Positions 1-64,000 of a DNA stretch of 64,000 nt are shown here, piece by piece. The notes beneath the pieces are model-generated. The model ran no database searches, was not told the origin of the DNA, and worked only from the letters and a program-made list of their open reading frames with translations. The position numbers and the translations under genes are program-made. The stretch's first letter is position 1. Each line of letters begins with the position of its first letter. This DNA comes from Capnocytophaga haemolytica (GTDB taxonomy: Bacteria > Bacteroidota > Bacteroidia > Flavobacteriales > Flavobacteriaceae), in NCBI RefSeq assembly GCF_001553545.1, contig NZ_CP014227.1, positions 845,001 to 909,000 of the forward strand, in the 5' to 3' direction.

Positions 1-585
1 GTAAAAGTCGAAGTTGCGCCCGATGAGCAGCTGCCCGTCAGCGGTGTAGTCGCCCCATACGGCAAGCGATGAGCAGCCCACGAGCATCAAGTCCTGCAAG
101 GCGTGCCCTAAGTCGTGTGCCGAGTGCAGGTAAAGGGCTCGTTCATAAGGGGGAGCAATATAGTTGAAGAGTGTATCCGAATAGCGCGATTGCCCTAAAA
201 GTTCTTCCTTTAAAGGTGGAATGATACAGTTGTTGATGTCGCGGTTAAACCACTTGATAAATCGTCTTAAAAACCGCTGTTTGCGCACCGAAGGGACAAA
301 GTCGTTGAGTTTCGTAAAGAGTAGGCTGTCCTGACGGTGATAGAGCCGCTGGGTCAGTGCCCCCGAGTTGAGCCCTAATTGGTAAGGATTGCCCGAGAGG
401 TAAAGCTCCCATAGCTGCTGACGATTCCTGATGAGGTAATTATCCTCGAAATAGCACAAGCTATCGCCTACTGTATTAACTTGTGGTATTGTGTAGGTAT
501 ACGATACCTCAGGTGGGGTAATCTTCTTGTAGAAGATTCCACACGAGGTCAGTAGCATTGATAATGTGATTAATAGGTATCTCAT
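1..585 (-). CDS. C45-type Ntn-hydrolase/acyltransferase lipoprotein, partial (3' end outside window)
   Basis: The visible 195 codons open with a lipoprotein signal peptide (lipobox cysteine at residue 15, LLTSC), so the protein is probably anchored in a membrane facing the periplasm or surface. Around C171 the sequence reads GCSS, then GDYTADG and LLIGRNFDF. This matches the nucleophile region of the C45 / acyl-CoA:6-APA acyltransferase-like Ntn-hydrolase family, in which the cysteine becomes N-terminal after self-cleavage. The roughly 155 residues before it would be the propeptide. The catalytic domain continues past the left edge. The start codon lies 18 nt downstream of a TATCTTTG box. The DAR operon is nearby, so a role in acyl transfer is conceivable, but that is inference. 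Confidence 0.7.
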   Translation of the reverse strand, partial: MRYLLITLSMLLTSCGIFYKKITPPEVSYTYTIPQVNTVGDSLCYFEDNYLIRNRQQLWELYLSGNPYQLGLNSGALTQRLYHRQDSLLFTKLNDFVPSVRKQRFLRRFIKWFNRDINNCIIPPLKEELLGQSRYSDTLFNYIAPPYERALYLHSAHDLGHALQDLMLVGCSSLAVWGDYTADGQLLIGRNFDFY

Positions 586-603
586 ACGGCTGTATTTCTA
601 TGG

Positions 604-611
604 CAAAGATA
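604..611 (-). promoter_or_regulatory. Bacteroidota -7 box for the C45 lipoprotein gene
   Basis: TATCTTTG on the minus strand, 18 nt before the start codon, fits the TAnnTTTG consensus. No clear -33 TTG is seen. Confidence 0.5.
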
Positions 612-646
612 CGACTTTTTTGGGAAATAGAGAAAGGAGAAAAAGA

Positions 647-673
647 AAGCTGACCTTTTGTGTGGGTCAGCTT
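647..673 (-). terminator. Terminator hairpin after cysN
   Basis: A perfect 9-bp stem (AAGCTGACC / GGTCAGCTT) with a 9-nt loop. On the minus strand it is followed by TCTTTTTC. It lies about 50 nt past the cysN stop and just before the next promoter. Confidence 0.75.
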
Positions 674-723
674 TTTTATAACTTAGCTTGTTGTTCTACG
701 ACTAACTTGGCTGTCGTCCTACA

Positions 724-1974
724 TTATGCCTCTGCGGCTCGCAGCATAAGGGCTCCTACGGTGGCGTTGCTTGTCTCGTCGATGAGGATAGCACTGCCCA
801 TAGGCGCATTCTCTTTAAAGGCATCGTACACGAGAGGTGCAGCCGTTTTCAGGTGTATGCGAGCAATCTCATTCAGCTTTACACCCTCAGAGGCATCGGT
901 GTGCTCAAGGGTATTGACGTCTATCTTGTAGTCAATCTCACGCACAATAGCTTTCACGGTGCGACTGCGTTGCTGCAAGAGGTATTTGTTGCCTTCGGTG
1001 AGCTGTCGCTTGTCGAGCCAGCAGACTACGGCTTCCACCTCCTGACCCATCTCAGGGGTGCTCCCCTCAGGGATGAGGTAATCGCCGCGTGAGATGTCGA
1101 TGTCGTCCGCGATGTGCAGCACTACAGGTTCGCCTGCACGTGCTTCGGGCACTTCCTCGCCCGCAATCTCTATCTTGCTGAGGGTGGTAGCGATCTCTTG
1201 TGGGTATACCTTGAGCTTGTCGCCTTGCTTATACGTGCCAGAGATGATCTGGCCTGCATAGCCGCGGTAATCGTGGAGTTCCTCCGTCTGAGGGCGTATC
1301 ACATATTGCACTTGGAAGCGCGGCTCGTCATACGCTTGTGCATTGATCTCTACCGTCTCTAAGTAATCCAAAAGTGAAATGCCCTTATACCAAGGCATTG
1401 CCTCAGAGGTATTGACGATATTGTCGCCCACAAAAGCCGATATAGGGAAGAAAGTAACATCCTTCAAGCCCAAGCGCGCTGCTACTGCCTCGTAATCCTT
1501 CTTAATGGTGTTAAATACCGTCTCGGAGTAGTCCATTAAGTCCATCTTATTGACAGCGACCACCACCTTCTTTATATTGAGCAGCGAGGCGATGATAGAG
1601 TGCCGCTTGGTCTGCTCGGTTACCCCATTACGGGCATCGACCAGAATGACGATCAGGTCGGAGTTCGAAGCCCCCGTGATCATATTGCGGGTGTACTGTG
1701 TATGGCCTGGCGCATCGGCTATGATAAACTTACGGCGCGGGGTAGCAAAGTAGCGGTAAGCCACGTCGATAGTGATGCCCTGCTCACGCTCAGCCCGCAG
1801 TCCGTCAGTGAGGATGGCAAGGTCAATGCCATCAGCATTCTTATTCTTCGATTGCTGTTCCAAAGCCTCGAGTTGGTCAGCTAAAATGCTCTTACTGTCG
1901 TAAAGAAGTCGCCCGATGAGCGTGCTTTTACCGTCATCGACGCTTCCCGCAGTGATAAATCTCAGTATATCCAT
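724..1974 (-). CDS. cysN: Sulfate adenylyltransferase large (GTPase) subunit CysN
   Basis: A 416-aa cytoplasmic translation-factor-type GTPase. CysN binds CysD and couples GTP hydrolysis to formation of adenosine 5'-phosphosulfate from ATP and sulfate. Visible motifs are the P-loop GSVDDGKST (residues 10-18), the switch region EREQGITIDVAYRYF, DAPGH and NKMD, followed by two beta-barrel domains, as in EF-Tu-like CysN. The length is usual for CysN without a fused APS kinase. Oddly, no cysD lies upstream, although cysD-cysN is the common arrangement. The gene stands alone between its own promoter and terminator. The catalytic partner must be elsewhere, or the gene is an orphan. Confidence 0.92.
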   Translation of the reverse strand: MDILRFITAGSVDDGKSTLIGRLLYDSKSILADQLEALEQQSKNKNADGIDLAILTDGLRAEREQGITIDVAYRYFATPRRKFIIADAPGHTQYTRNMITGASNSDLIVILVDARNGVTEQTKRHSIIASLLNIKKVVVAVNKMDLMDYSETVFNTIKKDYEAVAARLGLKDVTFFPISAFVGDNIVNTSEAMPWYKGISLLDYLETVEINAQAYDEPRFQVQYVIRPQTEELHDYRGYAGQIISGTYKQGDKLKVYPQEIATTLSKIEIAGEEVPEARAGEPVVLHIADDIDISRGDYLIPEGSTPEMGQEVEAVVCWLDKRQLTEGNKYLLQQRSRTVKAIVREIDYKIDVNTLEHTDASEGVKLNEIARIHLKTAAPLVYDAFKENAPMGSAILIDETSNATVGALMLRAAEA

Positions 1975-2002
1975 AAAGTTGATCTTCTATTGAAATGAGC
2001 GG

Positions 2003-2032
2003 CAAAGATACGAAATAATGTATAATGTACAA
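2003..2032 (-). promoter_or_regulatory. cysN promoter
   Basis: Minus-strand TATCTTTG (2003-2010) lies 19 nt from TTG (2030-2032), the Bacteroidota sigma-ABfr pattern. The spacer and -33 element lie inside a 7-bp repeat array. Confidence 0.7.
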
Positions 2033-2048
2033 TGAATAATGGATAATT
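2014..2048. repeat. 7-bp tandem repeat array (NNNAATG type, 5 units)
   Basis: Five consecutive heptamers, four ending in AATG and the last in AATT, overlap the cysN promoter spacer. See the finding on 7-bp arrays. Confidence 0.7.
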
Positions 2049-2062
2049 TTAAGAGAGCAGGT

Positions 2063-2253
2063 TCAACCTACAAGTGTATTTTTTTTGAGTATCTGTTCAA
2101 TTTCTTTGTCGAAGTCAGCGTTTATCTTTTTGGGTTTATTAAAAATATCATACTCTGCATCAGCTTTTTACTTTGCTTGCTCAGTTTTGTAAGGTGTTTA
2201 TTTATGGCAGGAACACCTATGTCAAAAAGTGCAGTGATTGCTTTTTGAGCCAT
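2063..2253 (-). pseudogene. Decayed remnant of a RhuM-like protein
   Basis: Reading the minus strand gives AITALFDIGVPAINKHLTK, which resembles the N-terminal helix-turn-helix segment of RhuM family proteins. It runs directly, after a frame change near 2160, into KADAEYDIF and NADFDKEIEQIL, which resemble the extreme C-terminus of the same family. The long middle part is missing and the frame is broken, so this looks like an internally deleted relic. The family match is from memory of conserved motifs, not from a search. Confidence 0.5.
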
Positions 2254-2279
2254 TCAAGGGGATTGCTGTACGAGGTTGC

Positions 2280-2323
2280 TTCGATAGCGCTCCGATATGG
2301 CTCCGTTAGGTGTTCGATGGGCG
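2280..2323. repeat. 11-bp phased repeat array (4 units)
   Basis: Four consecutive 11-mers with consensus TYCGATAGGSN-like. See the finding on 11-bp arrays. Confidence 0.6.
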
Positions 2324-2360
2324 TGGTGTGTGATTTTCTTTTTTGTGGAGAGTCAGAGTA

Positions 2361-2390
2361 TTGCTGTTTGAAAAAAAAATCGTACTTTTG
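2361..2390 (+). promoter_or_regulatory. Promoter of the DAR/flexirubin operon
   Basis: TTG (2361-2363), a 19-nt spacer, then TACTTTTG (2383-2390), ending 29 nt before the acyl carrier protein start. Confidence 0.75.
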
Positions 2391-2419
2391 CCGCCTGAGA
2401 ACATTTAGCAGTTTTATTT

Positions 2420-2665
2420 ATGACCAGAGAAGAGATTATAACGATTGTCGATAACATCTTTGTCGATGAGTTTGAGGTGGATAGGAGCGTGATTGCCCCT
2501 GAGGCACCAATGCGCGAGAGTTTAGGCTTGGACAGCCTCGACTACGTGGATTTGGTAGTGGTGATTGAGGCTCAACTCGGGGTGAAACTCACAGAAGCTG
2601 ACTTTAAGTCGGTGGTTACTTTTGATGACTTTTACACTACCTTAGATCAGAAAATCAATGGATAA
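2420..2665 (+). CDS. Acyl carrier protein of the dialkylresorcinol pathway
   Basis: An 81-aa acidic acyl carrier protein. S39 in GLDSLD is the expected attachment site for 4'-phosphopantetheine, followed by the typical helix II (YVDLVVVIEAQLGV). It is the first gene after the operon promoter, and its stop overlaps the start of the acyltransferase gene (ATGGATAA). In known DAR clusters a dedicated carrier protein (DarC in Pseudomonas) accompanies darA and darB, so it probably carries the beta-ketoacyl or acyl chains used by the ketosynthase downstream. It is distinct from a housekeeping AcpP, which normally sits beside fabF. Confidence 0.88.
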   Translation: MTREEIITIVDNIFVDEFEVDRSVIAPEAPMRESLGLDSLDYVDLVVVIEAQLGVKLTEADFKSVVTFDDFYTTLDQKING

Positions 2666-3554
2666 GGAGGCGAATGCCAAGACGAAATGGCAAGGCAAAT
2701 CAAAAGGTACGGTACTTGGCTACCGTATTTTTGTGTTTTTGATAAAGCATTTGGGGCTTTATGCGGCTTATATTTTGCTTATATTCGTCGCTTTCTATTA
2801 TTTTCTTACTGAATGGCGCTCCAATGGCTATCTGTACGCTTATTTTCGCCAGCGGCAGGGTTATTCGCGCGCGCGATCGGTGATTTCTCTTTATAAGAAT
2901 TACTTCGTCTTCGGGCAGACGATCATCGATAAGATCGCTATCCTTTCGGGCTTGGAAGACCGTTTTACCTTTGAGTTCGATGGGGTGGAGCACCTTACGC
3001 AGTTGCTCGCTAAGCGCAAGTGTGGGGTGCTCATCTCGGCACATATAGGCAACTTTGAGATCGCTGAGCCTTTCTTTCGCAAGGTGGATTTGGAGTTGCA
3101 GATCAGTACGGTAACTACCGATATGGAGCGCTCGGTGATTAAGGACTACATCGACAGTATCAGTACCCAACATCCTACCAATCAGTTTATTTACATCAAG
3201 GATGATATGAGCCATATCTTCGAGATACACCAAGCACTGAACCGCGATGAGGTGATTTGCTTTACGGGGGATCGCTATTTTGAAGGCTCGAAGTCGCTTC
3301 GTGCGCCTTTTTTGGGCAAGGAAGCGCAGTTTCCTGCGGGTCCCTTCTTGATCGCTTCGCGTTTGGAGGCTCCTGTGATTTTTGTGTATGTGATGAAGGA
3401 GCGCCATCTGCACTATCACCTTTACGCCCGTGTGGCTGAGGTGAAGCGCCGCGATGCACAGGGGTTGCTCAATGCTTATATCGACCATACGGAACAGATG
3501 CTGCGGCGCTATCCGTTGCAGTGGTTTAACTATTTTGATTTTTGGCAAAAGTGA
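2658..3554 (+). CDS. LpxL/HtrB-like lysophospholipid acyltransferase of the DAR/flexirubin cluster
   Basis: 298 aa, of the lipid A late-acyltransferase family. It has an N-terminal membrane segment (about residues 31-50), the catalytic H-x4-E motif HIGNFE (H119, E124), a GDRYF segment and a FPAGPFLIASRLEAPVIFV stretch typical of the family. Family members move an acyl group from a carrier protein to a lipid acceptor at the inner membrane. Within this operon the acceptor is more likely the dialkylresorcinol or the polyene chain than lipid A; that part is inference. It overlaps the acyl carrier protein gene by 8 nt and overlaps darA at TGATG, so translation is coupled. Confidence 0.82.
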   Translation: MDKEANAKTKWQGKSKGTVLGYRIFVFLIKHLGLYAAYILLIFVAFYYFLTEWRSNGYLYAYFRQRQGYSRARSVISLYKNYFVFGQTIIDKIAILSGLEDRFTFEFDGVEHLTQLLAKRKCGVLISAHIGNFEIAEPFFRKVDLELQISTVTTDMERSVIKDYIDSISTQHPTNQFIYIKDDMSHIFEIHQALNRDEVICFTGDRYFEGSKSLRAPFLGKEAQFPAGPFLIASRLEAPVIFVYVMKERHLHYHLYARVAEVKRRDAQGLLNAYIDHTEQMLRRYPLQWFNYFDFWQK

Positions 3555-4450
3555 TGAAGAAGGTTTTAGTGGTCTATTACAGTCAGTCGGGGCAGTTGCG
3601 GCGTATAGCCGAGCGTTTTATGCGGGGCTTTGAAGATACGTCCATCGCGGTGGATTGGTACGAGATAAAGCCTGTGGAGGACTTTCCTTTTCCGTGGACG
3701 GATGCGGCGTTCTTTGGGGCTTTTCCTGAGTCGTATCTGCAAGTGCCACAAGCCTTACAGCCTATTCCTGAGTCGATTGCTGAGAAGGACTACGACCTTA
3801 TCGTGTTGGCGTATCAGGTGTGGTATCTTTCACCTTCAATTCCTATTACTTCTTTTTTAAAGAGCGAGGCAGGCAAGCGGCTCATCGCGGGCAAATCTGT
3901 GATTACGCTCTCGGGCACGCGCAATATGTGGGTGCAAGCTCAGAAGAAAGTCAAAGCCTTGCTGAGTGGAGTAGGGGCGGAGCTCGTGGGCAATATCGCC
4001 CTGACGGACAGGCACGCCAACCATATCAGCGTGATTACCATAGTGCAATGGATGTTCAGCGGCAACCCTGAGCCTAAGCAGCGATGGCTGCCTAAGGCGG
4101 GTGTGTCTGAGGACGATATCAAGGGGGCAGCTGCTTATGGTGAACTCGCTTCGTACTATACCCTGCAAGGCGATTACGCCCCTCTGCAAAGGGAGCTTGT
4201 AGCGCGTGGGGCAGTGCACCTAAAGCCTTTTCTACTCTCAGCGGAGAAGAAGGGCAATAGGCTCTTTGGCATCTGGGCGCGACTTATCTATGGTAGCCCT
4301 CGCCGCGAGTTTTTGTTGAAGTGTTTTCGGGCGTATCTGTATGTGGCGATTTGGGTGTTGATGCCGATAGTAGCGTTGTTGTATTGGCTTACTTACCCGC
4401 TGGCGTATAAGAAGATACGCAGGGAGATGCAGGAGGCGAGAGGGGTGTAG
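3554..4450 (+). CDS. darA: DarA-like dialkylresorcinol-forming enzyme (flavodoxin-like aromatase)
   Basis: 298 aa from the ATG that overlaps the upstream stop (TGATG). A TTG 12 nt earlier is possible but less likely. The N-terminus is a flavodoxin-like fold with a phosphate-binding loop (YYSQSGQLRRIAERF), and a hydrophobic pair of helices near the C-terminus (YVAIWVLMPIVALLYWLTYPL) suggests membrane association. In Pseudomonas and Bacteroidota, DarA turns the cyclohexanedione made by DarB into the 2,5-dialkylresorcinol. Its place directly before a DarB-type ketosynthase supports the call. The FMN-like loop suggests a flavin-dependent oxidation, which is inference. Confidence 0.82.
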   Translation: MKKVLVVYYSQSGQLRRIAERFMRGFEDTSIAVDWYEIKPVEDFPFPWTDAAFFGAFPESYLQVPQALQPIPESIAEKDYDLIVLAYQVWYLSPSIPITSFLKSEAGKRLIAGKSVITLSGTRNMWVQAQKKVKALLSGVGAELVGNIALTDRHANHISVITIVQWMFSGNPEPKQRWLPKAGVSEDDIKGAAAYGELASYYTLQGDYAPLQRELVARGAVHLKPFLLSAEKKGNRLFGIWARLIYGSPRREFLLKCFRAYLYVAIWVLMPIVALLYWLTYPLAYKKIRREMQEARGV

Positions 4451-4509
4451 TACGCCCTTATATTTTCAGTTTTTTCTTCCACAACTATTTCCTATTTCCA
4501 AAAAAGTTG

Positions 4510-4517
4510 TACTTTTG
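4510..4517 (+). promoter_or_regulatory. Internal promoter -7 box before darB
   Basis: TACTTTTG ending 18 nt before ATG 4536. It makes the in-frame ATG-like start at 4515 untenable and suggests that darB and the genes after it can be transcribed apart from darA. Confidence 0.6.
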
Positions 4518-4535
4518 CCCTTTATTGAGAATTTT

Positions 4536-5672
4536 ATGAACGAGGTATATATTACGAAGGCAGGGAAGTATCTGCCGAATGCGCCTGTGGGCAATGATGC
4601 GATGGAGGCTTTTTTGGGCAAGATAGGCGATGCTGCCTCTAAGGCGCGGCGTATTGTGTTGCGCAATAACGGCATACAGACACGCTACTACGCTCTCGAC
4701 AGCGAGGGGCACCCCACACATACCAACGCTCAACTGACGGCTGAGGCAGTGCGCACACTCTTGGGTGAGGGCTTTTCACTTGCGGATATAGAGGTGCTTT
4801 CGTGTGGCACCTCTACGCCCGACTGTCTGTTGCCCTCGCACGCAGCGATGGTGCACGGCCTCTTGGGCGGGCATTCGATGGAGCTGAATTCCTCGGCAGG
4901 GGTGTGCAATTCGGGTATGAATGCGCTGAAATTTGGCTACCTTTCGGTGCGTTCGGGCAATAGCAGTAATGCGGTGTGCACGGGCTCGGAGCGCGTATCT
5001 ACTTGGCTCAGGCGCGAGCAGTATGACAATGAAGTGCAGGCACTCGCTGCCTTAGAAGCACAGCCGATAGTGGCTTTTAAGAAGGATTTTCTGCGGTTTA
5101 TGCTCTCCGATGGGGCGGGTGCTTTCTTGTTGGAAAATAAGCCGCGCAAAGGTTCTTTACGCATTCAGTGGATGGATGCCTACTCGTATGCGCACCAGTT
5201 AGAGGCTTGTATGTATGCAGGCGGCGATAAGCAGGCGGATGGTAGCCTTAAAGGGTGGAGTGAGTACGCCCCCGAGGCGTGGCTCAGCGAGTCGGTATTT
5301 GCCATTAAGCAGGATGTGAAGTTGCTCAATGAGCATATCTTAGTGAAGGGTGCCGAGAGTATGCGCGCTACCCTCGACAAGCACAGTTTGCGTGCTGAGG
5401 ATATCACCTACTTTCTGCCGCACATTTCCTCGTGTTACTTTAAGGAGCGGCTTTATGCGCAATTGAAGTCGGTGGGTATTGACATTCCGTTGGATCGTTG
5501 GTTTATCAACTTGCCTGAGGTGGGCAATGTAGGGTCTGCCTCGGCTTACTTGATGCTCGAGGCGTTGATGTCCTCAGGGCGATTGAAGGCAGGGGATAGC
5601 GTACTGCTGTCGGTACCCGAAAGCGGAAGGTTTTCGTATACGTACGCGCTTCTTACAATGAGTAGAGAGTAA
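4536..5672 (+). CDS. darB: DarB-like ketosynthase III / cyclase
   Basis: 378 aa from ATG 4536, chosen because a -7 box overlaps the alternative start 7 codons earlier. It is a KAS III fold: catalytic C124 in SSAGVCNSGMNAL, His in FLPHIS, and Asn in LPEVGNVGSAS. DarB enzymes condense two fatty-acid-derived beta-ketoacyl units head to head and cyclise them to a 1,3-cyclohexanedione, the DAR precursor. The final residues (TMSRE and stop) are encoded inside a 7-bp repeat array, so the C-terminus has apparently been rewritten by the repeat. The intergenic space to the next gene is filled by repeat. Confidence 0.88.
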   Translation: MNEVYITKAGKYLPNAPVGNDAMEAFLGKIGDAASKARRIVLRNNGIQTRYYALDSEGHPTHTNAQLTAEAVRTLLGEGFSLADIEVLSCGTSTPDCLLPSHAAMVHGLLGGHSMELNSSAGVCNSGMNALKFGYLSVRSGNSSNAVCTGSERVSTWLRREQYDNEVQALAALEAQPIVAFKKDFLRFMLSDGAGAFLLENKPRKGSLRIQWMDAYSYAHQLEACMYAGGDKQADGSLKGWSEYAPEAWLSESVFAIKQDVKLLNEHILVKGAESMRATLDKHSLRAEDITYFLPHISSCYFKERLYAQLKSVGIDIPLDRWFINLPEVGNVGSASAYLMLEALMSSGRLKAGDSVLLSVPESGRFSYTYALLTMSRE

Positions 5673-5747
5673 TGAGTAGAGAGTTCAGCACGTTAGCCCT
5701 AAAAGCTCAAAGCTAAAAGCTGAATTTGGGATCATTGAACATTGAAA
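5657..5747. repeat. 7-bp repeat element with TTCRGCRCGTTAGC core, copy 1
   Basis: Four heptamers alternating AATGAGT and AGAGAGT (5657-5684) are followed by the core TTCAGCACGTTAGCC (5684-5698), then four heptamers of the CTAAAAG type (5699-5726) and two of the ATTGAAM type. The darB stop codon is inside the array and the next ATG follows it directly. Confidence 0.75.
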
Positions 5748-6163
5748 TGGATAAAGACAAGATATTGCAACTCATTCCGCAGCGTCCACCGATGGTGATG
5801 GTTGATGCTTTGCTCGCCTATACGCCTGAAACGGGAAAGGCTGGACTTACGATCACTGAAGAGAATCTCTTTGTCAGAGGAGGCTACTTCTCGGAGTCGG
5901 GCTTGATTGAGCATATAGCACAGAGCATCGCCCTGCACAAAGGCTATTACTATTATCTCAATGGGAAACCAGCACCTATGGGCTATATTGGAGCTATCAA
6001 GCAGATCAACATCGCACGATTGCCCCGTGTGGGTGAGGTGTTGCGCACTGAGATCGTCATCATTCAGGAGTTTATGGACGTAACCTTAGTGAAAATGCAG
6101 ACCTTTATCGGCGATGAACGTATTGCCGAAGGAGAAATGAAGACAGTTTTAGCTAATGATTAA
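5747..6163 (+). CDS. Hotdog-fold 3-hydroxyacyl-ACP dehydratase-like protein (ApeP-like), first copy
   Basis: 138 aa from ATG 5747; a TTG at 5726 lies in repeat DNA and is a poorer start. It has the hotdog family opening (IPQRPPMVMVD) and a central helix GLIEHIAQSIALHKG, as in ApeP/FabZ-type dehydratases of aryl polyene and flexirubin clusters. The classical FabZ active-site histidine of the GHFPG motif is absent here (GGYFSES), as in ApeP-like proteins. It probably acts on carrier-protein-bound chains during polyene or resorcinol assembly. It is flanked on both sides by 7-bp repeat elements and its stop codon is part of the second one. Confidence 0.72.
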   Translation: MDKDKILQLIPQRPPMVMVDALLAYTPETGKAGLTITEENLFVRGGYFSESGLIEHIAQSIALHKGYYYYLNGKPAPMGYIGAIKQINIARLPRVGEVLRTEIVIIQEFMDVTLVKMQTFIGDERIAEGEMKTVLAND

Positions 6164-6227
6164 TGAGTAGAGAGTAATGAGTAATGAGTTCGGCGCGTTA
6201 GCAATTTACTCTCTGCTCTCTACTCTC
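6154..6227. repeat. 7-bp repeat element with TTCRGCRCGTTAGC core, copy 2
   Basis: Left heptamers of the TAATGAG type (6154-6188), core TTCGGCGCGTTAGC (6189-6202), and right heptamers of the TACTCTC type (6207-6227) that are the inverse complement of the left kind. A long imperfect hairpin is therefore possible. The left array contains the stop codon of the upstream gene. Confidence 0.75.
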
Positions 6228-6252
6228 TGGCGAAGCCTAATCCCTAAACACT

Positions 6253-6693
6253 ATGAACATACGGATAGACAAATATTTACCCCACCAGCCACCGATGCTT
6301 ATGGTGGATACAATTACCGACATCAGCAATACGCACGTGGTGACGGAGTTTGCTGTTGTGCGCGATTGTATCTTCGTTGAGGGTGGTCGTTTTGCTGAGG
6401 TGGGGCTCATTGAAAATATGGCACAGACCTGCTCGGCAATAGTGGGGCAGTTTCTCTTTGGCATTGAGGATTCGAGCAACTACGTGGTAGGCTATATCAG
6501 TGCCATTAAGCAGGCTGAAATCTTTGCGCTCCCCGCAGTGGGTAGCACTGTATGCACTAAGGCAGCATTGCTTTCGCGTTTCGACTCTGAGGCGTATATA
6601 CTCTGCGCAATGCAGTGCCAGGTGTATGAAGAGGAGCGGCTGCTGGCTTCTGCTGAGATGAATTTAGTGATTAAACCAGATGTAACACAATGA
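6253..6693 (+). CDS. Hotdog-fold dehydratase-like protein (ApeP-like), second copy
   Basis: 146 aa, a paralogue of the preceding gene: LPHQPPMLMVD opening, EGGRFAEVGLIENMAQTCSAIVG central helix, and the shared VGYISAIKQAEIFALPAVG segment. The first motif keeps the LPH histidine that the other copy lacks. Adjacent paralogous hotdog proteins suggest a heterodimer or division of labour between dehydration steps. Its stop overlaps the next gene's start (ATGA-type), so the two are translationally coupled. Confidence 0.72.
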   Translation: MNIRIDKYLPHQPPMLMVDTITDISNTHVVTEFAVVRDCIFVEGGRFAEVGLIENMAQTCSAIVGQFLFGIEDSSNYVVGYISAIKQAEIFALPAVGSTVCTKAALLSRFDSEAYILCAMQCQVYEEERLLASAEMNLVIKPDVTQ

Positions 6694-7088
6694 AAGAAAA
6701 TGAAGTACCACAAGAGCTCGGTGCCCTCGGCGGGCTTACAGAGCTGTGCTATGCCACTGATGAAGAAGGCAACTACACCACCCTGCAAAGCGTAGGTTGG
6801 GATGTGAAAACTACGGCTATCAGAGCCTCAATGGTGCTTTTTGCTGAGCAGATGGAAGAGGCGCGCCAGCAAGCCCTCTCAGGCAAGCGGAGTCCGTTGC
6901 CGTACTATATGCTTAAGAACCGTATGGATTATGGGGTGCTTGCTGCCAGTGTAGGGCTACCTGTGTGGCTCGTGAAGCTGCACTCCCGTCCGTTTTTCTT
7001 TAAGCGGCTATCTAAAAAGCGCTTAGAGCAGTATGCCGAAGTGTTGGGCATCACTGTGGAGAGGCTTACTTCAACGAGGTGTGAGTAG
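6690..7088 (+). CDS. Unknown 132-aa protein of the DAR operon
   Basis: A soluble protein with no signal peptide and no motif I can name. The first third is acidic and glycine-rich (GALGGLTELCYATDEEGNY). The C-terminal half has helix-rich segments (YGVLAASVGLPVWLVKLHSRPFFFKRLSKKRLEQYAEVLGI split by a basic patch) that could be a helix-turn-helix or a protein-binding bundle. It overlaps the second hotdog gene by 4 nt and is the last gene before the operon terminator, so it belongs functionally to the DAR genes. Confidence 0.7.
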   Translation: MKENEVPQELGALGGLTELCYATDEEGNYTTLQSVGWDVKTTAIRASMVLFAEQMEEARQQALSGKRSPLPYYMLKNRMDYGVLAASVGLPVWLVKLHSRPFFFKRLSKKRLEQYAEVLGITVERLTSTRCE

Positions 7089-7098
7089 AAAAGATCAG

Positions 7099-7132
7099 TG
7101 CGCCATCCGTAAATGGGTGGCGCATTTTTTTT
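7099..7132 (+). terminator. Terminator of the DAR operon
   Basis: Stem TGCGCCA / TGGCGCA with an intervening partly paired loop, followed by eight T residues. Confidence 0.9.
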
Positions 7133-7160
7133 GCGGTTTCGAATATTCTCTATACCTTTG
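7131..7160 (+). promoter_or_regulatory. Sulfatase gene promoter
   Basis: TTG (7131-7133), 19-nt spacer, TACCTTTG (7153-7160), ending 19 nt before the start codon. Confidence 0.75.
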
Positions 7161-7179
7161 CCTCAAATTTTTCAGACCA

Positions 7180-8685
7180 ATGAAGAAACTTATTTTTACC
7201 ATTGTAGGCTTGCTACTCTTCTCGGGTTGCAGCACTACGAAGCCTAAGGAGGATACCACCAAACCCAACATCGTGCTTTTCTTGGTGGACGATATGGGTT
7301 GGCAAGACACATCCCTGCCTTTTGATAAGCAGAAAAGCCATTTTAATACGCTTTATGAGACCCCTGCAATGGAGGCTCTTGCTGGGCAGGGGATGCAGTT
7401 CACCAATGCGTATGCCACGGCGATCTGTTCGCCTTCGCGTGTGAGCCTGATGACGGGTAGCAATGCAGCGCGCCACCGCGTTACCAATTGGACGCTCAAC
7501 CGCGATACGCCTACTGATTGGGCTGACCCTGTGCTCGATCTCCCCGAGTGGAACGTCAACGGCATTTCGGTGGGCACTGCCTCTGAGAGCCTTACCTACA
7601 AGGCTACTCCGCTGCCTGAATTGCTTCGCGAGCAGGGCTATTACACCGTGCACGTGGGCAAGGCACACTTTGGGGCTTTTGGCATCTCAAGTGCTGACCC
7701 GCTGGCAATGGGCTTCGATGTGAATGTAGCGGGGCACGCGGCAGGAGGCTTGGCGAGCTATCTGGGGACGAACAACTTTGCACGTGGCAATAGTCCGTTT
7801 AATGTGCCTGGCCTTGAGAAGTATCACGGGCAGGACATCTTCATCACTGAGGCACTCACGCGTGAGGCTTTGGCAAAGCTCGATGTGCGCCCCAAGGGGA
7901 AACCTTTCTTTCTGTATATGTCGCATTATGCGGTACATATCCCTATGGAAGCCGATAAGCGGTTTTATCAGAAATACTTAGATAAAGGAATGCCAGAGGT
8001 GGAGGCTAAGTACGCATCGATGTTGGAGGGTATGGACAAGAGCTTGGGGGATATTATGGACTACCTCAAAGCGCATAAGCTCTTAGATAACACACTGGTA
8101 TTCTTTATGTCCGACAACGGCGGACTGAGTGCTGTAGGGCGTGCGGGGGTACCCAATACGCATAATGCACCGCTGAAAAGTGGCAAGGGGTCGGCTTATG
8201 AGGGGGGCACGCGCGTGCCGATGATCGCCTTTTGGAAGGGAAAGGTGCTGGCAGGTAGCAAGTGCGAGGTACCCCTCATCATTGAGGATTACTTTCCAAC
8301 GCTCTTGGAGGTGGCTGGTTTGCGACACCCTAAAACCGTACAACAAGTAGATGGCAAGAGCTTTCTGCCGCTATTGCTTGGCAAAAAAGGTGAGACAGAG
8401 CGACCGCTATTTTGGCATTTTCCTAATAAGTGGGATGCAGAGGGCTTGGGTATTGCGCCCCACAGTGCTGTACGCAAAGGCGATTGGAAGCTGATATACT
8501 TCCACGAGACAGGCGCAAAGGAGCTTTACAACCTCAAAGACGACCTTTCTGAGGAGCATAATGTAGCGGCGCAACATCCTGAGAAAGTGCGTGCGCTTTC
8601 TAAGTTGCTCCGTAACCATCTGAAGGCTACGGGTGCCCAAATGCCTACGGTGAAAGCTACAGGGAAAGCAGTGGCATTGCCGTAA
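7180..8685 (+). CDS. Type I sulfatase lipoprotein
   Basis: 501 aa from ATG 7180, chosen because the promoter lies at 7131-7160; the longer in-frame extension upstream runs through the terminator. The lipobox cysteine is C17 (LLFSGC). Metal-binding aspartates sit at D37-D38 (LVDDMGWQD). The formylglycine motif CSPSR starts at C83, so this is the Cys type needing an activating enzyme. Other sites are HVGKAHFG and FFMSDNGG. It removes sulfate esters, probably from host glycosaminoglycans or mucin, but the substrate cannot be told from the sequence. It is followed 44 nt later by the esterase gene. Confidence 0.9.
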   Translation: MKKLIFTIVGLLLFSGCSTTKPKEDTTKPNIVLFLVDDMGWQDTSLPFDKQKSHFNTLYETPAMEALAGQGMQFTNAYATAICSPSRVSLMTGSNAARHRVTNWTLNRDTPTDWADPVLDLPEWNVNGISVGTASESLTYKATPLPELLREQGYYTVHVGKAHFGAFGISSADPLAMGFDVNVAGHAAGGLASYLGTNNFARGNSPFNVPGLEKYHGQDIFITEALTREALAKLDVRPKGKPFFLYMSHYAVHIPMEADKRFYQKYLDKGMPEVEAKYASMLEGMDKSLGDIMDYLKAHKLLDNTLVFFMSDNGGLSAVGRAGVPNTHNAPLKSGKGSAYEGGTRVPMIAFWKGKVLAGSKCEVPLIIEDYFPTLLEVAGLRHPKTVQQVDGKSFLPLLLGKKGETERPLFWHFPNKWDAEGLGIAPHSAVRKGDWKLIYFHETGAKELYNLKDDLSEEHNVAAQHPEKVRALSKLLRNHLKATGAQMPTVKATGKAVALP

Positions 8686-8729
8686 ATTGAATAGAATAAT
8701 TAAATAGTGCCAAGGGCACACCAACTAAG

Positions 8730-10109
8730 ATGAACAAAATTTATTACCTAATAGTAGCCTTTGTGATGGGCTTAGGAGCGGGGCACGCTCAGCAATTTAA
8801 GGAGTTTACAATCAAATGTAGTGATGGCGTGGAACGACCATACGTCATTTATGACAGAGATCAGGGAGCAGAGAACAGGGAGCAGGGAACAGGGAGCAGG
8901 GAACAGGGAGCAGGGAACAGGGAGCAGGGAACAGGGAGCAAAAGCGAGAAGCGAGCGGCGAGAGGTGAGAAGAAGCCTTTGTTGGTATTCTTGCACGGGG
9001 CGGTATCGGCTCCTGCGGTGAAGGCTGACCCTGTGGGCTATGCGAAGAAGTGGCCCCTGATAGCACTTGCCGATAAGGGTGATTTCTATGTGCTCTTCCC
9101 CTTTGGACAGAAGGGTGCCGAGTGGTTCGACAGTGTGGGGCAACAGATGGTGCTCAGCGCGATAGAAACGGTGAAGGGGCAGTACCCCATTGATGAAGAC
9201 AGGGTGTTTATCAGTGGTTTTTCCGATGGAGGGTCGGGGGTGTATTGCTTTGCGATGCAGCACCCTGAGCCTTTTGCGGGCTTCATTGCGATGAAGGGCA
9301 GTGTGAAGGTGGCTAATATGCTCAGTAAGGCAGGGCTTTACCCTGAGAACACAAACGGTCGCCCACTTTACATCATCAATACCAAGGGCGATGTGCTTTA
9401 TCCTCTTGACCAGATGCAGGCGGCAGCGGATATACTTAAAAAGTACAACCCTAACGTTACTTTTCGCGCTTTGGAAGGGGCGCACGATATGAGTTATCTA
9501 CCTGCTGAATCGGAGGGGCTGCTCAGCTTTATCAAAAATAATAAGCGTACAATGCCTACCAAATTCAGTTGGGAGGCGGATGATGTTAGCAATAGTGGTT
9601 TTGCGTGGCTGAAGCTAAAACAGCTCGACACCTTAGTTGAGGCAAAGCCTTGGCAGCAGCCTTATAAGGACAAGGTGATGAATAATAAGGCTGATTTTGG
9701 GGTGAAATACGATTATATGTACAAGGGCAAGGGTTTGCGTGTAGCGGGCTTTAAAAATGACACGGTAACGGCGCGTAAGATGGGCATAGAGAAGGGCGAT
9801 GTGCTTCTGAAAATGGAGCAGGACAGCCTCACTTCGCCTTTTGTGCCGATGTACTATGCAGCAAAGAAGAAAGCGGGAGAGCCTACTACGCTTACCTTTG
9901 GGCGTACAGGCAAGGTGCAGACCGTCAGCGAGCATTTTAATGCAGGCTATCCTTACTATCTCATAAAGAACAAACATAAGTCGGGCAAGGTAGAGGCTGA
10001 AATACGGGGTAAGACGCTCTACGTAAAGACCTCACGCGTTAAGGCGTATGAGGTGGATAAGAAGGTGCTTAAGAAGTTAGGGGCGAAGAAAGTGGTTGAT
10101 GATGAGTGA
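8730..10109 (+). CDS. Secreted esterase/polysaccharide-acylesterase-like alpha/beta hydrolase with repeat insertion
   Basis: 459 aa with a signal peptide (cut after GHAQ). An alpha/beta-hydrolase domain starts at LLVFLHG (about residue 84); the nucleophile lies in the elbow GFSDGGSG and a likely catalytic His is in EGAHDMSYL. The C-terminal 170 residues (GVKYDYMYKGKGLRVAGF, KMGIEKGDVLLKM) look like a PDZ-type module. Residues 44-81 are encoded by a 7-bp repeat array giving an REQGTGS/REQGAGN-like low-complexity insert at a surface position before the first core strand. Because the frame stays open, the protein may still fold. The substrate is unknown. Confidence 0.75.
   Translation: MNKIYYLIVAFVMGLGAGHAQQFKEFTIKCSDGVERPYVIYDRDQGAENREQGTGSREQGAGNREQGTGSKSEKRAARGEKKPLLVFLHGAVSAPAVKADPVGYAKKWPLIALADKGDFYVLFPFGQKGAEWFDSVGQQMVLSAIETVKGQYPIDEDRVFISGFSDGGSGVYCFAMQHPEPFAGFIAMKGSVKVANMLSKAGLYPENTNGRPLYIINTKGDVLYPLDQMQAAADILKKYNPNVTFRALEGAHDMSYLPAESEGLLSFIKNNKRTMPTKFSWEADDVSNSGFAWLKLKQLDTLVEAKPWQQPYKDKVMNNKADFGVKYDYMYKGKGLRVAGFKNDTVTARKMGIEKGDVLLKMEQDSLTSPFVPMYYAAKKKAGEPTTLTFGRTGKVQTVSEHFNAGYPYYLIKNKHKSGKVEAEIRGKTLYVKTSRVKAYEVDKKVLKKLGAKKVVDDE
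8859..8970 (+). repeat. 7-bp tandem repeat array inside a coding region (16 units)
   Basis: Sixteen heptamers, mostly alternating GAGCAGG and GAACAGG, then diverging to AGCGAGA-like units. All lie within the esterase gene and are translated. Confidence 0.85.
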
Positions 10110-10219
10110 TTTTTAGTGTAGTTTTTTTAAATGAATGTCTATAAAAAGCGTATGGAACAGTAAAAATATCCAAGAATGATGTTTTTACCTGATTTAGACT
10201 TGCCTAAAAATTACTTGTC

Positions 10220-10274
10220 TCCATCCGTACTGATACCGTACTGATACCGTACCTCATCCGTATTGATGGCGTTA
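10220..10274. repeat. 11-bp phased repeat array (5 units)
   Basis: Five consecutive 11-mers, two of them identical (TGATACCGTAC), the others varying outside a CCGTA core. Confidence 0.75.
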
Positions 10275-10382
10275 GAAAAAATTTCTATTGGGTTTTCTGT
10301 GAGGTGTGAGCGCGAGAGAGGATAGTGAATTTTAGTGGGCAAGAAAATGGAGAATAGGCAGTAAATAATTAGCTAAAAATAT

Positions 10383-10411
10383 TGTGGTTAAGAATTAAAG
10401 TAGTATCTTTG
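10383..10411 (+). promoter_or_regulatory. fabI promoter
   Basis: TTG (10383-10385), 18-nt spacer, TATCTTTG (10404-10411), ending 28 nt before the start. Confidence 0.75.
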
Positions 10412-10439
10412 CAGTCTAAATGTAAAAATAAGTAAGAAT

Positions 10440-11249
10440 ATGTATAATTTATTAAAAGGAAAACGGGGCATTATCTTCGGTGCCTTAGATGAAAATTCAA
10501 TTGCGTGGAAGACTGCCGAACGCGTACACGAAGAAGGTGGGCAGTTTGTGCTTACCAATGCGCCTATCGCTATGCGTATGGGGCAAATAAAGGCTTTGGC
10601 TGAAAAGACTGGGGCTGAGATTATCCCTGCCGATGCTACGAATATGGACGACTTGCAAAACCTCGTAGTGAAGGCTATGGAAATCCTCGGGGGCAAGCTC
10701 GACTTTGTGTTGCACTCCATCGGTATGTCGGTGAATGTGCGTAAAAATATCCCTTATACGGAGTCGAACTACGACTTTACGGCTAAGGGCTGGGACGTGT
10801 CGGCACTATCATTCCACAAGGTGTGCCAAGTGTTGCACAAGAACGATGCGATGAATGAGTGGGGCAGCATTGTAGCCCTCACCTATATGGCGGCACAGCG
10901 CACCTTCCCCGACTATAACGATATGGCGGATAATAAGGCGTATTTGGAGTCTATCGCGCGCAGCTTTGGTTACTTCTTCGGCAAGGAGAAGAAAGTGCGT
11001 GTAAACACCATTTCGCAGTCGCCTACGCCTACTACCGCAGGGCAGGGCGTAAAGGGCTTCAATGGCTTTATCGCTTACGCCGATAAGATGTCGCCACTGG
11101 GCAACGCTACGGCTTTGGACTGTGCTAACTACACCGTGAGTCTCTTCTCAGACCTTACGCGCAAGGTAACAATGCAGAACCTATTCCACGATGGCGGCTT
11201 CTCGAGCACAGGCGTAAGCCAAGAGGTGGTAGAAAAGTTTGCTGAATAG
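10440..11249 (+). CDS. fabI: Enoyl-[acyl-carrier-protein] reductase (NADH) FabI
   Basis: 269 aa, a short-chain dehydrogenase-type cytoplasmic enzyme that reduces trans-2-enoyl-ACP in each cycle of fatty acid elongation. Visible features are the N-terminal nucleotide-binding strand (GIIFGALDENSIAWKTA), a SIGM segment and the FabI-type catalytic Y-x6-K (YNDMADNK). Its own promoter precedes it. The stop codon TAG is the first part of a 7-bp repeat array that fills the gap to yidD. Confidence 0.93.
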   Translation: MYNLLKGKRGIIFGALDENSIAWKTAERVHEEGGQFVLTNAPIAMRMGQIKALAEKTGAEIIPADATNMDDLQNLVVKAMEILGGKLDFVLHSIGMSVNVRKNIPYTESNYDFTAKGWDVSALSFHKVCQVLHKNDAMNEWGSIVALTYMAAQRTFPDYNDMADNKAYLESIARSFGYFFGKEKKVRVNTISQSPTPTTAGQGVKGFNGFIAYADKMSPLGNATALDCANYTVSLFSDLTRKVTMQNLFHDGGFSSTGVSQEVVEKFAE

Positions 11250-11321
11250 AGATCAGGGATCAGAGGTCAGAGGTCAGATTGCTGTTTGTCTCTGATCGCT
11301 GGTCTCTGACTCCTGACCACT
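11248..11321. repeat. Inverted pair of 7-bp repeat arrays between fabI and yidD
   Basis: The left array is AGAGGTC-like (11248-11275) and the right array is its approximate inverse complement (11287-11321). It could fold into a long hairpin and might attenuate transcription. It begins in the fabI stop codon and ends one base before the yidD ATG. Confidence 0.7.
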
Positions 11322-11322
11322 A

Positions 11323-11532
11323 ATGAAATATTTGCTTATATTTTTAGTACGATTTTACCAAAGGGTGCTTTCGCCTCTGAAGCCCCCTACGTGTCGCTAT
11401 ACGCCTACGTGTTCGCAGTACACTATTGAGGCACTGCAAAAGCACGGCTTGTGGCGAGGGGGTTGGCTGGCGATTAAGCGCATCAGCAGCTGCCATCCGT
11501 GGGGAGGTAGCGGCTATGACCCTGTGCCCTAA
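11323..11532 (+). CDS. yidD: Membrane protein insertion efficiency factor YidD
   Basis: 69 aa. It has the family signatures [29 protein letters not shown] and [17 protein letters not shown], including the three conserved cysteines. YidD is a small inner-membrane-associated protein that helps YidC insert proteins. Here it is separated from yidC/rnpA and placed between fabI and dgt, 12 nt before dgt. Confidence 0.92.
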
Positions 11533-11544
11533 TAACTTTAATCT

Positions 11545-12894
11545 ATGCTCTGGGAGAAATTACTTTCACTAAACAAATACGGCGACACCAAACAGCGTTT
11601 GCGTCGTGATGAACACGAGACGCGACTGAGTTTTGATATGGACTACGATAGGGTGGTCTTCTCTAGTGCGTTCCGCAGTTTGCAGGATAAGACGCAGGTG
11701 ATCCCCCTCTCGCATACGGGCTTTGTGCACACACGTCTGACGCACAGCATTGAGGTATCGGTAGTGGGGCGCAGCCTAGGGCGTGCCGTAGGGGGTGCCA
11801 TCTTAGAGCGTTATCCTCACCTCGCTGAATTGGGCTATAAGGTGAACGACTTTGGGGCGATTGTGGCAGCGGCTGCGGTGGCACACGATATTGGCAATCC
11901 GCCCTTTGGGCACAGTGGTGAACGGGCTATTAGTGAGTTCTTTAAGTATAAGAAAGGCACTGCCATTAAGCACCTACTCACCGAGCGAGAGTATCAGGAT
12001 TTGTGTAGCTTCGAGGGCAATGCCAATGGGTTTCGCCTGCTGAACGAGACGCGACCAGGGGTAGAGGGTGGTGTGAGGCTTACTTATGCCACATTGGGGG
12101 CTTTCACTAAGTATCCCAAGGAGTCGCTTCCTGTGAAGCCTACGGCGAATATCGCTGATAAGAAGTACGGTTTTTTCCAGTCGGAGCGGGAGTTTTTTAG
12201 AGAGATGGCAGAAGTGTTGCAGCTGCGGAGTACTGCCACAGCAGGCACTGATGAGTTGCGCTACGCACGGCATCCGCTGGCTTTCTTGGTAGAGGCGGCT
12301 GACGATATTTGCTATACTATCATTGACTTTGAAGACGGTATCAACTTGGGGCTACTCTCTGAGGATCTGGCTTTGGAGTACTTGGGTAAACTTATTGATC
12401 AGCGTATTATTACTGAGAAATACAGTAAGTTGCGCACTAAGGAGGAGCGCATTGCCTACCTTAGAGCGGTCTCAATTGGGGCTTTAGTGCAAGATGCTAC
12501 GGAGATCTTTTTGCAGAATGAAGCAACCATCTTAGCTGGTGATTTTCACACTTCACTGTTGAAACTCAGCAAGTACAGACCTCAGATTGAGGATGTGCTC
12601 GATTGTAGTAGGCAATACATCTATCAATCGGAAGAGGTGGTAGAGAAAGAGATTTCGGGTTATGTGATATTGCAGGGTTTGCTCGACATCTTCTTTACAG
12701 CTATTGTCAATGAGGAGAATGGACGCGAGACTTCCTTTGACCGATTGATACTCAAGAAGCTGCCAGAGCGGTATCGCAGCGAAGGGACACTTTATGAGCG
12801 CGTGATGGGAATCACCTGCTATATTGCAAGTCTGACTGATAGCAAAGCAGTGGAATTATATCAGAAAAGTTCGAGTAAGGGTAGCAATTTTTAG
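11545..12894 (+). CDS. dgt: dGTP triphosphohydrolase
   Basis: 449 aa of the HD superfamily. It hydrolyses dGTP to deoxyguanosine and triphosphate, limiting dNTP pools. Metal-binding residues are visible as RLTHSIEV, HDIGNPPFGHSGE and a downstream AADDICYTIIDFEDG. The length fits bacterial dGTPases of the Bacteroidota kind. It is probably cotranscribed with yidD. Confidence 0.9.
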   Translation: MLWEKLLSLNKYGDTKQRLRRDEHETRLSFDMDYDRVVFSSAFRSLQDKTQVIPLSHTGFVHTRLTHSIEVSVVGRSLGRAVGGAILERYPHLAELGYKVNDFGAIVAAAAVAHDIGNPPFGHSGERAISEFFKYKKGTAIKHLLTEREYQDLCSFEGNANGFRLLNETRPGVEGGVRLTYATLGAFTKYPKESLPVKPTANIADKKYGFFQSEREFFREMAEVLQLRSTATAGTDELRYARHPLAFLVEAADDICYTIIDFEDGINLGLLSEDLALEYLGKLIDQRIITEKYSKLRTKEERIAYLRAVSIGALVQDATEIFLQNEATILAGDFHTSLLKLSKYRPQIEDVLDCSRQYIYQSEEVVEKEISGYVILQGLLDIFFTAIVNEENGRETSFDRLILKKLPERYRSEGTLYERVMGITCYIASLTDSKAVELYQKSSSKGSNF

Positions 12895-12996
12895 TGTAAT
12901 ATAGGCTTAGTACTTATAGAATGGTTTTGTAATCTACTGACAATCAATAGAGGGTTGAAAAAGTTTCAAAAAAGATTACATTTTTATTCGAAAAAA

Positions 12997-13027
12997 TTTG
13001 GTAGTACAGAAAATAGTCGTACCTTTG
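12997..13027 (+). promoter_or_regulatory. tRNA-Asp promoter
   Basis: TTTG (12997-13000), 19-nt spacer, TACCTTTG (13020-13027), about 53 nt before the mature tRNA. Confidence 0.75.
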
Positions 13028-13080
13028 CACCCGCAATGAAGCAGTAATGGCTGCGGGTTGTAAGAGAAACATATTGAGAA

Positions 13081-13154
13081 GGTCTGGTAGTTCAGCTGGT
13101 TAGAATACATGCCTGTCACGCATGGGGTCGCGGGTTCGAGTCCCGTCCAGACCG
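13081..13154 (+). tRNA. tRNA-Asp (anticodon GTC)
   Basis: A 74-nt cloverleaf: acceptor GGTCTGG pairs with CCAGACC, discriminator G, D-loop AGCTGGTTAGAA, anticodon loop CTGTCAC and T-arm GGGTTCGAGTCCC. CCA is not encoded. Confidence 0.97.
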
Positions 13155-13217
13155 CAACGAAGAATTAGTTGTGTTGTTTTGTGTAAATACTTTTACACGG
13201 GTTTATAGTAAACCAAT

Positions 13218-13255
13218 GAAAGCTTTCCTTGTCTTAAGGAGAGCTTTTCTTTTTT
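13218..13255 (+). terminator. Terminator after tRNA-Asp
   Basis: Stem AAGCTTTCCTT / AAGGAGAGCTT with a GTCTT loop, followed by TTCTTTTTT. Confidence 0.8.
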
Positions 13256-13373
13256 GTATGATTGGTTGTATGTAGCTTTTGTAGGAAAAAGGGGGCTTCT
13301 TAAAAAGAGCTATCTTTTTGTTTTTAGGCTGCTCATAAGGAACTGGCGCACAGAAAGAGTAGGGGAGAAGGTG

Positions 13374-13408
13374 TATAAAAAAGGCTACCCAAATAACTGG
13401 ATAGCCTT
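13374..13408 (-). terminator. Terminator of the glucan utilisation operon
   Basis: On the minus strand, stem AAGGCTA / TAGCCTT followed by TTTTTAT, 30 nt past the last gene of the locus. Confidence 0.85.
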
Positions 13409-13437
13409 CCTTGCTTGACAATCTAACAACTTATTGT

Positions 13438-14748
13438 TTATTTAATGAGGAAAGGTATATTGGCAGTAGCGGCGTGTCCCTTGCCGTCGTAGCCATAGAC
13501 AAATAGGCGATAAGCCCCTTTGCTGGGTGCCTTGAAGGTGATGTGCCTTCCCTCGCCTTTCATCGCTGTGATAGGCACTGCCTCAGGGCGCGCTTCAACA
13601 TCGCCACCCGAGCGCAAGTCGGTAGCCTCACGCAGCAGTTCCCAACGAATTGATAATGGGTCACTATCAGGGTCGCTGATGTTTGCCTGTGCAGTGCAAG
13701 TAGTGCCTGCTTGTAGGGTGATGTTGTCGTAAGCTGTTTTACCATTGAGCGTAAAACTTTGTAGCTTAGGCGACTGGTTATCGGGGTACTTGCCGTTCCA
13801 GAGGTAGTGCATCACGTCCACAGACTCCGTCTCTGAGCCGTCCTCAAGGAAGATACCAAACCACGTAGGGGTGCGCTCCTGCTTGTTGCCCCAGAGGAAG
13901 ACAAACGAGCCCACACATTGGTCAGTATCCTTGGCTATTGCCTCGTTGTAACGCTTCAGGTAGTTAGCCGCCTTCACCGAAGAATGCTCCTCCACAGGGG
14001 CTTTCCACGCGGTGGTAGGCACTTCCCAATAGCCCGTAGCCCCCCACTCAGTTACGATATAAGCCTTCTCCCAGCCATACTGCCTTATTTTGGTGGGCAG
14101 CTCGCCGAGGTCGCCATATAGCTGCACCGAGAGCAGGTCGAGGTCGGGACAACGCTCTTTGATGAGCGTAATGTTCTCCTGTGTAATCCCCGCCAGCGAG
14201 GTAGTGGTAAGGTGGTTAGGGTCAATTGCGTGGATCATCTTTGAGAGGTCGTTCACCGCATCCCACACCTTGGGATTGGTGTATTCGAGGTTCAACTCAT
14301 TACCGATACCCCAGAGCAGCAGCGCAGGGTGATCCTTCAGGGCGGTAACCTCCTTGCGGATACGCTCTTTCTGCTGGCGCACTGCCACGCTATCGTTATA
14401 GTCAAAGCCGTGACGCTCACGCGCTACCTCAATGCCCATCATCACCATAAGCCCGTTCTTTTGAGCTTCGTCGAGGATCTCCTTAGCCGATCGTTGCCCA
14501 TTATCCACACGCCAAGTACGGAAGGCGTTGCCGCCGTGTTTTGCCAAAGCGGCAACATCTCCGAACTCTAAGCCCGCTCCTTTGATGTAGAAGGGGGCTC
14601 CATTCACCATCAGTGAGAACTTACCATTTTCCTTTTCAATAGTTACCTTTGCGGGTGCTGCCTGTTGCTGTGGTTGTGTCTTTTTGGGGTTATTGCAGCC
14701 AATAGCCACGAAGCCCGCGAAGATAATACTCAGTATTTTATTTCTCAT
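13438..14748 (-). CDS. Glycoside hydrolase lipoprotein (GH2/GH5-like TIM barrel)
   Basis: 436 aa with lipobox C18 (FVAIGC). A TIM-barrel glycosidase domain carries GIGNELNLEY (general acid/base Glu) and VTEWGATGYWEV (nucleophile Glu), the arrangement of clan GH-A enzymes. After it comes an Ig-like C-terminal domain (about residues 325-436). Bacteroidota proteins of this build occur in beta-glucan loci with GH16. It is the last gene of the locus, presumably trimming oligosaccharides made by the GH16 enzyme. The exact family cannot be fixed without a search. Confidence 0.78.
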   Translation of the reverse strand: MRNKILSIIFAGFVAIGCNNPKKTQPQQQAAPAKVTIEKENGKFSLMVNGAPFYIKGAGLEFGDVAALAKHGGNAFRTWRVDNGQRSAKEILDEAQKNGLMVMMGIEVARERHGFDYNDSVAVRQQKERIRKEVTALKDHPALLLWGIGNELNLEYTNPKVWDAVNDLSKMIHAIDPNHLTTTSLAGITQENITLIKERCPDLDLLSVQLYGDLGELPTKIRQYGWEKAYIVTEWGATGYWEVPTTAWKAPVEEHSSVKAANYLKRYNEAIAKDTDQCVGSFVFLWGNKQERTPTWFGIFLEDGSETESVDVMHYLWNGKYPDNQSPKLQSFTLNGKTAYDNITLQAGTTCTAQANISDPDSDPLSIRWELLREATDLRSGGDVEARPEAVPITAMKGEGRHITFKAPSKGAYRLFVYGYDGKGHAATANIPFLIK

Positions 14749-14858
14749 ATTGTTCCCTTATTTTCTTAATTCTTTTCCCTTATACAGTTAGTAGCGTCTC
14801 TTTATTACAATGCTTTCTCCTTTCGATATGATAAGCGCCTCCAAAGCTATAACACATT

Positions 14859-14907
14859 CCCTTTAAAAGAGGCAGGAGGCTATGAAGCCCCCTACCCTCT
14901 TTCAGGG
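14859..14907 (-). terminator. Hairpin between GH16 and the last hydrolase gene
   Basis: An imperfect stem (AAGAGG..GGC with GCC..CCTCTT) followed on the minus strand by AAAGGG rather than a T run. It may be attenuating or RNA-protecting rather than a full stop. Confidence 0.45.
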
Positions 14908-14932
14908 AAGTGATTAATGAAAGGAGGAACTA

Positions 14933-16600
14933 TTATTGATATACACGAATATAATCCACTTCCATACTATCCTCGGTAAAGTCCGCTGGGATATTGCCAC
15001 CAAGCGTACCGCCAAGGGCTACGTTCATTATCAAGAAGAACTTGCTGTTGAAAGGCAGTTCGTTCTTATTGATGATCTCGTAGAACTGTTTTCCATCAAT
15101 GAATAGGCGGATAAAGTCCTTATTCCACTCCATTGAATAGACGTGGTATTCAGCAGTGTTATCTACATTGGTTCTCAGGGAGTACTCAGCGTGCTGATTG
15201 TTTGCTGCATTGAGCCAGTGGAGTGCACCGAGCACTTCTTTCTTATTAGTGCCTGTTTGCTCCATCATATCAATCTCGCCGCACTTAGGCCAAGCCTGAT
15301 TGATAATGCTACTGCCGAGCATCCACAGGGCAGGCCAAGTACCTGCTTTTGAAGGGAGTTTGGCTCTGATCTCTACTTTCCCATAGGTAAACTCGTACAA
15401 GCCTTGCGTCTTGATACGGGCTGAGGTATAGCCGCTACCTTCTTTCTTTGCTGTGATTTTCAGTACACCGTTCTTTACGATCACGTTGTCTGCTTTGTCG
15501 GTATAGGATTGCTTTTCATTGTTGCCCCAACCCCACTGGCCATTGCCGAGGTCGTAAGTCCATTTAGAGGCATCAGGCGCGCCATCTTTGTCGAACTCAT
15601 CTTGCCATACGAGCTTGTCAAAAGTGGTTTTGTTGCTATTTGCCCCTGGCTTGCTCGAAGTAAAGATATGATACCAAGCATATTGACTATTAGGTTGCAT
15701 TATACGCACGATCAGGGTAGTGTTGGTAACGCTGATGATGTCGTAAGTGCTGGCACCTACCCACCAACCCGTCATACCATTGTCGGAGATCTCAAAGGCA
15801 GAGCCACGATAAGGTTTGTTGTTATACTTACCTTCCTTAGCTGCTTTTGACGAAGATGGGAAGAAAGAAACATTCTTCACCCCTTTGATACTCTTCACCA
15901 CGTCAGTGCCGTAACATCTATCCTTCTCAAGTCCTAAAACATCTGTACCATAGGCACCAGGAATAAACACTTCATTGGCAGTTTGCTCAAAGGTGATACC
16001 GCTATCTGTACGTTTGAAGATAAAAGAATTAGCATACATACAAGTACGTGAAGCATCATTGGCAGAAGCATTCCACCAAGCGGCATAGGCAAATTCTCCA
16101 TTGCCATTATCAGCTTCCTGAGGACCTAAGCCTGCAAAGCCTTCCATATCGGAAGCCCAATACCACGTCTTGCTATCGCCTACATTGGCACCCGCTAAGA
16201 GGTTTTCAGCTTCCACATCGGAGAAGGTACTCAGCACACTGATTTCCTTTTGTACAGAAGTCATCAATCCACCTATGCCTACGGCACTGATCACAGCCGT
16301 ATAGGTGTTGGTACCTACTTTGGTATATTGGTGTCTGAATTTGCCTGAAGGGCTCATCTCGTGTCTGCCATCGCCAAAATCGATACGGAAGGTAGTTGCG
16401 TTCTTAGCCGTTACTGTGAAATTGACAAAGCCTGTGCCATCGCCGTGAGGATTGGCATCATTGGCTCCTTGCACTTCAAAGGAGGCTTCTAAGGCACTTG
16501 GAGCTATGAGGTCTCCAAAGTTCTTATCTTTGGAGCAACTAATGAGAAAAGTTGCTATGCCAAAGACAATTGCGGTGATAAGAAAAAAGAGTTTTTTCAT
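14933..16600 (-). CDS. GH16 beta-glucanase lipoprotein with PKD domain
   Basis: 555 aa with lipobox C22 (FLISC). A PKD domain (about residues 40-125: FRIDFGDGRHEMSPSG, HQYTKVGTNTYTAV) is followed by an unclassified module and a C-terminal GH16 laminarinase/lichenase domain. The GH16 catalytic motif is EIDMME (E442 nucleophile, E447 acid/base). WPALWMLG precedes it and VDYIRVYQ ends the protein. GH16 enzymes cleave beta-1,3 or mixed-linkage glucans. With SusC/D upstream this is the likely surface endo-enzyme. Confidence 0.9.
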   Translation of the reverse strand: MKKLFFLITAIVFGIATFLISCSKDKNFGDLIAPSALEASFEVQGANDANPHGDGTGFVNFTVTAKNATTFRIDFGDGRHEMSPSGKFRHQYTKVGTNTYTAVISAVGIGGLMTSVQKEISVLSTFSDVEAENLLAGANVGDSKTWYWASDMEGFAGLGPQEADNGNGEFAYAAWWNASANDASRTCMYANSFIFKRTDSGITFEQTANEVFIPGAYGTDVLGLEKDRCYGTDVVKSIKGVKNVSFFPSSSKAAKEGKYNNKPYRGSAFEISDNGMTGWWVGASTYDIISVTNTTLIVRIMQPNSQYAWYHIFTSSKPGANSNKTTFDKLVWQDEFDKDGAPDASKWTYDLGNGQWGWGNNEKQSYTDKADNVIVKNGVLKITAKKEGSGYTSARIKTQGLYEFTYGKVEIRAKLPSKAGTWPALWMLGSSIINQAWPKCGEIDMMEQTGTNKKEVLGALHWLNAANNQHAEYSLRTNVDNTAEYHVYSMEWNKDFIRLFIDGKQFYEIINKNELPFNSKFFLIMNVALGGTLGGNIPADFTEDSMEVDYIRVYQ

Positions 16601-16607
16601 TGTTTAA

Positions 16608-18167
16608 TTATTTTGTTAATTTTATTTCGTCGTAATAGTAAGTGGTGCCATCACCTTGGTTGCCAAAGTCGAAGAAGACCACTACTTTGAGGTACTCAGC
16701 TTGAGGGGCCTTGCTAAAGTCGAAGGTGAGTTCCTCCCAAGTGTTCTCAGCGGTGGTGGTAGCACTTACCTCGTGGTTGATACTGCTATCGGAGCCCTCT
16801 AATTTCACCAATACCTTTACGCCTTTCTTAGGAGAATAAGCCATCAGGTGGAGTTTGCTATAGGTAGGGAGTTCTTTCAGTGCGGAAGTCTCAAAGAAGG
16901 TGCCTGCCCAAGTTTCAGCCCCTGCGGTCTTAGTGAACTGCACTACCTTCTTGGTAGTGTTTGCCCCTGAGGCATCGGGATTGGATACTACCTTTGCGTC
17001 TGCCATACCCCCAAAGGAAGTAAGCGCAGGGGCAGTGCCTTCAAAGTTCTCCACAAGCACGCTATTGCTCTTGCGGTAGAAGTAGAGATTATCAATAAAG
17101 ACAGTGCCTCCTGCTGGGTCGCCTACGAGTTTTATCTGGTGAATATCATCTACTGTTAAGCCCTGTGAGGTGTAGTCAGTAAGTGGAATATCAATGCTCA
17201 ACCATTGTTCAGCTTTGAGAGTCTTGGTCACCTTCTTCTCGGTAGCCGCTCCCCCTGATTTGCTGATGAGGAAGATCTCTAAGCTGTTCACGCCGCTTGC
17301 CCATACATCAAGGTGGAGGTATTGCATCGCCGTAAGGTCGGTAGCATTGGCAAACTGTATGCCTTGGTAATTGAGTTTAGCGTATTGGAGCATATCATTA
17401 CCGCTGAGGGCAAAGGCGGTATATTGGGTAGCTTGCCCCCAGTTAGGATTGAAGTCAGTTCCACTAAGGTTGGTATAGCTATTGCTGAAGATAGAAACCA
17501 CATCAGCAGCATAACGCGCTGGCGGGGTAGCGGCAGAGGCTGTCGGTTGGGAAAGGGCAGTAACTTGCACCGCCTGAGTATACTTAGTGGTTGCCGAGCC
17601 AGCTCCTTTGACTTCTACGGTGATGGTGTAAGTACCTACTGCTGCATAAACGTGCGATATGGTACTACCTATATTGCCTGAGACGGGCTTTTCATCAGCC
17701 TTCTCTCCAAAATAGACATCGAAGGTAATGCCATAAGTAGCCGTAGCGGTAACGTTCACTTTCTTGGAGACAGAAGTGTCGTTAGTGATCTTCACCTTCA
17801 GGTCTCCCGGTGCATTAAAGGAGACTTCAAGGGGCTGTATCAACTCTGTCTGCTTGCCCGAGAGGCTTTGAGCGATGACCTTCACGTTGTACTTGCCTTC
17901 AGCATAGGTATGCGTAGCTGCCTCACCTACCTTCACAGTGGTAGGGGTGGTAGTACTATCACCAAAATAGATCTGGTAGAGGACAGCCCCTGTAGCAGTG
18001 GGCACGATGGTTACCTCACCTGAATTGTCCTGTTTTACCTTGAAGGTAGCGACTACGTCCTTAGGGGCAACATCGTTGCTGAGCAAGTCCGTATCGCCGA
18101 AATCGTCTTTGCACGCTATGAGCGTAAAACATAGCAATGCCGTGTATATATATCGTAATGATTTCAT
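16608..18167 (-). CDS. PKD-domain surface glycan-binding lipoprotein (SusE-position)
   Basis: 519 aa with lipobox C19 (LIAC). Two or three PKD-like modules (about residues 36-210; motifs YQIYFGDSTTTP, HTYAEGKYNV and ITFDVYFGEK) are followed by two beta-sandwich modules (about 225-370 and 372-519) that resemble galactose-binding-like carbohydrate modules. No catalytic motif is seen. The slot right after SusD and before the enzyme is that of a SusE/SGBP accessory binding protein, which is the inferred role. Confidence 0.75.
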   Translation of the reverse strand: MKSLRYIYTALLCFTLIACKDDFGDTDLLSNDVAPKDVVATFKVKQDNSGEVTIVPTATGAVLYQIYFGDSTTTPTTVKVGEAATHTYAEGKYNVKVIAQSLSGKQTELIQPLEVSFNAPGDLKVKITNDTSVSKKVNVTATATYGITFDVYFGEKADEKPVSGNIGSTISHVYAAVGTYTITVEVKGAGSATTKYTQAVQVTALSQPTASAATPPARYAADVVSIFSNSYTNLSGTDFNPNWGQATQYTAFALSGNDMLQYAKLNYQGIQFANATDLTAMQYLHLDVWASGVNSLEIFLISKSGGAATEKKVTKTLKAEQWLSIDIPLTDYTSQGLTVDDIHQIKLVGDPAGGTVFIDNLYFYRKSNSVLVENFEGTAPALTSFGGMADAKVVSNPDASGANTTKKVVQFTKTAGAETWAGTFFETSALKELPTYSKLHLMAYSPKKGVKVLVKLEGSDSSINHEVSATTTAENTWEELTFDFSKAPQAEYLKVVVFFDFGNQGDGTTYYYDEIKLTK

Positions 18168-18179
18168 AACTCTGGTATT

Positions 18180-19655
18180 TTAATAGTTAGGATTTTGCTG
18201 CCAATTGCCGTTGGCGTATTTAATTTCTTCATAAGGAATTGGGAAGACTTCATTTTTACCAACGGTAAAGCCTTGTATCTTAGCGCCTTGCCCTGTGCGA
18301 ACCAAGTCGAAGAAGCGAAGCCCTTCACCTAAGAACTCTACGCGGCGTTCGTTCCATATAGCCTCAGTGAGGGCGGCACCTGTAGCGGTAACCTTGTGGT
18401 TATCATCGCCAAAGGCACGTTTGCGCACCTCGTTGAGGTATTGCTGTGCACGTGTATCACTGATACCGCCACGATTGAGGGCTTCGGCAGCCATCAGGAG
18501 GACGTCAGCATAGCGGATGGCGCGGTAGTTATTAGGATTGGTGAGGTTGGCATCTCCCATATTCAGGTCGCCTTTGCGAGGTAGATATTTGCGGTTGAAA
18601 TAGCCTGTATGGTTATAGCCTTCGGAGTAAGTAGCCCCTTGAGCTGCTGCCCATGCTACGATGTCCAATATAGCCACATCCTTGCGCTTATCGCCCTCTT
18701 CAAAAGCAGCGACAGCCTCTTTGGTAGGAACGTTGAAGCTATAGCCAGAGTCAAACAAAGGTCCATTGTAGTTGCGAATACCATTAAAGCCCACAGCAAC
18801 ATTCCCTTTGCTGCACTGTAGGCAGTCGAAACTCGCACCATCAGCATCGGTGTACTGCACTTCAAATACAGACTCAGCCCCGTTCTCACCTTCTTTTTCA
18901 AAAATGCTGTTATAGTCTGCTACTAAGGAGTAAGTGCCACTGCTGATCACTGCTTCGAGTACCTCCGCAGCTTTGTCAAACTTATCTTGGTAGAGGTATA
19001 CCTTGCCGAGCAATGCTTGTGCTGCTCCTTTGGTAGCGCGCCCTACTTCGCCCTTAGGAGGGGTGGTAGGTAGGTGCTCAATGGCAAAGAGGAGGTTTTG
19101 CTCAATGAGGGCATAGACCTCAGCCTTTGAGCTGCGGGGTAACTTAGCTTCATCACCTTGCGCAAAGCGTTTGTCGGGTTTGATAGGAATAGCCCCAAAC
19201 CACTTTACCAACTCGAAGTTATAATAAGCGTAGAGAAAACGCGCCTCACCGATAATCATATCACGATCCGCAAAGGCTGTCTTGTCTTTAAATTCTAAGA
19301 TATACGCCGCGCGGTTTACTCCTGCGAACATCCAATCCCATATATCTTTGAGCTGTGCATTCACAGGCGTGTGGATCATCGCATCTACTTGCTGGAAGCC
19401 TATCACATCATTAGCACTTTCACCACCACAGAGGGTATTATCAGAGGCTATCTCACCTAAAAGCACATTCTTGTAGGTGGAGTGCAACAATTCATACGCA
19501 CCGATGAGTGCCTTATTATAGTCGTCTTCTGAGTTAAAGTAAGCCTCAGAGTTGATTTCATAGGTATCTGTCTTATCTAAGAAATCGTCAGAGCAAGCCA
19601 AGCACAAGGAGAAGAGTGCTACGGTGCTCATTATTTTTATTTGAATACTTTTCAT
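18180..19655 (-). CDS. SusD-family glycan-binding lipoprotein
   Basis: 491 aa with lipobox C21 (CLACSDDFLD). Typical SusD/RagB features are the TPR-like helices, GEARFLYAYYNFELVKWFGAIP and the C-terminal block ending NPNY after RRVEFLGEGLRFFDLVRTG. It caps the SusC channel and binds the oligosaccharide. It lies 11 nt after the SusC stop, in the standard order. Confidence 0.95.
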   Translation of the reverse strand: MKSIQIKIMSTVALFSLCLACSDDFLDKTDTYEINSEAYFNSEDDYNKALIGAYELLHSTYKNVLLGEIASDNTLCGGESANDVIGFQQVDAMIHTPVNAQLKDIWDWMFAGVNRAAYILEFKDKTAFADRDMIIGEARFLYAYYNFELVKWFGAIPIKPDKRFAQGDEAKLPRSSKAEVYALIEQNLLFAIEHLPTTPPKGEVGRATKGAAQALLGKVYLYQDKFDKAAEVLEAVISSGTYSLVADYNSIFEKEGENGAESVFEVQYTDADGASFDCLQCSKGNVAVGFNGIRNYNGPLFDSGYSFNVPTKEAVAAFEEGDKRKDVAILDIVAWAAAQGATYSEGYNHTGYFNRKYLPRKGDLNMGDANLTNPNNYRAIRYADVLLMAAEALNRGGISDTRAQQYLNEVRKRAFGDDNHKVTATGAALTEAIWNERRVEFLGEGLRFFDLVRTGQGAKIQGFTVGKNEVFPIPYEEIKYANGNWQQNPNY

Positions 19656-19666
19656 AGCTTTAGATG

Positions 19667-22600
19667 TTAAAAAGTTACATTAATGCCTAATAGATACTGA
19701 CGCGCTTGGGGATAAAAACCATAGTCAATCCCCCCACCGATGGCATCACCATTGGTAGCGGAAGGGTCATACCCTCGATACTTAGTGAGCGTAAAGACAT
19801 TGTTCACAGAGGTATAGATGCGCATATTTTCTATCCTGAGACTTTCGAGTAGGTGCTTAGGTAGGTTGTAGCCGAGCTGTACATTCTGCATACGCAGGAA
19901 GGAAGCGTCCTCTACAAAGAAGTCGGAGAAGAGGTTATTGGTAGTTGCCCCTGTGGTAGCACGTGGCACTTCGTTGCTGGTGCCTTCACCGTGCCAACGC
20001 CCGAGGTAATAGCGGTTCTTATTGACATTAGGCTGTGAGCGCTCATAGTTGCGCACCATTTCTTTATCAAGCTCTGCATAGAGGTAAGTAGAGAGGTCAA
20101 AGTTCTTGTACTTAGCACTGAGGTTCAGCCCCATATAGTAAGTAGCAACAGGCTTACCAAGGTAGGTACGGTCGTTGAAGTCTATCTTGCCATCGCCGTT
20201 TACGTCCTTATAGCGAATATCGCCAGGCTTAGCCTCAGCCCCGAGAGCCGCTTGGCTGGGGTGAGCATCGACCTCGGCTTGGTTTTGGAAGATACCATCG
20301 GTCTGCAAGCCATAGAAATAACCTATCGGTTGCCCGATTTCCATACGCGAAGGTTTCAATTGCCCTACGCTAAACTCACCTCCCTCAGGGATAACATCAC
20401 CATTGATAGCCGTTACTTCTCCCTTTACGCGAGTGATATTATAACTTGCTGAGAAAGAAGCATTATCATTGAACTTATGGTTATAGTTCAACGCTACCTC
20501 AAAACCTTTGTTGCGGGTCGCTCCTGCATTAACGGTAGGGTTCTTAGCCCCTGGTGCGCCCGTACCCAATATGCCCGATACAGGGAAGTTAGTGATGAGC
20601 AGGTCATTACGATCTTCAATAAAATAATCGAAGACAATACCCAAGCGGTCTTTAAAGAGGTTAAGGTCAAAACCTACGTCTGTCTTCTCAGCCACCTCCC
20701 ACTTGGCATTAGGGTTAGGCAGTGCCCCTAGGGCAGCTCCATTGACAATCTTCCCGTTAAGCACATAGACTGCCTGTCCATTGAGAAGCACTTTATAGAG
20801 GTTCTTACCTACATTGCTACCAAGGGTACCATAGCTACCCCTGATCTTCAAAAAGCCAAGCCACTGTATATCCTTGAGGAATGGTTCATCTGAAATCTTC
20901 CAACCTGCTGTTACAGACGAGAAGTAGTCAGCGCGATTGTCCTTAGGGAAATCAGAAGAAGCATCACGACGAAGCATTCCCGAAAGGAGGTACTTGCCTT
21001 TATAGTCGTACTGTACACGTCCAAAGTAGGAAGTGAGGCGCGAGTCGTTGATAGCCGCACTGTTAGTCTTAGAGTCATTAATACCTGTGGTAAGGCTTAT
21101 ATCGGCATAGTCCCAAGAGTTGTTAGGGATATCGTAGCCTGTGGCACTGAGGTAGTTATCCCATTGCCGCTGTACGCTTGCCCCAAGGGTGAACGCTGTA
21201 TTGTGGCTCTCACCAAAAGTATGTGCATACGTACCAAAGGTTTCCCAAGTATAGGAATTGAACTCGTTCTTATCCTGCACTACGGTACTACGGGTAACGT
21301 TGTAAATCTTCCCAGGACCAAAGTCAGCTATAGGCTTAAACTCCTTTTTCTTCTCAGCATAAGTCTTAAAGCCAATGCGCGAAGTAAGGGAAAGCCCTTT
21401 GACAGGCTTATAATCAAGCTGGAAGTTTCCTTCTAAGCCATTGCCATCATACGCATTGTAAGTGTTGTTAATCTGAGCCAGCGGGTTGATCACCTCGTTG
21501 CCTACAAAGCCTTTGCGGTCTTCATCATTCACCCCAAAGGTAGGGGCAAAGTTCAGCGCATTGAAAAGTACAGAGCCCAATACGTTCTCGGAGATACTCT
21601 TACGCTGATTGTTAAAGTAATTGGCAGTGAGGCTTGTTTTAATCTTATCTGTAATATCAATGCCAAGACTTACCCTAACGTTGTTACGGGTGTAATTCGA
21701 TTTCTCGCTGGCTACGATCCCATCTTGGGTAAGATTAGAAGCCCCCAAATAGTAGGACACGCGTTCTCCACCGCCCGATACGCTCGCATTGACATTGCGC
21801 ATAAAGGCATTGCGGAACACTAAGTCCTGCCAATCAGTGCCCTTGCCAAGGCTTGCCAAGTTCGGGAAAGGCAATGCCTCGCCATTGTTGGCATAGCTTT
21901 CGTTGAGCAGTGCGGCATACTCAGTGGCATTCATATAGTCGAGCCTCTTGGTAGTCTGTTGCACCCCTGTGTAGGTACTGAGTTTCACCTTCGGAGCCAT
22001 CCCTTTGCGTCCGCCTTTGGTGGTTACTAAGATCACCCCATTGGCACCTTTAATACCATAAATCGCCGCCTGAGCGTCCTTAAGCACCGTGATACTCTCG
22101 ATGTCGTCAGGGCTAATACTGTTAAGTGCCCCCTCATAGCCATCGACAATCACCAAGGGCGCATTGTTGCCATTAGAGCTTACCCCGCGAATAAGGATAT
22201 TGATATTCCCCCCAGGCGACCCTGAGGCAGTGTTCACGCTTACCCCTGAGGTCGTCCCTTGCAAAGCCATTGAGGCATTCACGGGCTTAAGCTCAGTGAG
22301 CGTCTCCTCACCCACGAGCGATACCGCCCCCGTTACGTCCTTCTTCTTCTGAAGTCCATAGCCGATCACCACCACTTCATCCAACTGCTGATTGTCCTCC
22401 TTTAGGACTACATTCATAGGTGAAGCCGAACGGACAGGTAACGAAGCCGTAACGTAGCCGATGTAGGAAAACTCTAATACCTTCCCCTTTTCAACCTTAT
22501 TAATGGCAAAATTACCATCCATATCAGTCGAAGCCCCACGCGTAGTACCTTTCACCACTACCGATACACCCACCAGTGGCATACCTGTATTGTCCTTTAC

Positions 22601-22681
22601 GGTACCCTTTACATCATAGGTCTGAGCGTGAGCCAAACTTATGATAAAAATAAACAAGATTGTAAGTCTGAATGCTTTCAT
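19667..22681 (-). CDS. SusC-family TonB-dependent outer-membrane transporter
   Basis: 1004 aa from ATG 22681; the in-frame extension 9 codons upstream lies over the -7 box. It has a signal peptide, a carboxypeptidase-D-like domain (VKGTVKDNTGMPLVGVSVVVKG), a TonB box/plug region (LDEVVVIGYGLQKKKDVTGAVSLV) and a 22-strand barrel ending in an aromatic residue (LLGINVTF). It imports oligosaccharides bound by SusD. The locus enzymes point to a beta-glucan. Confidence 0.95.
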   Translation of the reverse strand: MKAFRLTILFIFIISLAHAQTYDVKGTVKDNTGMPLVGVSVVVKGTTRGASTDMDGNFAINKVEKGKVLEFSYIGYVTASLPVRSASPMNVVLKEDNQQLDEVVVIGYGLQKKKDVTGAVSLVGEETLTELKPVNASMALQGTTSGVSVNTASGSPGGNINILIRGVSSNGNNAPLVIVDGYEGALNSISPDDIESITVLKDAQAAIYGIKGANGVILVTTKGGRKGMAPKVKLSTYTGVQQTTKRLDYMNATEYAALLNESYANNGEALPFPNLASLGKGTDWQDLVFRNAFMRNVNASVSGGGERVSYYLGASNLTQDGIVASEKSNYTRNNVRVSLGIDITDKIKTSLTANYFNNQRKSISENVLGSVLFNALNFAPTFGVNDEDRKGFVGNEVINPLAQINNTYNAYDGNGLEGNFQLDYKPVKGLSLTSRIGFKTYAEKKKEFKPIADFGPGKIYNVTRSTVVQDKNEFNSYTWETFGTYAHTFGESHNTAFTLGASVQRQWDNYLSATGYDIPNNSWDYADISLTTGINDSKTNSAAINDSRLTSYFGRVQYDYKGKYLLSGMLRRDASSDFPKDNRADYFSSVTAGWKISDEPFLKDIQWLGFLKIRGSYGTLGSNVGKNLYKVLLNGQAVYVLNGKIVNGAALGALPNPNAKWEVAEKTDVGFDLNLFKDRLGIVFDYFIEDRNDLLITNFPVSGILGTGAPGAKNPTVNAGATRNKGFEVALNYNHKFNDNASFSASYNITRVKGEVTAINGDVIPEGGEFSVGQLKPSRMEIGQPIGYFYGLQTDGIFQNQAEVDAHPSQAALGAEAKPGDIRYKDVNGDGKIDFNDRTYLGKPVATYYMGLNLSAKYKNFDLSTYLYAELDKEMVRNYERSQPNVNKNRYYLGRWHGEGTSNEVPRATTGATTNNLFSDFFVEDASFLRMQNVQLGYNLPKHLLESLRIENMRIYTSVNNVFTLTKYRGYDPSATNGDAIGGGIDYGFYPQARQYLLGINVTF

Positions 22682-22705
22682 AAGTATCTTATTTGGTTTA
22701 CGGGG

Positions 22706-22737
22706 CAAAAGTAAAAGTAATTATCAGTAACGCCAAA
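22706..22737 (-). promoter_or_regulatory. susC operon promoter
   Basis: Minus-strand TACTTTTG (22706-22713) with TTTG (22734-22737) 20 nt upstream. The start is 24 nt downstream. Confidence 0.75.
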
Positions 22738-22883
22738 TAAAATGCCTATATAAAAAGTATACAACATCAAAAATAACACTTTGTAGAGGATCAACTATTC
22801 ATCAACATTCTTACTTACAACCAATTAAACAAAAGAAAATAATTTAACTGTAAAGGTAGTTTTTTGCGTCTATTCCTCCACTG

Positions 22884-22905
22884 TTGAGGTAATGTTGAGG
22901 TGTTC
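22884..22905. repeat. Short 11-bp repeat pair downstream of the regulator gene
   Basis: Two adjacent 11-mers of TTGAGGTNNTN type, 24 nt past the regulator stop. Confidence 0.4.
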
Positions 22906-22928
22906 TGTCGTTCTTTCGTAACGAAAGA

Positions 22929-25727
22929 TTACAGTCCTAATATGTAATCTATTAAGTTTTCATTATGATTTAAGTCCATCTTTTTACGAAGTCGATAACG
23001 CTTGATCTCCACACTGCGCGGTGAGATACTCAATATAGAGGCAATTTCCTTAGAAGAAAGGTTCAGACGCAAGTAAATGCAAAGCCTTATATCGTGCGGA
23101 GTAAGCTCTGGATGGAGACTCTTAAGTCTCTTCAGGAAATCCCGATCCATATTGTTGAATACCTCCTGAAAGTACTCCCAGTCATTCTCACCTGTGATAT
23201 TCTTATCAATAATACTCAATACTGACTTTATATAAGGGTTCTGCTTTTCTTGCTGCAACTCCTCCTTGATTGAGGAAAGCAGCTCATTCTTCTTGATAAT
23301 GCTCATCGTAGTAGCCGCAAGCTCTTTGTTCTTCGTGTCTACTTCATTTTGTAGCTTATCGCTCTCGTACTGCATCTGCATTTTCTCATTTTCAAGTTGC
23401 AATAACGCTAATTCCTTACGCTTTTCCTCCTCTAATTTAGCCTTCTGACGCTTATAGCGGATACGATACACCCTATTAAGAGTAAAGAATGCCAGCGCCA
23501 ACAGCAGCACGTAGAGTAGCAGCATTACATCGGTGGCATACCAAGGCTTAGCAATAGTAAAGCGGAAGGTCTCAGTATTCTGTGTAGGGGTATCGCCTAT
23601 TTTAGCCCTCACTTTTAAGATGTAATCCCCTGCAGGAAGGTTCTCAAAAGTGATCACAGGCGAAGGTGTCCAAGCACTCCAATGCTCGTGCAGCCCCTCA
23701 AGGCGGTACTGGTAAAGCGGCTGTACAAATTCACCATAATAGGGCACACTCATTGAGAAGTATAGGTTGTTCTCACCATTGGGCAACTTCACCCCTGAGG
23801 CTTGCAACGACAAAGGCTTGCCAGCAGCGTCAATACGGTTCACAGCTATTTTCTCAAGGCGGATACGATAAGGCGGCAACGGTTTGCGCTCATCACCAAA
23901 ACTGATAAAGCCAGAGGTCGTCCCAATGATTTTCGTGCCGTTATCCAGCTCAGTAAGGTTCTCAAACCCCACGATATCCTTGCGCAATGCTGCTGAAATA
24001 GGCACTTTCTCAATGCGTGGCTGGCTGTCCAACCGCCCCTGTGCTACCTCAATGATATTCTCCTGTGAGAAAGTCCACAAATGCCCATTGCGCCCTTCGC
24101 GCAATATCCACGAAGCAAAGTGCTCATCAGTAAAAAGACTCTTTGAAAGAGTAACATCCTTGACAAACTTCCCTCGTTGAGGCTCATACGCAAAAACACC
24201 CTCTTTGAGAAAGTACAACACCTTGCCATTGTAGCGCGCCAACGACGATTTCACCCCGCGCGGCACCGAACTCTCCATTGCTACCCTCTCAGCCTTGGTG
24301 TAATCACCACTCAGATGCAGATGATACACCCCCTTATACTCGTGGTTTACCAGTAACTCCCTGTCGTTGACAAACTCAAAAAAACGACTCGACACGTTGA
24401 AACCACTCACCTTATGCCGATAGCGCCAAGCCTCTCCCTGCCGTTCCAAAATGTGCAATCCCTCATAATTACCTTGCATCAGCCATCCTTTCTTATGAGG
24501 AATAGGCTTTATATCCCACGTACCGAGCTGTCCACACACCAGCTCCACACCCTTACCATCAACCACAAAAGTCCCCGAATTATGTCCACAGAAGAGCGTC
24601 CCATCAATCTCTTTGAGCAGCCACACCTGCCCCTCAGTGCCCTTGATGAGCTCAAAAGGCATATTCGAGTGCTCAGCACGCACAAAAAGCCCTTGATTCG
24701 TGCCCAAGTAAAGCAAACCCTTGTACACCGCTGAGGCATACACAGCCCCCAACGCTCCATCCACATCCTTATACACACGGAAAGGCGAAGAAAAATTAAT
24801 CCTACTGATGCCATTGTCCAATCCCAGCCAAACATTGCGTTCCACGTCCTCGTAGATTGAGAGCACCGTATTGTTCTGCAACCCGTGTTGCTGAGTGATA
24901 TGCTCCAAAAGCACCCCCTCACCACTCAGGTGATAAATACCCTTGGCGATAGTGCCCAGCAGTAGCGAGCCATCCTTAAGCGCCTCACAGCTGTACACAT
25001 TCAGCCCTTTAGCTACCACATTGAAAGGTACTGCCCACTCAACAAGCCCATCTTTATCTTCTCGGAAAATCCCTCTATCCTGCGTGATAACCAGCGTAGC
25101 ATCAGCCTGCCTCACCATATTAATGATGATATGCTCCTTGTAGATAGGCGCATCACTTACCAGCACCTCCTTACCATCTACAAAACTAAAAAGCCCCTCA
25201 TTCATCTTCTGAAAATAAAGCTGTGAACCCAACTTAAAGAGCTTAGGCAGACTGTTCTTACTGTATATAATGTTGAATTTTCTCGAACTGAGGTCGTAGA
25301 TGTAAAGCCTGTGCAACGACTGGAAAAGTACCCAACGCTCATAAGGGATGATCTTCCAAATCTCCTCATCCTCAATAGCTTTACGCTCGATCTTGCGGCT
25401 TAGCGAAGTATATTGTAAGCTGCCAAAAGGGTCATGCTGCCAGTAGCCAAACTCCTCAAACGAACCCGTGTACAACTTATCGCCAATGCTCGCCACCGAA
25501 CGCAAAATAGTACCATTGGGAGAAGGGTAGAGACGAAACGAAGCGCCATCGAAGACGAGCAAGCCCGAATTATTAGCAAAATAGAGCTTCTTGTCCCCAT
25601 CTTGGCATATCTTCCAATTCTGATTCTCGCCTCCATAAGCCGAAGGAGTGTAATTATGCAAGGGTGGCAACTGAGCGTAAAGCACACTGGTGATCAACGC
25701 AAAAAGTAGGCAGATGAGTTGTTTCAT
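22929..25727 (-). CDS. Membrane-spanning sensor-regulator with propeller, Y_Y_Y domain and LuxR-type HTH
   Basis: 932 aa with a signal peptide (VLYAQ). The periplasmic part is built of two-component-regulator propeller repeats (WLGLDNGI, LYLGTNQGLF and similar) and a Y_Y_Y-like Ig domain (YQYRLEGLHEHWSAWTPSP, LPAGDYILKVRAKIG). Next come one transmembrane helix (about 731-750), a long coiled coil (about 758-830) and a C-terminal helix-turn-helix (about 868-925, NLSSKEIASILSISPRSVEIKRYRLRKK). No histidine kinase or receiver is present, so it resembles one-piece glycan sensors that bind DNA directly. It lies upstream of susC on the same strand, which makes it the probable activator of the locus. 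Confidence 0.85.
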   Translation of the reverse strand: MKQLICLLFALITSVLYAQLPPLHNYTPSAYGGENQNWKICQDGDKKLYFANNSGLLVFDGASFRLYPSPNGTILRSVASIGDKLYTGSFEEFGYWQHDPFGSLQYTSLSRKIERKAIEDEEIWKIIPYERWVLFQSLHRLYIYDLSSRKFNIIYSKNSLPKLFKLGSQLYFQKMNEGLFSFVDGKEVLVSDAPIYKEHIIINMVRQADATLVITQDRGIFREDKDGLVEWAVPFNVVAKGLNVYSCEALKDGSLLLGTIAKGIYHLSGEGVLLEHITQQHGLQNNTVLSIYEDVERNVWLGLDNGISRINFSSPFRVYKDVDGALGAVYASAVYKGLLYLGTNQGLFVRAEHSNMPFELIKGTEGQVWLLKEIDGTLFCGHNSGTFVVDGKGVELVCGQLGTWDIKPIPHKKGWLMQGNYEGLHILERQGEAWRYRHKVSGFNVSSRFFEFVNDRELLVNHEYKGVYHLHLSGDYTKAERVAMESSVPRGVKSSLARYNGKVLYFLKEGVFAYEPQRGKFVKDVTLSKSLFTDEHFASWILREGRNGHLWTFSQENIIEVAQGRLDSQPRIEKVPISAALRKDIVGFENLTELDNGTKIIGTTSGFISFGDERKPLPPYRIRLEKIAVNRIDAAGKPLSLQASGVKLPNGENNLYFSMSVPYYGEFVQPLYQYRLEGLHEHWSAWTPSPVITFENLPAGDYILKVRAKIGDTPTQNTETFRFTIAKPWYATDVMLLLYVLLLALAFFTLNRVYRIRYKRQKAKLEEEKRKELALLQLENEKMQMQYESDKLQNEVDTKNKELAATTMSIIKKNELLSSIKEELQQEKQNPYIKSVLSIIDKNITGENDWEYFQEVFNNMDRDFLKRLKSLHPELTPHDIRLCIYLRLNLSSKEIASILSISPRSVEIKRYRLRKKMDLNHNENLIDYILGL

Positions 25728-25752
25728 AAAATAATTAGTTTCTCAGGAGCGA

Positions 25753-25782
25753 CAAAAGTACAAAGAAAATCACAAAACGCAA
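25753..25782 (-). promoter_or_regulatory. Regulator gene promoter
   Basis: Minus-strand TACTTTTG (25753-25760), 19-nt spacer, TTG (25780-25782). Confidence 0.7.
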
Positions 25783-25810
25783 CTTTTAGCATCAAAAAAA
25801 GCCGTTTTTC

Positions 25811-25842
25811 TTTGTTTATTTGCGAAAAAAGCCGTTACTTTG
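25811..25842 (+). promoter_or_regulatory. Porin gene promoter
   Basis: TTTG (25811-25814), 20-nt spacer, TTACTTTG (25835-25842), one base off the TAnnTTTG consensus. Confidence 0.5.
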
Positions 25843-25864
25843 CGCCAACAAAATCAAATAAGTT

Positions 25865-27040
25865 ATGAGACGATGGTGTATTTTACTAAGTGCAGTCGCT
25901 ACAATGATAGGCAAAGTAGCTGCACAAGAAATGGTTAAAGATAGTTTGAAGATTGATAATGAAGCTACTAAAGGCGAAAGAACCGCCAACCTATTGCTCT
26001 TCTTAAAAACCTCAGCAGCCTCTGACAGTGGCAAAGGCACAGCCGAAAGAGCCTATCTCAATGTTGATGAAGCGCGTGTAGGGCTTATGGGGGCTTACGG
26101 CGATCGGCTGTCGTACTTCGTACGCTTTCGTCTCAACCGCCCAATGACCCCAGACGATGTAGACAATGCCTCACGCGCGCTTGATTTTGCCTTCCTCACT
26201 TACCAAATAGGCGAGCGGCGCCAGTGGGAGGTAACCCTCGGAAAGCAGGTAGCACAAGTGGGCTCGTGGGAAACCGATAGCCCCTTCCTGCGCGAGTTCT
26301 TCTATACCGATTACCTCAATTACTACTCAAATGTATTTGTCACTGCCGCAACCCTCGCCCGACGTTTAGGCGAAAACCACAGCTTGCGCCTGCAAGTGCA
26401 CAACACACTCAACAGTTCCTTTGCATCGCACCTGAAAGCCAATGGCTATGTAGATACGGGTTTTGAAGCCCCTGAAACACCTTTGGGGCTATACCTCGCT
26501 TGGGCAGGACAGTTGGGGCGTTTCCAGACACTCTATTCCTACAATATCTCGCAATTTGCTAAGGGCTATTACACCCATACCCTTTCGCTGGGCAACCAGT
26601 ACAAAGCCGATCGCTGGGCGGCTTATATAGACCTTGTATACTCAGATATGGGGGTTGATTTTGCGCTGCTGCCTTCTAATCTTATCAATGAATACAAAGG
26701 GGCAGTCAAGGAGCATTACCTACTGCAAGAGGGGATCGTCTACAAAACGGCAGTAGCACGCTACGACCAGCAGCTTACCCCCCATTGGAGCTTTTCTCTT
26801 AAAGGTAGTGTTGAGACCTCTGGTAGCCGCAAGGAGCTCAGTGAGAACCTACGTTATAACTACCAATATGTGGCAGTGTTACAGTATGCTCCTCTCTCAG
26901 GGGAAGACCTTCAATTCTTTGCCTCTTATGTGGGAAATACCCTCCATTACAGCAGTCTTCTGAATAAGCCCGACAGCCATTTCAATCACTTTGCCATAGG
27001 GCTTTACTACAAATGGACTGTGCTTAAGAGTAGTTTTTAA
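25865..27040 (+). CDS. Outer-membrane porin, OprO/OprP-like
   Basis: 391 aa with a signal peptide (KVAAQ). Alternating aromatic beta strands run throughout and the protein ends in KSSF with a terminal Phe, as outer-membrane barrels do. Segments such as ERAYLNVDEARVGLMGAYGDRLSYFVRFRLNRP and GKQVAQVGSWETDSPFLREFF resemble phosphate-selective porins of the O/P family. It is convergent with moaCB and has its own promoter. The neighbourhood allows the guess that it passes nitrate or another anion, but nothing in the sequence proves that. Confidence 0.72.
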   Translation: MRRWCILLSAVATMIGKVAAQEMVKDSLKIDNEATKGERTANLLLFLKTSAASDSGKGTAERAYLNVDEARVGLMGAYGDRLSYFVRFRLNRPMTPDDVDNASRALDFAFLTYQIGERRQWEVTLGKQVAQVGSWETDSPFLREFFYTDYLNYYSNVFVTAATLARRLGENHSLRLQVHNTLNSSFASHLKANGYVDTGFEAPETPLGLYLAWAGQLGRFQTLYSYNISQFAKGYYTHTLSLGNQYKADRWAAYIDLVYSDMGVDFALLPSNLINEYKGAVKEHYLLQEGIVYKTAVARYDQQLTPHWSFSLKGSVETSGSRKELSENLRYNYQYVAVLQYAPLSGEDLQFFASYVGNTLHYSSLLNKPDSHFNHFAIGLYYKWTVLKSSF

Positions 27041-27078
27041 TATTCACCGATTAGTATTTAGGTTGTTTGCCATAAAAG

Positions 27079-27987
27079 CTAAGAGTGTTTTCCGCCTTTG
27101 AGTATTTTGTAGACGTGCAAAATAGCGGGGAATACGGCGTCCATTGACTCGCTGGCGCCTTTGGTGGAGCCTGGTAGTGCCATCACTAAGGCGTTGCCGA
27201 TGGTGCCCATTACGCTGCGCGAAAGCATCGAATAAGGTGTGCGCTGCTGCCCATAAGCACGGATAGCCTCGGCTGCGCCTTCTATCTCACGGTCGAGGAG
27301 TGGACGCAGTGCCTCGGGGGTGACGTCGCGTGGTGAGAGCCCTGTGCCTCCTGTGATGATCACTAAGTTGCTTCCTTTGGTAATCTGTTCTTTTACAAGG
27401 GCTTGTATCGCAGGCACTTCATCGGGGATGATGGTGTAATCGAGCACTTTGATGGCTAAGCGCTCTAAGTGTGCTATGATCGCCTTGCCTGCCTTGTCTT
27501 CTTTGTTGCCTGCTGCAATGCTATCGGAGCAGACAATGACTGAGGCGTACGTATCCGTTACGTCTTCGTTATAGTCCGTCTTGCCTCCTTTTTTCTCTAA
27601 GAGTTTTATGTTGGAGATCTCAATGGCTTTGTCTAAGGGTTTGAGCATATCGTACATCGTGAGGGCTACTACGGAAGCGGCGTGCATAGCTTCGACCTCT
27701 ACGCCTGTTTTGTAGATGGTGTGTATTTCGACCTTTGCGGTGATCTCAAGTCCGTTGATTTGATAGGTTACTGCGGTATACTCAATGGGCAGTGGGTGGC
27801 AATCGGGTATCATATCTGCGGTGCGCTTGGCTGCGAAGAGCCCTGCTGCCTTTGCCATTTCGAATACGTCGCCTTTGGGGACGAGCTTCTGCTGTATTGC
27901 CTCAATGGTGCTTTGTGCGCTGACTTTTACGACTGCTTGTGCAATCGCTTTGCGCAGTGTGGGTGATTTGTGTGTGATATTGACCAT
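27079..27987 (-). CDS. moaCB: Bifunctional molybdenum cofactor protein MoaC-MogA/MoaB (MoaCB)
   Basis: 302 aa. The N-terminal MoaC domain (about 1-150; KGDVFEMAKAAGLFAAKRTADMIPDCHPLP, HAASVVALTMYDML) converts the GTP-derived cyclic intermediate made by MoaA to cyclic pyranopterin monophosphate. The C-terminal MoaB/MogA domain (about 160-302; SDSIAAGNKEDKAG, ITGGTGLSPRDVTPEAL, ALPGSTKG) adenylylates molybdopterin before molybdenum insertion. The two activities are far apart in the pathway, yet the fusion is known in Bacteroidota. It is the last gene of the minus-strand Moco group. Confidence 0.92.
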   Translation of the reverse strand: MVNITHKSPTLRKAIAQAVVKVSAQSTIEAIQQKLVPKGDVFEMAKAAGLFAAKRTADMIPDCHPLPIEYTAVTYQINGLEITAKVEIHTIYKTGVEVEAMHAASVVALTMYDMLKPLDKAIEISNIKLLEKKGGKTDYNEDVTDTYASVIVCSDSIAAGNKEDKAGKAIIAHLERLAIKVLDYTIIPDEVPAIQALVKEQITKGSNLVIITGGTGLSPRDVTPEALRPLLDREIEGAAEAIRAYGQQRTPYSMLSRSVMGTIGNALVMALPGSTKGASESMDAVFPAILHVYKILKGGKHS

Positions 27988-28312
27988 AATATGTATCTGT
28001 TTGTGTTTAGAATTTTATATAATTGATTTACAATCGATTCATTTTTCTGTTCTTTTGTCTTGAAACAAAAGAACCAAAAATTCAAGGCTTTGGATGCTTA
28101 GGCGAGAAAATCAACGTCTCTCGCTGAAAATCTCTAAACTCGCTCCCTACGGTCGCTCAGACAGTAGAGATTTTCAACGCTCGTTCCTATGTGACATACT
28201 CAAGCTGTGTGCCCTCGCTTGACTATCTCAGCCACGCCTCCAATGCCACCACAGAGCGCTAAACAAGATAAAGTTTAAACTGGCTTATGACTACTGCCTA
28301 CTGGCTTTTAAA
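27988..28312. other. Gene-free 325 bp filled by a 225-bp interspersed repeat
   Basis: Between moaE and moaCB. Nearly all of it is repeat copy 1. No ORF or promoter is evident. Confidence 0.7.
28048..28272 (+). repeat. 225-bp interspersed repeat, copy 1
   Basis: Identical to the copy at 28813-29037 except one base (28090). It contains an end hairpin (GTTCTTTTGT / ACAAAAGAAC, 6-nt loop) and an internal inverted pair (GAAAATCTCTA / TAGAGATTTTC). Noncoding. Confidence 0.95.
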
Positions 28313-28752
28313 TTATTTGTTTTCTTTCCAAGTGTGTGTGTTATCTTCAAAGATTTCTTTTCCCCAAAGGGCTACTTCTTTTTTGAAGCGTTCTACCATC
28401 TCGGCACAGGCGTCTAATGCTGCCTTGCGATGGGGTGCGGAGGTGAAGACGAAGAAGCACAGCTCGCCTACTTTGACTTCTCCTACGGAGTGGTAGAAGT
28501 GGGCGCAGGTAAGGGCGTATTTTGTGATGACTTCCTCGCGTATGATGGCTGCTTGTTCTAATGCCATTTCGGTATGTGTGGTGAACTCCATTGCTGTGAG
28601 GTTCTTGCCGTCGCGCTGATCAGCACGTATTTGTCCGAGGAAGATGCTGTGTCCGCCAATCTCGGTTTTTACTTGGTGCTTGGCAATGCTCTCGGCTACT
28701 AAACTGGGGGGATTGCTCCTTCTTTAAATATATTCTTTATTTTTATATCCAT
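28313..28752 (-). pseudogene. moaE: Molybdopterin synthase catalytic subunit MoaE, frameshifted in a G6 run
   Basis: MoaE transfers sulfur from thiocarboxylated MoaD to precursor Z to make molybdopterin. The minus strand starts at ATG 28752 (MDIKIKNIFKEGAIPP) and hits a stop two codons after a run of six C. Adding one base restores SLVAESIAKHQ, TEIGGHSIFLGQIRADQRDGK and then the rest, MEFTTHTEMA to HTWKENK. The repaired protein would be 146 aa, the normal MoaE size, with conserved APHRKAALDA and lysines near the end. The slipped tract is 28706-28711. It may be a real mutation, a phase-variable switch or a sequencing error in a homopolymer. Confidence 0.88.
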
Positions 28753-29092
28753 TTGTTAATATATTATAGTTAATTTTCTGATATTATAACTCATAATTGA
28801 TTAGTTTTCTTTTGTTCTTTTGTCTTGAAACAAAAGAACCAAAAATTCAAGGCTGTGGATGCTTAGGCGAGAAAATCAACGTCTCTCGCTGAAAATCTCT
28901 AAACTCGCTCCCTACGGTCGCTCAGACAGTAGAGATTTTCAACGCTCGTTCCTATGTGACATACTCAAGCTGTGTGCCCTCGCTTGACTATCTCAGCCAC
29001 GCCTCCAATGCCACCACAGAGCGCTAAACAAGATAAAACTTAAGGTATAAATAATTTCTATTAAACAAAAACTATTTGCTATCCTCTAACTT
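28753..29092. other. Gene-free 340 bp with a 225-bp repeat copy
   Basis: Between moeB and moaE. It holds repeat copy 2 plus about 60 bp of AT-rich DNA next to moaE. No promoter of the TAnnTTTG type was clear. Confidence 0.65.
28813..29037 (+). repeat. 225-bp interspersed repeat, copy 2
   Basis: Same orientation as copy 1, offset exactly 765 bp, one mismatch. The two copies bracket moaE, so recombination between them would delete it. Confidence 0.95.
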
Positions 29093-30184
29093 CTATTCTG
29101 TAAAAGCTAAAATATTTTTTACGCCCCCAGCGTAGTGTGTGAGCACTTTCTCGGGGTAATGTTTCTTGGCAATGTGCAATGCTTTTTCGCTGCGGATACC
29201 TGCTGCACAGATAAAGCATACTCGTGGATAGGCTGCAAGCTCTGTGATGCGCGCCTCTAATTCTTGGAGGGGGATCTGTATATGTGGGTAGCGCAATTTA
29301 GGTTGCTCTTCGGGCAGCCGTACATCGATGAGGACGCTGCCCTCCTCACTGAGGAATGCTTGCAGGTGGGTATCTGATGTGAGCTGCTCAAGGGGGCTGT
29401 GTCCGCAGAATTGTGCATAATCGTATGAGGCGAAAGCCTCTGGGGTTTTGGGATATTGTTTATCTGCAATAAGGGTATAATCTATTGTGAAGGTCTGACA
29501 GGTTTTGATGCTGAATAGAAGCAGTTTGTGTGCCAGTACGTCCGTTGAGCCGATGAGGACTTTGATCACTTCATTGGCTTGGAGTGTGCCTATCAGTGCT
29601 GAGAGTGTGGGCAATACGCCTGCTTCATTGCAGTTGGGCACTTCGTCGGGGGCGGGGGCTTGTGGGAAGAGGTCGCGGTAGGAGGTGCGCTGCCCGTTTT
29701 TCTCTACGTTGAATACGGATACTTGTCCTTCATAACGGAATATGGCTCCATACACTAAGGGTTTGCCTAAGAGCAGGCAGGCATCATTGACCAAGTAGCG
29801 GGTGTTGAAGTTGTCGGTGCCGTCGAGCACTATGTCATAGGGGGCTATAAGTGCTAAGGCGTTCTGCTGAGTGAGCTGTGTGTTGTAGGCTTCTATGGTT
29901 ACCTGGCTATTGAGGTGTTGTAGGGCTTGCTTAGCGACTTCTACCTTAGGACACCCGATGTCGGCTTCGGTAAAGAGGATTTGCCTATGGAGGTTGTGCT
30001 TATCTACTATGTCGAAATCTACAATGCCTATATGCCCTACGCCGCTGCTGGTGAGCAGTTGTAGGGCAGGGCAGCCTAATCCGCCTGCCCCAATAACCAA
30101 GACTTTGGCTTGTGCGAGCTTTTCTTGCCCGCGCCTGCCAAAGTCTGGAAGTATGATTTGTCTGTTATAGCGTTGTAAGTCCAT
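29093..30184 (-). CDS. moeB: MoeB/ThiF-type adenylyltransferase with C-terminal rhodanese domain
   Basis: 363 aa. The E1-like domain (about 1-245) shows the ATP-binding GAGGLGCPALQ, the DxDxxDxxNLxRQ-type motif (VDFDIVDKHNLHRQILF) and DGTDNFNTRYLVND. It adenylylates the C-terminal glycine of MoaD. The rhodanese domain (about 255-363) has the sulfur-carrying cysteine in CAAGIRS. The zinc CxxC pairs usual in MoeB are not obvious. It is followed by the repeat region and moaE, and preceded by moaD with an 11-nt gap, so it belongs to Moco rather than thiamine synthesis. Confidence 0.88.
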   Translation of the reverse strand: MDLQRYNRQIILPDFGRRGQEKLAQAKVLVIGAGGLGCPALQLLTSSGVGHIGIVDFDIVDKHNLHRQILFTEADIGCPKVEVAKQALQHLNSQVTIEAYNTQLTQQNALALIAPYDIVLDGTDNFNTRYLVNDACLLLGKPLVYGAIFRYEGQVSVFNVEKNGQRTSYRDLFPQAPAPDEVPNCNEAGVLPTLSALIGTLQANEVIKVLIGSTDVLAHKLLLFSIKTCQTFTIDYTLIADKQYPKTPEAFASYDYAQFCGHSPLEQLTSDTHLQAFLSEEGSVLIDVRLPEEQPKLRYPHIQIPLQELEARITELAAYPRVCFICAAGIRSEKALHIAKKHYPEKVLTHYAGGVKNILAFTE

Positions 30185-30195
30185 ACTGTATTGTC

Positions 30196-30435
30196 TTAAC
30201 CTCCTGAGTAAGGGGGTAATAGTGCTATGTTGTCGCGCTCACTTATAACCTGCTCATCGCTTGCTTTATGGTTGGCGACTACGATAAAGTAAGTTCCTCC
30301 GCGTAGAGCTGGGAAAGTCTCTTCGAGTGCTTGTCGGAGCTCGCCTACGGTGTTTGCCTGAGTGTGCAGAGTATAGTCTGTTGTGGCAAAGATATCGGTA
30401 AGCCGACCAAAGATCTTCATTTGTAATTTCTTCAT
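30196..30435 (-). CDS. moaD: Molybdopterin synthase sulfur carrier subunit MoaD
   Basis: 79 aa, ubiquitin-like, ending in the required Gly-Gly (LLPPYSGG). A segment NIALLPPYSGG and an early FGRLTDIFATTDYTL fit the family. The C-terminal glycine is activated by MoeB and thiocarboxylated, then delivers sulfur to MoaE. It starts 4 nt after the narK stop, so nitrate transporter and cofactor genes are in one transcript. Confidence 0.9.
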   Translation of the reverse strand: MKKLQMKIFGRLTDIFATTDYTLHTQANTVGELRQALEETFPALRGGTYFIVVANHKASDEQVISERDNIALLPPYSGG

Positions 30436-30439
30436 AGGG

Positions 30440-31801
30440 CTAACTTGGGCGCTCGCAACCTTTACGGGTGTAGAAATGCCAGTTAATTGCTGTAGCTACA
30501 ATGCAGTTCAGCACCAAAAACCAGAAGAAGGCTCTTGCATCGCCTGTGTGCTGGTTAGATTGTGAGATAAATACGTTGAAGATAAACGGACCAAAGGCTG
30601 CAATAGCCGAAGTGAGCCCGATAACCCCTGCTGCCTTACGTGGTGACTCTTGGAATATCACTGGATATTGCTTGAAGGTGGCTGCATTACCAATCCCTGT
30701 GAAGAAGAATATAGTAAGGCAGATCACTAAGAACATTGGGAACTTATCTGCGTAATTAGCCTCTGTTGGGGTGAGATAACCCCCGAATATCAAAGCCAAA
30801 ATGAGCACCAAGAGGGCTATCCCTGTGATATGGGTAAGGATGGCACCGCCTGTTTTATCGGCTACGCGACCAAAGAGCACGCGGGTTGCTGAGCCCAAGA
30901 GCGGTCCGTAGAAGGCATAGGTAAGCGGGTCAATGCTGGAATCGTATTGCGCGTAAAGCGTTTTGATGAGCATAGGAAATGCAGCTGACATCCCTGCGAA
31001 GATACCAAAGGTCATTATGTAGGTCATCGTGCAGTAATAGGTGTGCTTATCGCCAAAGATATCCAGTTGCTCTTTAAAAGAGGCTTTTACAGGGATACTT
31101 CTGAGGGATACCCAAGCCCAAATACCTACTATAATCAAAAATGGTATATAGATAAAGGCTGCATTTTCAAGGTAGATAGTCTTGCCTGTCTCTACGATAA
31201 TCTCTCCTCCACCCATAAATGAGAAGATTGATAAGCTAATGATGATAGGCGTTAAGAGCTGTACTAAGCTCACCCCAAAGTTACCAATCCCTGCTTGGAT
31301 ACCCAAAGCTGTCCCTGAGAGTTTCTTAGGGAAGAACAATGAAGTAGATGGCATAAACGAGGAGAAATCGCCTCCACCCATACCCAGCAAGAACCCTATG
31401 AGCATAAAGTACCAAAATGATGAGTTAGGGTTCATCACTGCGAAGCCTAACATCAAGAGAGGAATTACCTTCATAAAGTTGCTAAACGCCACGATCTTAC
31501 GTGTACCAAAGATGGGAATTAGGAAGGTGTTAATACCTCTTAATATTGCCCCTGAAAGCCCTGGTATGGCTGCCAGCCAAAAGAGTTGATCCTTATTAAA
31601 GCTAAACCCAATCTTATCCAAGCGTAGCACTACGGCACTGTACAAAAACCACGTAGCAAAGGACAGCGTCAAGGCTATCGTAGTGATGGTAAGTGTCTTC
31701 CACGCAATTTTCTTACCTGTTGCTTCCCAATATTGCTCATTAGTGGGGTCATAACCCACAAGGTAATCTCCATTATTTTTAGTGTTTCCTTTTTCTGACA
31801 T
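30440..31801 (-). CDS. narK: NarK-family nitrate/nitrite transporter (second copy)
   Basis: 453 aa, 12 predicted transmembrane helices, major facilitator superfamily. It carries the two nitrate-signature-like segments of the NNP group: GIQAGIGNFGVSLVQL (about residue 165) and TGIGNAATFKQYPVIF (about 385). It is expected in the inner membrane, importing nitrate or exchanging it for nitrite. It is followed at once by moaD and lies 40 nt after another NarK-like gene. Tandem narK1/narK2 pairs are typical where one works as a proton symporter and the other as a nitrate/nitrite antiporter; which is which cannot be read here. Confidence 0.88.
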   Translation of the reverse strand: MSEKGNTKNNGDYLVGYDPTNEQYWEATGKKIAWKTLTITTIALTLSFATWFLYSAVVLRLDKIGFSFNKDQLFWLAAIPGLSGAILRGINTFLIPIFGTRKIVAFSNFMKVIPLLMLGFAVMNPNSSFWYFMLIGFLLGMGGGDFSSFMPSTSLFFPKKLSGTALGIQAGIGNFGVSLVQLLTPIIISLSIFSFMGGGEIIVETGKTIYLENAAFIYIPFLIIVGIWAWVSLRSIPVKASFKEQLDIFGDKHTYYCTMTYIMTFGIFAGMSAAFPMLIKTLYAQYDSSIDPLTYAFYGPLLGSATRVLFGRVADKTGGAILTHITGIALLVLILALIFGGYLTPTEANYADKFPMFLVICLTIFFFTGIGNAATFKQYPVIFQESPRKAAGVIGLTSAIAAFGPFIFNVFISQSNQHTGDARAFFWFLVLNCIVATAINWHFYTRKGCERPS

Positions 31802-31841
31802 AAATTTATCTTTTAATTATCATTTATCTAATCACTGACCT

Positions 31842-33314
31842 CTATTCTTCTATCTTATCAGCAATCTCAGGGGCTGCTTTCTTGTTCATCTTTCTGATGG
31901 TACTATTCATCCACCAGATGCAGACTGCTGACATCACAAATACGAAGATCCACGAGCTTGTCCACAAACCTGAGAAATCGAGCAGATAACCGAAGAGGAT
32001 AGGACCTAAGAAGCCCCCAAGCCCCCCAATCAGGCCTACCATACCGCCTACTAAGCCTACTTCGTTAGGATAGTACTCAGGGATGTATTTGTAGACTGCT
32101 GCTTTGCCGATACCCCAAGCCGTACCAATGAGTATGACTAATATGGCAAATACCCACATATCAGCCTCGAACTTGATGAGGGTTTTACCTTCGGCTAAGA
32201 GTTCTTTCTTTTTTACTTCTTGGTTTTGTTTTACCAATGCCTCTTGCCACGAGAACGACTCTGGTAATATTGAGGTTTTCTCTGGGATTTGAGGCTTTTG
32301 CTTGATGGCAATGGTTTCCTTGCCGAGCACGATCTGGGTATCGGTTACCTCTTTGACTACGTCGTTTTTCTTGGCTACAACTCCTTTTCCTGGGGTGAGG
32401 ATTTCCATCTTAGGGAGCATCAATAGTCCGCCTAAGATGAGGGAGGAGTAGAGCACCCATTGCATTACGGCACGAGCTCCGAATTTATCAGAGAGCCAAC
32501 CACCTACAGCACGGATCACGCCACTTGGTAAGCTGAAGGCTGAGGTGAGGATTCCGCCTAATACAATTGAGGTCTGATAAACGTTTACATAATAAGGCAA
32601 TAGCCATTGTGAGAAGGCTACAAACAGACCAAATACTAAGAAGTAGTACAGCCCGAAGCGCCATACTCTTGTTTTCGCTAATGGAGCCAAGAGTTCGCGG
32701 GTAGTTTTGCCGTGTACAGGGGCTGTTTTATTCTTCGTAAAGAGTAAAAAGCACAGTGCCATTACTAAGAGCACTACACCGTAAATCACAGGTAGCCAGC
32801 GCCAACCGTCGGGATTGTCCTTGCATAGGTAATTGAGCAGTGTTGGTGCAAAGAAGGTGGTCAAAGCCGCCCCTGCGTTGCCCATCCCGAAGATACCAAG
32901 GGCGCGCCCTTGCCAGTTCTTGGGGTACCACACTGAGGTAAAGGCAATTCCAATGGCAAAACCCGTACCGATCATCCCAAAGAGGATGCTGAGTGTGAAG
33001 TACATCCAATAGGAATTCACAAAATGCAGCAGAAAAAGCGGGATGCTACAAAAGATTAGTAGTGAGGAAAATATAATCTTTCCACCATACTTATCAGTGA
33101 GTATCCCCATAGGTACACGCATAATAGACCCCGAGAGGATAGGAATCCCTAAGAGCCAGCCTGTTTCGACTACTGACCAGTTAAAGATTTCTTTATCAAC
33201 AAGGTAAGTAACCAGCACCCCGTTGAGCGTCCAGCAGGCAAAGCAAATCGTGAATGCCAGCGTGTTAAAGAATAGCACCTTGTGCGATTGTTTAAGTGAT
33301 GTTGATGTATCCAT
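31842..33314 (-). CDS. narK: NarK-family nitrate/nitrite transporter (first copy)
   Basis: 490 aa, major facilitator superfamily. Signature-like segments are GIFGMGNAGAALTTFFAP (about residue 142) and GLVGGMVGLIGGLGGFLGP (about 430). A hydrophilic insertion of roughly 70 residues (about 310-385, KGVVAKKNDVVKEVTDTQ onward) sits between transmembrane segments. It is the first gene of the narK-narK-moaD-moeB group and is preceded by a -7 box. Confidence 0.87.
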   Translation of the reverse strand: MDTSTSLKQSHKVLFFNTLAFTICFACWTLNGVLVTYLVDKEIFNWSVVETGWLLGIPILSGSIMRVPMGILTDKYGGKIIFSSLLIFCSIPLFLLHFVNSYWMYFTLSILFGMIGTGFAIGIAFTSVWYPKNWQGRALGIFGMGNAGAALTTFFAPTLLNYLCKDNPDGWRWLPVIYGVVLLVMALCFLLFTKNKTAPVHGKTTRELLAPLAKTRVWRFGLYYFLVFGLFVAFSQWLLPYYVNVYQTSIVLGGILTSAFSLPSGVIRAVGGWLSDKFGARAVMQWVLYSSLILGGLLMLPKMEILTPGKGVVAKKNDVVKEVTDTQIVLGKETIAIKQKPQIPEKTSILPESFSWQEALVKQNQEVKKKELLAEGKTLIKFEADMWVFAILVILIGTAWGIGKAAVYKYIPEYYPNEVGLVGGMVGLIGGLGGFLGPILFGYLLDFSGLWTSSWIFVFVMSAVCIWWMNSTIRKMNKKAAPEIADKIEE

Positions 33315-33392
33315 TTTATTTTACTTATCTTTATAATTCATTTCTCCTTTGATATAGCCCGAGACCTCAAGCTCATACTATAATTTCTGGGG

Positions 33393-33400
33393 CAAAAATA
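33393..33400 (-). promoter_or_regulatory. narK operon -7 box
   Basis: Minus-strand TATTTTTG. No TTG at 19-20 nt, so it may need an activator. Confidence 0.45.
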
Positions 33401-33565
33401 CACCTTTTTTATTTATAGAAAAAAGAAAATGCAATATTTTTTCACAAGAAGAGAACTTTTTATTTTTAAGCAATTAAGTATTTTTTTTATTTGCTGTAAA
33501 TCAACATTCTAATTTTATTTATAAGATAACCCTGTATTTATTCTAAAAGTCCTTTAAAAGGCTGT

Positions 33566-33602
33566 AAAATAAAAAAGCGCCCGACATCCCTGCCAAGCGC
33601 TT
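33566..33602 (-). terminator. Terminator after the OB-repeat lipoprotein gene
   Basis: Minus strand: AAGCGC, loop, GCGCTT followed by TTTTAT, 23 nt past the stop. Confidence 0.8.
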
Positions 33603-33624
33603 CGAAAAGGAAACCTAAAAATAT

Positions 33625-35025
33625 TTACTTTATAATCATATTACTTTCTTTATAAATACTCAGTTTATTCCACTTAATCACAGGACCTCCTCCTCGCTTG
33701 CCCCAAAAACGACCTCTACCCACAAAGTCTCTTCCTTTTTCATCATTGAGTTTGTCCTGAGTTTCTTTGCTAAGTGAGTTAAAGTCAGGAATATCAATCT
33801 CTATATCTGTCTTATCTCCAAAGAAAACGTGCGTCCTATAATGGTTATTCTGAGTGTCCATAATCGCTTTTTCAACCCCCCTGAGGATCACTTGTATATT
33901 ATCCGCCTTGTCAGGGTTCATATACTTCATAAAATCATCGTGAGTAGCAGTTTCTGCTCTCAGATAAGCGATGCTTACAAAAGTAACGTTCTTCTCTGCA
34001 GCATACGAAAGCGCCTTACTGCCATTGGTGAGGGTTTCAAACTTACCTGTTACCGACACCGTTTCGCCTTCCGCTAACTGGTAAAGCGTCTGCTGAAACA
34101 TCGCGTCAGTATAAGGGCTGTACAAGGCTACTTCTACCCCATCGAATGTAATATAAGCTTTTTTATCTTTGGCTACGATCTTCCCATCTAAGGTTACCCA
34201 TTTGCCTTCGTTGGCGGTGAAGTCAGAGGCTTTTGCGCTTTTATCCGAAAGAACAGCGGGGGCAGCTGGCTTAGCAGGTGCAGCCCCAAAAACCAAGTCT
34301 TTGGCTTGCTCAAAAATGATTTGAGCCTGAGCCCCCTCATCTTTAAACTTCCCTGTGACAGTAACCTCATAGCCTTCGGTGAGGAGCTTTTCGAGGTCTT
34401 GTGCAGCGAGAGTGAGCCCTTGCGCTGGGGTTATCTTCACAAAGAAGGTACTCTCAGCAGTCTTAAACTGAGCAACTCCTTCTTTGAGGAACACTTTCCC
34501 GTGAAGGATGGCTGTTTGGTTGGCTGCTTTGGTTTGGGTGTACACAGCCTTAGTGAGTTTCTCAGCCTCTAATTTCTTAGTTTCAGCAGGCGTTACTTTG
34601 CCAAAGGTGAGATCTTTTTCTGCTTTGTAAACCAAACGCGCTTTGACGGTGTTGCCTTCAGTAAGGGTAGTGAAAGTACCTACTGCAGTCACCTCTTGCC
34701 CATCGGTGGCGAGTTTGGCTTTAGCCTCGGCTGAAAGTGCACTTACCACGGCAGGTTCACCATAGAGTTCTACCTCAAAGTTATCTTTGAGTGTGAAGTA
34801 AGCCTTGCCGTCACTAACGGTGATATTGCCGTGCAGCTTTACCAGCTTGTTGAGGTTCGTGTTAAAGTCTGCCTGAGTGGCACTTTGTGCCTCAAGCGCT
34901 TTGGCTATAGGCACTTCGGGGCGGATGGGTTCATCATTGTCTTTCTGACAAGATACGGTACCAAAAAGTGTGAGCGCAAGTAGGCTCAACACCAACATTA
35001 ACTGCCTTAATTTCAATAATTTCAT
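33625..35025 (-). CDS. Lipoprotein of four tandem OB-like domains
   Basis: 466 aa with lipobox C26 (GTVSC). Four related modules of about 90 residues follow (roughly 48-145, 155-250, 262-352, 358-462). Each has the pattern (V/I)xLHGxIxxxxGKAYFTL, then xVELY, then EGxEVxVxGKF and a closing KDLxFG. This looks like an OB fold of the nucleic-acid or DUF5689 sort. The function is not known to me. It follows a two-module paralogue and the TonB receptor on the same strand, so it may be a surface or periplasmic ligand-binding partner of that receptor. Confidence 0.75.
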   Translation of the reverse strand: MKLLKLRQLMLVLSLLALTLFGTVSCQKDNDEPIRPEVPIAKALEAQSATQADFNTNLNKLVKLHGNITVSDGKAYFTLKDNFEVELYGEPAVVSALSAEAKAKLATDGQEVTAVGTFTTLTEGNTVKARLVYKAEKDLTFGKVTPAETKKLEAEKLTKAVYTQTKAANQTAILHGKVFLKEGVAQFKTAESTFFVKITPAQGLTLAAQDLEKLLTEGYEVTVTGKFKDEGAQAQIIFEQAKDLVFGAAPAKPAAPAVLSDKSAKASDFTANEGKWVTLDGKIVAKDKKAYITFDGVEVALYSPYTDAMFQQTLYQLAEGETVSVTGKFETLTNGSKALSYAAEKNVTFVSIAYLRAETATHDDFMKYMNPDKADNIQVILRGVEKAIMDTQNNHYRTHVFFGDKTDIEIDIPDFNSLSKETQDKLNDEKGRDFVGRGRFWGKRGGGPVIKWNKLSIYKESNMIIK

Positions 35026-35047
35026 ATAGCTTATGGTTTAAAATTTC

Positions 35048-35842
35048 TCAATTGTGAAAAGTGATGTCGTCCAAACTGTTATAGAGCACCTCGCGGGTGT
35101 AATACTCATTGAAAATACCCCGCACCGTTAGCTCTGTACCCACCTTGAAGAGCTTATCCTTAATCTCTTGCGGATAAGTGTTTTGGTCTTCATTGTATAT
35201 CTGTATTTCATTGCCGTCGGCAAGGGTCATAAAGGCGCGAGTAGTAAAGTTCTTAACCCCCAGTATGCGCAGGTGAGTGATCACCCCGTGCAGCCTAATT
35301 TCTTTACCTTGCACAAAATCCTTTGCCATCGTGATCTTTGAGGCTTCTAATAGCGGTATAGTTTCAGCAGGCGGGCGCGGTGGTGGTGGGGTATTGTCAA
35401 AAACAAGATCTTGAATGCTCTTGTACTCTATCTGCTTCTTGACAAAACCGTTACCTGTGGTAAACTCAATAAACTTGCCCACAATGGTCAGCTCTTGCCC
35501 TTCCTTAAGTAACTTCGCCTTAATATCAGCTGGGAAAGTAGCGAGCTTAGCTCTATCGATATAAAGCTCCACACGAAAGTGATCCTTGAACTCAAAAGCA
35601 GAGCGCCCCGACCTAACAACTAAATGCCCGTGTACACGTACCGTTTGGTTCAAATTGTTGATAAAATCGGCTTGTACAGCATCCTTTGCCTCGATGTACT
35701 TAAGCCCGTCAGCTGGAGGCACATACGGAGGTTCCTCAGGAATATCAGGTGGCAACGGTGGCGCCTCATCCTTATGGCAAGACATTGCCCCCAAGAGGAG
35801 TAGCCAAACACTCAACCATAATAATAAATTTCTCTTTTTCAT
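35048..35842 (-). CDS. Lipoprotein of two tandem OB-like domains
   Basis: 264 aa from ATG 35842 (the lipoprotein signal MKKRNLLLWL begins there; the longer in-frame start lacks one). Lipobox LLLLGAMSC, then a proline-rich linker (PPLPPDIPEEPPYVPP) that could span the distance from the membrane. Two modules follow (about 60-155 and 170-264) like those of the neighbouring four-module protein: TVRVHGHLVVRSGRSAFEF, VELY, EGQELTIVGKF and DLVF. The two genes are 22 nt apart and surely related by duplication. Confidence 0.75.
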   Translation of the reverse strand: MKKRNLLLWLSVWLLLLGAMSCHKDEAPPLPPDIPEEPPYVPPADGLKYIEAKDAVQADFINNLNQTVRVHGHLVVRSGRSAFEFKDHFRVELYIDRAKLATFPADIKAKLLKEGQELTIVGKFIEFTTGNGFVKKQIEYKSIQDLVFDNTPPPPRPPAETIPLLEASKITMAKDFVQGKEIRLHGVITHLRILGVKNFTTRAFMTLADGNEIQIYNEDQNTYPQEIKDKLFKVGTELTVRGIFNEYYTREVLYNSLDDITFHN

Positions 35843-35906
35843 ATATTTACAGTGAACTTGTTTAAACTTTTTTCTTTGTGTCATTCACGGATCGATTTCA
35901 CGATCT

Positions 35907-35980
35907 GCGTTGGCATTGGAGACGTTGATTTACTCGCCTAAGCATCCAACAACGCTTGTGCAGCTCGCCCCCTTGATTTT
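35907..35980 (-). repeat. Truncated, internally deleted copy of the 225-bp repeat
   Basis: It matches the inverse complement of the repeat: GGCATTGGAG joined to GAGACGTTGATTT, then CTCGCCTAAGCATCCA. The hairpin end is lost. Confidence 0.7.
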
Positions 35981-35992
35981 ATGAAGGTTAGT

Positions 35993-36036
35993 TACAACCA
36001 ACGGATAGCTAACGAACAGCTAACGAATAGCTAATT
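35993..36036. repeat. 11-bp phased repeat array (4 units) at the end of the TonB receptor gene
   Basis: Four 11-mers of RATAGCTAACG type, the last overlapping the stop codon of the receptor gene. Confidence 0.75.
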
Positions 36037-38107
36037 AAAGCCTAAATGATATTCCAGCTATAAAAGTGCGTCCTTCACGTGGGTAGCCTTCATTGGAATA
36101 GTAATAGAGCTCATCAAAAACATTGCTCACACTCACCTCAAGACTCAGTTGTGGCACGATATCGTACGAGAGTTTGGCGTTCACCAAGGTGAAATTGGGC
36201 ATATATTCCCCATCGTGGTTGAGCCGCTTCATTGAGGTCTCACTACTCAGATAGCAATGAGTACGGATCTGCGGCACACTCACATTGGCATAACCTATAA
36301 TCTTATGGCGGGGTACATTGACGAAGGAAACCTCATTTTCATTGCCAAAGTTCTCCAATGCACGCATCGAAAGATAGGTGTAATTGCCGCCTATGGTAAG
36401 ATACTCAAAAGGCTTATAGCCAAAGCCAAGCTCAACCCCTTTGGCTTCTGCCTTGCCGACATTGGAGTTCTGCACCAAAGGGTCTTTCCCGTTGGGCTGT
36501 AACCCCACTTTCTTCTCGTAGATGGCGTCGGTGATATCATCGTAAAAAGCAGATACTTCATAGCTCAACTTTCCTTTTAAGCCACCTGAATAGCTCAACT
36601 CATAAGCCATTGTATACTCCGAGCGGAGGTCGGGGTTGCGTTTTTTCATCCCAAAACGAGAAGTATAACGCTCCTTCTGTGAGGCAAAACGCGAGCGCCT
36701 TTCTGCCGAAAGACTTACACTATGGTTTTCGGCAGGAGTGAAAATAACCCCTGCCTTATAGCCCAAAGCGTGGTCAGCACCTTTAGGAAAATCCCAGAGG
36801 TATTCCTTCTGATCGCGCCTCCCGTCGATCTTGCTGTACTCCTGAGCCAAAATATTGTAACGGACACTGTACGAACCTCCTATCACTACACTGAGCGGGC
36901 GAGCAAGCGTAATCACATCCTCGACCCCGACAAAGAGGGTATTGTCCTTATAGTGCTGCTTAGGCTCTCCCTTGCGCTCTATCTGCCCTATGGCAGGGTT
37001 GGCTTTAATGCCTTTGAGATACTCGACGTGGTGATCGTACTTATCGGTAAAGGAAAGCGTCAAGATGTTGTATTTCAATAGTTCGGTTGTCAGGTTGAGC
37101 ACTGCCCCCACGCTGTAATCATCATAGACACTGTTGAAAAAGCGCGCCGTGTTGCGTAGCAAGTATTTATCGTCGTCATAGAATGCCATTCGGTTGTAGT
37201 ACATATCGTAGTAGCCTGTGAGATTCATAAAGGTTTTAGGAGCAATGAGCGTGCGCGATTTGGCGTAAATACTGCTCTTGTTATAAATCGGGTAATCGCG
37301 GAAAGGACCTTTGGCGTAAGCGTTAGGCGCAATCTGCTTATTGGCTACTTGGGTGAGGAAGTTCAGCGAATACTCGTCGGTGGCATTGGGGGTATAGCCC
37401 ACTTTGGCACTTACCTTTGCATCCTGATAGGCAGTGCGTTTGCGCGTGCGCTCAGGGTTGTACTTCGATTCGAATTTCTTGGGAAGAATGAAGTCGTCAC
37501 CATTGCGGATTGTAAGCCCCACCATCGCGTACCAGTGCTCCTGTCGTGTGCCTGCATTGACACTCCCAAAATAGGAATTCACTCCTGCCCCATCGGCAAA
37601 GCCTACCCCTACCTTACCACTGATATCGACGGGCTTGAGAGGTTTGCGTGAGATAATATTCACTGCCCCTGCCATCGTGTTAGGTCCGTATTTTACAGAT
37701 ACCAAACGCTTATCTGCCGAAACGGCTTCTATGTCAAAAGCCGTAAAGCGATTGAGGTCAAAATTGCCATCGTAGGGGGCGTAGATAGGGATACCGTCGT
37801 AAAAGACGGCAGTCTGCCTACTGTCGAAAGCACGCAGATTGATGCCACCCTCATTGCGCGCCCCTGCGTAGGAAATAGAAATACCAGGGAGGAGGTTGAG
37901 CGATTCGGTGACGTTAAACTTGTTGTAATTGAGAAATTGCTTTGCCTCGACCTTATCGATGGAATGAGGCACGGGCTTCACGCCAGTTACTCTCACCTCT
38001 TGAAGCTGGTAGAATAGCCCCAGTGTATCAGCTTTGTTAGGCTGAGTTTGTGCCAGCCCAAAGGTTGGGAGTGCCACGAGGAGCGTGATGATGCTATACT
38101 GTTTCAT
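36035..38107 (-). CDS. TonB-dependent receptor, copy A (Moco locus)
   Basis: 690 aa from ATG 38107, which overlaps the upstream lipoprotein stop as ATGA; the longer ORF start upstream lacks a signal peptide. Signal peptide (FGLAQ), then the conserved DTLGLFYQLQEVRVTGVKPVPHSIDKVEAK, plug domain (ISYAGARNEGGINLRAFDS, KYGPNTMAGAVNIISRKP) and a barrel ending in Phe-Arg-Leu. It is one of three close paralogues. All three lack a carboxypeptidase-like N-domain and a SusD partner, so they are small-ligand receptors of the siderophore/vitamin/metal type. Translational coupling to the SUOX-like lipoprotein implies they act together. Confidence 0.88.
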   Translation of the reverse strand: MKQYSIITLLVALPTFGLAQTQPNKADTLGLFYQLQEVRVTGVKPVPHSIDKVEAKQFLNYNKFNVTESLNLLPGISISYAGARNEGGINLRAFDSRQTAVFYDGIPIYAPYDGNFDLNRFTAFDIEAVSADKRLVSVKYGPNTMAGAVNIISRKPLKPVDISGKVGVGFADGAGVNSYFGSVNAGTRQEHWYAMVGLTIRNGDDFILPKKFESKYNPERTRKRTAYQDAKVSAKVGYTPNATDEYSLNFLTQVANKQIAPNAYAKGPFRDYPIYNKSSIYAKSRTLIAPKTFMNLTGYYDMYYNRMAFYDDDKYLLRNTARFFNSVYDDYSVGAVLNLTTELLKYNILTLSFTDKYDHHVEYLKGIKANPAIGQIERKGEPKQHYKDNTLFVGVEDVITLARPLSVVIGGSYSVRYNILAQEYSKIDGRRDQKEYLWDFPKGADHALGYKAGVIFTPAENHSVSLSAERRSRFASQKERYTSRFGMKKRNPDLRSEYTMAYELSYSGGLKGKLSYEVSAFYDDITDAIYEKKVGLQPNGKDPLVQNSNVGKAEAKGVELGFGYKPFEYLTIGGNYTYLSMRALENFGNENEVSFVNVPRHKIIGYANVSVPQIRTHCYLSSETSMKRLNHDGEYMPNFTLVNAKLSYDIVPQLSLEVSVSNVFDELYYYSNEGYPREGRTFIAGISFRL

Positions 38108-38751
38108 AGTCGATATACTTCTATACTTTTTACCCAATTGATATGCCGCCCCATCTTCTTGTCATTAAAGCTCTCTACCATCATCTCGCCTTTATCGGTC
38201 AGAGGTTTGCCATTTTCTTCAAAAATGAGGTAAGCCCCATCACCTATAATAGTGTTAAAGATTTCTGACCAAGAAAAGAGTACTGTAAAATTGTCAGTAG
38301 CACGCACTACAATATAAAAGCTACGGTCTTTGTGGTTCTTCTGCAAAATATCTGCATCAAAGAGGATATCACGCAAAAGCACCCCTTTAGCCGAGTGAAT
38401 ATCATCCATATTCTTATCCGATCCGCAGGCACAAATCATTTTCTTATCTTTAATTTCGCGCACATTCATTTTCTTCAATGATGCTACTGTAAGTGTTACA
38501 GGGTTGGCTACTTCACCCATTACTTTTACCTCTTTGCTTACATAGTTATCCTTTCCACCGCCATCATAAGGCATACCACATTTAGGAGCAGCTTCCACCT
38601 CAACATTTTTTATATTTACAGCAGCCTGTTGCACTGTGGTCTGCGTTTTGGTTGAAGTGATGCTCTGTTGCGATGTCTGCGAATTGTTGCAAGCCATCAC
38701 TAATGAAAGCAGCGCCCCTAAAAGTATTAATTTGATTGTTTTTCTATTCAT
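38104..38751 (-). CDS. Lipoprotein with small SUOX-fold (molybdopterin-oxidoreductase-like) domain, copy A
   Basis: 215 aa with lipobox C21. A conserved CGMPYDGGGK (C58) is followed by about 140 residues resembling the sulfite-oxidase-type Moco-binding fold. In that region are a cysteine (C107, ICACG) just before KGVLLRDILFDADI, RATDNFTVLFSWSEIF, and YLIFEENGKPLTDKG. In SUOX enzymes the cysteine at that position ligates molybdenum. The protein is too short to be a full enzyme, so it may instead bind the cofactor or a related ligand. It is fused by ATGA overlap to the receptor gene. Confidence 0.65.
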   Translation of the reverse strand: MNRKTIKLILLGALLSLVMACNNSQTSQQSITSTKTQTTVQQAAVNIKNVEVEAAPKCGMPYDGGGKDNYVSKEVKVMGEVANPVTLTVASLKKMNVREIKDKKMICACGSDKNMDDIHSAKGVLLRDILFDADILQKNHKDRSFYIVVRATDNFTVLFSWSEIFNTIIGDGAYLIFEENGKPLTDKGEMMVESFNDKKMGRHINWVKSIEVYRL

Positions 38752-38782
38752 TATAAATTATTAATTATAAACTATACACAAA

Positions 38783-40870
38783 TTAAAATCTATATTCCAA
38801 AGCTACTAAGAAGCTGCGTCCAGGACTTGGAAAGTTTTCAGAAGAGAAATAATAGTTCTTATCCAATGCGTTTTTTACACTAAAGCTAAGGGTTAATTCC
38901 TTTATCATATCATACGATAGTTTTGCATTGACAACTGTAAAATCGGGCATATCCTCCTCATCATAATCCTTTTGCTCAAGGTAGCTTTCTGAGTTTACAA
39001 ATAGCCTTGTACGGATTTGAGGTACTGAAAAATTAGCGAAAGCTGCTATCTTATGCTTGGGTATATTTGAAAATATGATTGTTTTGCCATTACCATCTTC
39101 GCCTTTTAGCTCAATAAAGCTGTAACTACCCCCCAACCTTACATATTGAATAGGGGCATAACCCAAGCCTAACTCGACTCCTTTTGTGTCGGCATTTCCT
39201 GCGTTTTGGCTTTGCCTAATATCTTTTCCATCGGGGCGTGTGCCTACTTTTTTGGTGTAAACCTTATCCTTCGTATCATCGTAGAACAATGATATTTCAT
39301 AACTTAACTTGTTATTTATATTTGCCGAATAGCTCAGTTCATACGCCATCACATATTCCGATTTCAAATCAGGGTTAGGCAAATAGGTGCTGTTTGCCCC
39401 GTATGATGAGGAGTAGCGCGCCATCTGTGAGGCAAAATGCGTACGTCTTTCAGCTGAAAGTGAAATGGTGTGATTATCAAGTGGAGTTACCAGCACGCCT
39501 GCCTTATAATTAAAAGTACTATCTGAGCCTTTGGGCAGCTCAAAAAGGGCGCTTTTTGTCTCTCCAGTAAACGGATTGGAGCCGTACTTTCGCGCTAAAA
39601 TATTACTGCGAACTGTATATGAACCCCCTAAGACCACACTCAATGGCTTAGCAATGGTGATTACATCTTCCAAACCCACAAAAAATGTGTTGTCTTTATA
39701 ATGTTGCTCTGGTGTCCCTTCCTTAAATATTTGTCCTGTGGCTCTATTGGCTGCAATCTCTTTATCGTACTTTGTATGGTGGTCGTATTTATCAGTTAGT
39801 GATAGCGTAATCACATTGCGTTTTAAAACCTCAGTACTTACGTTAAAAATAGCCCCCATACTCTGGTCGTTATACACACTTTTACTGCTATTTCGGTTAT
39901 TCAGAAGTGTACGCGAGGTATCGTCATACCAGCCCATTATATCGTAATGGCGGTAGTAATAACCTGTAAAGTTCATAAAGGTTTTAGGGGCTATCAGCGT
40001 GCGTGTTTTCAGGTAAATACTCCCATTTTCGTAAATAGGGAAAGCAACACTTCGTCCAGTAGTCATCACACTTCCTGGGAGGTTTTTCTTTGCCATCGTA
40101 GACATAAAGTTGATGGAGTACTCATCCGTTTTATTGGGTGTATAACCTAATTTGGCACTTATTTTTGTATCGGTTTGGTTGCTGTCGTCTCTCACATAAG
40201 TTTTTTGCCCTTTAGCCCTTGTACGTTCGAGGTCAAAATCCTTTGAGAGTACAAAGTTTTCTACTTTATCCACGCTACCACTTACCATTGCATACCATTT
40301 TTCCTTCAAAGTACCCGCATTGATAGTTCCTAAATAAGAGTTTACCCCTGCTCCATCAGCAAACCCTACCCTTAATTGTCCATTAATATCTACTTCCTTA
40401 GTAGGCTTGCGCGAAACCACATTGATAGCACCTCCTATCGCATTAGGTCCATACTTTACTGATAGCAACTTCTTATCTACCGAAACTCCAGCTACATCAT
40501 CAACTAAAAAGCGGCTTGCATCGAAAGTCCCCTCATAAGGTGCATAGAACGGTATCCCATCATAAAAAAGAGTGGTTTGGTCTGTGTCAAAACCTCGTAG
40601 CCTAATCCTACTTTCATTTTTCATTTCAAAGCGTGAGATAGTAATCCCTGGCAATAAGTTCAATACCTCAGCGAGATTTCCTTTGTCATAGGCTCTAATT
40701 TCCTTTGCCTCTATCTTATCAATAGTGTGTGGAGCCTCTTTTATGCCTGTTACTTTCACCTCTTGCAGCTCGTAAAATAGCCCAAGAGTGTCTTTCTTCT
40801 CTTTCCTTGTTTGTGCTATTGCACCCATAGTGAATACGAGTACAACAGCGATTATTAAATGATATCTCAT
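38783..40870 (-). CDS. TonB-dependent receptor, copy B (Moco locus)
   Basis: 695 aa from ATG 40870; the longer ORF start would lie over the -7 box at 40914-40921. Signal peptide (MGAIAQ), then DTLGLFYELQEVKVTGIKEAPHTIDKIEAK, plug motifs (GITISRFEMKNESRIRLRGFD, KYGPNAIGGAINVVSRKP), and a barrel ending FLVALEYRF. Clear paralogue of copies A and C. It has its own promoter after a terminator, is followed 31 nt later by SUOX-like lipoprotein A, and then by receptor A, so receptor-lipoprotein-receptor form one transcript. Confidence 0.88.
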   Translation of the reverse strand: MRYHLIIAVVLVFTMGAIAQTRKEKKDTLGLFYELQEVKVTGIKEAPHTIDKIEAKEIRAYDKGNLAEVLNLLPGITISRFEMKNESRIRLRGFDTDQTTLFYDGIPFYAPYEGTFDASRFLVDDVAGVSVDKKLLSVKYGPNAIGGAINVVSRKPTKEVDINGQLRVGFADGAGVNSYLGTINAGTLKEKWYAMVSGSVDKVENFVLSKDFDLERTRAKGQKTYVRDDSNQTDTKISAKLGYTPNKTDEYSINFMSTMAKKNLPGSVMTTGRSVAFPIYENGSIYLKTRTLIAPKTFMNFTGYYYRHYDIMGWYDDTSRTLLNNRNSSKSVYNDQSMGAIFNVSTEVLKRNVITLSLTDKYDHHTKYDKEIAANRATGQIFKEGTPEQHYKDNTFFVGLEDVITIAKPLSVVLGGSYTVRSNILARKYGSNPFTGETKSALFELPKGSDSTFNYKAGVLVTPLDNHTISLSAERRTHFASQMARYSSSYGANSTYLPNPDLKSEYVMAYELSYSANINNKLSYEISLFYDDTKDKVYTKKVGTRPDGKDIRQSQNAGNADTKGVELGLGYAPIQYVRLGGSYSFIELKGEDGNGKTIIFSNIPKHKIAAFANFSVPQIRTRLFVNSESYLEQKDYDEEDMPDFTVVNAKLSYDMIKELTLSFSVKNALDKNYYFSSENFPSPGRSFLVALEYRF

Positions 40871-40913
40871 TGTTATTAATTTTTGAATATAAATGTTAAT
40901 TGATTTCTCGCAG

Positions 40914-40921
40914 CAAAGATA
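40914..40921 (-). promoter_or_regulatory. Receptor B operon -7 box
   Basis: Minus-strand TATCTTTG, 43 nt before the start codon. Confidence 0.6.
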
Positions 40922-41102
40922 TGATATTTTTTTCATATCGATGCTATATCGAAAGAAGAAAATTTATAAAAGAAAGTAATTTTTATTAATTATTGTGAAA
41001 AATCAAAGTAAAATATTACTGTTAACTCGCTGTTTAATAATTGTTTAAATAGCAAACACAAGAGATTTAGGTTTTGTTATTTTTATCAAAATAAAAATCG
41101 TA

Positions 41103-41146
41103 TACGATCCGTTTGCGGTAGGTTCAGTAACGGTTCAGTAACGGTT
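41103..41146. repeat. 11-bp phased repeat array (4 units)
   Basis: Two identical units CAGTAACGGTT preceded by two diverged units. Just downstream of the operon terminator. Confidence 0.75.
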
Positions 41147-41160
41147 TCTTAGAAGATCAT

Positions 41161-41200
41161 AGAAAAGAAAGGAGGCGCACCTGCTGCGGATTGCCTCCTT
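41161..41200 (-). terminator. Terminator of the moa/receptor C operon
   Basis: Minus strand: AAGGAGGC / GCCTCCTT stem, then TCTTTTCT, 33 nt past the lipoprotein stop. Confidence 0.8.
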
Positions 41201-41232
41201 CTTGGGAAAATATGTATTAGATAATTTTGGGC

Positions 41233-41868
41233 TTATGGAATGCGATGCACTTCGATGGTTTTGAGCCACATTACGTGTCGTGGTCCTGTTTTGGTGTCGT
41301 TGAAGGACATTACGATCATTTCGCCTTTTTCGGTCAGGGGTTTGCCGTTTTCCTCGAAGATGACGTAAGCCTGTTCGCCATTGGGGCTATTGAAGAGCTC
41401 TGCCCACGAAAAGCCTGCTGTAAAGCCATCGGTGGCACGGGCTACGATGAAGAAGTTGCGGTCTTTATGGTCTTTCTGCTTGATATCGGCATCGAAGAGG
41501 ATTTCCTTTAAGAGGACGCCCTTAGCGGTGTGGATATCGCCTCGATTTTCACCTGAACTACAGATAATTTGCTTGTTTTTGATCTCGTGGACGTTCATCT
41601 TTTTGAGCTTATCGACGGTGAGGGTCATTGGGTTTTCAACCTCACCGACGACTTTGACTTCGTGGCTGATGTAGCTTTCTTTGCCGCCACCGTCGAATGG
41701 CACACCACAGTCGGTTTTCATAGTGTCGGCAGGGTGCTGATGCTCGGAGGTGGCTTCCTGCTCAGTAGTGGGTGTGGCAGTAGCCTGCTTCTGCTGGGTG
41801 TTGTTGCAGGCTAAGGCTAATGAAAGCGCAAGCCCTGCAAGGAATAATTGGATTGTTCTTTTTTTCAT
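41233..41868 (-). CDS. Lipoprotein with small SUOX-fold (molybdopterin-oxidoreductase-like) domain, copy B
   Basis: 211 aa with lipobox C21. Paralogue of the protein at 38104-38751: the same CGVPFDGGGK (C54), VKVVGEVENPMTLTVDKLKKMNVHEIK, cysteine C103 aligned with C107 of copy A (IICSSG), TAKGVLLKEILFDADI, ATDGFTAGFSWAELF and VIFEENGKPLTEKGE. An N-terminal linker holds HQH and other polar residues. It follows receptor C by 29 nt and ends the long operon that includes moaA, moeA, modE-like and mobA. Confidence 0.68.
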   Translation of the reverse strand: MKKRTIQLFLAGLALSLALACNNTQQKQATATPTTEQEATSEHQHPADTMKTDCGVPFDGGGKESYISHEVKVVGEVENPMTLTVDKLKKMNVHEIKNKQIICSSGENRGDIHTAKGVLLKEILFDADIKQKDHKDRNFFIVARATDGFTAGFSWAELFNSPNGEQAYVIFEENGKPLTEKGEMIVMSFNDTKTGPRHVMWLKTIEVHRIP

Positions 41869-41897
41869 TGGTATTTGTGTATTAATGCGTTAGTATT

Positions 41898-44000
41898 TTA
41901 AAAATGATAGCCGAGGGCTACAAGGAAGCTGCGCCCTGCACGGGGGTAGCCCATAGTGAGGTAATAGTCCTTGTCGAGAAGGTTTTTTACACTTACCTCG
42001 GCGCCGAGTGTGGGGAGGATGTCGTAGCTGAGCTTGGCATTGATAAGGGTAAAGTCGTGAGCCTCTATTTTCTTCTTCGAGAGCACATCGTCAACATAGC
42101 GCTTGCCATAAGTCTCGGTATTGACGTAGAGATGGGTGCGCAGTTGTGGAATGTGGAAGTTGGCATAGCCTATCACTTTGTATTTAGGCACGCCTGTGAA
42201 TTCCTCGGATGAGTTGGTTTCTTTGTTCTTTATCTCAATATAGCTGTAATTAGCCCCGAAGGTGATGTACTTAATAGGTGTGTAGCCAAAGCCTACTTCA
42301 AAGCCTTTGGACTCTGCCTTACCGATGTTTTGGTTTTGATAGATAGTTTGGGTGGTGGTGCCTCTTCGCTGCTGAATGACTTCGGTGCGGATCACTTTGT
42401 CGTAAATGGCGTCGGTGATATCGTTGTAGAAGGCAGCGACTTCATAGCTGAGTTTGTTGTTGATATTGCCTGAGTAGCTCACTTCATAAGCCATAGTGTA
42501 CTCCGACTTGAGGTCGGGGTTAGGTTCTGCAGACCCAAATCGGGCTGAGTAGCGTTCCTTTTGAGAGGCAAAACGTGAGCGTTTTTCAGCTGAGAGGGTG
42601 ATGAGGTGTCCTTCAGCAGGGGTGATAAGCAGTCCGCCCTTGTAGTCAAAGGAGTTATCGGAGCCTGTGGGGAAGTCGTAAAGGACGTCCTTTTGGTTGG
42701 TTTGGTAGTGGGTGCCGTACTCTTGTGCGAGGATGTTATTGCGCGTAGTGTATGAGCCGCCGAGCACTAAGCTCAATGGTTTGGCAAGAGTGATCACATC
42801 TTCCAAGCCCACAAAGAGGGTATTGTCCTTATAGTGCTGTTCGGGCTCGCCTGCGCGGTACTTCTGCCCTGTGAGGGTGTTGGCAGGGATCTCGGCATTG
42901 TGCTCGGTGTGGTGGTCGTACTTATCGGTAAATGAGAGGGTAATGGTGTTGTATTTCAGTGCCTCAGTAGTGAAGTTGAGGGCTGCCCCAAGGGTGTAAT
43001 CGTCGTAGATGCTGGTAAAGCTCGGTGGACGGCGATCGTTGTTTTGGAGTGTATAGGTGTTGTTGTCGAACTGGCGCATTATGTTGTAATAAGCGTCGTA
43101 ATAGCCCGTAAAGTTCATAAAGGTTTTAGGGGCTATCAGTGTGTGGGTCTTAGCGTAGATACTGCTCTTCTGGTAGATGGGATAATCGCGGTAGGTAGCC
43201 CCATTGATGCTGTTGGTGGAGATGTCCTTGCGCGCCATCTGGGAGAGGAAGTTCAGCGAGTACTCATCGGTTTGGTTAGGGGTGTAGCCCACTTTGGCAC
43301 TTACTTTGGCATCTTGATGGGCGCTGTGAAGACGCTCGCCTGTGGGCTGGTACTGAGTGGCTTCGAAATCTTTAGAGAGCATAAAGTTATTGGCTTTATC
43401 AATAGTAAGGCTTCCCATAGCGTACCACTTCTCTTGTAGAGTACCTGCGTTGATCGTACCGAAGTAGGAGTTTACCCCTGCTCCATCGGCAAAGCCAGCG
43501 CCTATCTGTCCGTTGATGTCGGCAGTTTTAGTAGGTTTGCGCGAGATGATGTTGATAGCGCCGCCCATAGTGTTGGGCCCGTATTTGACTGAAAGCAAAC
43601 GCTTATCGGCTGCTATGGAGGCTATGTCATAAGCCGTGAAGCGGTTGAGGTCGAAATTGCCGTCGTAAGGGGCGTAGATAGGGATGCCGTCGTAGAAGAC
43701 AGGGGTACGGCGGTTATCGAAGCCACGAAGGGTAATGCTGCCTTCATTGCGGGCACCCATCTCGGTGATGGCAAGCCCTGGCAAGAGGTTGAGCGCCTCG
43801 GTGACGTTGGGCTTGTTGTAGTGCTTTATCTGCTTGGCATCGACCTTATTGATAGAATGTGGTGCTTGCTTTACACCTGTTACCTTTATTTCTTGTAATT
43901 GGTAGAATAGCCCAAGTGAGTCTTTATTCTCAGGCTGACTTTGTGCTGCAACGCTCATTGTTAAAAGGAGTGCAGCAGCGGTTGTAAAATGATTTTTCAT
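41898..44000 (-). CDS. TonB-dependent receptor, copy C (Moco operon)
   Basis: 700 aa. Signal peptide (MSVAAQ), DSLGLFYQLQEIKVTGVKQAPHSINKVDAK, plug (GLAITEMGARNEGSITLRGFDNRR, KYGPNTMGGAINIISRKP) and a barrel ending FLVALGYHF. The start lies 19 nt after the mobA stop, so the gene is in the same transcript as the Moco genes. That link is the best clue to its ligand, which may be molybdate, a molybdenum chelate, or a pterin cofactor; the choice is inference. Confidence 0.88.
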   Translation of the reverse strand: MKNHFTTAAALLLTMSVAAQSQPENKDSLGLFYQLQEIKVTGVKQAPHSINKVDAKQIKHYNKPNVTEALNLLPGLAITEMGARNEGSITLRGFDNRRTPVFYDGIPIYAPYDGNFDLNRFTAYDIASIAADKRLLSVKYGPNTMGGAINIISRKPTKTADINGQIGAGFADGAGVNSYFGTINAGTLQEKWYAMGSLTIDKANNFMLSKDFEATQYQPTGERLHSAHQDAKVSAKVGYTPNQTDEYSLNFLSQMARKDISTNSINGATYRDYPIYQKSSIYAKTHTLIAPKTFMNFTGYYDAYYNIMRQFDNNTYTLQNNDRRPPSFTSIYDDYTLGAALNFTTEALKYNTITLSFTDKYDHHTEHNAEIPANTLTGQKYRAGEPEQHYKDNTLFVGLEDVITLAKPLSLVLGGSYTTRNNILAQEYGTHYQTNQKDVLYDFPTGSDNSFDYKGGLLITPAEGHLITLSAEKRSRFASQKERYSARFGSAEPNPDLKSEYTMAYEVSYSGNINNKLSYEVAAFYNDITDAIYDKVIRTEVIQQRRGTTTQTIYQNQNIGKAESKGFEVGFGYTPIKYITFGANYSYIEIKNKETNSSEEFTGVPKYKVIGYANFHIPQLRTHLYVNTETYGKRYVDDVLSKKKIEAHDFTLINAKLSYDILPTLGAEVSVKNLLDKDYYLTMGYPRAGRSFLVALGYHF

Positions 44001-44019
44001 CGTTCTTAAAATTTGAATA

Positions 44020-44598
44020 TTAATGGTTTAGTTCTTTTTCTATGAATTGCTGGGCTTGGGTCAGAGCCTCAGGGGTGTTGATGTTTTGCAAGAAGGGGGC
44101 GTAGTGCTCAGACAAATTGATGTAATGCACTTGGTTTTCGCTGAGGAAGGCTACCATTTTGAGTTTATTAGCGGCTAAGGCTTGCTGCAGGGCAGGTAGC
44201 ACAACATAAGGGTAAACGCCTACCGTAGGATAGACTTTACCAGCGCATCGCACTACGCTGAGAGTTCCTTTAACGCTTTTAGCAAGTACCTCCTTTACAA
44301 TTCCTTTGGACAAAAAAGGCATATCGCAGGGCGCAAAAAAAGAGTCCTCTTTCAGGTAGGTTAGTGAAGCACAGATACCGCCCATTGGTCCCTTATCGGG
44401 GTCGCTATCGGGAATATTGCGCACTATAGCGGGAGCCGTAAAGGCCTCGCCTGAGATGTATACCTGAGGGAAGATTTGTTGCAAGGTATCGGTGATATAC
44501 TGAGCTATTGGTTTGCCATTGAGGGGGATGAGGGCTTTATTGTGCCCCATTCGGCTACTCTTTCCGCCTGCTAAGATTACTGCCTTCACGTTCTGCAA
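44020..44598 (-). CDS. mobA: Molybdenum cofactor guanylyltransferase MobA
   Basis: 192 aa, nucleotidyltransferase fold with the GTP-binding loop LAGGKSSRMGHNKALIPL near the start, DSDPDKGPMGGICASL and APCDMPFL. It attaches GMP to Moco to give the guanine dinucleotide form used by DMSO-reductase-family enzymes, which agrees with the molybdoenzyme of this locus. It overlaps the ModE-like gene by 44 nt. Confidence 0.92.
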   Translation of the reverse strand: MQNVKAVILAGGKSSRMGHNKALIPLNGKPIAQYITDTLQQIFPQVYISGEAFTAPAIVRNIPDSDPDKGPMGGICASLTYLKEDSFFAPCDMPFLSKGIVKEVLAKSVKGTLSVVRCAGKVYPTVGVYPYVVLPALQQALAANKLKMVAFLSENQVHYINLSEHYAPFLQNINTPEALTQAQQFIEKELNH

Positions 44599-44893
44599 AT
44601 TCTTTAAACTTTTTGTCTAACTGGTTGTAATCAGCTACGAGTTTGCGCCCATAATCGGTAAGGGAGCTACGCCCTCCTGCTTTTCCGCCTACTTCTTTAA
44701 TAACGGCGGGTTCGGGGGCATTTTCATTGATGCTGCGTATCATTCCCCAAGCGATGCGGTAGGGGATTTCGAGCTTTTTAGCAGCTTCGGAGATGGAGCC
44801 TAAGTCGTCGATGCACTCTAAGAGTTTTACACGCCCATAGCCTATCTGTAAGCCTGTCTCGGTTTCAAACCATATATGTCCTTTGATTTTCAT
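44555..44893 (-). CDS. ModE-like winged-helix DNA-binding protein (N-terminal domain only)
   Basis: 112 aa. It resembles the LysR-like N-terminal DNA-binding domain of ModE: LGSISEAAKKLEIPYRIAWGMIRSIN, then KEVGGKAGGRSSLTDYGRKLVADY. The C-terminal molybdate-binding MopB/TOBE domains of full ModE are absent, so any molybdate sensing must come from elsewhere. It probably regulates this operon. It overlaps moeA by 4 nt (ATGA) and mobA by 44 nt. Confidence 0.85.
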   Translation of the reverse strand: MKIKGHIWFETETGLQIGYGRVKLLECIDDLGSISEAAKKLEIPYRIAWGMIRSINENAPEPAVIKEVGGKAGGRSSLTDYGRKLVADYNQLDKKFKEFAEREGSNLSRRKE

Positions 44894-46086
44894 AGTTGAT
44901 ATATTTTTACGGTTTCGCCTTGTGGTAAGAAGTCTTTTTCAGCAGGAAATTCTATCAAGCAGTTAGCTTTTGCTACGCTATCCATACGGTAGGACTCTTG
45001 CCCTTCAAGAGGCTTTACCCCTTGGGGAGTTTGTACTGCTTTGAAGAATACTGTGAGCTCTTTTCCTTTTTTCTTTATTGTAGAGAGGAGAGTTGCTTCT
45101 GTCTGCTCGTGGAAGCTATCGTGTGCACCTGTGAGGGCAAGCAGGAAAGGTTTTACATAGATGTGGAAGCAAGTGAATACCGAGGCTGGGTTGCCTGGCA
45201 TTGCAAATACATATTTATCGCCCCGCTTGCCGAAGTATAAGGGTTTACCTGGTTTTTGCTTTATCTTGTAGAAGATTTCGGTAACGCCTGCTTCTTGAAG
45301 GGCACCTCGCACGTAGTCGTAATCACCTACTGAGATGCCACCTGTGAGCAGTAGGACGTCAACCTCGGCAAGGGTTTTTTCTATGGCATTGAGGGTAGCC
45401 CCCTTGGTGTCATTGACCATTGTAATGCGCTGCAAATGTTGCCCTAAGGCTATGAGTTCAGCGTGGAGGGTGTAGGCATTGGAGTTGTATATCTTTCCTT
45501 CAACGAGGGGTTCGCCCAAGTCAAGCAATTCGTCGCCTGTGACCAAAACACCTATTTTGAGCTTGTGATATACGCATATCGTTGGGATACCGAATCCTGC
45601 TAAGAAGCCTATCACCTGTGGAGTGATCAGAGTATGAGCAGGTAGAATTGTAGTGCCTATCTCGGTTTGTGAGCCTTTGAGGCGGATGTTGTCACCCTGC
45701 TTTACTTCCTCGCGATTGAAGTGAATAAGGTCGCCCTCGAGAGTTACTTTTTCTTGGATGACAACTGTATCAACACCCTCTGGTACTTTTGCCCCTGTAA
45801 AGATACGTACCGCCTCGCCTTTACCGAGATGAAAATCAGTTGGCAACTGGCCTGCAGCAATGACCTGAGTAACGGTCAGTGGAGTGTTATCGGCGAGATC
45901 AGCATAGCGAAAGCCATAACCATCCATTGCTGAGTTATCAAACGAGGGGACAGCCACTGGAGCTACAATAGCTTCAGCAGTGTAGTGCCCCAAGCTCTTG
46001 ATCAGTGGCTTGAAGGTCGGCTGTGTGAGGTATCGCTCAGCCTCGATGAGGCGCCGTGCTTCGGATACAGTAATGAAATAATTCAT
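44890..46086 (-). CDS. moeA: Molybdopterin molybdenumtransferase MoeA
   Basis: 398 aa. It inserts molybdate into adenylylated molybdopterin. Visible family motifs are SFDNSAMDGYGFRYADL, RIFTGAKVPEGVDTVV, TGDELLDLGEPL, LLTGGISVGDYDYVRGAL and MPGNPASVF. Placed between moaA and the ModE-like gene on the same strand. Confidence 0.95.
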   Translation of the reverse strand: MNYFITVSEARRLIEAERYLTQPTFKPLIKSLGHYTAEAIVAPVAVPSFDNSAMDGYGFRYADLADNTPLTVTQVIAAGQLPTDFHLGKGEAVRIFTGAKVPEGVDTVVIQEKVTLEGDLIHFNREEVKQGDNIRLKGSQTEIGTTILPAHTLITPQVIGFLAGFGIPTICVYHKLKIGVLVTGDELLDLGEPLVEGKIYNSNAYTLHAELIALGQHLQRITMVNDTKGATLNAIEKTLAEVDVLLLTGGISVGDYDYVRGALQEAGVTEIFYKIKQKPGKPLYFGKRGDKYVFAMPGNPASVFTCFHIYVKPFLLALTGAHDSFHEQTEATLLSTIKKKGKELTVFFKAVQTPQGVKPLEGQESYRMDSVAKANCLIEFPAEKDFLPQGETVKIYQL

Positions 46087-46139
46087 CTTAGAATGCTTTG
46101 TCGTTATGTCTATTTTTACCTATGGATATTTAAAAAAAA

Positions 46140-47132
46140 CTAACCTCCTATTTTTATCATACTTCGATTGATGATCTGCTCTTGGCGGACGGTTTTCATT
46201 GATGAGAACTGACCTCCTTTTTCTTTGTGTTTACGCCAAATGCCGTCTTTGATAGCCTCTTCCAAAGGTATTCCTTCACGATAGAGACTCAGCAGGTCAA
46301 ACTCTTCAGCGCCGAAGAGACAGTTTTTCATTTTGCCGTCGGAGGTGAGCCTAATGCGGTTGCAACCTCCACAGAAGGCGGCACTCATCGTTGAGATGAA
46401 GCCAAAAGTACCTTTGCTATCTGTGCTGAGACGGTATTTTTTCGAGGTATCGTGTACACCATCTTCGAGCTTTAGGTAGTTATGCTCACTGCCGATTGCT
46501 TCAAGCATTTCTTTGATAGGCATCACCTTCTCACGCTCCCAGTCGTTTTTGGTGAAAGGCATAAACTCAATAAAGCGCATCTCAATAGGGTAGAGCTCAG
46601 AGAGGTGTACCAGTGGGAGGAGCTCATCATCGTTAAGCCCTTTCATTATCACAGCGTTGAGCTTGACATTATAGCCTCTATCGATGCTGTGAATGATATT
46701 CTGAAATACCTTAGGCAGTGTGTCGCGTTTAGTAATTTGCTTGAAACGCTCTGGAATGAGTGAATCGATACTAATGTTCAAATCCTTAAGCCCAATCTCT
46801 TCAAAGAGTTCAAAATACTTATCAAGGAGCACGCCGTTGGTAGTTACTCCTATTTTTACTTTTAGGGTAGCCAATTTACGCATTATCAATGCAAAGTCGT
46901 GCCGCACCAAGGGCTCACCACCCGTTACACGTATCTTATCAATGCCGAAATGCTCGACAAATACACGCGCAATACCGTAGATTTCCTCAGGGGTCATCAG
47001 TCCTGAGGCAGCAGTGCAGCTAAAGGGCTCGTCGGGCATACAGTAGAGGCAGCGGAAGTTACAGCTATCGGTGATTGAAATACGTAGGTAGGTATGCCGC
47101 CGCCCGAATGAGTCTACTAAATCAGTACTCAT
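46140..47132 (-). CDS. moaA: GTP 3',8-cyclase MoaA
   Basis: 330 aa radical-SAM enzyme for the first Moco step. It has the SAM cluster cysteines C24, C28 and C31 (CNFRCLYC), RVTGGEPLVR, the C-terminal cluster cysteines in FCGGCNRIRLTSDGKMKNCLFG, and the C-terminal Gly-Gly (MIKIGG) needed for MoaA function. It overlaps the small membrane protein gene upstream by 11 nt. Confidence 0.96.
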   Translation of the reverse strand: MSTDLVDSFGRRHTYLRISITDSCNFRCLYCMPDEPFSCTAASGLMTPEEIYGIARVFVEHFGIDKIRVTGGEPLVRHDFALIMRKLATLKVKIGVTTNGVLLDKYFELFEEIGLKDLNISIDSLIPERFKQITKRDTLPKVFQNIIHSIDRGYNVKLNAVIMKGLNDDELLPLVHLSELYPIEMRFIEFMPFTKNDWEREKVMPIKEMLEAIGSEHNYLKLEDGVHDTSKKYRLSTDSKGTFGFISTMSAAFCGGCNRIRLTSDGKMKNCLFGAEEFDLLSLYREGIPLEEAIKDGIWRKHKEKGGQFSSMKTVRQEQIINRSMIKIGG

Positions 47133-47421
47133 TTTCTTCTTCTTTTTCGTCTCCTTTGTATATTTTCCCTGTAGGGATACGAGGTATGTATCTGAGGAAG
47201 AAGAGCAGGCAGAGGAAGATCACCGTTGAGCCTATTGCAGCCCAAGTAGCGAAGGTCTGTACGTTGATCTCTGTGTTGTATAAGTACAACGCCTTATTGA
47301 TCGTGCCATAGAGTAGCCACATCTGCAAGGCAATAAACATCGTGTATATTGCAATAACAAAAGAGAGCATCTCGTTGATGCGGAAGGTTACTTTTGTTAT
47401 TGGTTTTTTTCTGATAGGCAT
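47122..47421 (-). CDS. Small two-helix membrane protein of the molybdoenzyme operon (DUF6755-like)
   Basis: 99 aa with two transmembrane helices (about 18-38 and 60-82) and charged ends (MPIRKKP..., KGDEKEEENEY). I recall small proteins of this kind beside Rieske and nitrate reductase genes in Bacteroidota; the exact family name is uncertain. A -7 box lies 48 nt before its start, so this gene and the moa genes can be expressed apart from the reductase genes. Confidence 0.65.
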   Translation of the reverse strand: MPIRKKPITKVTFRINEMLSFVIAIYTMFIALQMWLLYGTINKALYLYNTEINVQTFATWAAIGSTVIFLCLLFFLRYIPRIPTGKIYKGDEKEEENEY

Positions 47422-47468
47422 AGTTCTTTTTATTTAATGGTTAGGAAATAGGATTGGCTATTTGGCGG

Positions 47469-47476
47469 CAAAGGTA
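47469..47476 (-). promoter_or_regulatory. Internal -7 box before the small membrane protein and moaA
   Basis: Minus-strand TACCTTTG between the Rieske gene and the next ORF. No matching -33 TTG. Confidence 0.45.
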
Positions 47477-47490
47477 CAAAAAGTTTTTGA

Positions 47491-48027
47491 TTAATGGTGC
47501 ATCTTGTGGTTTTTTTGTATCTCATTGCTGTAGTCGTAATCTTCAACATAGATACGGTTGTCCTTAACCACTACTGCCAATTTGGGCAGTGGGCGTGGTG
47601 GAGGACCTTGGAGCACTTTCCCTGAATCAGCATCAAAAATACCGTGGTGACAAGGGCAGAAGATGACTCCCTCTTCGTGCTTGTAGATCACCCCACAGGA
47701 GAGGTGTGTACACTTTTGCTCGTACACCTTCCACTCATTTTCAGCCATACGGATGAGCATATAAGGGTTACGATGGTCCTGATTGATGTAGAAGGTAGTT
47801 TGCTCGCCTACTTTCAGGGTATCGACGTCGATGCCTGTGTAATAATCCTTAATACGCTTGCGTTTGTGGAAATGGTTGAACAAGGGTATGAAGACATTGG
47901 TAACTGCCATCAGCCCAGAGAAGAAGGTCATCACTTTGAGAAATTCTCGGCGTGAGACGTAGCCTGCTTCGCGCTTTTTAATGGGAAAATCAGCTTTCCA
48001 ATCGGGTATATTTTGCTTATTTGTCAT
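47491..48027 (-). CDS. Rieske [2Fe-2S] protein
   Basis: 178 aa. An N-terminal Tat-like motif SRREFLK (residues 25-31) is followed by a hydrophobic helix, so it is probably anchored in the inner membrane with the cluster domain outside. Rieske ligands are C106 and H108 (CTHLSCG) and C124 or C126 with H127/H128 (CPCHHG). The GPPPRPLPKLAVVV proline loop is also present. It would pass electrons from quinol toward the molybdoenzyme, as Rieske partners do in some prokaryotic nitrate reductase operons. It follows the Fe-S subunit by 24 nt. Confidence 0.85.
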   Translation of the reverse strand: MTNKQNIPDWKADFPIKKREAGYVSRREFLKVMTFFSGLMAVTNVFIPLFNHFHKRKRIKDYYTGIDVDTLKVGEQTTFYINQDHRNPYMLIRMAENEWKVYEQKCTHLSCGVIYKHEEGVIFCPCHHGIFDADSGKVLQGPPPRPLPKLAVVVKDNRIYVEDYDYSNEIQKNHKMHH

Positions 48028-48050
48028 TGTCTTATAGATATATTAAACGG

Positions 48051-48626
48051 TTAGAAAACTTTGAGTTCTTCACTGCCTTCGGGCATCATAATGTTCACTT
48101 TGGTAGTTACTACTTCCTTACCAAAGATAAACTTATTGACAGGGGTGCTTTTAGGGCGTTTTTTCTTGACGTTCTCGCGGGTGTCGAACGTGAGGGCGCC
48201 ACTGGGGCAGACGGTGGCACACATCGGCTTAAGGCCGATGCTGGTGCGGTCGTAGCACATATTGCACTTCATCATCAGCATTGCACTTTGATCGGGTATC
48301 TTAGGTACACCAAAGGGGCAGGACATCACGCAGTTAGCACATCCAATACATTTGGAGACGTCAGCTGAGTGCACCACACCAAACTCATCTTTGGTGATGG
48401 CATCCGCAGGGCAGACGTTGGCACAGATGGGGTCATCGCAGTGCATACACACCTGTACGGTGGTTTGTACGGTTTCAGCCCTATCGACATAGTGTATATG
48501 TATCATTGAGGTTTCTCCATTAGTTTCGCATTCTGCACAAGCCATCTCACAGGAGTGGCAGCCTATGCAGCGCTGCATATCTAAGAAGAACTCCATATCG
48601 TTGAAATTCTCAAACTTTTCAGCCAT
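48051..48626 (-). CDS. Four-cluster [4Fe-4S] ferredoxin-like electron transfer subunit
   Basis: 191 aa with four cysteine groups typical of the DmsB/NrfC/FdhB class: [39 protein letters not shown] and CNMCYDR...CATVCPSGA. It transfers electrons between the membrane donor and the catalytic molybdoprotein. No Tat signal is seen, so it should stay in the cytoplasm, which fits a catalytic subunit without a signal. Confidence 0.9.
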
Positions 48627-48693
48627 AAGAAAATATTTTTAGGTATAAAATCTTTGATATTAATTATTGAACACTTGTGAAAGAGTCTCCTAT

Positions 48694-48726
48694 GCGTTAC
48701 TCTTCCGTTGTTCCTCCGTTGCGTGC
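48694..48726. repeat. 11-bp phased repeat array (3 units) at the end of the molybdoenzyme gene
   Basis: Three 11-mers with a CCGTT or GCGTT start, abutting the stop codon of the gene at its right. Confidence 0.7.
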
Positions 48727-50979
48727 TTACTCTCCTTCCTCTTCTAAATAGTGGATATCTCTACTCATATAGGCGTAATCGGCGGAGTTGGCGGCGCGTT
48801 TTTTGCCTGTATTTTCCAAATTACAAGTGCAGACCTTGAATTCTGGCATCTTCGAGATAGGGTCTAAGCCCTCTAATCCCATAGTCAGCTGGTTGATAGA
48901 GCTAACACCTCCCCAGTGATAAGGTACGAACACGGTGTCTTTCCTAATAGTCTCCACCACATTTGCTGGAAAGACTGCCGATCCACGGCGGGAGTACACA
49001 CGCACCAAGTCATCAGTTTCAATACCGTATTTAGCAGCGAGCTCAGGATGTATTTCCAGCAGTGGTTCGGGGTAGATATCTACGAGCTTACCAATGCGGC
49101 GTGTTTGTGTACCACTGAGGTACTGGCTCACTACGCGCCCTGTGGTCAGTACGATTGGGTATTCCTCATCGGGCTCCTCTACAGGGGGTATCCACGGGGT
49201 AGGGTTGAAATGCGCTTTGCCGTCAGGGGTTTTAAACTTGCGGTCTTCCCAAAGACGCGGTGTGCCTGGGTGATCTAAGGTGGGACAAGGCCAGAACACG
49301 CCCATATTCTTTTCTATCTTCTCGTAGGTAATACCATAATAGTCGGCATAGCTATCTTTAGATATGTGACGTAGTTCATTGAATACATCCTCTGAGCAGG
49401 AGTAATTAAATTTATCACCTACACCCAATCGACGTGCGAGTTCTTTGAGAATGTCCATATCGCGCATTGCCTTTCCAGGTGGCTTTACCGCACCTGTGAT
49501 ACGGATTACACGTCCCTCAGAAGAAGTAGTTGTACCATCCTCCTCCTCTTGCAAAGATCCTGCAAGCACTATATCCGCGTGGCGCAAAGTCTCCGAGAGG
49601 AAAAAGTCAATACCCGCGTAGAACTCCAACTTCTCTAAGGCAGAGCGTACATAGCTATTATTAGGTAACGATATAAGCGGGTTAAAGCATATTGATAGTA
49701 AACCCTTAATCTCACCTTTGTTAATAGCATCGATGATCTCATAAGCGCTGAGGCCTTTCTGAGGCAACTCGCTTTCGGGTATCCCCCAGAAGTCAGCCAC
49801 TAACTGTCGGTGTTCAGGGTTGGTAATATCGCGGTTACCTGGCAGCTGGTCGCACTTGTGTCCGTGCTCACGGCCTCCCTGCCCGTTACCCTGCCCTGTG
49901 ATAGTGCCATAGCCACAGTAAGGCTTTCCGATACGCCCTGTCGCCAACACCAAGTTGATACAACTCAGCACGTTCATCACCCCTTTACGATGCTGCTCAA
50001 TGCCGCGCGCGTGTACGAGGAAACTTGTTTTCGCTTTGCCCCACATCTCAGCTGCCTTATAGATCAGATCCGCAGGCACCCCTGTGATCTTCTCACCCCA
50101 TTCGAGGGTGCAGTGTTCTACCTCTTTGGCGGTTTCTTCCCAACCTGAGGTGTAGTTATCAATAAAGTCGTGATCGAGCCAATCATTGTCAATAAGCACC
50201 TTGAGCATAGTGCTCATCAAGGCAGTATCCGTGCCTGGTCGCAGTGGCAAGTGGATGTCAGCCGTGCGTGCCAGCGGTATCACACGGGGGTCAATCACGA
50301 TAAGTTTAGCCCCATTATCGCGCGCCTCCCAAATGCGATAAGTAAGCACAGGGAAACACTCACTGATGTTAGCTCCTGTGGCGATAATCACCTCAGCGTG
50401 CGCCAAATCAGCCCAGCTGTTTGAGGATCTATCCATACCGAAAGCCTTCTTATTTCCAGCCCCAGCACTCACCATACAAAGCCTACCGTTATAGTCTAAG
50501 TTCGCTGTTTTAAGCGCTACACGGGCAAACTTCCCTACCATATAGCTCTTCTCCGTAGAGAGCGACACCCCTGAGAGCATTGCAAAAGCATTGCGCCCAT
50601 ACTTTTCTTGTATACGATGCACTTCTTTAACAATCGTATCAAAAGCCTCATCCCATTCAATAGGCACAAAGCCTACTCCTTCTACACGCTTGATGGGCGT
50701 AAGCAACCTATCAGGATGATTGTCTTGCATATAACGCTGCACCCCCTTAGGGCATAAGCGCCCCTCATTGAAAGGAAACTCACGCCAAGGCTCAAAGCCT
50801 ACCACCTTTTTGTCCTTCACCTTGAGCTTGATACCACATTGCAAACCGCAGAAGCAGCAATGCGTCTTCACAAGCTCGTCAAATTGCGTGGCCGACTTTG
50901 CATTCGTATCCTTAGGATAATGCTTGTGCGGTCCGTATTTCTCTATAATCTTATCTGCTGATACAGGTAATGTTGCCAT
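48727..50979 (-). CDS. Molybdopterin oxidoreductase, probable nitrate reductase catalytic subunit (NarB/NasC-like)
   Basis: 750 aa, DMSO reductase family, no Tat signal, hence cytoplasmic. The N-terminal [4Fe-4S] cluster ligands are C41, C44, C48 and C76 (CxxCxxxC, then RLCPKG). The molybdenum ligand is expected to be C168 (GRLCMVSAGAG). Bis-MGD binding segments include GANISECFP, GPGTD-like LRPGTDTAL, GYGTITGQGNGQGGREHG and TGRVVSQYLSGTQTRR. Two NarK transporters and a Moco pathway that includes MobA favour nitrate over formate as substrate. A formate dehydrogenase-like enzyme is not excluded. Confidence 0.75.
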   Translation of the reverse strand: MATLPVSADKIIEKYGPHKHYPKDTNAKSATQFDELVKTHCCFCGLQCGIKLKVKDKKVVGFEPWREFPFNEGRLCPKGVQRYMQDNHPDRLLTPIKRVEGVGFVPIEWDEAFDTIVKEVHRIQEKYGRNAFAMLSGVSLSTEKSYMVGKFARVALKTANLDYNGRLCMVSAGAGNKKAFGMDRSSNSWADLAHAEVIIATGANISECFPVLTYRIWEARDNGAKLIVIDPRVIPLARTADIHLPLRPGTDTALMSTMLKVLIDNDWLDHDFIDNYTSGWEETAKEVEHCTLEWGEKITGVPADLIYKAAEMWGKAKTSFLVHARGIEQHRKGVMNVLSCINLVLATGRIGKPYCGYGTITGQGNGQGGREHGHKCDQLPGNRDITNPEHRQLVADFWGIPESELPQKGLSAYEIIDAINKGEIKGLLSICFNPLISLPNNSYVRSALEKLEFYAGIDFFLSETLRHADIVLAGSLQEEEDGTTTSSEGRVIRITGAVKPPGKAMRDMDILKELARRLGVGDKFNYSCSEDVFNELRHISKDSYADYYGITYEKIEKNMGVFWPCPTLDHPGTPRLWEDRKFKTPDGKAHFNPTPWIPPVEEPDEEYPIVLTTGRVVSQYLSGTQTRRIGKLVDIYPEPLLEIHPELAAKYGIETDDLVRVYSRRGSAVFPANVVETIRKDTVFVPYHWGGVSSINQLTMGLEGLDPISKMPEFKVCTCNLENTGKKRAANSADYAYMSRDIHYLEEEGE

Positions 50980-51069
50980 CTCTTTTATTATTAATCACTA
51001 ATGATAATCTATTTAATATCAAACTAATGCCTAAATCACATTAGTTTATCACTGGATGCCGCCCTACGG

Positions 51070-52125
51070 CTAACCAAAGAACCTTCCTGATGCTTCTCGC
51101 GCCTTCAGGTGCGCCTTTGCTAAGGTACAACGCTTGCCCTCAGGACTAAGCTCTAAGTAGCTCATTCCCTCTTCGTTTTCTAGGTTAAACCCAAGCTCCT
51201 TAGTTATCTCTTTTAAGTCATTGATATGCATCTTTGTAGTATACCCCTCCTTAGTATGTGGGCATATTTGCATCCCTTGCTTCTCACCTTCTATCTTGTA
51301 GATACTCGCCGCCACCTGTGCAGGACGCTGAAAGATATGGAAAAACTTCCCAAAAGGCATCCACATCAAGAACATCGCTACCGTAATGGCGTGCGTAATA
51401 GCCATAAACTGGCTCATCTTACCCTCCAAAAAAGTGTAATCAAACCAAATGCCAAGCCCCGTAACCGACACTATAATCAGCAAGAAGAGCGGTATCCAGT
51501 CGCGCTCAAACCACTGCGTAGCGATCTGCCCCTCATCAGTAAGGCGGCGATGCATCATAATCAGCGAGCCGATAATCACTAAGATAGCCGTCCACACCAA
51601 AATATGAAACATCATCATCGCAATAATTGTATTGACATTAAATTCCATCAACGTGATGCCAAACATATGCATCTCATACATATCAGTCGTGCCGTTCTTC
51701 AGCGTAAAGTGCATCCAACCAAAGGTAAGACCAAAAGTTACCGCAAACGATAGCAAACAGCCCGTCGCCAGCAAAAAGTGACCCCACCAGCGCATCGTCC
51801 CCCGCGGTGCAATAAAGCGTTGCAAAGCGATGTTACGCCCCGAAAGAAAAAGTGCCTTCTTAGTATACTCCCACGGATGGCGACGCATCACCTCCCACGA
51901 ACGCTTCCAATAACGCTGTGTAGGCGGGCGCTGCATCCAAATAGAATAACGATACGCCAAGCCAAAAGTCATCGCAATGGTGCCAAAGAAGTAAATCATC
52001 AGCGCCGCATCGTAATTCTGCAAGTTCACCGACCCCGCCACCGTAATGGCGATCACCACCAAAGAAGCTATAATCGCATTGCGAAAAGCCTTCTTATTGA
52101 GCCTCCAAGTGAAAATCTTAAACAT
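51070..52125 (-). CDS. Membrane subunit (NarI/DsrM-like cytochrome b type) of the molybdoenzyme complex
   Basis: 351 aa with about six transmembrane helices. Histidines sit in or near the helices (MRWWGHFLLATG, WMHFTL, MFHILVWTAILVIIG, AITHAITVAMFLMWMPFGKFFHIFQ), as in quinol-oxidising cytochrome b subunits. The C-terminal tail is soluble and carries one CPHTKEG. As first gene of the operon, it likely feeds electrons from quinol to the Rieske and Fe-S subunits. Heme binding is inference from histidine placement. Confidence 0.7.
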   Translation of the reverse strand: MFKIFTWRLNKKAFRNAIIASLVVIAITVAGSVNLQNYDAALMIYFFGTIAMTFGLAYRYSIWMQRPPTQRYWKRSWEVMRRHPWEYTKKALFLSGRNIALQRFIAPRGTMRWWGHFLLATGCLLSFAVTFGLTFGWMHFTLKNGTTDMYEMHMFGITLMEFNVNTIIAMMMFHILVWTAILVIIGSLIMMHRRLTDEGQIATQWFERDWIPLFLLIIVSVTGLGIWFDYTFLEGKMSQFMAITHAITVAMFLMWMPFGKFFHIFQRPAQVAASIYKIEGEKQGMQICPHTKEGYTTKMHINDLKEITKELGFNLENEEGMSYLELSPEGKRCTLAKAHLKAREASGRFFG

Positions 52126-52212
52126 AACCTATCTAATTTAGAAAAAACTATAACGAGCCTCCATTCAAACCTACCTCAAAAGAAGCTCCTCTTGTCCTAT
52201 ATATTTCCAGTG

Positions 52213-52242
52213 CAAAAATAAACCAAAATTCAATTCCTACAA
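52213..52242 (-). promoter_or_regulatory. Promoter of the molybdoenzyme operon
   Basis: Minus-strand TATTTTTG (52213-52220), 19-nt spacer, TTG (52240-52242). Confidence 0.7.
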
Positions 52243-52338
52243 TAAAAAAAATAGATATTTGTAATATTTATACTCAATCTATATAAAAAAATACTGCAAT
52301 CATTTAAATTACAGTCTTTTATATGAAATTAACCTTCG

Positions 52339-53556
52339 TTATAACCTCTGTATCACAACGGCAGAATTTGTACCTCCGAAGCCAAAGGAGTTCGACAAGA
52401 AAGCGCGAATCTTCGCCTCACGGGTTTCAGTAACCACATTGAGCCCCTGCGCTACCTCGTCCAGATGGTCAATATTGATGTTCGGGGCTATAAAATCATT
52501 CTGAAGCATCAGCATTGAGTAGACGATCTCGCTGGCACCCGCCATCCAACACTCGTGCCCCGTCATCGACTTGGTAGAGCTCACAGGCACGCCCCTGCCG
52601 AAAATCTGCGCAATGGCACGCGCCTCGTTGGCATCGCCTATGGGGGTGGAAGTAGCATGTGCATTGATGTAGTCCATCTCGCTCGCCTTCATACCCGCAT
52701 TCTCAAGGGCACGCGCCATCGCACGGGCAGGTCCTTCAACGTTAGGGGTTGAGATATGCCCTCCATTTGATGAGAATCCGTAGCCTACCACTTCCGCCAA
52801 TGGCACTGCTCCACGCCTGTGGGCGGACTCATAGCTCTCCAATATCAAAGTGGCAGCCCCGCCGCTGGGCACCAGTCCATCGCGTGCAGCATCAAAGGGG
52901 CGTGAAGCCTTCTGGGGGTCATCTTCGCGCATTGAGAACACGCCCAGCCCATCAAAACTACCCATACTGTACTTGTTGATCTCCTGTGCACCCCCGCAGA
53001 TAATCATATCCTGCATACCGCTCTGTATGAGCAAATAGCCCAAGCCTACGGCGTGCGACCCGCTGGCACAAGCCGCACTTACGCTTAGGTTTACACCCCT
53101 GAGGGTGAAGAGCGTGGAGAGGTTCATCGTAACGGTGGAGTTCATCGTGCGGAACACCGCTCCCGAGCCTACTAAGGTGGTATCACCCTTCTCGCGGATA
53201 GTGTCGTTAGTGAGTATTACCGACTCAGCCACGCTGTCGTTGCCGTAGAGGATACCCACTTCGTTAGCCTTGAGATAATCGCCATCAATGCCTGCCTGCT
53301 CCAAAGCCTCGCGCGTAGCCATATAGGCAAACTCGCTTTCCTGTCCCATTGAGATGCGTTCGCGTCGCCCAAGTACGCCCTTCAACTCGGGGTTTGCCAC
53401 CCAGCCCGTCAGTGCCGAGCGGTAGCCATACGCCTTGCGCTGCGCATCAAAAATAATACCCGATCGCCCTGCTCGCAGCGAAGCACACACCTCGGCAAGC
53501 GAAGTGCCTATGCAGGAGTAAATCCCCATCCCTGTAATAACTACTCTATGTTTCAT
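52339..53556 (-). CDS. Beta-ketoacyl-ACP synthase II-type enzyme (FabF/FabB-like), probably polyene/DAR type
   Basis: 405 aa, thiolase fold. Catalytic C163 (SAACASGSHA), His in INAHATSTPIGD (about 300) and His in SMTGHECWMAGASE (about 337), the Cys-His-His set of active condensing enzymes. The sequence differs from housekeeping FabF enough (SVAESVILTNDTIREKG, GAVFRTMNSTVTMNL) to suggest the ketosynthases of aryl polyene/flexirubin clusters. The DAR operon lies 45 kb away on the other strand, so a link is inference. Confidence 0.8.
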   Translation of the reverse strand: MKHRVVITGMGIYSCIGTSLAEVCASLRAGRSGIIFDAQRKAYGYRSALTGWVANPELKGVLGRRERISMGQESEFAYMATREALEQAGIDGDYLKANEVGILYGNDSVAESVILTNDTIREKGDTTLVGSGAVFRTMNSTVTMNLSTLFTLRGVNLSVSAACASGSHAVGLGYLLIQSGMQDMIICGGAQEINKYSMGSFDGLGVFSMREDDPQKASRPFDAARDGLVPSGGAATLILESYESAHRRGAVPLAEVVGYGFSSNGGHISTPNVEGPARAMARALENAGMKASEMDYINAHATSTPIGDANEARAIAQIFGRGVPVSSTKSMTGHECWMAGASEIVYSMLMLQNDFIAPNINIDHLDEVAQGLNVVTETREAKIRAFLSNSFGFGGTNSAVVIQRL

Positions 53557-53588
53557 ATCTTCTTTATATCTTTTACCATTTTCTGCTG

Positions 53589-53620
53589 CAAAAGTATGTA
53601 AAACCCCTCATATTACCAAA
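53589..53620 (-). promoter_or_regulatory. Ketosynthase gene promoter
   Basis: Minus-strand TACTTTTG (53589-53596), 20-nt spacer, TTTG (53617-53620). Confidence 0.7.
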
Positions 53621-53668
53621 TATTTAATTAGAAATCTCTATTGAGGCTTAGAACAAACCCATTTTTTA

Positions 53669-53707
53669 CAACAAAATCCCCCAAGAAAAACTCTTGAGGG
53701 ATGTTGT
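53669..53707. terminator. Stem-loop after the GLSGKVGK protein gene
   Basis: Arms ACAACA..CC-CAAGA / TCTTG-GGGAT..TTGT around a GTTTT-type loop. No clean T run on either side, so termination strength is uncertain. Confidence 0.55.
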
Positions 53708-53744
53708 AATAAAACAGACAACAAAAGGTAGTTTTTACAACAGA

Positions 53745-54305
53745 CTACGGTAAAAGCACCTCTTTTTTGGTGATATTACCTGGGGTATCGGTAGCCGTTA
53801 CCTCAATTTTACCACCACTGACAGCACCATTAGCCACTGTTGCAGCATAAACCCATTGACCATCCTTCAGGGTAGCATTGCCCTGCTCAATAGTAGTGCC
53901 AGCCGAACTCTCAATCCTTACACCCACCTTGGTGAGCTTGAAGTTGTCCGACACCTTTGCAGTGATGGTGCTACCCACAGTCCCGTTGTAAGCATCAATG
54001 CTAATTGCATCAATTACAGCAGGTTTCAAGAAGTCAGAGATCGCCATATTATAGGCGCTGAGGTTGTACTTCTTGCCAGCTTCAGCATAACTCTGCTTCA
54101 GATCTGCATCTTCCAAAGCAGATTTGGCATAGCGTACAGCCTTAGCAAATTTGTCCATTTGCACCTGTTGCGAAGGTGCAATTTTGCTGCGCTTCGCAGG
54201 TGCTTTCGACACGATAGTGTGTCCGTTTCTTTGGCTAAAAACAAGTTGCTTACCAACTTTACCACTTAGCCCCTCAATTACGACATTGTTTTTGTTTACT
54301 GCCAT
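53745..54305 (-). CDS. GLSGKVGK-type conserved protein of unknown function (DUF6266-like N-terminus)
   Basis: 186 aa, no signal peptide. The N-terminus (VVIEGLSGKVGKQLVFSQRNG) resembles the FSGKVGxVVG start of DUF6266-type Bacteroidota proteins. A basic stretch (KAPAKRSKIAPSQQ) and a helical part (KFAKAVRYAKSALEDADLKQSYAEAG) follow. The C-terminal about 85 residues form an Ig-like module (DNFKLTKVGVRIESSAG, GGKIEVTATDTPGNITKKEV) as in bacterial surface or phage tail decorations. Function unknown. Its promoter carries AGTTGTA boxes shared with the phage-like operon, suggesting co-regulation. Confidence 0.7.
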   Translation of the reverse strand: MAVNKNNVVIEGLSGKVGKQLVFSQRNGHTIVSKAPAKRSKIAPSQQVQMDKFAKAVRYAKSALEDADLKQSYAEAGKKYNLSAYNMAISDFLKPAVIDAISIDAYNGTVGSTITAKVSDNFKLTKVGVRIESSAGTTIEQGNATLKDGQWVYAATVANGAVSGGKIEVTATDTPGNITKKEVLLP

Positions 54306-54336
54306 AGTTTAAAAAATATTTATTGATTCAACGATG

Positions 54337-54366
54337 CAAAAATACGACGTTTTTGAATTATGTCAA
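54337..54366 (-). promoter_or_regulatory. Promoter of the GLSGKVGK protein gene
   Basis: Minus-strand TATTTTTG (54337-54344), 19-nt spacer, TTG (54364-54366). Confidence 0.7.
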
Positions 54367-54391
54367 GTTTTAAAGTTGTAAATAAGTTGTA
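54365..54391. promoter_or_regulatory. Putative operator boxes (AAGTTGTA repeats)
   Basis: AAGTTGTA at 54373-54380 and 54384-54391 (11-bp phase), with a weaker AAGTTTTA at 54365-54372. They lie just upstream of the -33 element of the gene at 53745-54305. Confidence 0.5.
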
Positions 54392-54480
54392 AAACGTAGT
54401 CAACACAACAATCCACTTGATAATCAAGGATATACAAAGAGTGTATTTTCCATAAAAAATAAATTTCCGTGAATAAAAAC

Positions 54481-54510
54481 TTGCAAGTACAGATATTATC
54501 CGTATCTTTG
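54481..54510 (+). promoter_or_regulatory. NYN-domain gene promoter
   Basis: TTG (54481-54483), 19-nt spacer, TATCTTTG (54503-54510), 26 nt before the start. Confidence 0.8.
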
Positions 54511-54535
54511 CCCTTATAACAAAAGATTTTTCACG

Positions 54536-55279
54536 ATGGAAAAAGAGAAAATAGCACTCCTGATTGATGCGGATAATGCCAATAGCAACCTGATTGAGCA
54601 GATAATCAACGAGACAGGAAAATACGGACAGGTAACGATTCGTCGCATTTATGCCGATTGGACGAATGTACATAATAAGAACTGGAAAGATAAGCTCAAT
54701 TCATTCGCTATCAGACCTATACAGAAGTTTGAGTACACCAAAGGAAAGAACTCAACCGATACGGCACTTATCATTGATGCAATGGATTTGCTTCACTCAA
54801 AGATTATCGACGGTTTCTGTATTGTATCAAGCGACAGTGATTATACAGGGCTGGCAAACCGCATTCGCGAGGAGGGGATGACCATCATTGGCATTGGAAA
54901 GCGCCAGACTCCTGAGGCATTTAAAAAGGCTTGTGGTTCATTTATTTTGGAGGAAAACCTCTCGCAGGAAGAAAAACCTATAGAGGAGTTCAACAACTAC
55001 AAACTCATTGAAGAGGCTTTTGATATGGTCGTGTCAGTCAATGGATTAGCACTCCTATCACGCTTCTCTGACGCCTTAAAAAAGGTGGATCCTGAGTTTG
55101 ACTACCGCTCCTTTGGGTACAAAAATCTCACTTCTTTTTGCAAGGACTTAAAAGGATACGACACTTACTTGCACGACGATAAAACAACGATGTCACTTTA
55201 CAAGAAAGACAACAATAAGAGGGCTTCTAAGGCAACCAAAAAGAAACCTAAAAAATCTCAAGAAGCTGAGCACGAGTAA
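54536..55279 (+). CDS. NYN-domain putative RNase with C-terminal OST-HTH/LOTUS domain
   Basis: 247 aa. The N-terminal NYN (PIN-like) domain (about 1-135) has the acidic metal-binding set: LLIDADNAN, NSTDTALIIDAMDLL and VSSDSDYTGLANRIREEG. The C-terminal LOTUS/OST-HTH domain (about 150-225; YKLIEEAFDMVV, LSRFSDALKKVDPEFDYRSFGYKNLTSFCKDL) is an RNA-binding module also found in MARF1-type RNases. A lysine-rich tail follows. Known bacterial proteins of this build are suspected RNA nucleases. It faces the phage-like operon tail to tail and diverges from the GLSGKVGK gene. Confidence 0.85.
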   Translation: MEKEKIALLIDADNANSNLIEQIINETGKYGQVTIRRIYADWTNVHNKNWKDKLNSFAIRPIQKFEYTKGKNSTDTALIIDAMDLLHSKIIDGFCIVSSDSDYTGLANRIREEGMTIIGIGKRQTPEAFKKACGSFILEENLSQEEKPIEEFNNYKLIEEAFDMVVSVNGLALLSRFSDALKKVDPEFDYRSFGYKNLTSFCKDLKGYDTYLHDDKTTMSLYKKDNNKRASKATKKKPKKSQEAEHE

Positions 55280-55315
55280 GAACGCTTTCATCAATAGCAC
55301 AAATACAACTCTTTT

Positions 55316-55798
55316 TTACTTCCTATAAAAGTGTAGTACAATCATCCCTAAAAGTACTCCTATCCACGCCCACCAACGCCATTTCCGAAGTCTTGGATAG
55401 CTTTCATTTTTATAGGTGTATTGTTGTGCTGTGATTTCATTAAGAGTTTCGCTCACAGTGGTATACTGTTCTTTTTGAGCAATGCTCTGTTGCTTTTTGC
55501 AATAGGAAGATCGCCAGTGTAAGTGTCCTCCAGTAATGCTCAACACCTCAGTGTTCCCCTCTTGTGTATGGCTCAAAGTAAGTGGCCTGCTGCGCCCCAA
55601 ACTATCGTATTCTGACTCAATAATAAGGTCAGTTATAAGGGATAAATCACTTGTTATAAAGGCTTTAACCTTAGTAGTATCTGTGGTGTTTTTTACAATG
55701 TTTGTCTCATTAGAAAGTGCTATACTACTTTGTTGTTGCCTCACTTTACAGCTTAGCGACAACACTAATAGACTACATATTACAACAATTTTACTCAT
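55316..55798 (-). CDS. Unimolecular spanin-like lipoprotein (lysis cassette)
   Basis: 160 aa. It has an N-terminal lipoprotein signal with C17 (LLVLSLSC), a soluble middle with a helical, glutamine-rich segment, and a C-terminal transmembrane helix (WRWWAWIGVLLGMIVLHFY) ending in a short basic tail. Outer-membrane lipid anchor plus inner-membrane C-terminal helix is the topology of u-spanins, which fuse the two membranes at the last step of phage lysis. It directly follows, with 8-nt overlap, the endolysin gene, as expected. Sequence similarity to a known spanin was not tested. Confidence 0.65.
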   Translation of the reverse strand: MSKIVVICSLLVLSLSCKVRQQQSSIALSNETNIVKNTTDTTKVKAFITSDLSLITDLIIESEYDSLGRSRPLTLSHTQEGNTEVLSITGGHLHWRSSYCKKQQSIAQKEQYTTVSETLNEITAQQYTYKNESYPRLRKWRWWAWIGVLLGMIVLHFYRK

Positions 55799-56303
55799 TC
55801 TTATGCGTTTTTAGATGTTTTTCAATAGTTTTGATCACCTTTTTGAGGCGCTCTGCATAGTGAGGCGCAGTGGCATATCCTGCTTTGGCTACCTCATCAG
55901 CAAATTTATAAGCATCTGATTTATAAAGCATCGCCTTAGCATATCGCTTGTTTTCACTCAGTAGACGAGCGTGAGCAGTAAAGGCTTCCTCAGGACTTTT
56001 ATAACACATAAACCAATCCTTGACGATGTAGTGATACCACCCATCAGGCAATTGCTTTACCGTGACAATCTGTGGTAGTTTTAGCTGCTGTTTCAAAGTT
56101 ATTTCTTTGGTTACTAGTAGTTGTTTGCATTCCATAGGAGTGTTTTTAGTTGCCTTTACACCAAAAAAGTTGTACAAAGGGGTGTGTATTCCCCAACCGC
56201 TTTCCAAGGCAGCCTGAGCTAATATAAAAAGGTATGAAATACCTGTTTTCCGCTCACTTTCAAGGGCATAAGGTGTATACTTTTCAATAAATTCTCGTAT
56301 CAT
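55791..56303 (-). CDS. Phage-type glucosaminidase endolysin (GH73/FlgJ-like)
   Basis: 170 aa without a signal peptide. The glucosaminidase domain shows ILAQAALESGWG (catalytic Glu), YNFFGVKATKNTP, and the later segments WFMCYKSPEEAFTAHARLL and KAGYATAPHYAERL. It cleaves the GlcNAc-MurNAc linkages of peptidoglycan. The small size, lack of export signal and position between a holin-like gene and a spanin-like gene argue for a phage endolysin rather than a cell-division hydrolase. Confidence 0.85.
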   Translation of the reverse strand: MIREFIEKYTPYALESERKTGISYLFILAQAALESGWGIHTPLYNFFGVKATKNTPMECKQLLVTKEITLKQQLKLPQIVTVKQLPDGWYHYIVKDWFMCYKSPEEAFTAHARLLSENKRYAKAMLYKSDAYKFADEVAKAGYATAPHYAERLKKVIKTIEKHLKTHKNE

Positions 56304-56322
56304 ATCAGTTTGCTTTTAAATG

Positions 56323-56781
56323 TTAATTCGCATCATTAGCACTCGTTTCAGAAGGATGCTTTAGTATTTTTGAGATTTCTTTTAAGTCATTTTTATTTTT
56401 CAGGAGTTCTAAAAGAACTTCTGCCCCTTTGCTAAACCGCTGTTTTTCATCGGCTTTCTCGTAAATGCTCTTTAACTCTATAAACGAGAGGAAAAGAGCC
56501 CCAAAGAGGGTCAAGAAAGGAAACATCCACAAGGCGTAGCTGTAATAAACCTCTAAAAACCACACAGCGCTCATCTGCATTGCGTCCATCACAGTCAGTG
56601 CGATGAGCATATTGAAATACTGTGCAAATTTACTGACAGTTCGGCGGTAACCTATTGAATTTCTAGCTTCTCCGCACTGCCTTGCTTTTCGTATGCCACT
56701 CCATAAATCGGCTAAAATCATTATCATCACCAGTAGGTAGATACCTAAGATGATGGCTATTAGGGTGATTAATTTTTCCAT
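56323..56781 (-). CDS. Holin-like membrane protein
   Basis: 152 aa with an N-terminal helix (LITLIAIILGIYLLVMIMILADLW), two more helices (about 55-75 and 82-105) and a charged cytoplasmic C-terminus. It resembles the Bacteroidota phage holin family, with the ADLWSGIRKARQxGEARxSxGYRRTVSKFAQYFNML stretch after the first helix. It would permeabilise the inner membrane so the endolysin can pass. It overlaps the preceding gene by 13 nt. Confidence 0.8.
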   Translation of the reverse strand: MEKLITLIAIILGIYLLVMIMILADLWSGIRKARQCGEARNSIGYRRTVSKFAQYFNMLIALTVMDAMQMSAVWFLEVYYSYALWMFPFLTLFGALFLSFIELKSIYEKADEKQRFSKGAEVLLELLKNKNDLKEISKILKHPSETSANDAN

Positions 56782-57029
56782 AGTTCTAAAATTGTTTTTT
56801 CAATATTCTTAAAAAGGTGCTTGTAGGCATCATTACTCAGTAGCATGGCGTGCTTTGTGGTGTAATACGCTATGTTACTGACAGGTAGGTGAAGATACTC
56901 ACCTATCTCACGATAAGTACACAAAGTGTGCTTGCGGGCAATACCGCAAAAGAGTTTAAGCCCTGTGTGACTCTTCATCAGTGGGCAAGCAGTCTGTTGT
57001 ATGACAACATTTTCAATAGTATGCAACAT
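56769..57029 (-). CDS. DnaA domain IV-like small DNA-binding protein
   Basis: 86 aa. The segment ARKHTLCTYREIGEYLHLPVSNIAYYTTKH, then KHLFKNIEKTI, resembles the C-terminal DNA-binding domain of DnaA (helix-turn-helix plus basic helix, DHSTV-like position replaced by VSNIAYY). Such stand-alone domains occur in Bacteroidota phages. It may bind an origin or act as a regulator of the operon, possibly at the TACAACT boxes; that is inference. Length is too short for a full DnaA. Confidence 0.65.
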   Translation of the reverse strand: MLHTIENVVIQQTACPLMKSHTGLKLFCGIARKHTLCTYREIGEYLHLPVSNIAYYTTKHAMLLSNDAYKHLFKNIEKTILELWKN

Positions 57030-57054
57030 ATTTCTGTAGTTAGATTTTAATTTA

Positions 57055-57936
57055 TTATGTATTATTCTCTATTTTCCACTGGTAAAAAGCCCGTAGTAAA
57101 ACTTCCTTTTTTACAGAGAGTATTTTCCGTAATGCGTCTGTAAGTGGTTTGTTACCAGAGCCCTGATAATCAACATCACCTTGAGAGAGGAAGGTTTTGT
57201 AAGCAACACTCCACGAGATGTCTTTTCGTACTCTTTGCCTTAGAACCTGAGCTGTTTCCTCACGGAATTGTTGTAATTTCCTCTGGCTAAGCGCATTGAG
57301 AAAAGGCTTTAGCACCCCCTGCTTTCCCCACCAATTATAGACAAAACTGCACAAGGTAGGCAGTTGATTTGTCATTTTAAAATCCTCAAATGTTTGTATC
57401 ATATACGCCTCTACTTCAGTATCATAGCTATGTTTTGGCAACTGAGGGGCAGACTTCTCAGGGGCAATAGGCAGATGGTGGTCGCGCTGCAGTTGGCGGA
57501 GCCAGTGCTGGTATTTCACCAGTACAGAAGTTACATAACTTACATCAAAAAATTGGTAATGTTCGGTAACTGTACGTATCTTTTGTTCATCACCAGCGAG
57601 CTGATTGCTACGGTCGAGCTGAAAAGCCTTGTATATTTCCTCAAAAGAGAGAGAAGAAAAATGCCTGAGTATGGCATTTTTGATTTCACCCTTTTGGAGC
57701 TCATCAATGCTTCCTCTATAGCCCACCAGAAGGGTTATTCGCTGGAAAAGCTGTGCAAAACAGTCGGAAATAGCCTCAGAAGAATATTCTCTAATCTTCT
57801 TAAAATAAATGCATTGCGAGGCAAAACCGAGGTTGCTTTGCACAGGTATACTCGCCCCATTCATCTGCACAGATAGGCTAACTGCAGGGGCAACCTCTAT
57901 ACTTTCTATCACGGTATGTATTGCGTTTTCTAACAT
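57055..57936 (-). CDS. Unknown 293-aa protein of the phage-like operon
   Basis: Soluble, no signal, helix-rich. A central part (YVTSVLVKYQHWLRQLQRDHHLPIAPEK) and a C-terminal basic region (LRQRVRKDISWSVAYKTFL) suggest nucleic-acid or protein binding, but I recognise no family. Position between a replication-type gene and the DnaA-like gene suggests a replication accessory role. A perfect TACAACT-N4-AGTTGTA palindrome lies 19 nt before the start. Confidence 0.65.
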   Translation of the reverse strand: MLENAIHTVIESIEVAPAVSLSVQMNGASIPVQSNLGFASQCIYFKKIREYSSEAISDCFAQLFQRITLLVGYRGSIDELQKGEIKNAILRHFSSLSFEEIYKAFQLDRSNQLAGDEQKIRTVTEHYQFFDVSYVTSVLVKYQHWLRQLQRDHHLPIAPEKSAPQLPKHSYDTEVEAYMIQTFEDFKMTNQLPTLCSFVYNWWGKQGVLKPFLNALSQRKLQQFREETAQVLRQRVRKDISWSVAYKTFLSQGDVDYQGSGNKPLTDALRKILSVKKEVLLRAFYQWKIENNT

Positions 57937-57954
57937 TTGTCTTTATTATTTTCA

Positions 57955-57972
57955 TACAACTTTATAGTTGTA
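57955..57972. promoter_or_regulatory. Palindromic operator candidate TACAACT-N4-AGTTGTA
   Basis: Perfect 7-bp arms around TTAT, directly upstream of the unknown gene. The same half-site abuts the -7 boxes of two upstream promoters and recurs upstream of the GLSGKVGK gene. Confidence 0.55.
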
Positions 57973-57997
57973 AATTGTATTATCATTTAAAGCTAAC

Positions 57998-58786
57998 CTA
58001 CCAACCTTGTCCGTTGCTCACAAAGTCTATAAGCGTCTGTCGTCCAGCCACGTAATTTGTTTGTAAAGGCTTTACATTCTTAGGGTTATAAGTGTAGGCG
58101 GGTGGACTAACGCCTATGGGGGTGCCGTCGGGAGCAAGCTCAATAATAGGAGCCGCACCATTAGCAGGAAGCGGTGAGGTGCTCAGCCAGTTAGCCTCAA
58201 ATCCCTTCCATTGACGCTTGACAATATGTTCAAGTAGCTGATTTTTATCCATTTGTACTTTACTGACCTCACAGCAGAAATCGTGAAAAGCACGCTGACT
58301 ATTGATGGCTTTCTTCTCCTTGCGGATGCGCATCCAATCCTCAACCAGTGACGGAGAAAAACCCTCAGCAATGAGCGCTTTACGAAAATTGAATGACAAC
58401 TTTTTAGTCGTACATTCTTCAGCCTTAGGCGCCTCCACCACAGAAGCTGGTAGTACCTCAGTGGCAGACTTTTCCTCAGAAATAGTAGGTACTTCTCCTA
58501 CAACTACTTGGTTATCATCAATTTCTTTTCGTCCTCTTTTAGTTTTAGCAGCTAATATGCCACTTTTACCCCCTTTCTTGCCATTGAGATAACGCTCGTT
58601 ATTGGCATCAATCTGTGGTTTGATGAACTTAAAGATCGATTTTACAACAACATCATCGCTATCGTTGAGCTCACCATAGAGGGCATACCTACATAGCTTT
58701 TGTAGTACTGCAAGCTGGATACTTTCAGGAAGCTCTTCAATGCCTTCAAAGAAACTGCGATAGAATATAAAACTTTCTCTTTCCAT
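57998..58786 (-). CDS. DUF6291-like phage replication protein
   Basis: 262 aa from ATG 58786; the longer in-frame start lies beyond the -7 box. The N-terminus RESFIFYRSFFEGIEELPESIQLAVLQKLCRYALYGE matches the DUF6291 type found in replication modules of Bacteroidota phages, followed by a GGKSG motif that occurs after KPQIDANNERYLNGK. The C-terminal half carries FRKALIAEGFSPSLVEDWMRIRKEKKA, as in phage replication/helicase-loader proteins. First large gene of the operon. Confidence 0.72.
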   Translation of the reverse strand: MERESFIFYRSFFEGIEELPESIQLAVLQKLCRYALYGELNDSDDVVVKSIFKFIKPQIDANNERYLNGKKGGKSGILAAKTKRGRKEIDDNQVVVGEVPTISEEKSATEVLPASVVEAPKAEECTTKKLSFNFRKALIAEGFSPSLVEDWMRIRKEKKAINSQRAFHDFCCEVSKVQMDKNQLLEHIVKRQWKGFEANWLSTSPLPANGAAPIIELAPDGTPIGVSPPAYTYNPKNVKPLQTNYVAGRQTLIDFVSNGQGW

Positions 58787-58834
58787 AGTATATATAGGTT
58801 TTTGGCGTATTGTATATTGTTTTATTCGATACTG

Positions 58835-58865
58835 CAAATGTACAACAACTATTAAAATCATACAA
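58835..58865 (-). promoter_or_regulatory. Promoter of the DUF6291-like gene
   Basis: Minus-strand TACATTTG (58835-58842) with TTG at 58863-58865, 20-nt spacer. The 14 bp TGCAAATGTACAAC is shared with the promoter at 59362. Confidence 0.65.
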
Positions 58866-58956
58866 ACATTTTTAAGTATTTTTTATATATTAATACGTTT
58901 ATGATGTATAAATACCTGTCTTTATGTCTGTTGTGTAACACACTTTTTTTACAACA

Positions 58957-59121
58957 TTATTCGTATGATTTTGTAGGGTCACAAGCCACGTAAATGTTGT
59001 AATTAAATTCTGTATGTTCTCCCTGAGCAGCCTCAATGAGTCGCTCTTGTCGGCAGTATTCATCTGTAAAATAACCGTCGAGCGCAGCACACTGTTCAGT
59101 GGTAAGCACAATTGAGATCAA
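58957..59121 (-). CDS. Small unknown protein (54 aa), TTG start
   Basis: The ORF from TTG 59121 reads LISIVLTTEQCAALDGYFTDEY and ends DPTKSYE. A purine-rich GGAGAGAC precedes the TTG by a few bases. No ATG-initiated alternative exists in this frame. Unknown function. It sits between the 57-aa gene and the DUF6291-like gene, and its codon pattern is sensible, but it could be non-coding. Confidence 0.5.
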   Translation of the reverse strand: MISIVLTTEQCAALDGYFTDEYCRQERLIEAAQGEHTEFNYNIYVACDPTKSYE

Positions 59122-59142
59122 AGTCTCTCCATATTTTATAAA

Positions 59143-59316
59143 TTAATTGTTATCCAACTCTTTATAACTATCACCTCCTAAAGCAACATCAAGATAATAG
59201 ATACCACAATGTGCCAGTAGCACCAAGTTCTCAAGGCTGCTATCAGGGTGAGGAGTAAGACGCAAAAGCAGCTGCTTAAAGCGACTTTCTGAGAGTTCTT
59301 TTTCTTTGATTTTCAT
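59143..59316 (-). CDS. Small unknown protein (57 aa)
   Basis: ATG 59316; acidic and leucine-rich (KELSESRFKQLLLRL, ENLVLLAHCGIYYLDVALGG). No known family. It starts 46 nt after a TACATTTG box and is the first gene of the phage-like operon, a usual place for a small regulatory or anti-host protein. Confidence 0.6.
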   Translation of the reverse strand: MKIKEKELSESRFKQLLLRLTPHPDSSLENLVLLAHCGIYYLDVALGGDSYKELDNN

Positions 59317-59361
59317 TGTTGTATATTATAAATATTTACATCATTTGTTTGTATCACGATG

Positions 59362-59369
59362 CAAATGTA
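59362..59369 (-). promoter_or_regulatory. -7 box of the phage-like operon
   Basis: Minus-strand TACATTTG, overlapped by a TACAACTT box (59368-59375). No -33 TTG found. Confidence 0.6.
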
Positions 59370-59555
59370 CAACTTTTATGAATACCTATATAATTATTTG
59401 AAAGAAAATTTTTGTAAAATTTATAAAGTGTTGTAACTTAGATCGTAGTAATTAGCTCTTAGATTAAAAAAATGAACCTACAATAGCACGAGTGAATTAA
59501 CATTGTGATTATTAATTATTTACACACCTCACTCACTATTTTTTCACCATAAAGA

Positions 59556-59586
59556 TTTGGTATATTGAAAATTAGTTGTACCTTTG
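59556..59586 (+). promoter_or_regulatory. DPP11 gene promoter
   Basis: TTTG (59556-59559), 19-nt spacer, TACCTTTG (59579-59586). Confidence 0.75.
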
Positions 59587-59648
59587 CGGGGTTATAGTAT
59601 TTGCACTTTCTACTTAAAAGTGCCTTCATATCAAATATACACCTATAA

Positions 59649-61778
59649 ATGAAAAAAATAGCCTTTTTATTGCTGCTACTCACAGCAGGGTTTGCCTTCG
59701 CACAGCAGGGCGGTATGTGGATCCCCTCACTCTTAGAAGGAATGAACGCAAAAGAAATGCGTTCGCTGGGAATGAAGATGTCCGTAAAGGATATTTACAA
59801 CATCAACAAATCGAGCCTTAAGGACGCCGTGCCTCACTTCAATGGCGGATGCACCTCCGAGATCATCTCCCCTAAGGGACTGCTGCTCACCAATCACCAC
59901 TGTGGTTACGGGCAGATTCAAGCACACTCCACCGTCGAACACAACTATTTAGAAGACGGTTTTTGGGCAAAAAACCAAGCCGAAGAGCTTCCCAACAAAA
60001 ATTTAGAGGTTACCTTCATCGTGCGTATCGATGACGTTACCACAAAAGTGCTCGCAGGCACCGAGGGACTTTCTGACAAAGCCAAGGCTCAGAAAATCGA
60101 AGCCAATATTGCCCAAATCGTCAAGACTTCACCCAAGGAATCGTGGCAGGAAAACCGTATCAAAGCCTTTTACGAGGGCAATCAGTATATACTTTTCGTT
60201 GTCGAAACCTTTAAGGACGTGCGCTTAGTGGGGGCACCCCCTTCATCAATAGGAAAATTCGGCTCCGACACCGACAACTGGATGTGGCCACGCCACACGG
60301 GCGACTTCTCCCTCTTCCGCGTATACGCCGACAAAAACAACCACCCCGCAGCCTATTCCCCTGAAAACGTGCCTTATAAACCCAAACACTACTTCCCCGT
60401 ATCCCTTAAAGGCGTCAAGGAAGGCGATTTCACAATGGTGATGGGCTATCCAGGGCAAACCCAAGAGTACCTCCCCGCAGTGGCAGTAAAGCAAATCGTT
60501 GAGGTGCTCAATCCCGCAAAGATAGGCATCCGTGAGGTAGTGCTCAAAGCCCAAGACGAGTATATGCGCAAGGATCCAGCCATCAAAATCAAGTACGCCT
60601 CAAAGTACGCACGCATTGCTAACTATTGGAAAAAGTGGATCGGCGAAACCAAGGGGCTTATCAAATCCGATGCCGTAGCCATTAAGCAAGCGCAGGAAGT
60701 AAAATTCCAAGAAATGATTAAAAAAGCAGGCAAAGAACAGCAATATGGCGACCTGCTCCCTAAACTCAACAAGGCGTACACCGAAGCACAAGATTTTTCA
60801 TTAGCCACCGACCTATTCTCCGAATTCGTACTCCGCAATATCGACCTGATGAAAAACGGCAACAAATTCTCAGAACTGCGCACAGCACTACAAGTACGTG
60901 GCAACCAATCCTTTGAAGATAGAAAGGCAAACCTAAAAGCCGCAATGGAAAAAACCTTTAAGGACTACGATCGGGCGGTAGATAAAGCCTCCTTCGAGCA
61001 AGCCGTAGCCTTCTACGCAGCCCATCTCCCCAAGCAATTCATACCCCGAAGCCTGATCGACGTAGATGCCAAGGCACTCACCGAGAAGATTTACAACACC
61101 TCATTCTTAGCCACCGAAGAGGGCGTGCAGCGCGTGCTAAGCCTCCCCGCCAATGAGTTTATCGCAGCCCTGCACAACGATGCCGGTATGCAGTTCGTCG
61201 ATGATGTGCTCACCACCTACTATATGCGCGTGGCTTCTACCGATTATCGCCTACAACGCGAGATCGCCGACCTTCAGCAGACCTATATGAAAGCAATACT
61301 CGAGTTCTCCAAGCCTTCCGACCGCATTTTCCCCAACGCCAACAGCACCCTGCGCGTTACTTACGGAAAAATCGCGGGCTACACCTCTGGCGAGGCACAC
61401 TACGAGCCTTTTACCTACCTCGATGGCGTGATGGCAAAGTACAAAGCCGGTGATTACGAGTTCGATGTGCCCGAAAAACTCCGCGCGCTTTACGACAAAA
61501 AAGATTATGGCATTTACGGAAAAGGCGGCAAGATGCCCGTGTGCTTTATTTCCACTGCCCACACCACAGGAGGCAACTCCGGCAGCCCCGCAATCGATGC
61601 CAAAGGCAATTTAATAGGCTTAAACTTCGACCGCGTCTGGGACGGCACTATGAGCGACATACTTTACGACCCCGCACTCTGCCGCAACATTATGGTCGAC
61701 ATCCGCTACGTACTTTTTATCATCGACAAATACGCCGATGCCAATTATCTCATCAACGAAATGAAAATAGTGAAGTAA
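59649..61778 (+). CDS. dpp11: S46-family dipeptidyl peptidase, DPP11 type (Asp/Glu specific)
   Basis: 709 aa with a signal peptide (GFAFAQQGGMW). Periplasmic serine exopeptidase releasing dipeptides. The catalytic triad region is visible: His in NHHCGYG (H84), Asp in RHTGDFSLFR, and S644 in TGGNSGSP. The residue 18 after the serine is R662 (FDRVWDG), which corresponds to Arg673 of Porphyromonas DPP11; DPP7 has Gly there. Arg binds acidic P1 side chains, so the enzyme should favour Asp and Glu. Such peptidases feed amino-acid-using oral Bacteroidota. The stop codon begins a 7-bp repeat array. Confidence 0.93.
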   Translation: MKKIAFLLLLLTAGFAFAQQGGMWIPSLLEGMNAKEMRSLGMKMSVKDIYNINKSSLKDAVPHFNGGCTSEIISPKGLLLTNHHCGYGQIQAHSTVEHNYLEDGFWAKNQAEELPNKNLEVTFIVRIDDVTTKVLAGTEGLSDKAKAQKIEANIAQIVKTSPKESWQENRIKAFYEGNQYILFVVETFKDVRLVGAPPSSIGKFGSDTDNWMWPRHTGDFSLFRVYADKNNHPAAYSPENVPYKPKHYFPVSLKGVKEGDFTMVMGYPGQTQEYLPAVAVKQIVEVLNPAKIGIREVVLKAQDEYMRKDPAIKIKYASKYARIANYWKKWIGETKGLIKSDAVAIKQAQEVKFQEMIKKAGKEQQYGDLLPKLNKAYTEAQDFSLATDLFSEFVLRNIDLMKNGNKFSELRTALQVRGNQSFEDRKANLKAAMEKTFKDYDRAVDKASFEQAVAFYAAHLPKQFIPRSLIDVDAKALTEKIYNTSFLATEEGVQRVLSLPANEFIAALHNDAGMQFVDDVLTTYYMRVASTDYRLQREIADLQQTYMKAILEFSKPSDRIFPNANSTLRVTYGKIAGYTSGEAHYEPFTYLDGVMAKYKAGDYEFDVPEKLRALYDKKDYGIYGKGGKMPVCFISTAHTTGGNSGSPAIDAKGNLIGLNFDRVWDGTMSDILYDPALCRNIMVDIRYVLFIIDKYADANYLINEMKIVK

Positions 61779-61847
61779 GGTATGGGGTGTGAGGTGCGAG
61801 GTAGGAGCTCGCAGGCTTCAAAAGTGAGGCTTCAAAGCTCAGCTATG
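61778..61847. repeat. 7-bp tandem repeat array (10 units) at the DPP11 stop codon
   Basis: Ten diverged heptamers of AGGTGNG to AGGCTTC type, the first sharing the last base of the stop codon. Confidence 0.65.
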
Positions 61848-61867
61848 CCTACGCGAGTGCCTTGCCT

Positions 61868-61928
61868 TTCTCGCCTAAGCATCCACAGCCTTGATTTTTT
61901 GGTTCTTTTGTATCAAGACAAAAGAACA
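61868..61928 (-). repeat. Truncated copy of the 225-bp repeat with its end hairpin
   Basis: Inverse complement of the left end: CTCGCCTAAGCATCCA, CCTTGATTTTTTGG, then GTTCTTTTGT / ACAAAAGAAC. It may serve as transcription stop for DPP11. Confidence 0.8.
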
Positions 61929-62021
61929 AAATGAAAAAATCAACTGAGTTTAGTTCCATCAACCACTTAGGATTAAAAGTTTAAACAACTTTATTGTTAA
62001 TCATTAATTATCAAATAAAAA

Positions 62022-62678
62022 ATGAATAAATTTATCGACCACACATTGTTAAAGGCAGATGCCACTACTGCCGACATCGAAAAACTTTGTAAGGAAGCCA
62101 TTGAGCACCAATTCTATTCCGTTTGCGTCAATAGCGGTTACGTCGCTTTGGCAAAGCACCTCACACAAGGCAGCGGGGTAAAAGTGTGCAGTGTAGTAGG
62201 CTTCCCACTCGGGGCGATGGCTTCCGAGGCTAAGATGTTCGAAACCCAGAACGCACTCAGCAATGGCGCCGACGAGATCGATATGGTCATCAACGTGGGC
62301 TACCTCAAATCAGGCAATATCGACCAAGTACGCGCCGAAATTGCCACCATCAAGCAGTTGGTAGGCAAAGAAAGAGTGCTGAAAGTCATTATCGAGACCT
62401 GTTATCTAACCGATGAAGAAAAACGCTTAGCTTGCCGCCTATCGGTTGAAGCAGGTGCCGATTTTGTAAAGACTTCCACAGGATTTGGCACAGGTGGGGC
62501 AACCCCTGAGGACATTACACTGATGCGCGAAGCCGTCGCAGGCAAAGCCAAGCTCAAAGCCTCAGGCGGCGTGCGCGACTACGCCACCGCCAAGCAATAT
62601 ATCGACCTTGGAGTAAGCCGCATAGGCACCTCCAACGGCATCGCCATCATTAAAGGAGAGAAAGGAGAGGGCTACTAA
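62022..62678 (+). CDS. deoC: Deoxyribose-phosphate aldolase
   Basis: 218 aa, class I aldolase TIM barrel that splits 2-deoxyribose 5-phosphate to glyceraldehyde 3-phosphate and acetaldehyde. The family motifs are FIDHTLLKADAT, VCVNSGYV, VVGFPLGA, ADEIDMVINVGYLKSG, the Schiff-base lysine in FVKTSTGFG, and KASGGVRDYATAKQYI. Its stop is followed directly by the exonuclease gene, one nucleotide apart. Confidence 0.95.
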   Translation: MNKFIDHTLLKADATTADIEKLCKEAIEHQFYSVCVNSGYVALAKHLTQGSGVKVCSVVGFPLGAMASEAKMFETQNALSNGADEIDMVINVGYLKSGNIDQVRAEIATIKQLVGKERVLKVIIETCYLTDEEKRLACRLSVEAGADFVKTSTGFGTGGATPEDITLMREAVAGKAKLKASGGVRDYATAKQYIDLGVSRIGTSNGIAIIKGEKGEGY

Positions 62679-62679
62679 G

Positions 62680-63447
62680 ATGAAAATTATCAGCTACAAC
62701 GTCAATGGCATCCGCGCAGCCATTGCCAAAGGTTTGCTCGATTGGCTTAAAAGTGCCTCACCCGATGTGCTCTGCTTGCAAGAGATCAAAGCCACCGAAA
62801 GCCAAATCGCCACCGAACGAGCCGCCCTTGAGGCATTGGGCTACCCCTATCAGTACTATTACAGCGCGGAAAAAAAAGGCTATAGTGGCGTTGCGATCCT
62901 CTGCAAGCACAAACCCAAGCACGTCGAGGTAGGTACAGGCATCGATTATATGGATAAAGAAGGGCGCGTACTGCGTGCCGACTTTGAGAACCTCTCGGTG
63001 ATGAGCCTTTACCTCCCTTCGGGAACCAATCCCGAACGGTTAGGCTTCAAATTCACCTTTATGGACGACTTCAAACGCTATATCGATCATCTGAAGAAGT
63101 CCATACCCAATTTGGTGATCTGCGGCGACTACAACATCTGTCATCAAGCCATCGACATTCACGACCCCGTGCGCAATGCCACCGTTTCGGGCTTCTTACC
63201 CGAGGAACGCGCTTGGCTCGACGCCTTTATCAAAAGTGGATTTATCGACACCTTCCGCTATTTCAACCCCGAGCCGCACAATTATTCGTGGTGGAGCTAC
63301 CGCGCCAATGCTCGCGCCAATAACAAAGGCTGGCGCATTGATTATCTGCTGGCAAGCGAGCCCCTAAAGCCACGCCTTACCCGCGGGGTGATACTCCCAG
63401 AGGCAAAACACAGCGACCACTGCCCCGTGCTCTTAGAACTCACCTAA
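62680..63447 (+). CDS. xth: Exodeoxyribonuclease III / AP endonuclease
   Basis: 255 aa, the exonuclease-endonuclease-phosphatase fold. It acts in base excision repair on abasic sites. Motifs: SYNVNGIRAAIAKGLLDWL, CLQEIKATE (catalytic Glu), YSGVAILCK, GDYNICHQAIDIHDP, WWSYRANARANNKGWRIDYLL and HSDHCPVLLEL (catalytic His). Cotranscribed with deoC. Confidence 0.95.
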   Translation: MKIISYNVNGIRAAIAKGLLDWLKSASPDVLCLQEIKATESQIATERAALEALGYPYQYYYSAEKKGYSGVAILCKHKPKHVEVGTGIDYMDKEGRVLRADFENLSVMSLYLPSGTNPERLGFKFTFMDDFKRYIDHLKKSIPNLVICGDYNICHQAIDIHDPVRNATVSGFLPEERAWLDAFIKSGFIDTFRYFNPEPHNYSWWSYRANARANNKGWRIDYLLASEPLKPRLTRGVILPEAKHSDHCPVLLELT

Positions 63448-63472
63448 GAAGTAATGATTAAAAATCTCCTCT

Positions 63473-64000
63473 CTACTCAGGATATTGAATACGAGTGTGA
63501 TAGATGTTAGTAAGTTTATTTTTGAGCACCTTTTTCACCGTCTCAATTTCCTTAAAAGTAATATCGGCAGCGGCAAACTGGTTGTCGTCGAGCTGCTTTT
63601 TAATGATCTTATCCACGAAATCATCAATCTGCTCGTAGGTAGGATTTTGCAGACTCTTAGTAGCCGCCTCCACCGAGTCAGCCATCATCAAGATAGCAGT
63701 CTCCTTGGTCGAAGGCGTCGGCCCTGGATAGCGGAAGTCCTCCTCCTTAGCTTCTGGGTTGGTATCCAGCTCCTTACGGTAGAAAAAGTACACCAAACTA
63801 CGCCCGTGATGTGTACGTATAAAGTCGATAAGCCTATCAGGAAGCTTATAGCGCCGCGCCAGCTCAATCCCATCAGTAACGTGCTTGATAATCACCCGTG
63901 CACTCTGTATAGGAGAAAGGCGGTCGTGAGGATTAAGGCTTGTCTTCTGATTTTCAGTAAAGAAAGCAGGGTTTTCCATCTTCCCAATATCGTGATAGAG
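63473..64000 (-). CDS. HD-domain phosphohydrolase (7TMR-HD/PgpH-like), partial
   Basis: The C-terminal 175 residues are seen; the gene runs past the right edge. The first visible residues are LYHDIGK, the HD metal site, followed by ENPAFFTENQ, HVTDGIELARRYKLPDRLIDFIRTHHG and ILMMADSVEAATKSL. These are features of the PgpH type of membrane-bound HD phosphohydrolase, which degrades cyclic di-AMP. An N-terminal membrane part is expected outside the window, but is not seen. Confidence 0.85.
   Translation of the reverse strand, partial: LYHDIGKMENPAFFTENQKTSLNPHDRLSPIQSARVIIKHVTDGIELARRYKLPDRLIDFIRTHHGRSLVYFFYRKELDTNPEAKEEDFRYPGPTPSTKETAILMMADSVEAATKSLQNPTYEQIDDFVDKIIKKQLDDNQFAAADITFKEIETVKKVLKNKLTNIYHTRIQYPE

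Follow-up and report, generated by a model that had tools for sequence, protein, structure and literature searches.

Why does a molybdenum cofactor operon of Capnocytophaga haemolytica continue into three genes for TonB-dependent receptors and two genes for small lipoproteins with a SUOX fold? The genes were found in a stretch of 64,000 nucleotides (here called the window), for which a sequence-only reading had suggested an outer-membrane route for molybdenum, tungsten or a pterin-bound metal. We consider it reasonably probable that receptors and lipoproteins serve the ModE-linked import of molybdenum (or tungsten) species through the outer membrane and the periplasm. In several lineages of Bacteroidota, genes for such receptors and lipoproteins are found together with modE, modABC or moa genes, and a ModE-type palindrome is located upstream in many such lineages. 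The proposed outer-membrane molybdenum route thus gains from modE-receptor-lipoprotein cassettes, from modABC neighbours and from ModE-type boxes, but not all of its details were borne out.

Gene order and operon layout

A Pfam scan confirmed the three TonB receptors and the two SUOX-fold lipoproteins that had been described downstream of moaA, moeA, modE and mobA (Table 1). Plug and barrel domains (PF07715, PF00593) are present in all three receptors, listed as open reading frames 36035-38137, 38783-40936 and 41898-44000. The likely start of receptor A is ATG 38107, where the ORF list gives TTG 38137; for receptor B, we infer a start at ATG 40870 from the predicted signal peptide, where the ORF list gives 40936.

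Table 1. Features of the receptor and lipoprotein locus, with positions in the window, strand and supporting matches.
Feature	Position	Strand	Evidence or remark
TonB-dependent receptor A (last in order)	36035..38107	-	PF07715 and PF00593 (Pfam scan)
Small SUOX-fold lipoprotein A (C21, C107)	38104..38751	-	PF00174 E 3.1e-5, 24.1 bits, cut-off 24
TonB-dependent receptor B	38783..40870	-	PF07715 and PF00593 (Pfam scan)
Candidate ModE-type box (weak)	40917..40940	.	46 nt upstream of ATG 40870 (receptor B)
Small SUOX-fold lipoprotein B (C21, C103)	41233..41868	-	PF00174 E 9.9e-9, 35.4 bits; model and fold match
TonB-dependent receptor C	41898..44000	-	PF07715 and PF00593; model
mobA	44020..44598	-	PF12804 E 2.8e-32; TIGR02665 108.7 bits, under cut-off 151.85
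ModE-like DNA-binding domain protein, 112 aa	44555..44893	-	TIGR00637 E 5.6e-24, 84.1 bits, under curated cut-off 98.5
moeA	44890..46086	-	PF03453, PF00994, PF03454
moaA	46140..47132	-	TIGR02666 above cut-off
Rieske, ferredoxin-type and molybdopterin oxidoreductase (nitrate-reductase-like) genes	47491..50979	-	upstream of moaA
Candidate ModE-type box (weak)	52337..52360	.	about 211 nt upstream of 351-aa ORF ATG 52125

The order on the minus strand starts with a 351-aa ORF (ATG 52125), which may be the head of the operon, followed by the genes for the molybdopterin oxidoreductase and for ferredoxin-type and Rieske proteins, a 99-aa ORF, moaA and moeA. Downstream of moeA the genes for the ModE-like HTH protein, mobA, receptor C, lipoprotein B, receptor B, lipoprotein A and receptor A are located. 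The gap between mobA and receptor C is 19 nt and that between receptor C and lipoprotein B is 29 nt, in agreement with the close spacing reported before; the short gaps and overlaps are compatible with a single RNA for the genes down to lipoprotein B. About 362 nt separate lipoprotein B from the likely start of receptor B; this distance suggests a second promoter ahead of receptor B, from which the last three genes could be transcribed on their own. One of the two weak box candidates of Table 1 is located in this gap. Lipoprotein A follows receptor B after 31 nt, and its stop codon shares the sequence ATGA (38104-38107) with the start codon of receptor A, exactly as had been noted.

Receptor A is 60% identical to receptor C and 52% identical to receptor B (52-60% among the three), and lipoproteins A and B are 59% identical to each other; on these values the set looks like the product of an old tandem expansion. 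The OB-fold lipoproteins encoded at 33625-35884 gave no match in the collection loci described below.

The ModE-like protein is a DNA-binding domain alone: PF00126 (E 0.0025) is its sole Pfam row up to E 0.1, and the Pfam scan found no molybdate-binding domain in it. That modABC genes are missing, as had been stated, is correct for the window genes scanned but not for the genome, which encodes modABC about 22 kb beyond the end of the window (C1:931240-933299; L099:5241-7300). A profile search for TauE gave no match in this genome.

The lipoprotein family and the receptors

Comparison of the lipoprotein structure with SUOX folds had been named as a check, and an AlphaFold model together with fold searches agreed with the SUOX assignment. 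The fold matches are generic. Profile searches of the PDB yielded nothing up to E 10 with the A1 family profile and three rows only, all at E 0.38 or worse, with A3, and hhalign gave no usable alignment of the lipoprotein family with SUOX enzymes. The model of receptor C (pLDDT 80.8) has TonB receptors as fold matches, and the receptor model matches include the metal and metallophore receptors OprC, PirA, Fiu, Cir, BtuB and XusA.

The cysteines that had been pointed out where SUOX enzymes ligate molybdenum do exist, as C107 in lipoprotein A and C103 in lipoprotein B. Among 112 relatives, position 103 (all residue numbers follow lipoprotein B, 41233-41868) is a cysteine in 83, glycine in 20, asparagine in five, aspartate in three and serine in one; a cysteine at the supposed molybdenum-ligating position is found in both window copies and in most relatives, but it is replaced in 29/112 and is therefore not essential to the family. 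Nearly invariant in the same 112 relatives are G75, D147 and E157 (112 each), D191 and R197 (111 each) and G106 (110). The motif CG(M/V)P(Y/F)DGGG is present in both window lipoproteins, as reported, but is not conserved among relatives.

The presence of the cysteine varies with the type of receptor encoded at the locus: it is found in 31/31 loci with the 669-aa receptor and in 4/4 with both types, compared to 2/17 with the 853-aa receptor alone. Since a FastTree tree of 105 sequences shows only three switches between cysteine and other residues by parsimony, the association is largely that of one clade, and co-specialisation of cysteine loss with receptor type is unproven. A 211-aa lipoprotein encoded before moeA in the sibling locus L172 was inspected as a possible missed relative and rejected, since the family model did not match it; it resembles an SCO-type protein.

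Signals for export were read from alignments, because a strict lipobox pattern (matching 46/114 ORFs, of which none had RR and two had two or more acidic residues) was too strict. In the A1 alignment of relatives the lipobox column is a cysteine in 38/38 sequences and RR precedes the lipobox in 0/38; in a wider alignment the column is a cysteine in 88/112 relatives, and for distant relatives the count is 3/25. These distant relatives lack the lipobox and look, by eye, like soluble periplasmic proteins. Export thus looks Sec-dependent and not Tat-dependent. Exported Moco enzymes are loaded with their cofactor while still in the cytoplasm and then leave by the Tat route; with Sec-like export the lipoprotein should therefore meet its ligand in the periplasm.

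Acidic residues following the lipobox cysteine act as a signal for export of lipoproteins to the cell surface. Two or more such residues at positions +2 to +6 are present in 2/38 aligned relatives and in neither window copy. The capture factor of the sequence-only reading implies a position at the cell surface; with few acidic signals and distant relatives that lack a lipobox and appear periplasmic, surface capture is unlikely and a periplasmic role is the likelier one. Our reading of these sequence features is that the lipoprotein may act in the periplasm, behind the receptor, as a binding or release protein.

With sulfite oxidase and YedY the lipoprotein shares the PF00174 fold and the position of the cysteine, and it could be a small molybdenum enzyme of the same family, acting on the imported compound. 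We consider this very unlikely. A twin arginine is present in 6/6 SUOX enzymes of relatives and in 0/38 lipoproteins, Moco insertion being cytoplasmic; the second, dimerisation domain was not found in the Pfam scan; and the cysteine is not universal. In addition, when the C-terminal motif was compared by eye, the His, Arg and Lys positions that contact the cofactor in chicken sulfite oxidase did not seem to be kept.

Gene neighbourhoods in Bacteroidota

Neighbourhoods were analysed in collection loci, which are the best 80 of 233, and in survey loci, which are 32 neighbourhoods fetched in the survey of 394 genomes described below; all counts are given without correction for relatedness. A molybdenum gene is located within 8 kb in 65/80 collection loci (best 80 of 233) and in 16/32 survey loci. 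Among the best 80 of 233, modE lies within 8 kb in 59; a receptor gene is encoded on the same strand in 58, and in 47 loci it is the gene directly upstream. Survey loci have a receptor within 8 kb in 21/32 cases and directly upstream in 19/32. As a control, 16-kb windows were drawn at random from five genomes that carry the lipoprotein; of these 40 windows none contained a molybdenum gene and two gave a weak receptor match. The receptor sequence model was built from the receptor type of the module and would miss many other receptors.

Receptors are abundant in Bacteroidota, and the cluster might merely have gathered some by chance or hitch-hiking. The restriction of PF00174 to the window's genome among 20 of the genus (0/19 others) is in line with such an accident, which nevertheless appears extremely improbable given the recurrence of the arrangement in several families, the presence of a molybdenum gene in 0/40 random windows and the presence of the strict box at 0/448 control ORFs (see below).

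The commonest form of the locus is a modE-receptor-lipoprotein cassette, which is also present in one strain of the laboratory species Flavobacterium johnsoniae (L076). Flavobacterium-type loci (among the best 80 of 233) have modE in 32/40 and moa genes in 0/40 within 8 kb. Loci of Chryseobacterium and Epilithonimonas (among the best 80 of 233) contain molybdenum genes in 12/13 and a receptor within 8 kb in 8/13, and they include the closest gene order seen, which runs from nar to moaA, lipoprotein, moeA, modE, mobA, receptor and moeB. The other loci (among the best 80 of 233) have a molybdenum gene in 21/27 and tauE within 8 kb in 8/27. No molybdenum gene was found in 15/80 collection loci (best 80 of 233), some of them on short contigs. 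The embedding in a Moco operon that had been described for the window therefore recurs in Chryseobacterium-type clusters and some others, but not in the Flavobacterium-type loci (0/40 with moa, best 80 of 233). Homologous pairs usually lying away from Moco genes had been named as a finding that would refute the sequence-only reading. Such a separation was observed from the genes of cofactor synthesis, but not from the molybdenum regulator (modE in 32/40 Flavobacterium-type loci, best 80 of 233).

A distant family, f32, presumably from Bacteroidales, accounts for 17 survey loci. All 17 have a receptor, six have a molybdenum gene within 8 kb and 11 have none. The 15 remaining survey loci have a molybdenum gene in ten cases and a receptor in four. 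Lipoprotein genes without a receptor are located beside modABC in L150, L153 and L154, and near tauE within a moa cluster in L149 and L155.

A ModE-type box upstream of many receptors

The palindrome C[AG]NTAT-N12-ATAN[CT]G was detected in 36/41 gaps between modE and the receptor gene, most of them from Flavobacterium-type and related loci; outside Flavobacterium-type loci 6/9 such gaps contain the box. Forms near CGTTAT-N12-ATAACG are located ahead of the f32 receptors, and the same type is found ahead of modA in L136, L138 and L143. Half-sites and spacing of the relatives' box are identical to those of the E. coli ModE consensus, ATCGNTATATA-N6-TATATANCGAT, as given in PMC545781.

The strict box precedes the receptor or lipoprotein gene in 38/80 collection loci (best 80 of 233), in 12/17 f32 loci and in 3/15 other survey loci; it is missing in 42/80 collection loci (best 80 of 233). 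In the random windows, ORFs of at least 200 aa (nested ORFs kept in) had it upstream in 0/448 cases. Its frequency is 4 sites per 656,040 random bases, and a looser score of 9.5 was reached by 7/600 random 340-bp segments. Within the molybdenum loci the strict box lies before modE in 5/68, modA in 3/26 and tauE in 0/10 cases, as well as before moaA in 0/25, moeA in 0/23 and mobA in 0/22; many of all these genes are internal to operons. Being rare before other molybdenum genes, the strict box therefore marks the receptor-lipoprotein unit above all.

Among the 13 Chryseobacterium/Epilithonimonas loci, which have the closest gene orders to the window (among the best 80 of 233), none has the strict box; an imperfect CGATAG-N12-ATAACG follows moaA in 8/12 of those looked at. 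The two weak candidates in the window (Table 1) are its sole sites with at least 9/10 half-site matches and a symmetry of 5/6, at a mean of 0.87 per window under a Markov null, and a weight-matrix scan of the window stayed at noise level (best 9.3; mean of shuffled maxima 8.7). A further weak site is located ahead of the genome's own modA (L099:5159).

Distribution among genomes

PF00174 was found in 7/60 genomes including that of the window, and the six other matches are SUOX enzymes of 406-439 aa. MoaA is above the cut-off in 4/20 genomes of the same genus. In the three others of these, the fetched stretches contain nar, ferredoxin, Rieske, moaA and modABC genes together, and neither a lipoprotein nor a receptor of the module type was present in these stretches. 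A horizontal origin of the module in the window's genome is plausible.

Across the phylum, lipoprotein relatives are encoded in 46/394 sampled genomes (own included). MoaA is present in 38/46 of these compared to 182/348 others (Fisher p 6.5e-5, uncorrected for relatedness), and eight lipoprotein genomes have no MoaA match at E up to 1e-60. Six genomes that are 94-100% complete (G250, G262, G274, G305, G329 and G462) encode a lipoprotein but gave no match for MoaA, MoeA_N or PF00384, and five of the six show the receptor pair (L136, L137, L138, L141 and L142). ModB is above the cut-off in 12/12 genomes tested, including these six. Among the 49 lipoprotein genomes searched (own included), 13 have ModB above the cut-off and 36 have no such match; the five tauE-bearing genomes of L037, L077, L086, L087 and L088 gave no ModB match above the cut-off. 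The combination of pair and ModB without molybdenum enzyme genes counts against a molybdenum importer and may reflect decay, another use or a different ligand.

The pairs that persist in five genomes without MoaA, MoeA_N and PF00384 are one reason to consider that the pair imports another nutrient (siderophores, copper and sulfur oxyanions are examples) and that molybdenum genes are nearby for an indirect reason. The occurrence of a TauE-family permease, annotated in Pfam for sulfite export, within 8 kb of 8/27 diverse loci (among the best 80 of 233) and the generic receptor class point in the same direction. However, the free cassette itself holds modE, its box fits the ModE consensus, and the five MoaA-less genomes with the pair keep ModB, so that we regard import of another nutrient as decidedly unlikely.

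A working model for ModE-linked import

In the usual view, molybdate passes the outer membrane via porins, and regulated uptake begins at ModABC. In the ModE-linked import that we favour, scarcity of molybdenum would cause the ModE-like protein to permit production of receptor and lipoprotein. The TonB-driven receptor would then import a molybdenum species that porins cannot supply because of its low concentration or its size; molybdate or tungstate bound to a small chelator is the probable form. The lipoprotein, seen as a SUOX-fold domain that is truncated, uses Sec for export and is placed on the periplasmic side, might bind the incoming ligand or free the oxyanion from it. The inward step could fall to ModABC, whose genes lie 22 kb from the end of the window in this genome, or to another permease; a TauE-type permease as inner-membrane step in some genomes is speculative, and most of the Flavobacterium genomes searched yielded no candidate for this step. 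The module of the window would have grown to three receptors and two lipoproteins. Apart from the genomes with pair and ModB alone, we count against this model the generic fold matches, the loci that have no molybdenum gene nearby (11/17 in f32, 15/80 in the collection), the 36/49 lipoprotein genomes lacking ModB above the cut-off, the strict box being missing from loci with the closest gene order and the window's own sites being weak, and the three genomes of the same genus that have nar, moaA and modABC but not the module.

In a variant of this scheme, the receptor would import a molybdenum- or tungsten-pterin (released Moco or a pterin-type molybdophore), the lipoprotein would be a former Moco enzyme turned SUOX-fold periplasmic carrier, and the whole would be a salvage system found throughout Bacteroidota; we judge this variant to be unlikely. 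If ModE-linked import is correct, Flavobacterium, Chryseobacterium and other Bacteroidota would bring molybdenum across the outer membrane by an active process, perhaps as a chelate. Proteins labelled 'molybdopterin-dependent oxidoreductase' in databases would also gain a function; for the lipoprotein family this label is probably wrong. The modE-receptor-lipoprotein unit is a concrete small cassette that is amenable to deletion tests.

Comparison with known systems

No description of a molybdenum system that combines a TonB-dependent receptor with a SUOX-fold protein was found in the titles and abstract openings of the open-licence literature and in passages of PMC12758843 and PMC545781. A regulatory parallel is ModE-ModABC, with which the module shares the regulator domain and the type of box, as well as modABC neighbours in some lineages. 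It differs in that ModE is here the DNA-binding domain alone and that the linked set extends to the outer membrane. A precedent for single-domain ModE is given for delta-proteobacteria in PMC545781.

In PruR a Trp replaces the Mo-ligating Cys, and its partners are DcpA or DTB regulators, according to PMC13259868. The lipoprotein could likewise be a periplasmic pterin-binding sensor or carrier, with the receptor importing a pterin or pterin-bound metal and the link to molybdenum arising from pterin chemistry. We find this rather unlikely: both window copies and most of the family have a cysteine where PruR has Trp, the partners are TonB receptors, ModE or mod genes, and sequence searches of the PDB with the A1 and A3 profiles failed to retrieve PruR. 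Moreover, no DcpA- or kinase-type partner was found among the window genes scanned and no DcpA/DTB-type regulator among the scanned neighbours of the lipoproteins, and ModE-type boxes and modABC neighbours suit an oxyanion equally. By the sequence tests made, the lipoprotein appears to be neither a SUOX enzyme nor PruR.

XusA-XusB of Bacteroides resembles the module in combining a receptor with a lipoprotein partner, and XusA is among the fold matches of the receptor. XusB is surface-exposed according to the title of PDB 9gbc, whereas no surface-export signal was seen in the window lipoproteins and their distant relatives have no lipobox; furthermore, the module uses a SUOX-fold partner, and ModE-type boxes accompany it in many relatives. 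Our best reading is that the module would work like a TonB-dependent metallophore system.

Possible inner-membrane partners of the receptor-lipoprotein pair

The genomes of five loci from relatives (L136, L137, L138, L141 and L142) contain the receptor-lipoprotein pair together with ModB, and searches of these genomes for MoaA, MoeA_N and PF00384 gave no match to any of them. These genomes carry a set for molybdate transport and no known Moco user. At L037, L056, L077, L086, L087, L088, L149 and L155 the lipoprotein is adjoined by a TauE-family permease or separated from it by a single gene, and this permease is a possible inner-membrane partner in genomes without ModB. An imperfect ModE-type box lies 5 nt upstream of the permease gene at L037; the strict form was found upstream of tauE in none of ten cases.

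Coordinates of features
Feature	Position	Strand	Remark
Two OB-fold lipoproteins	33625-35884	-	weak domain matches
Receptor B, ORF as listed	38783-40936	-	
TauE-family permease	L037:11084-11833		

Variation in the module and its surroundings

In Flavobacterium-type cassettes (L048, L049, L051, L052 and other loci) an 853-aa receptor replaces or accompanies the 669-aa receptor. Where the 853-aa receptor is present alone, the cysteine position of the lipoprotein is occupied by glycine in 14 of 17 loci. The listed start of receptor B falls within the candidate ModE box, and the start is likely the ATG at 40870. The genes for the OB-fold lipoproteins share the strand of the receptors and lie downstream of the final one; among the collection loci (best 80 of 233), nothing matched these lipoproteins.

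Three same-genus genomes (L171, L172 and L173) carry a nar-moaA-modABC cluster flanked by MFS genes, and no receptor-lipoprotein module of the window's kind was found in these clusters. Since modABC is clustered with nar and moaA there, the window genome differs from them in the location of modABC.
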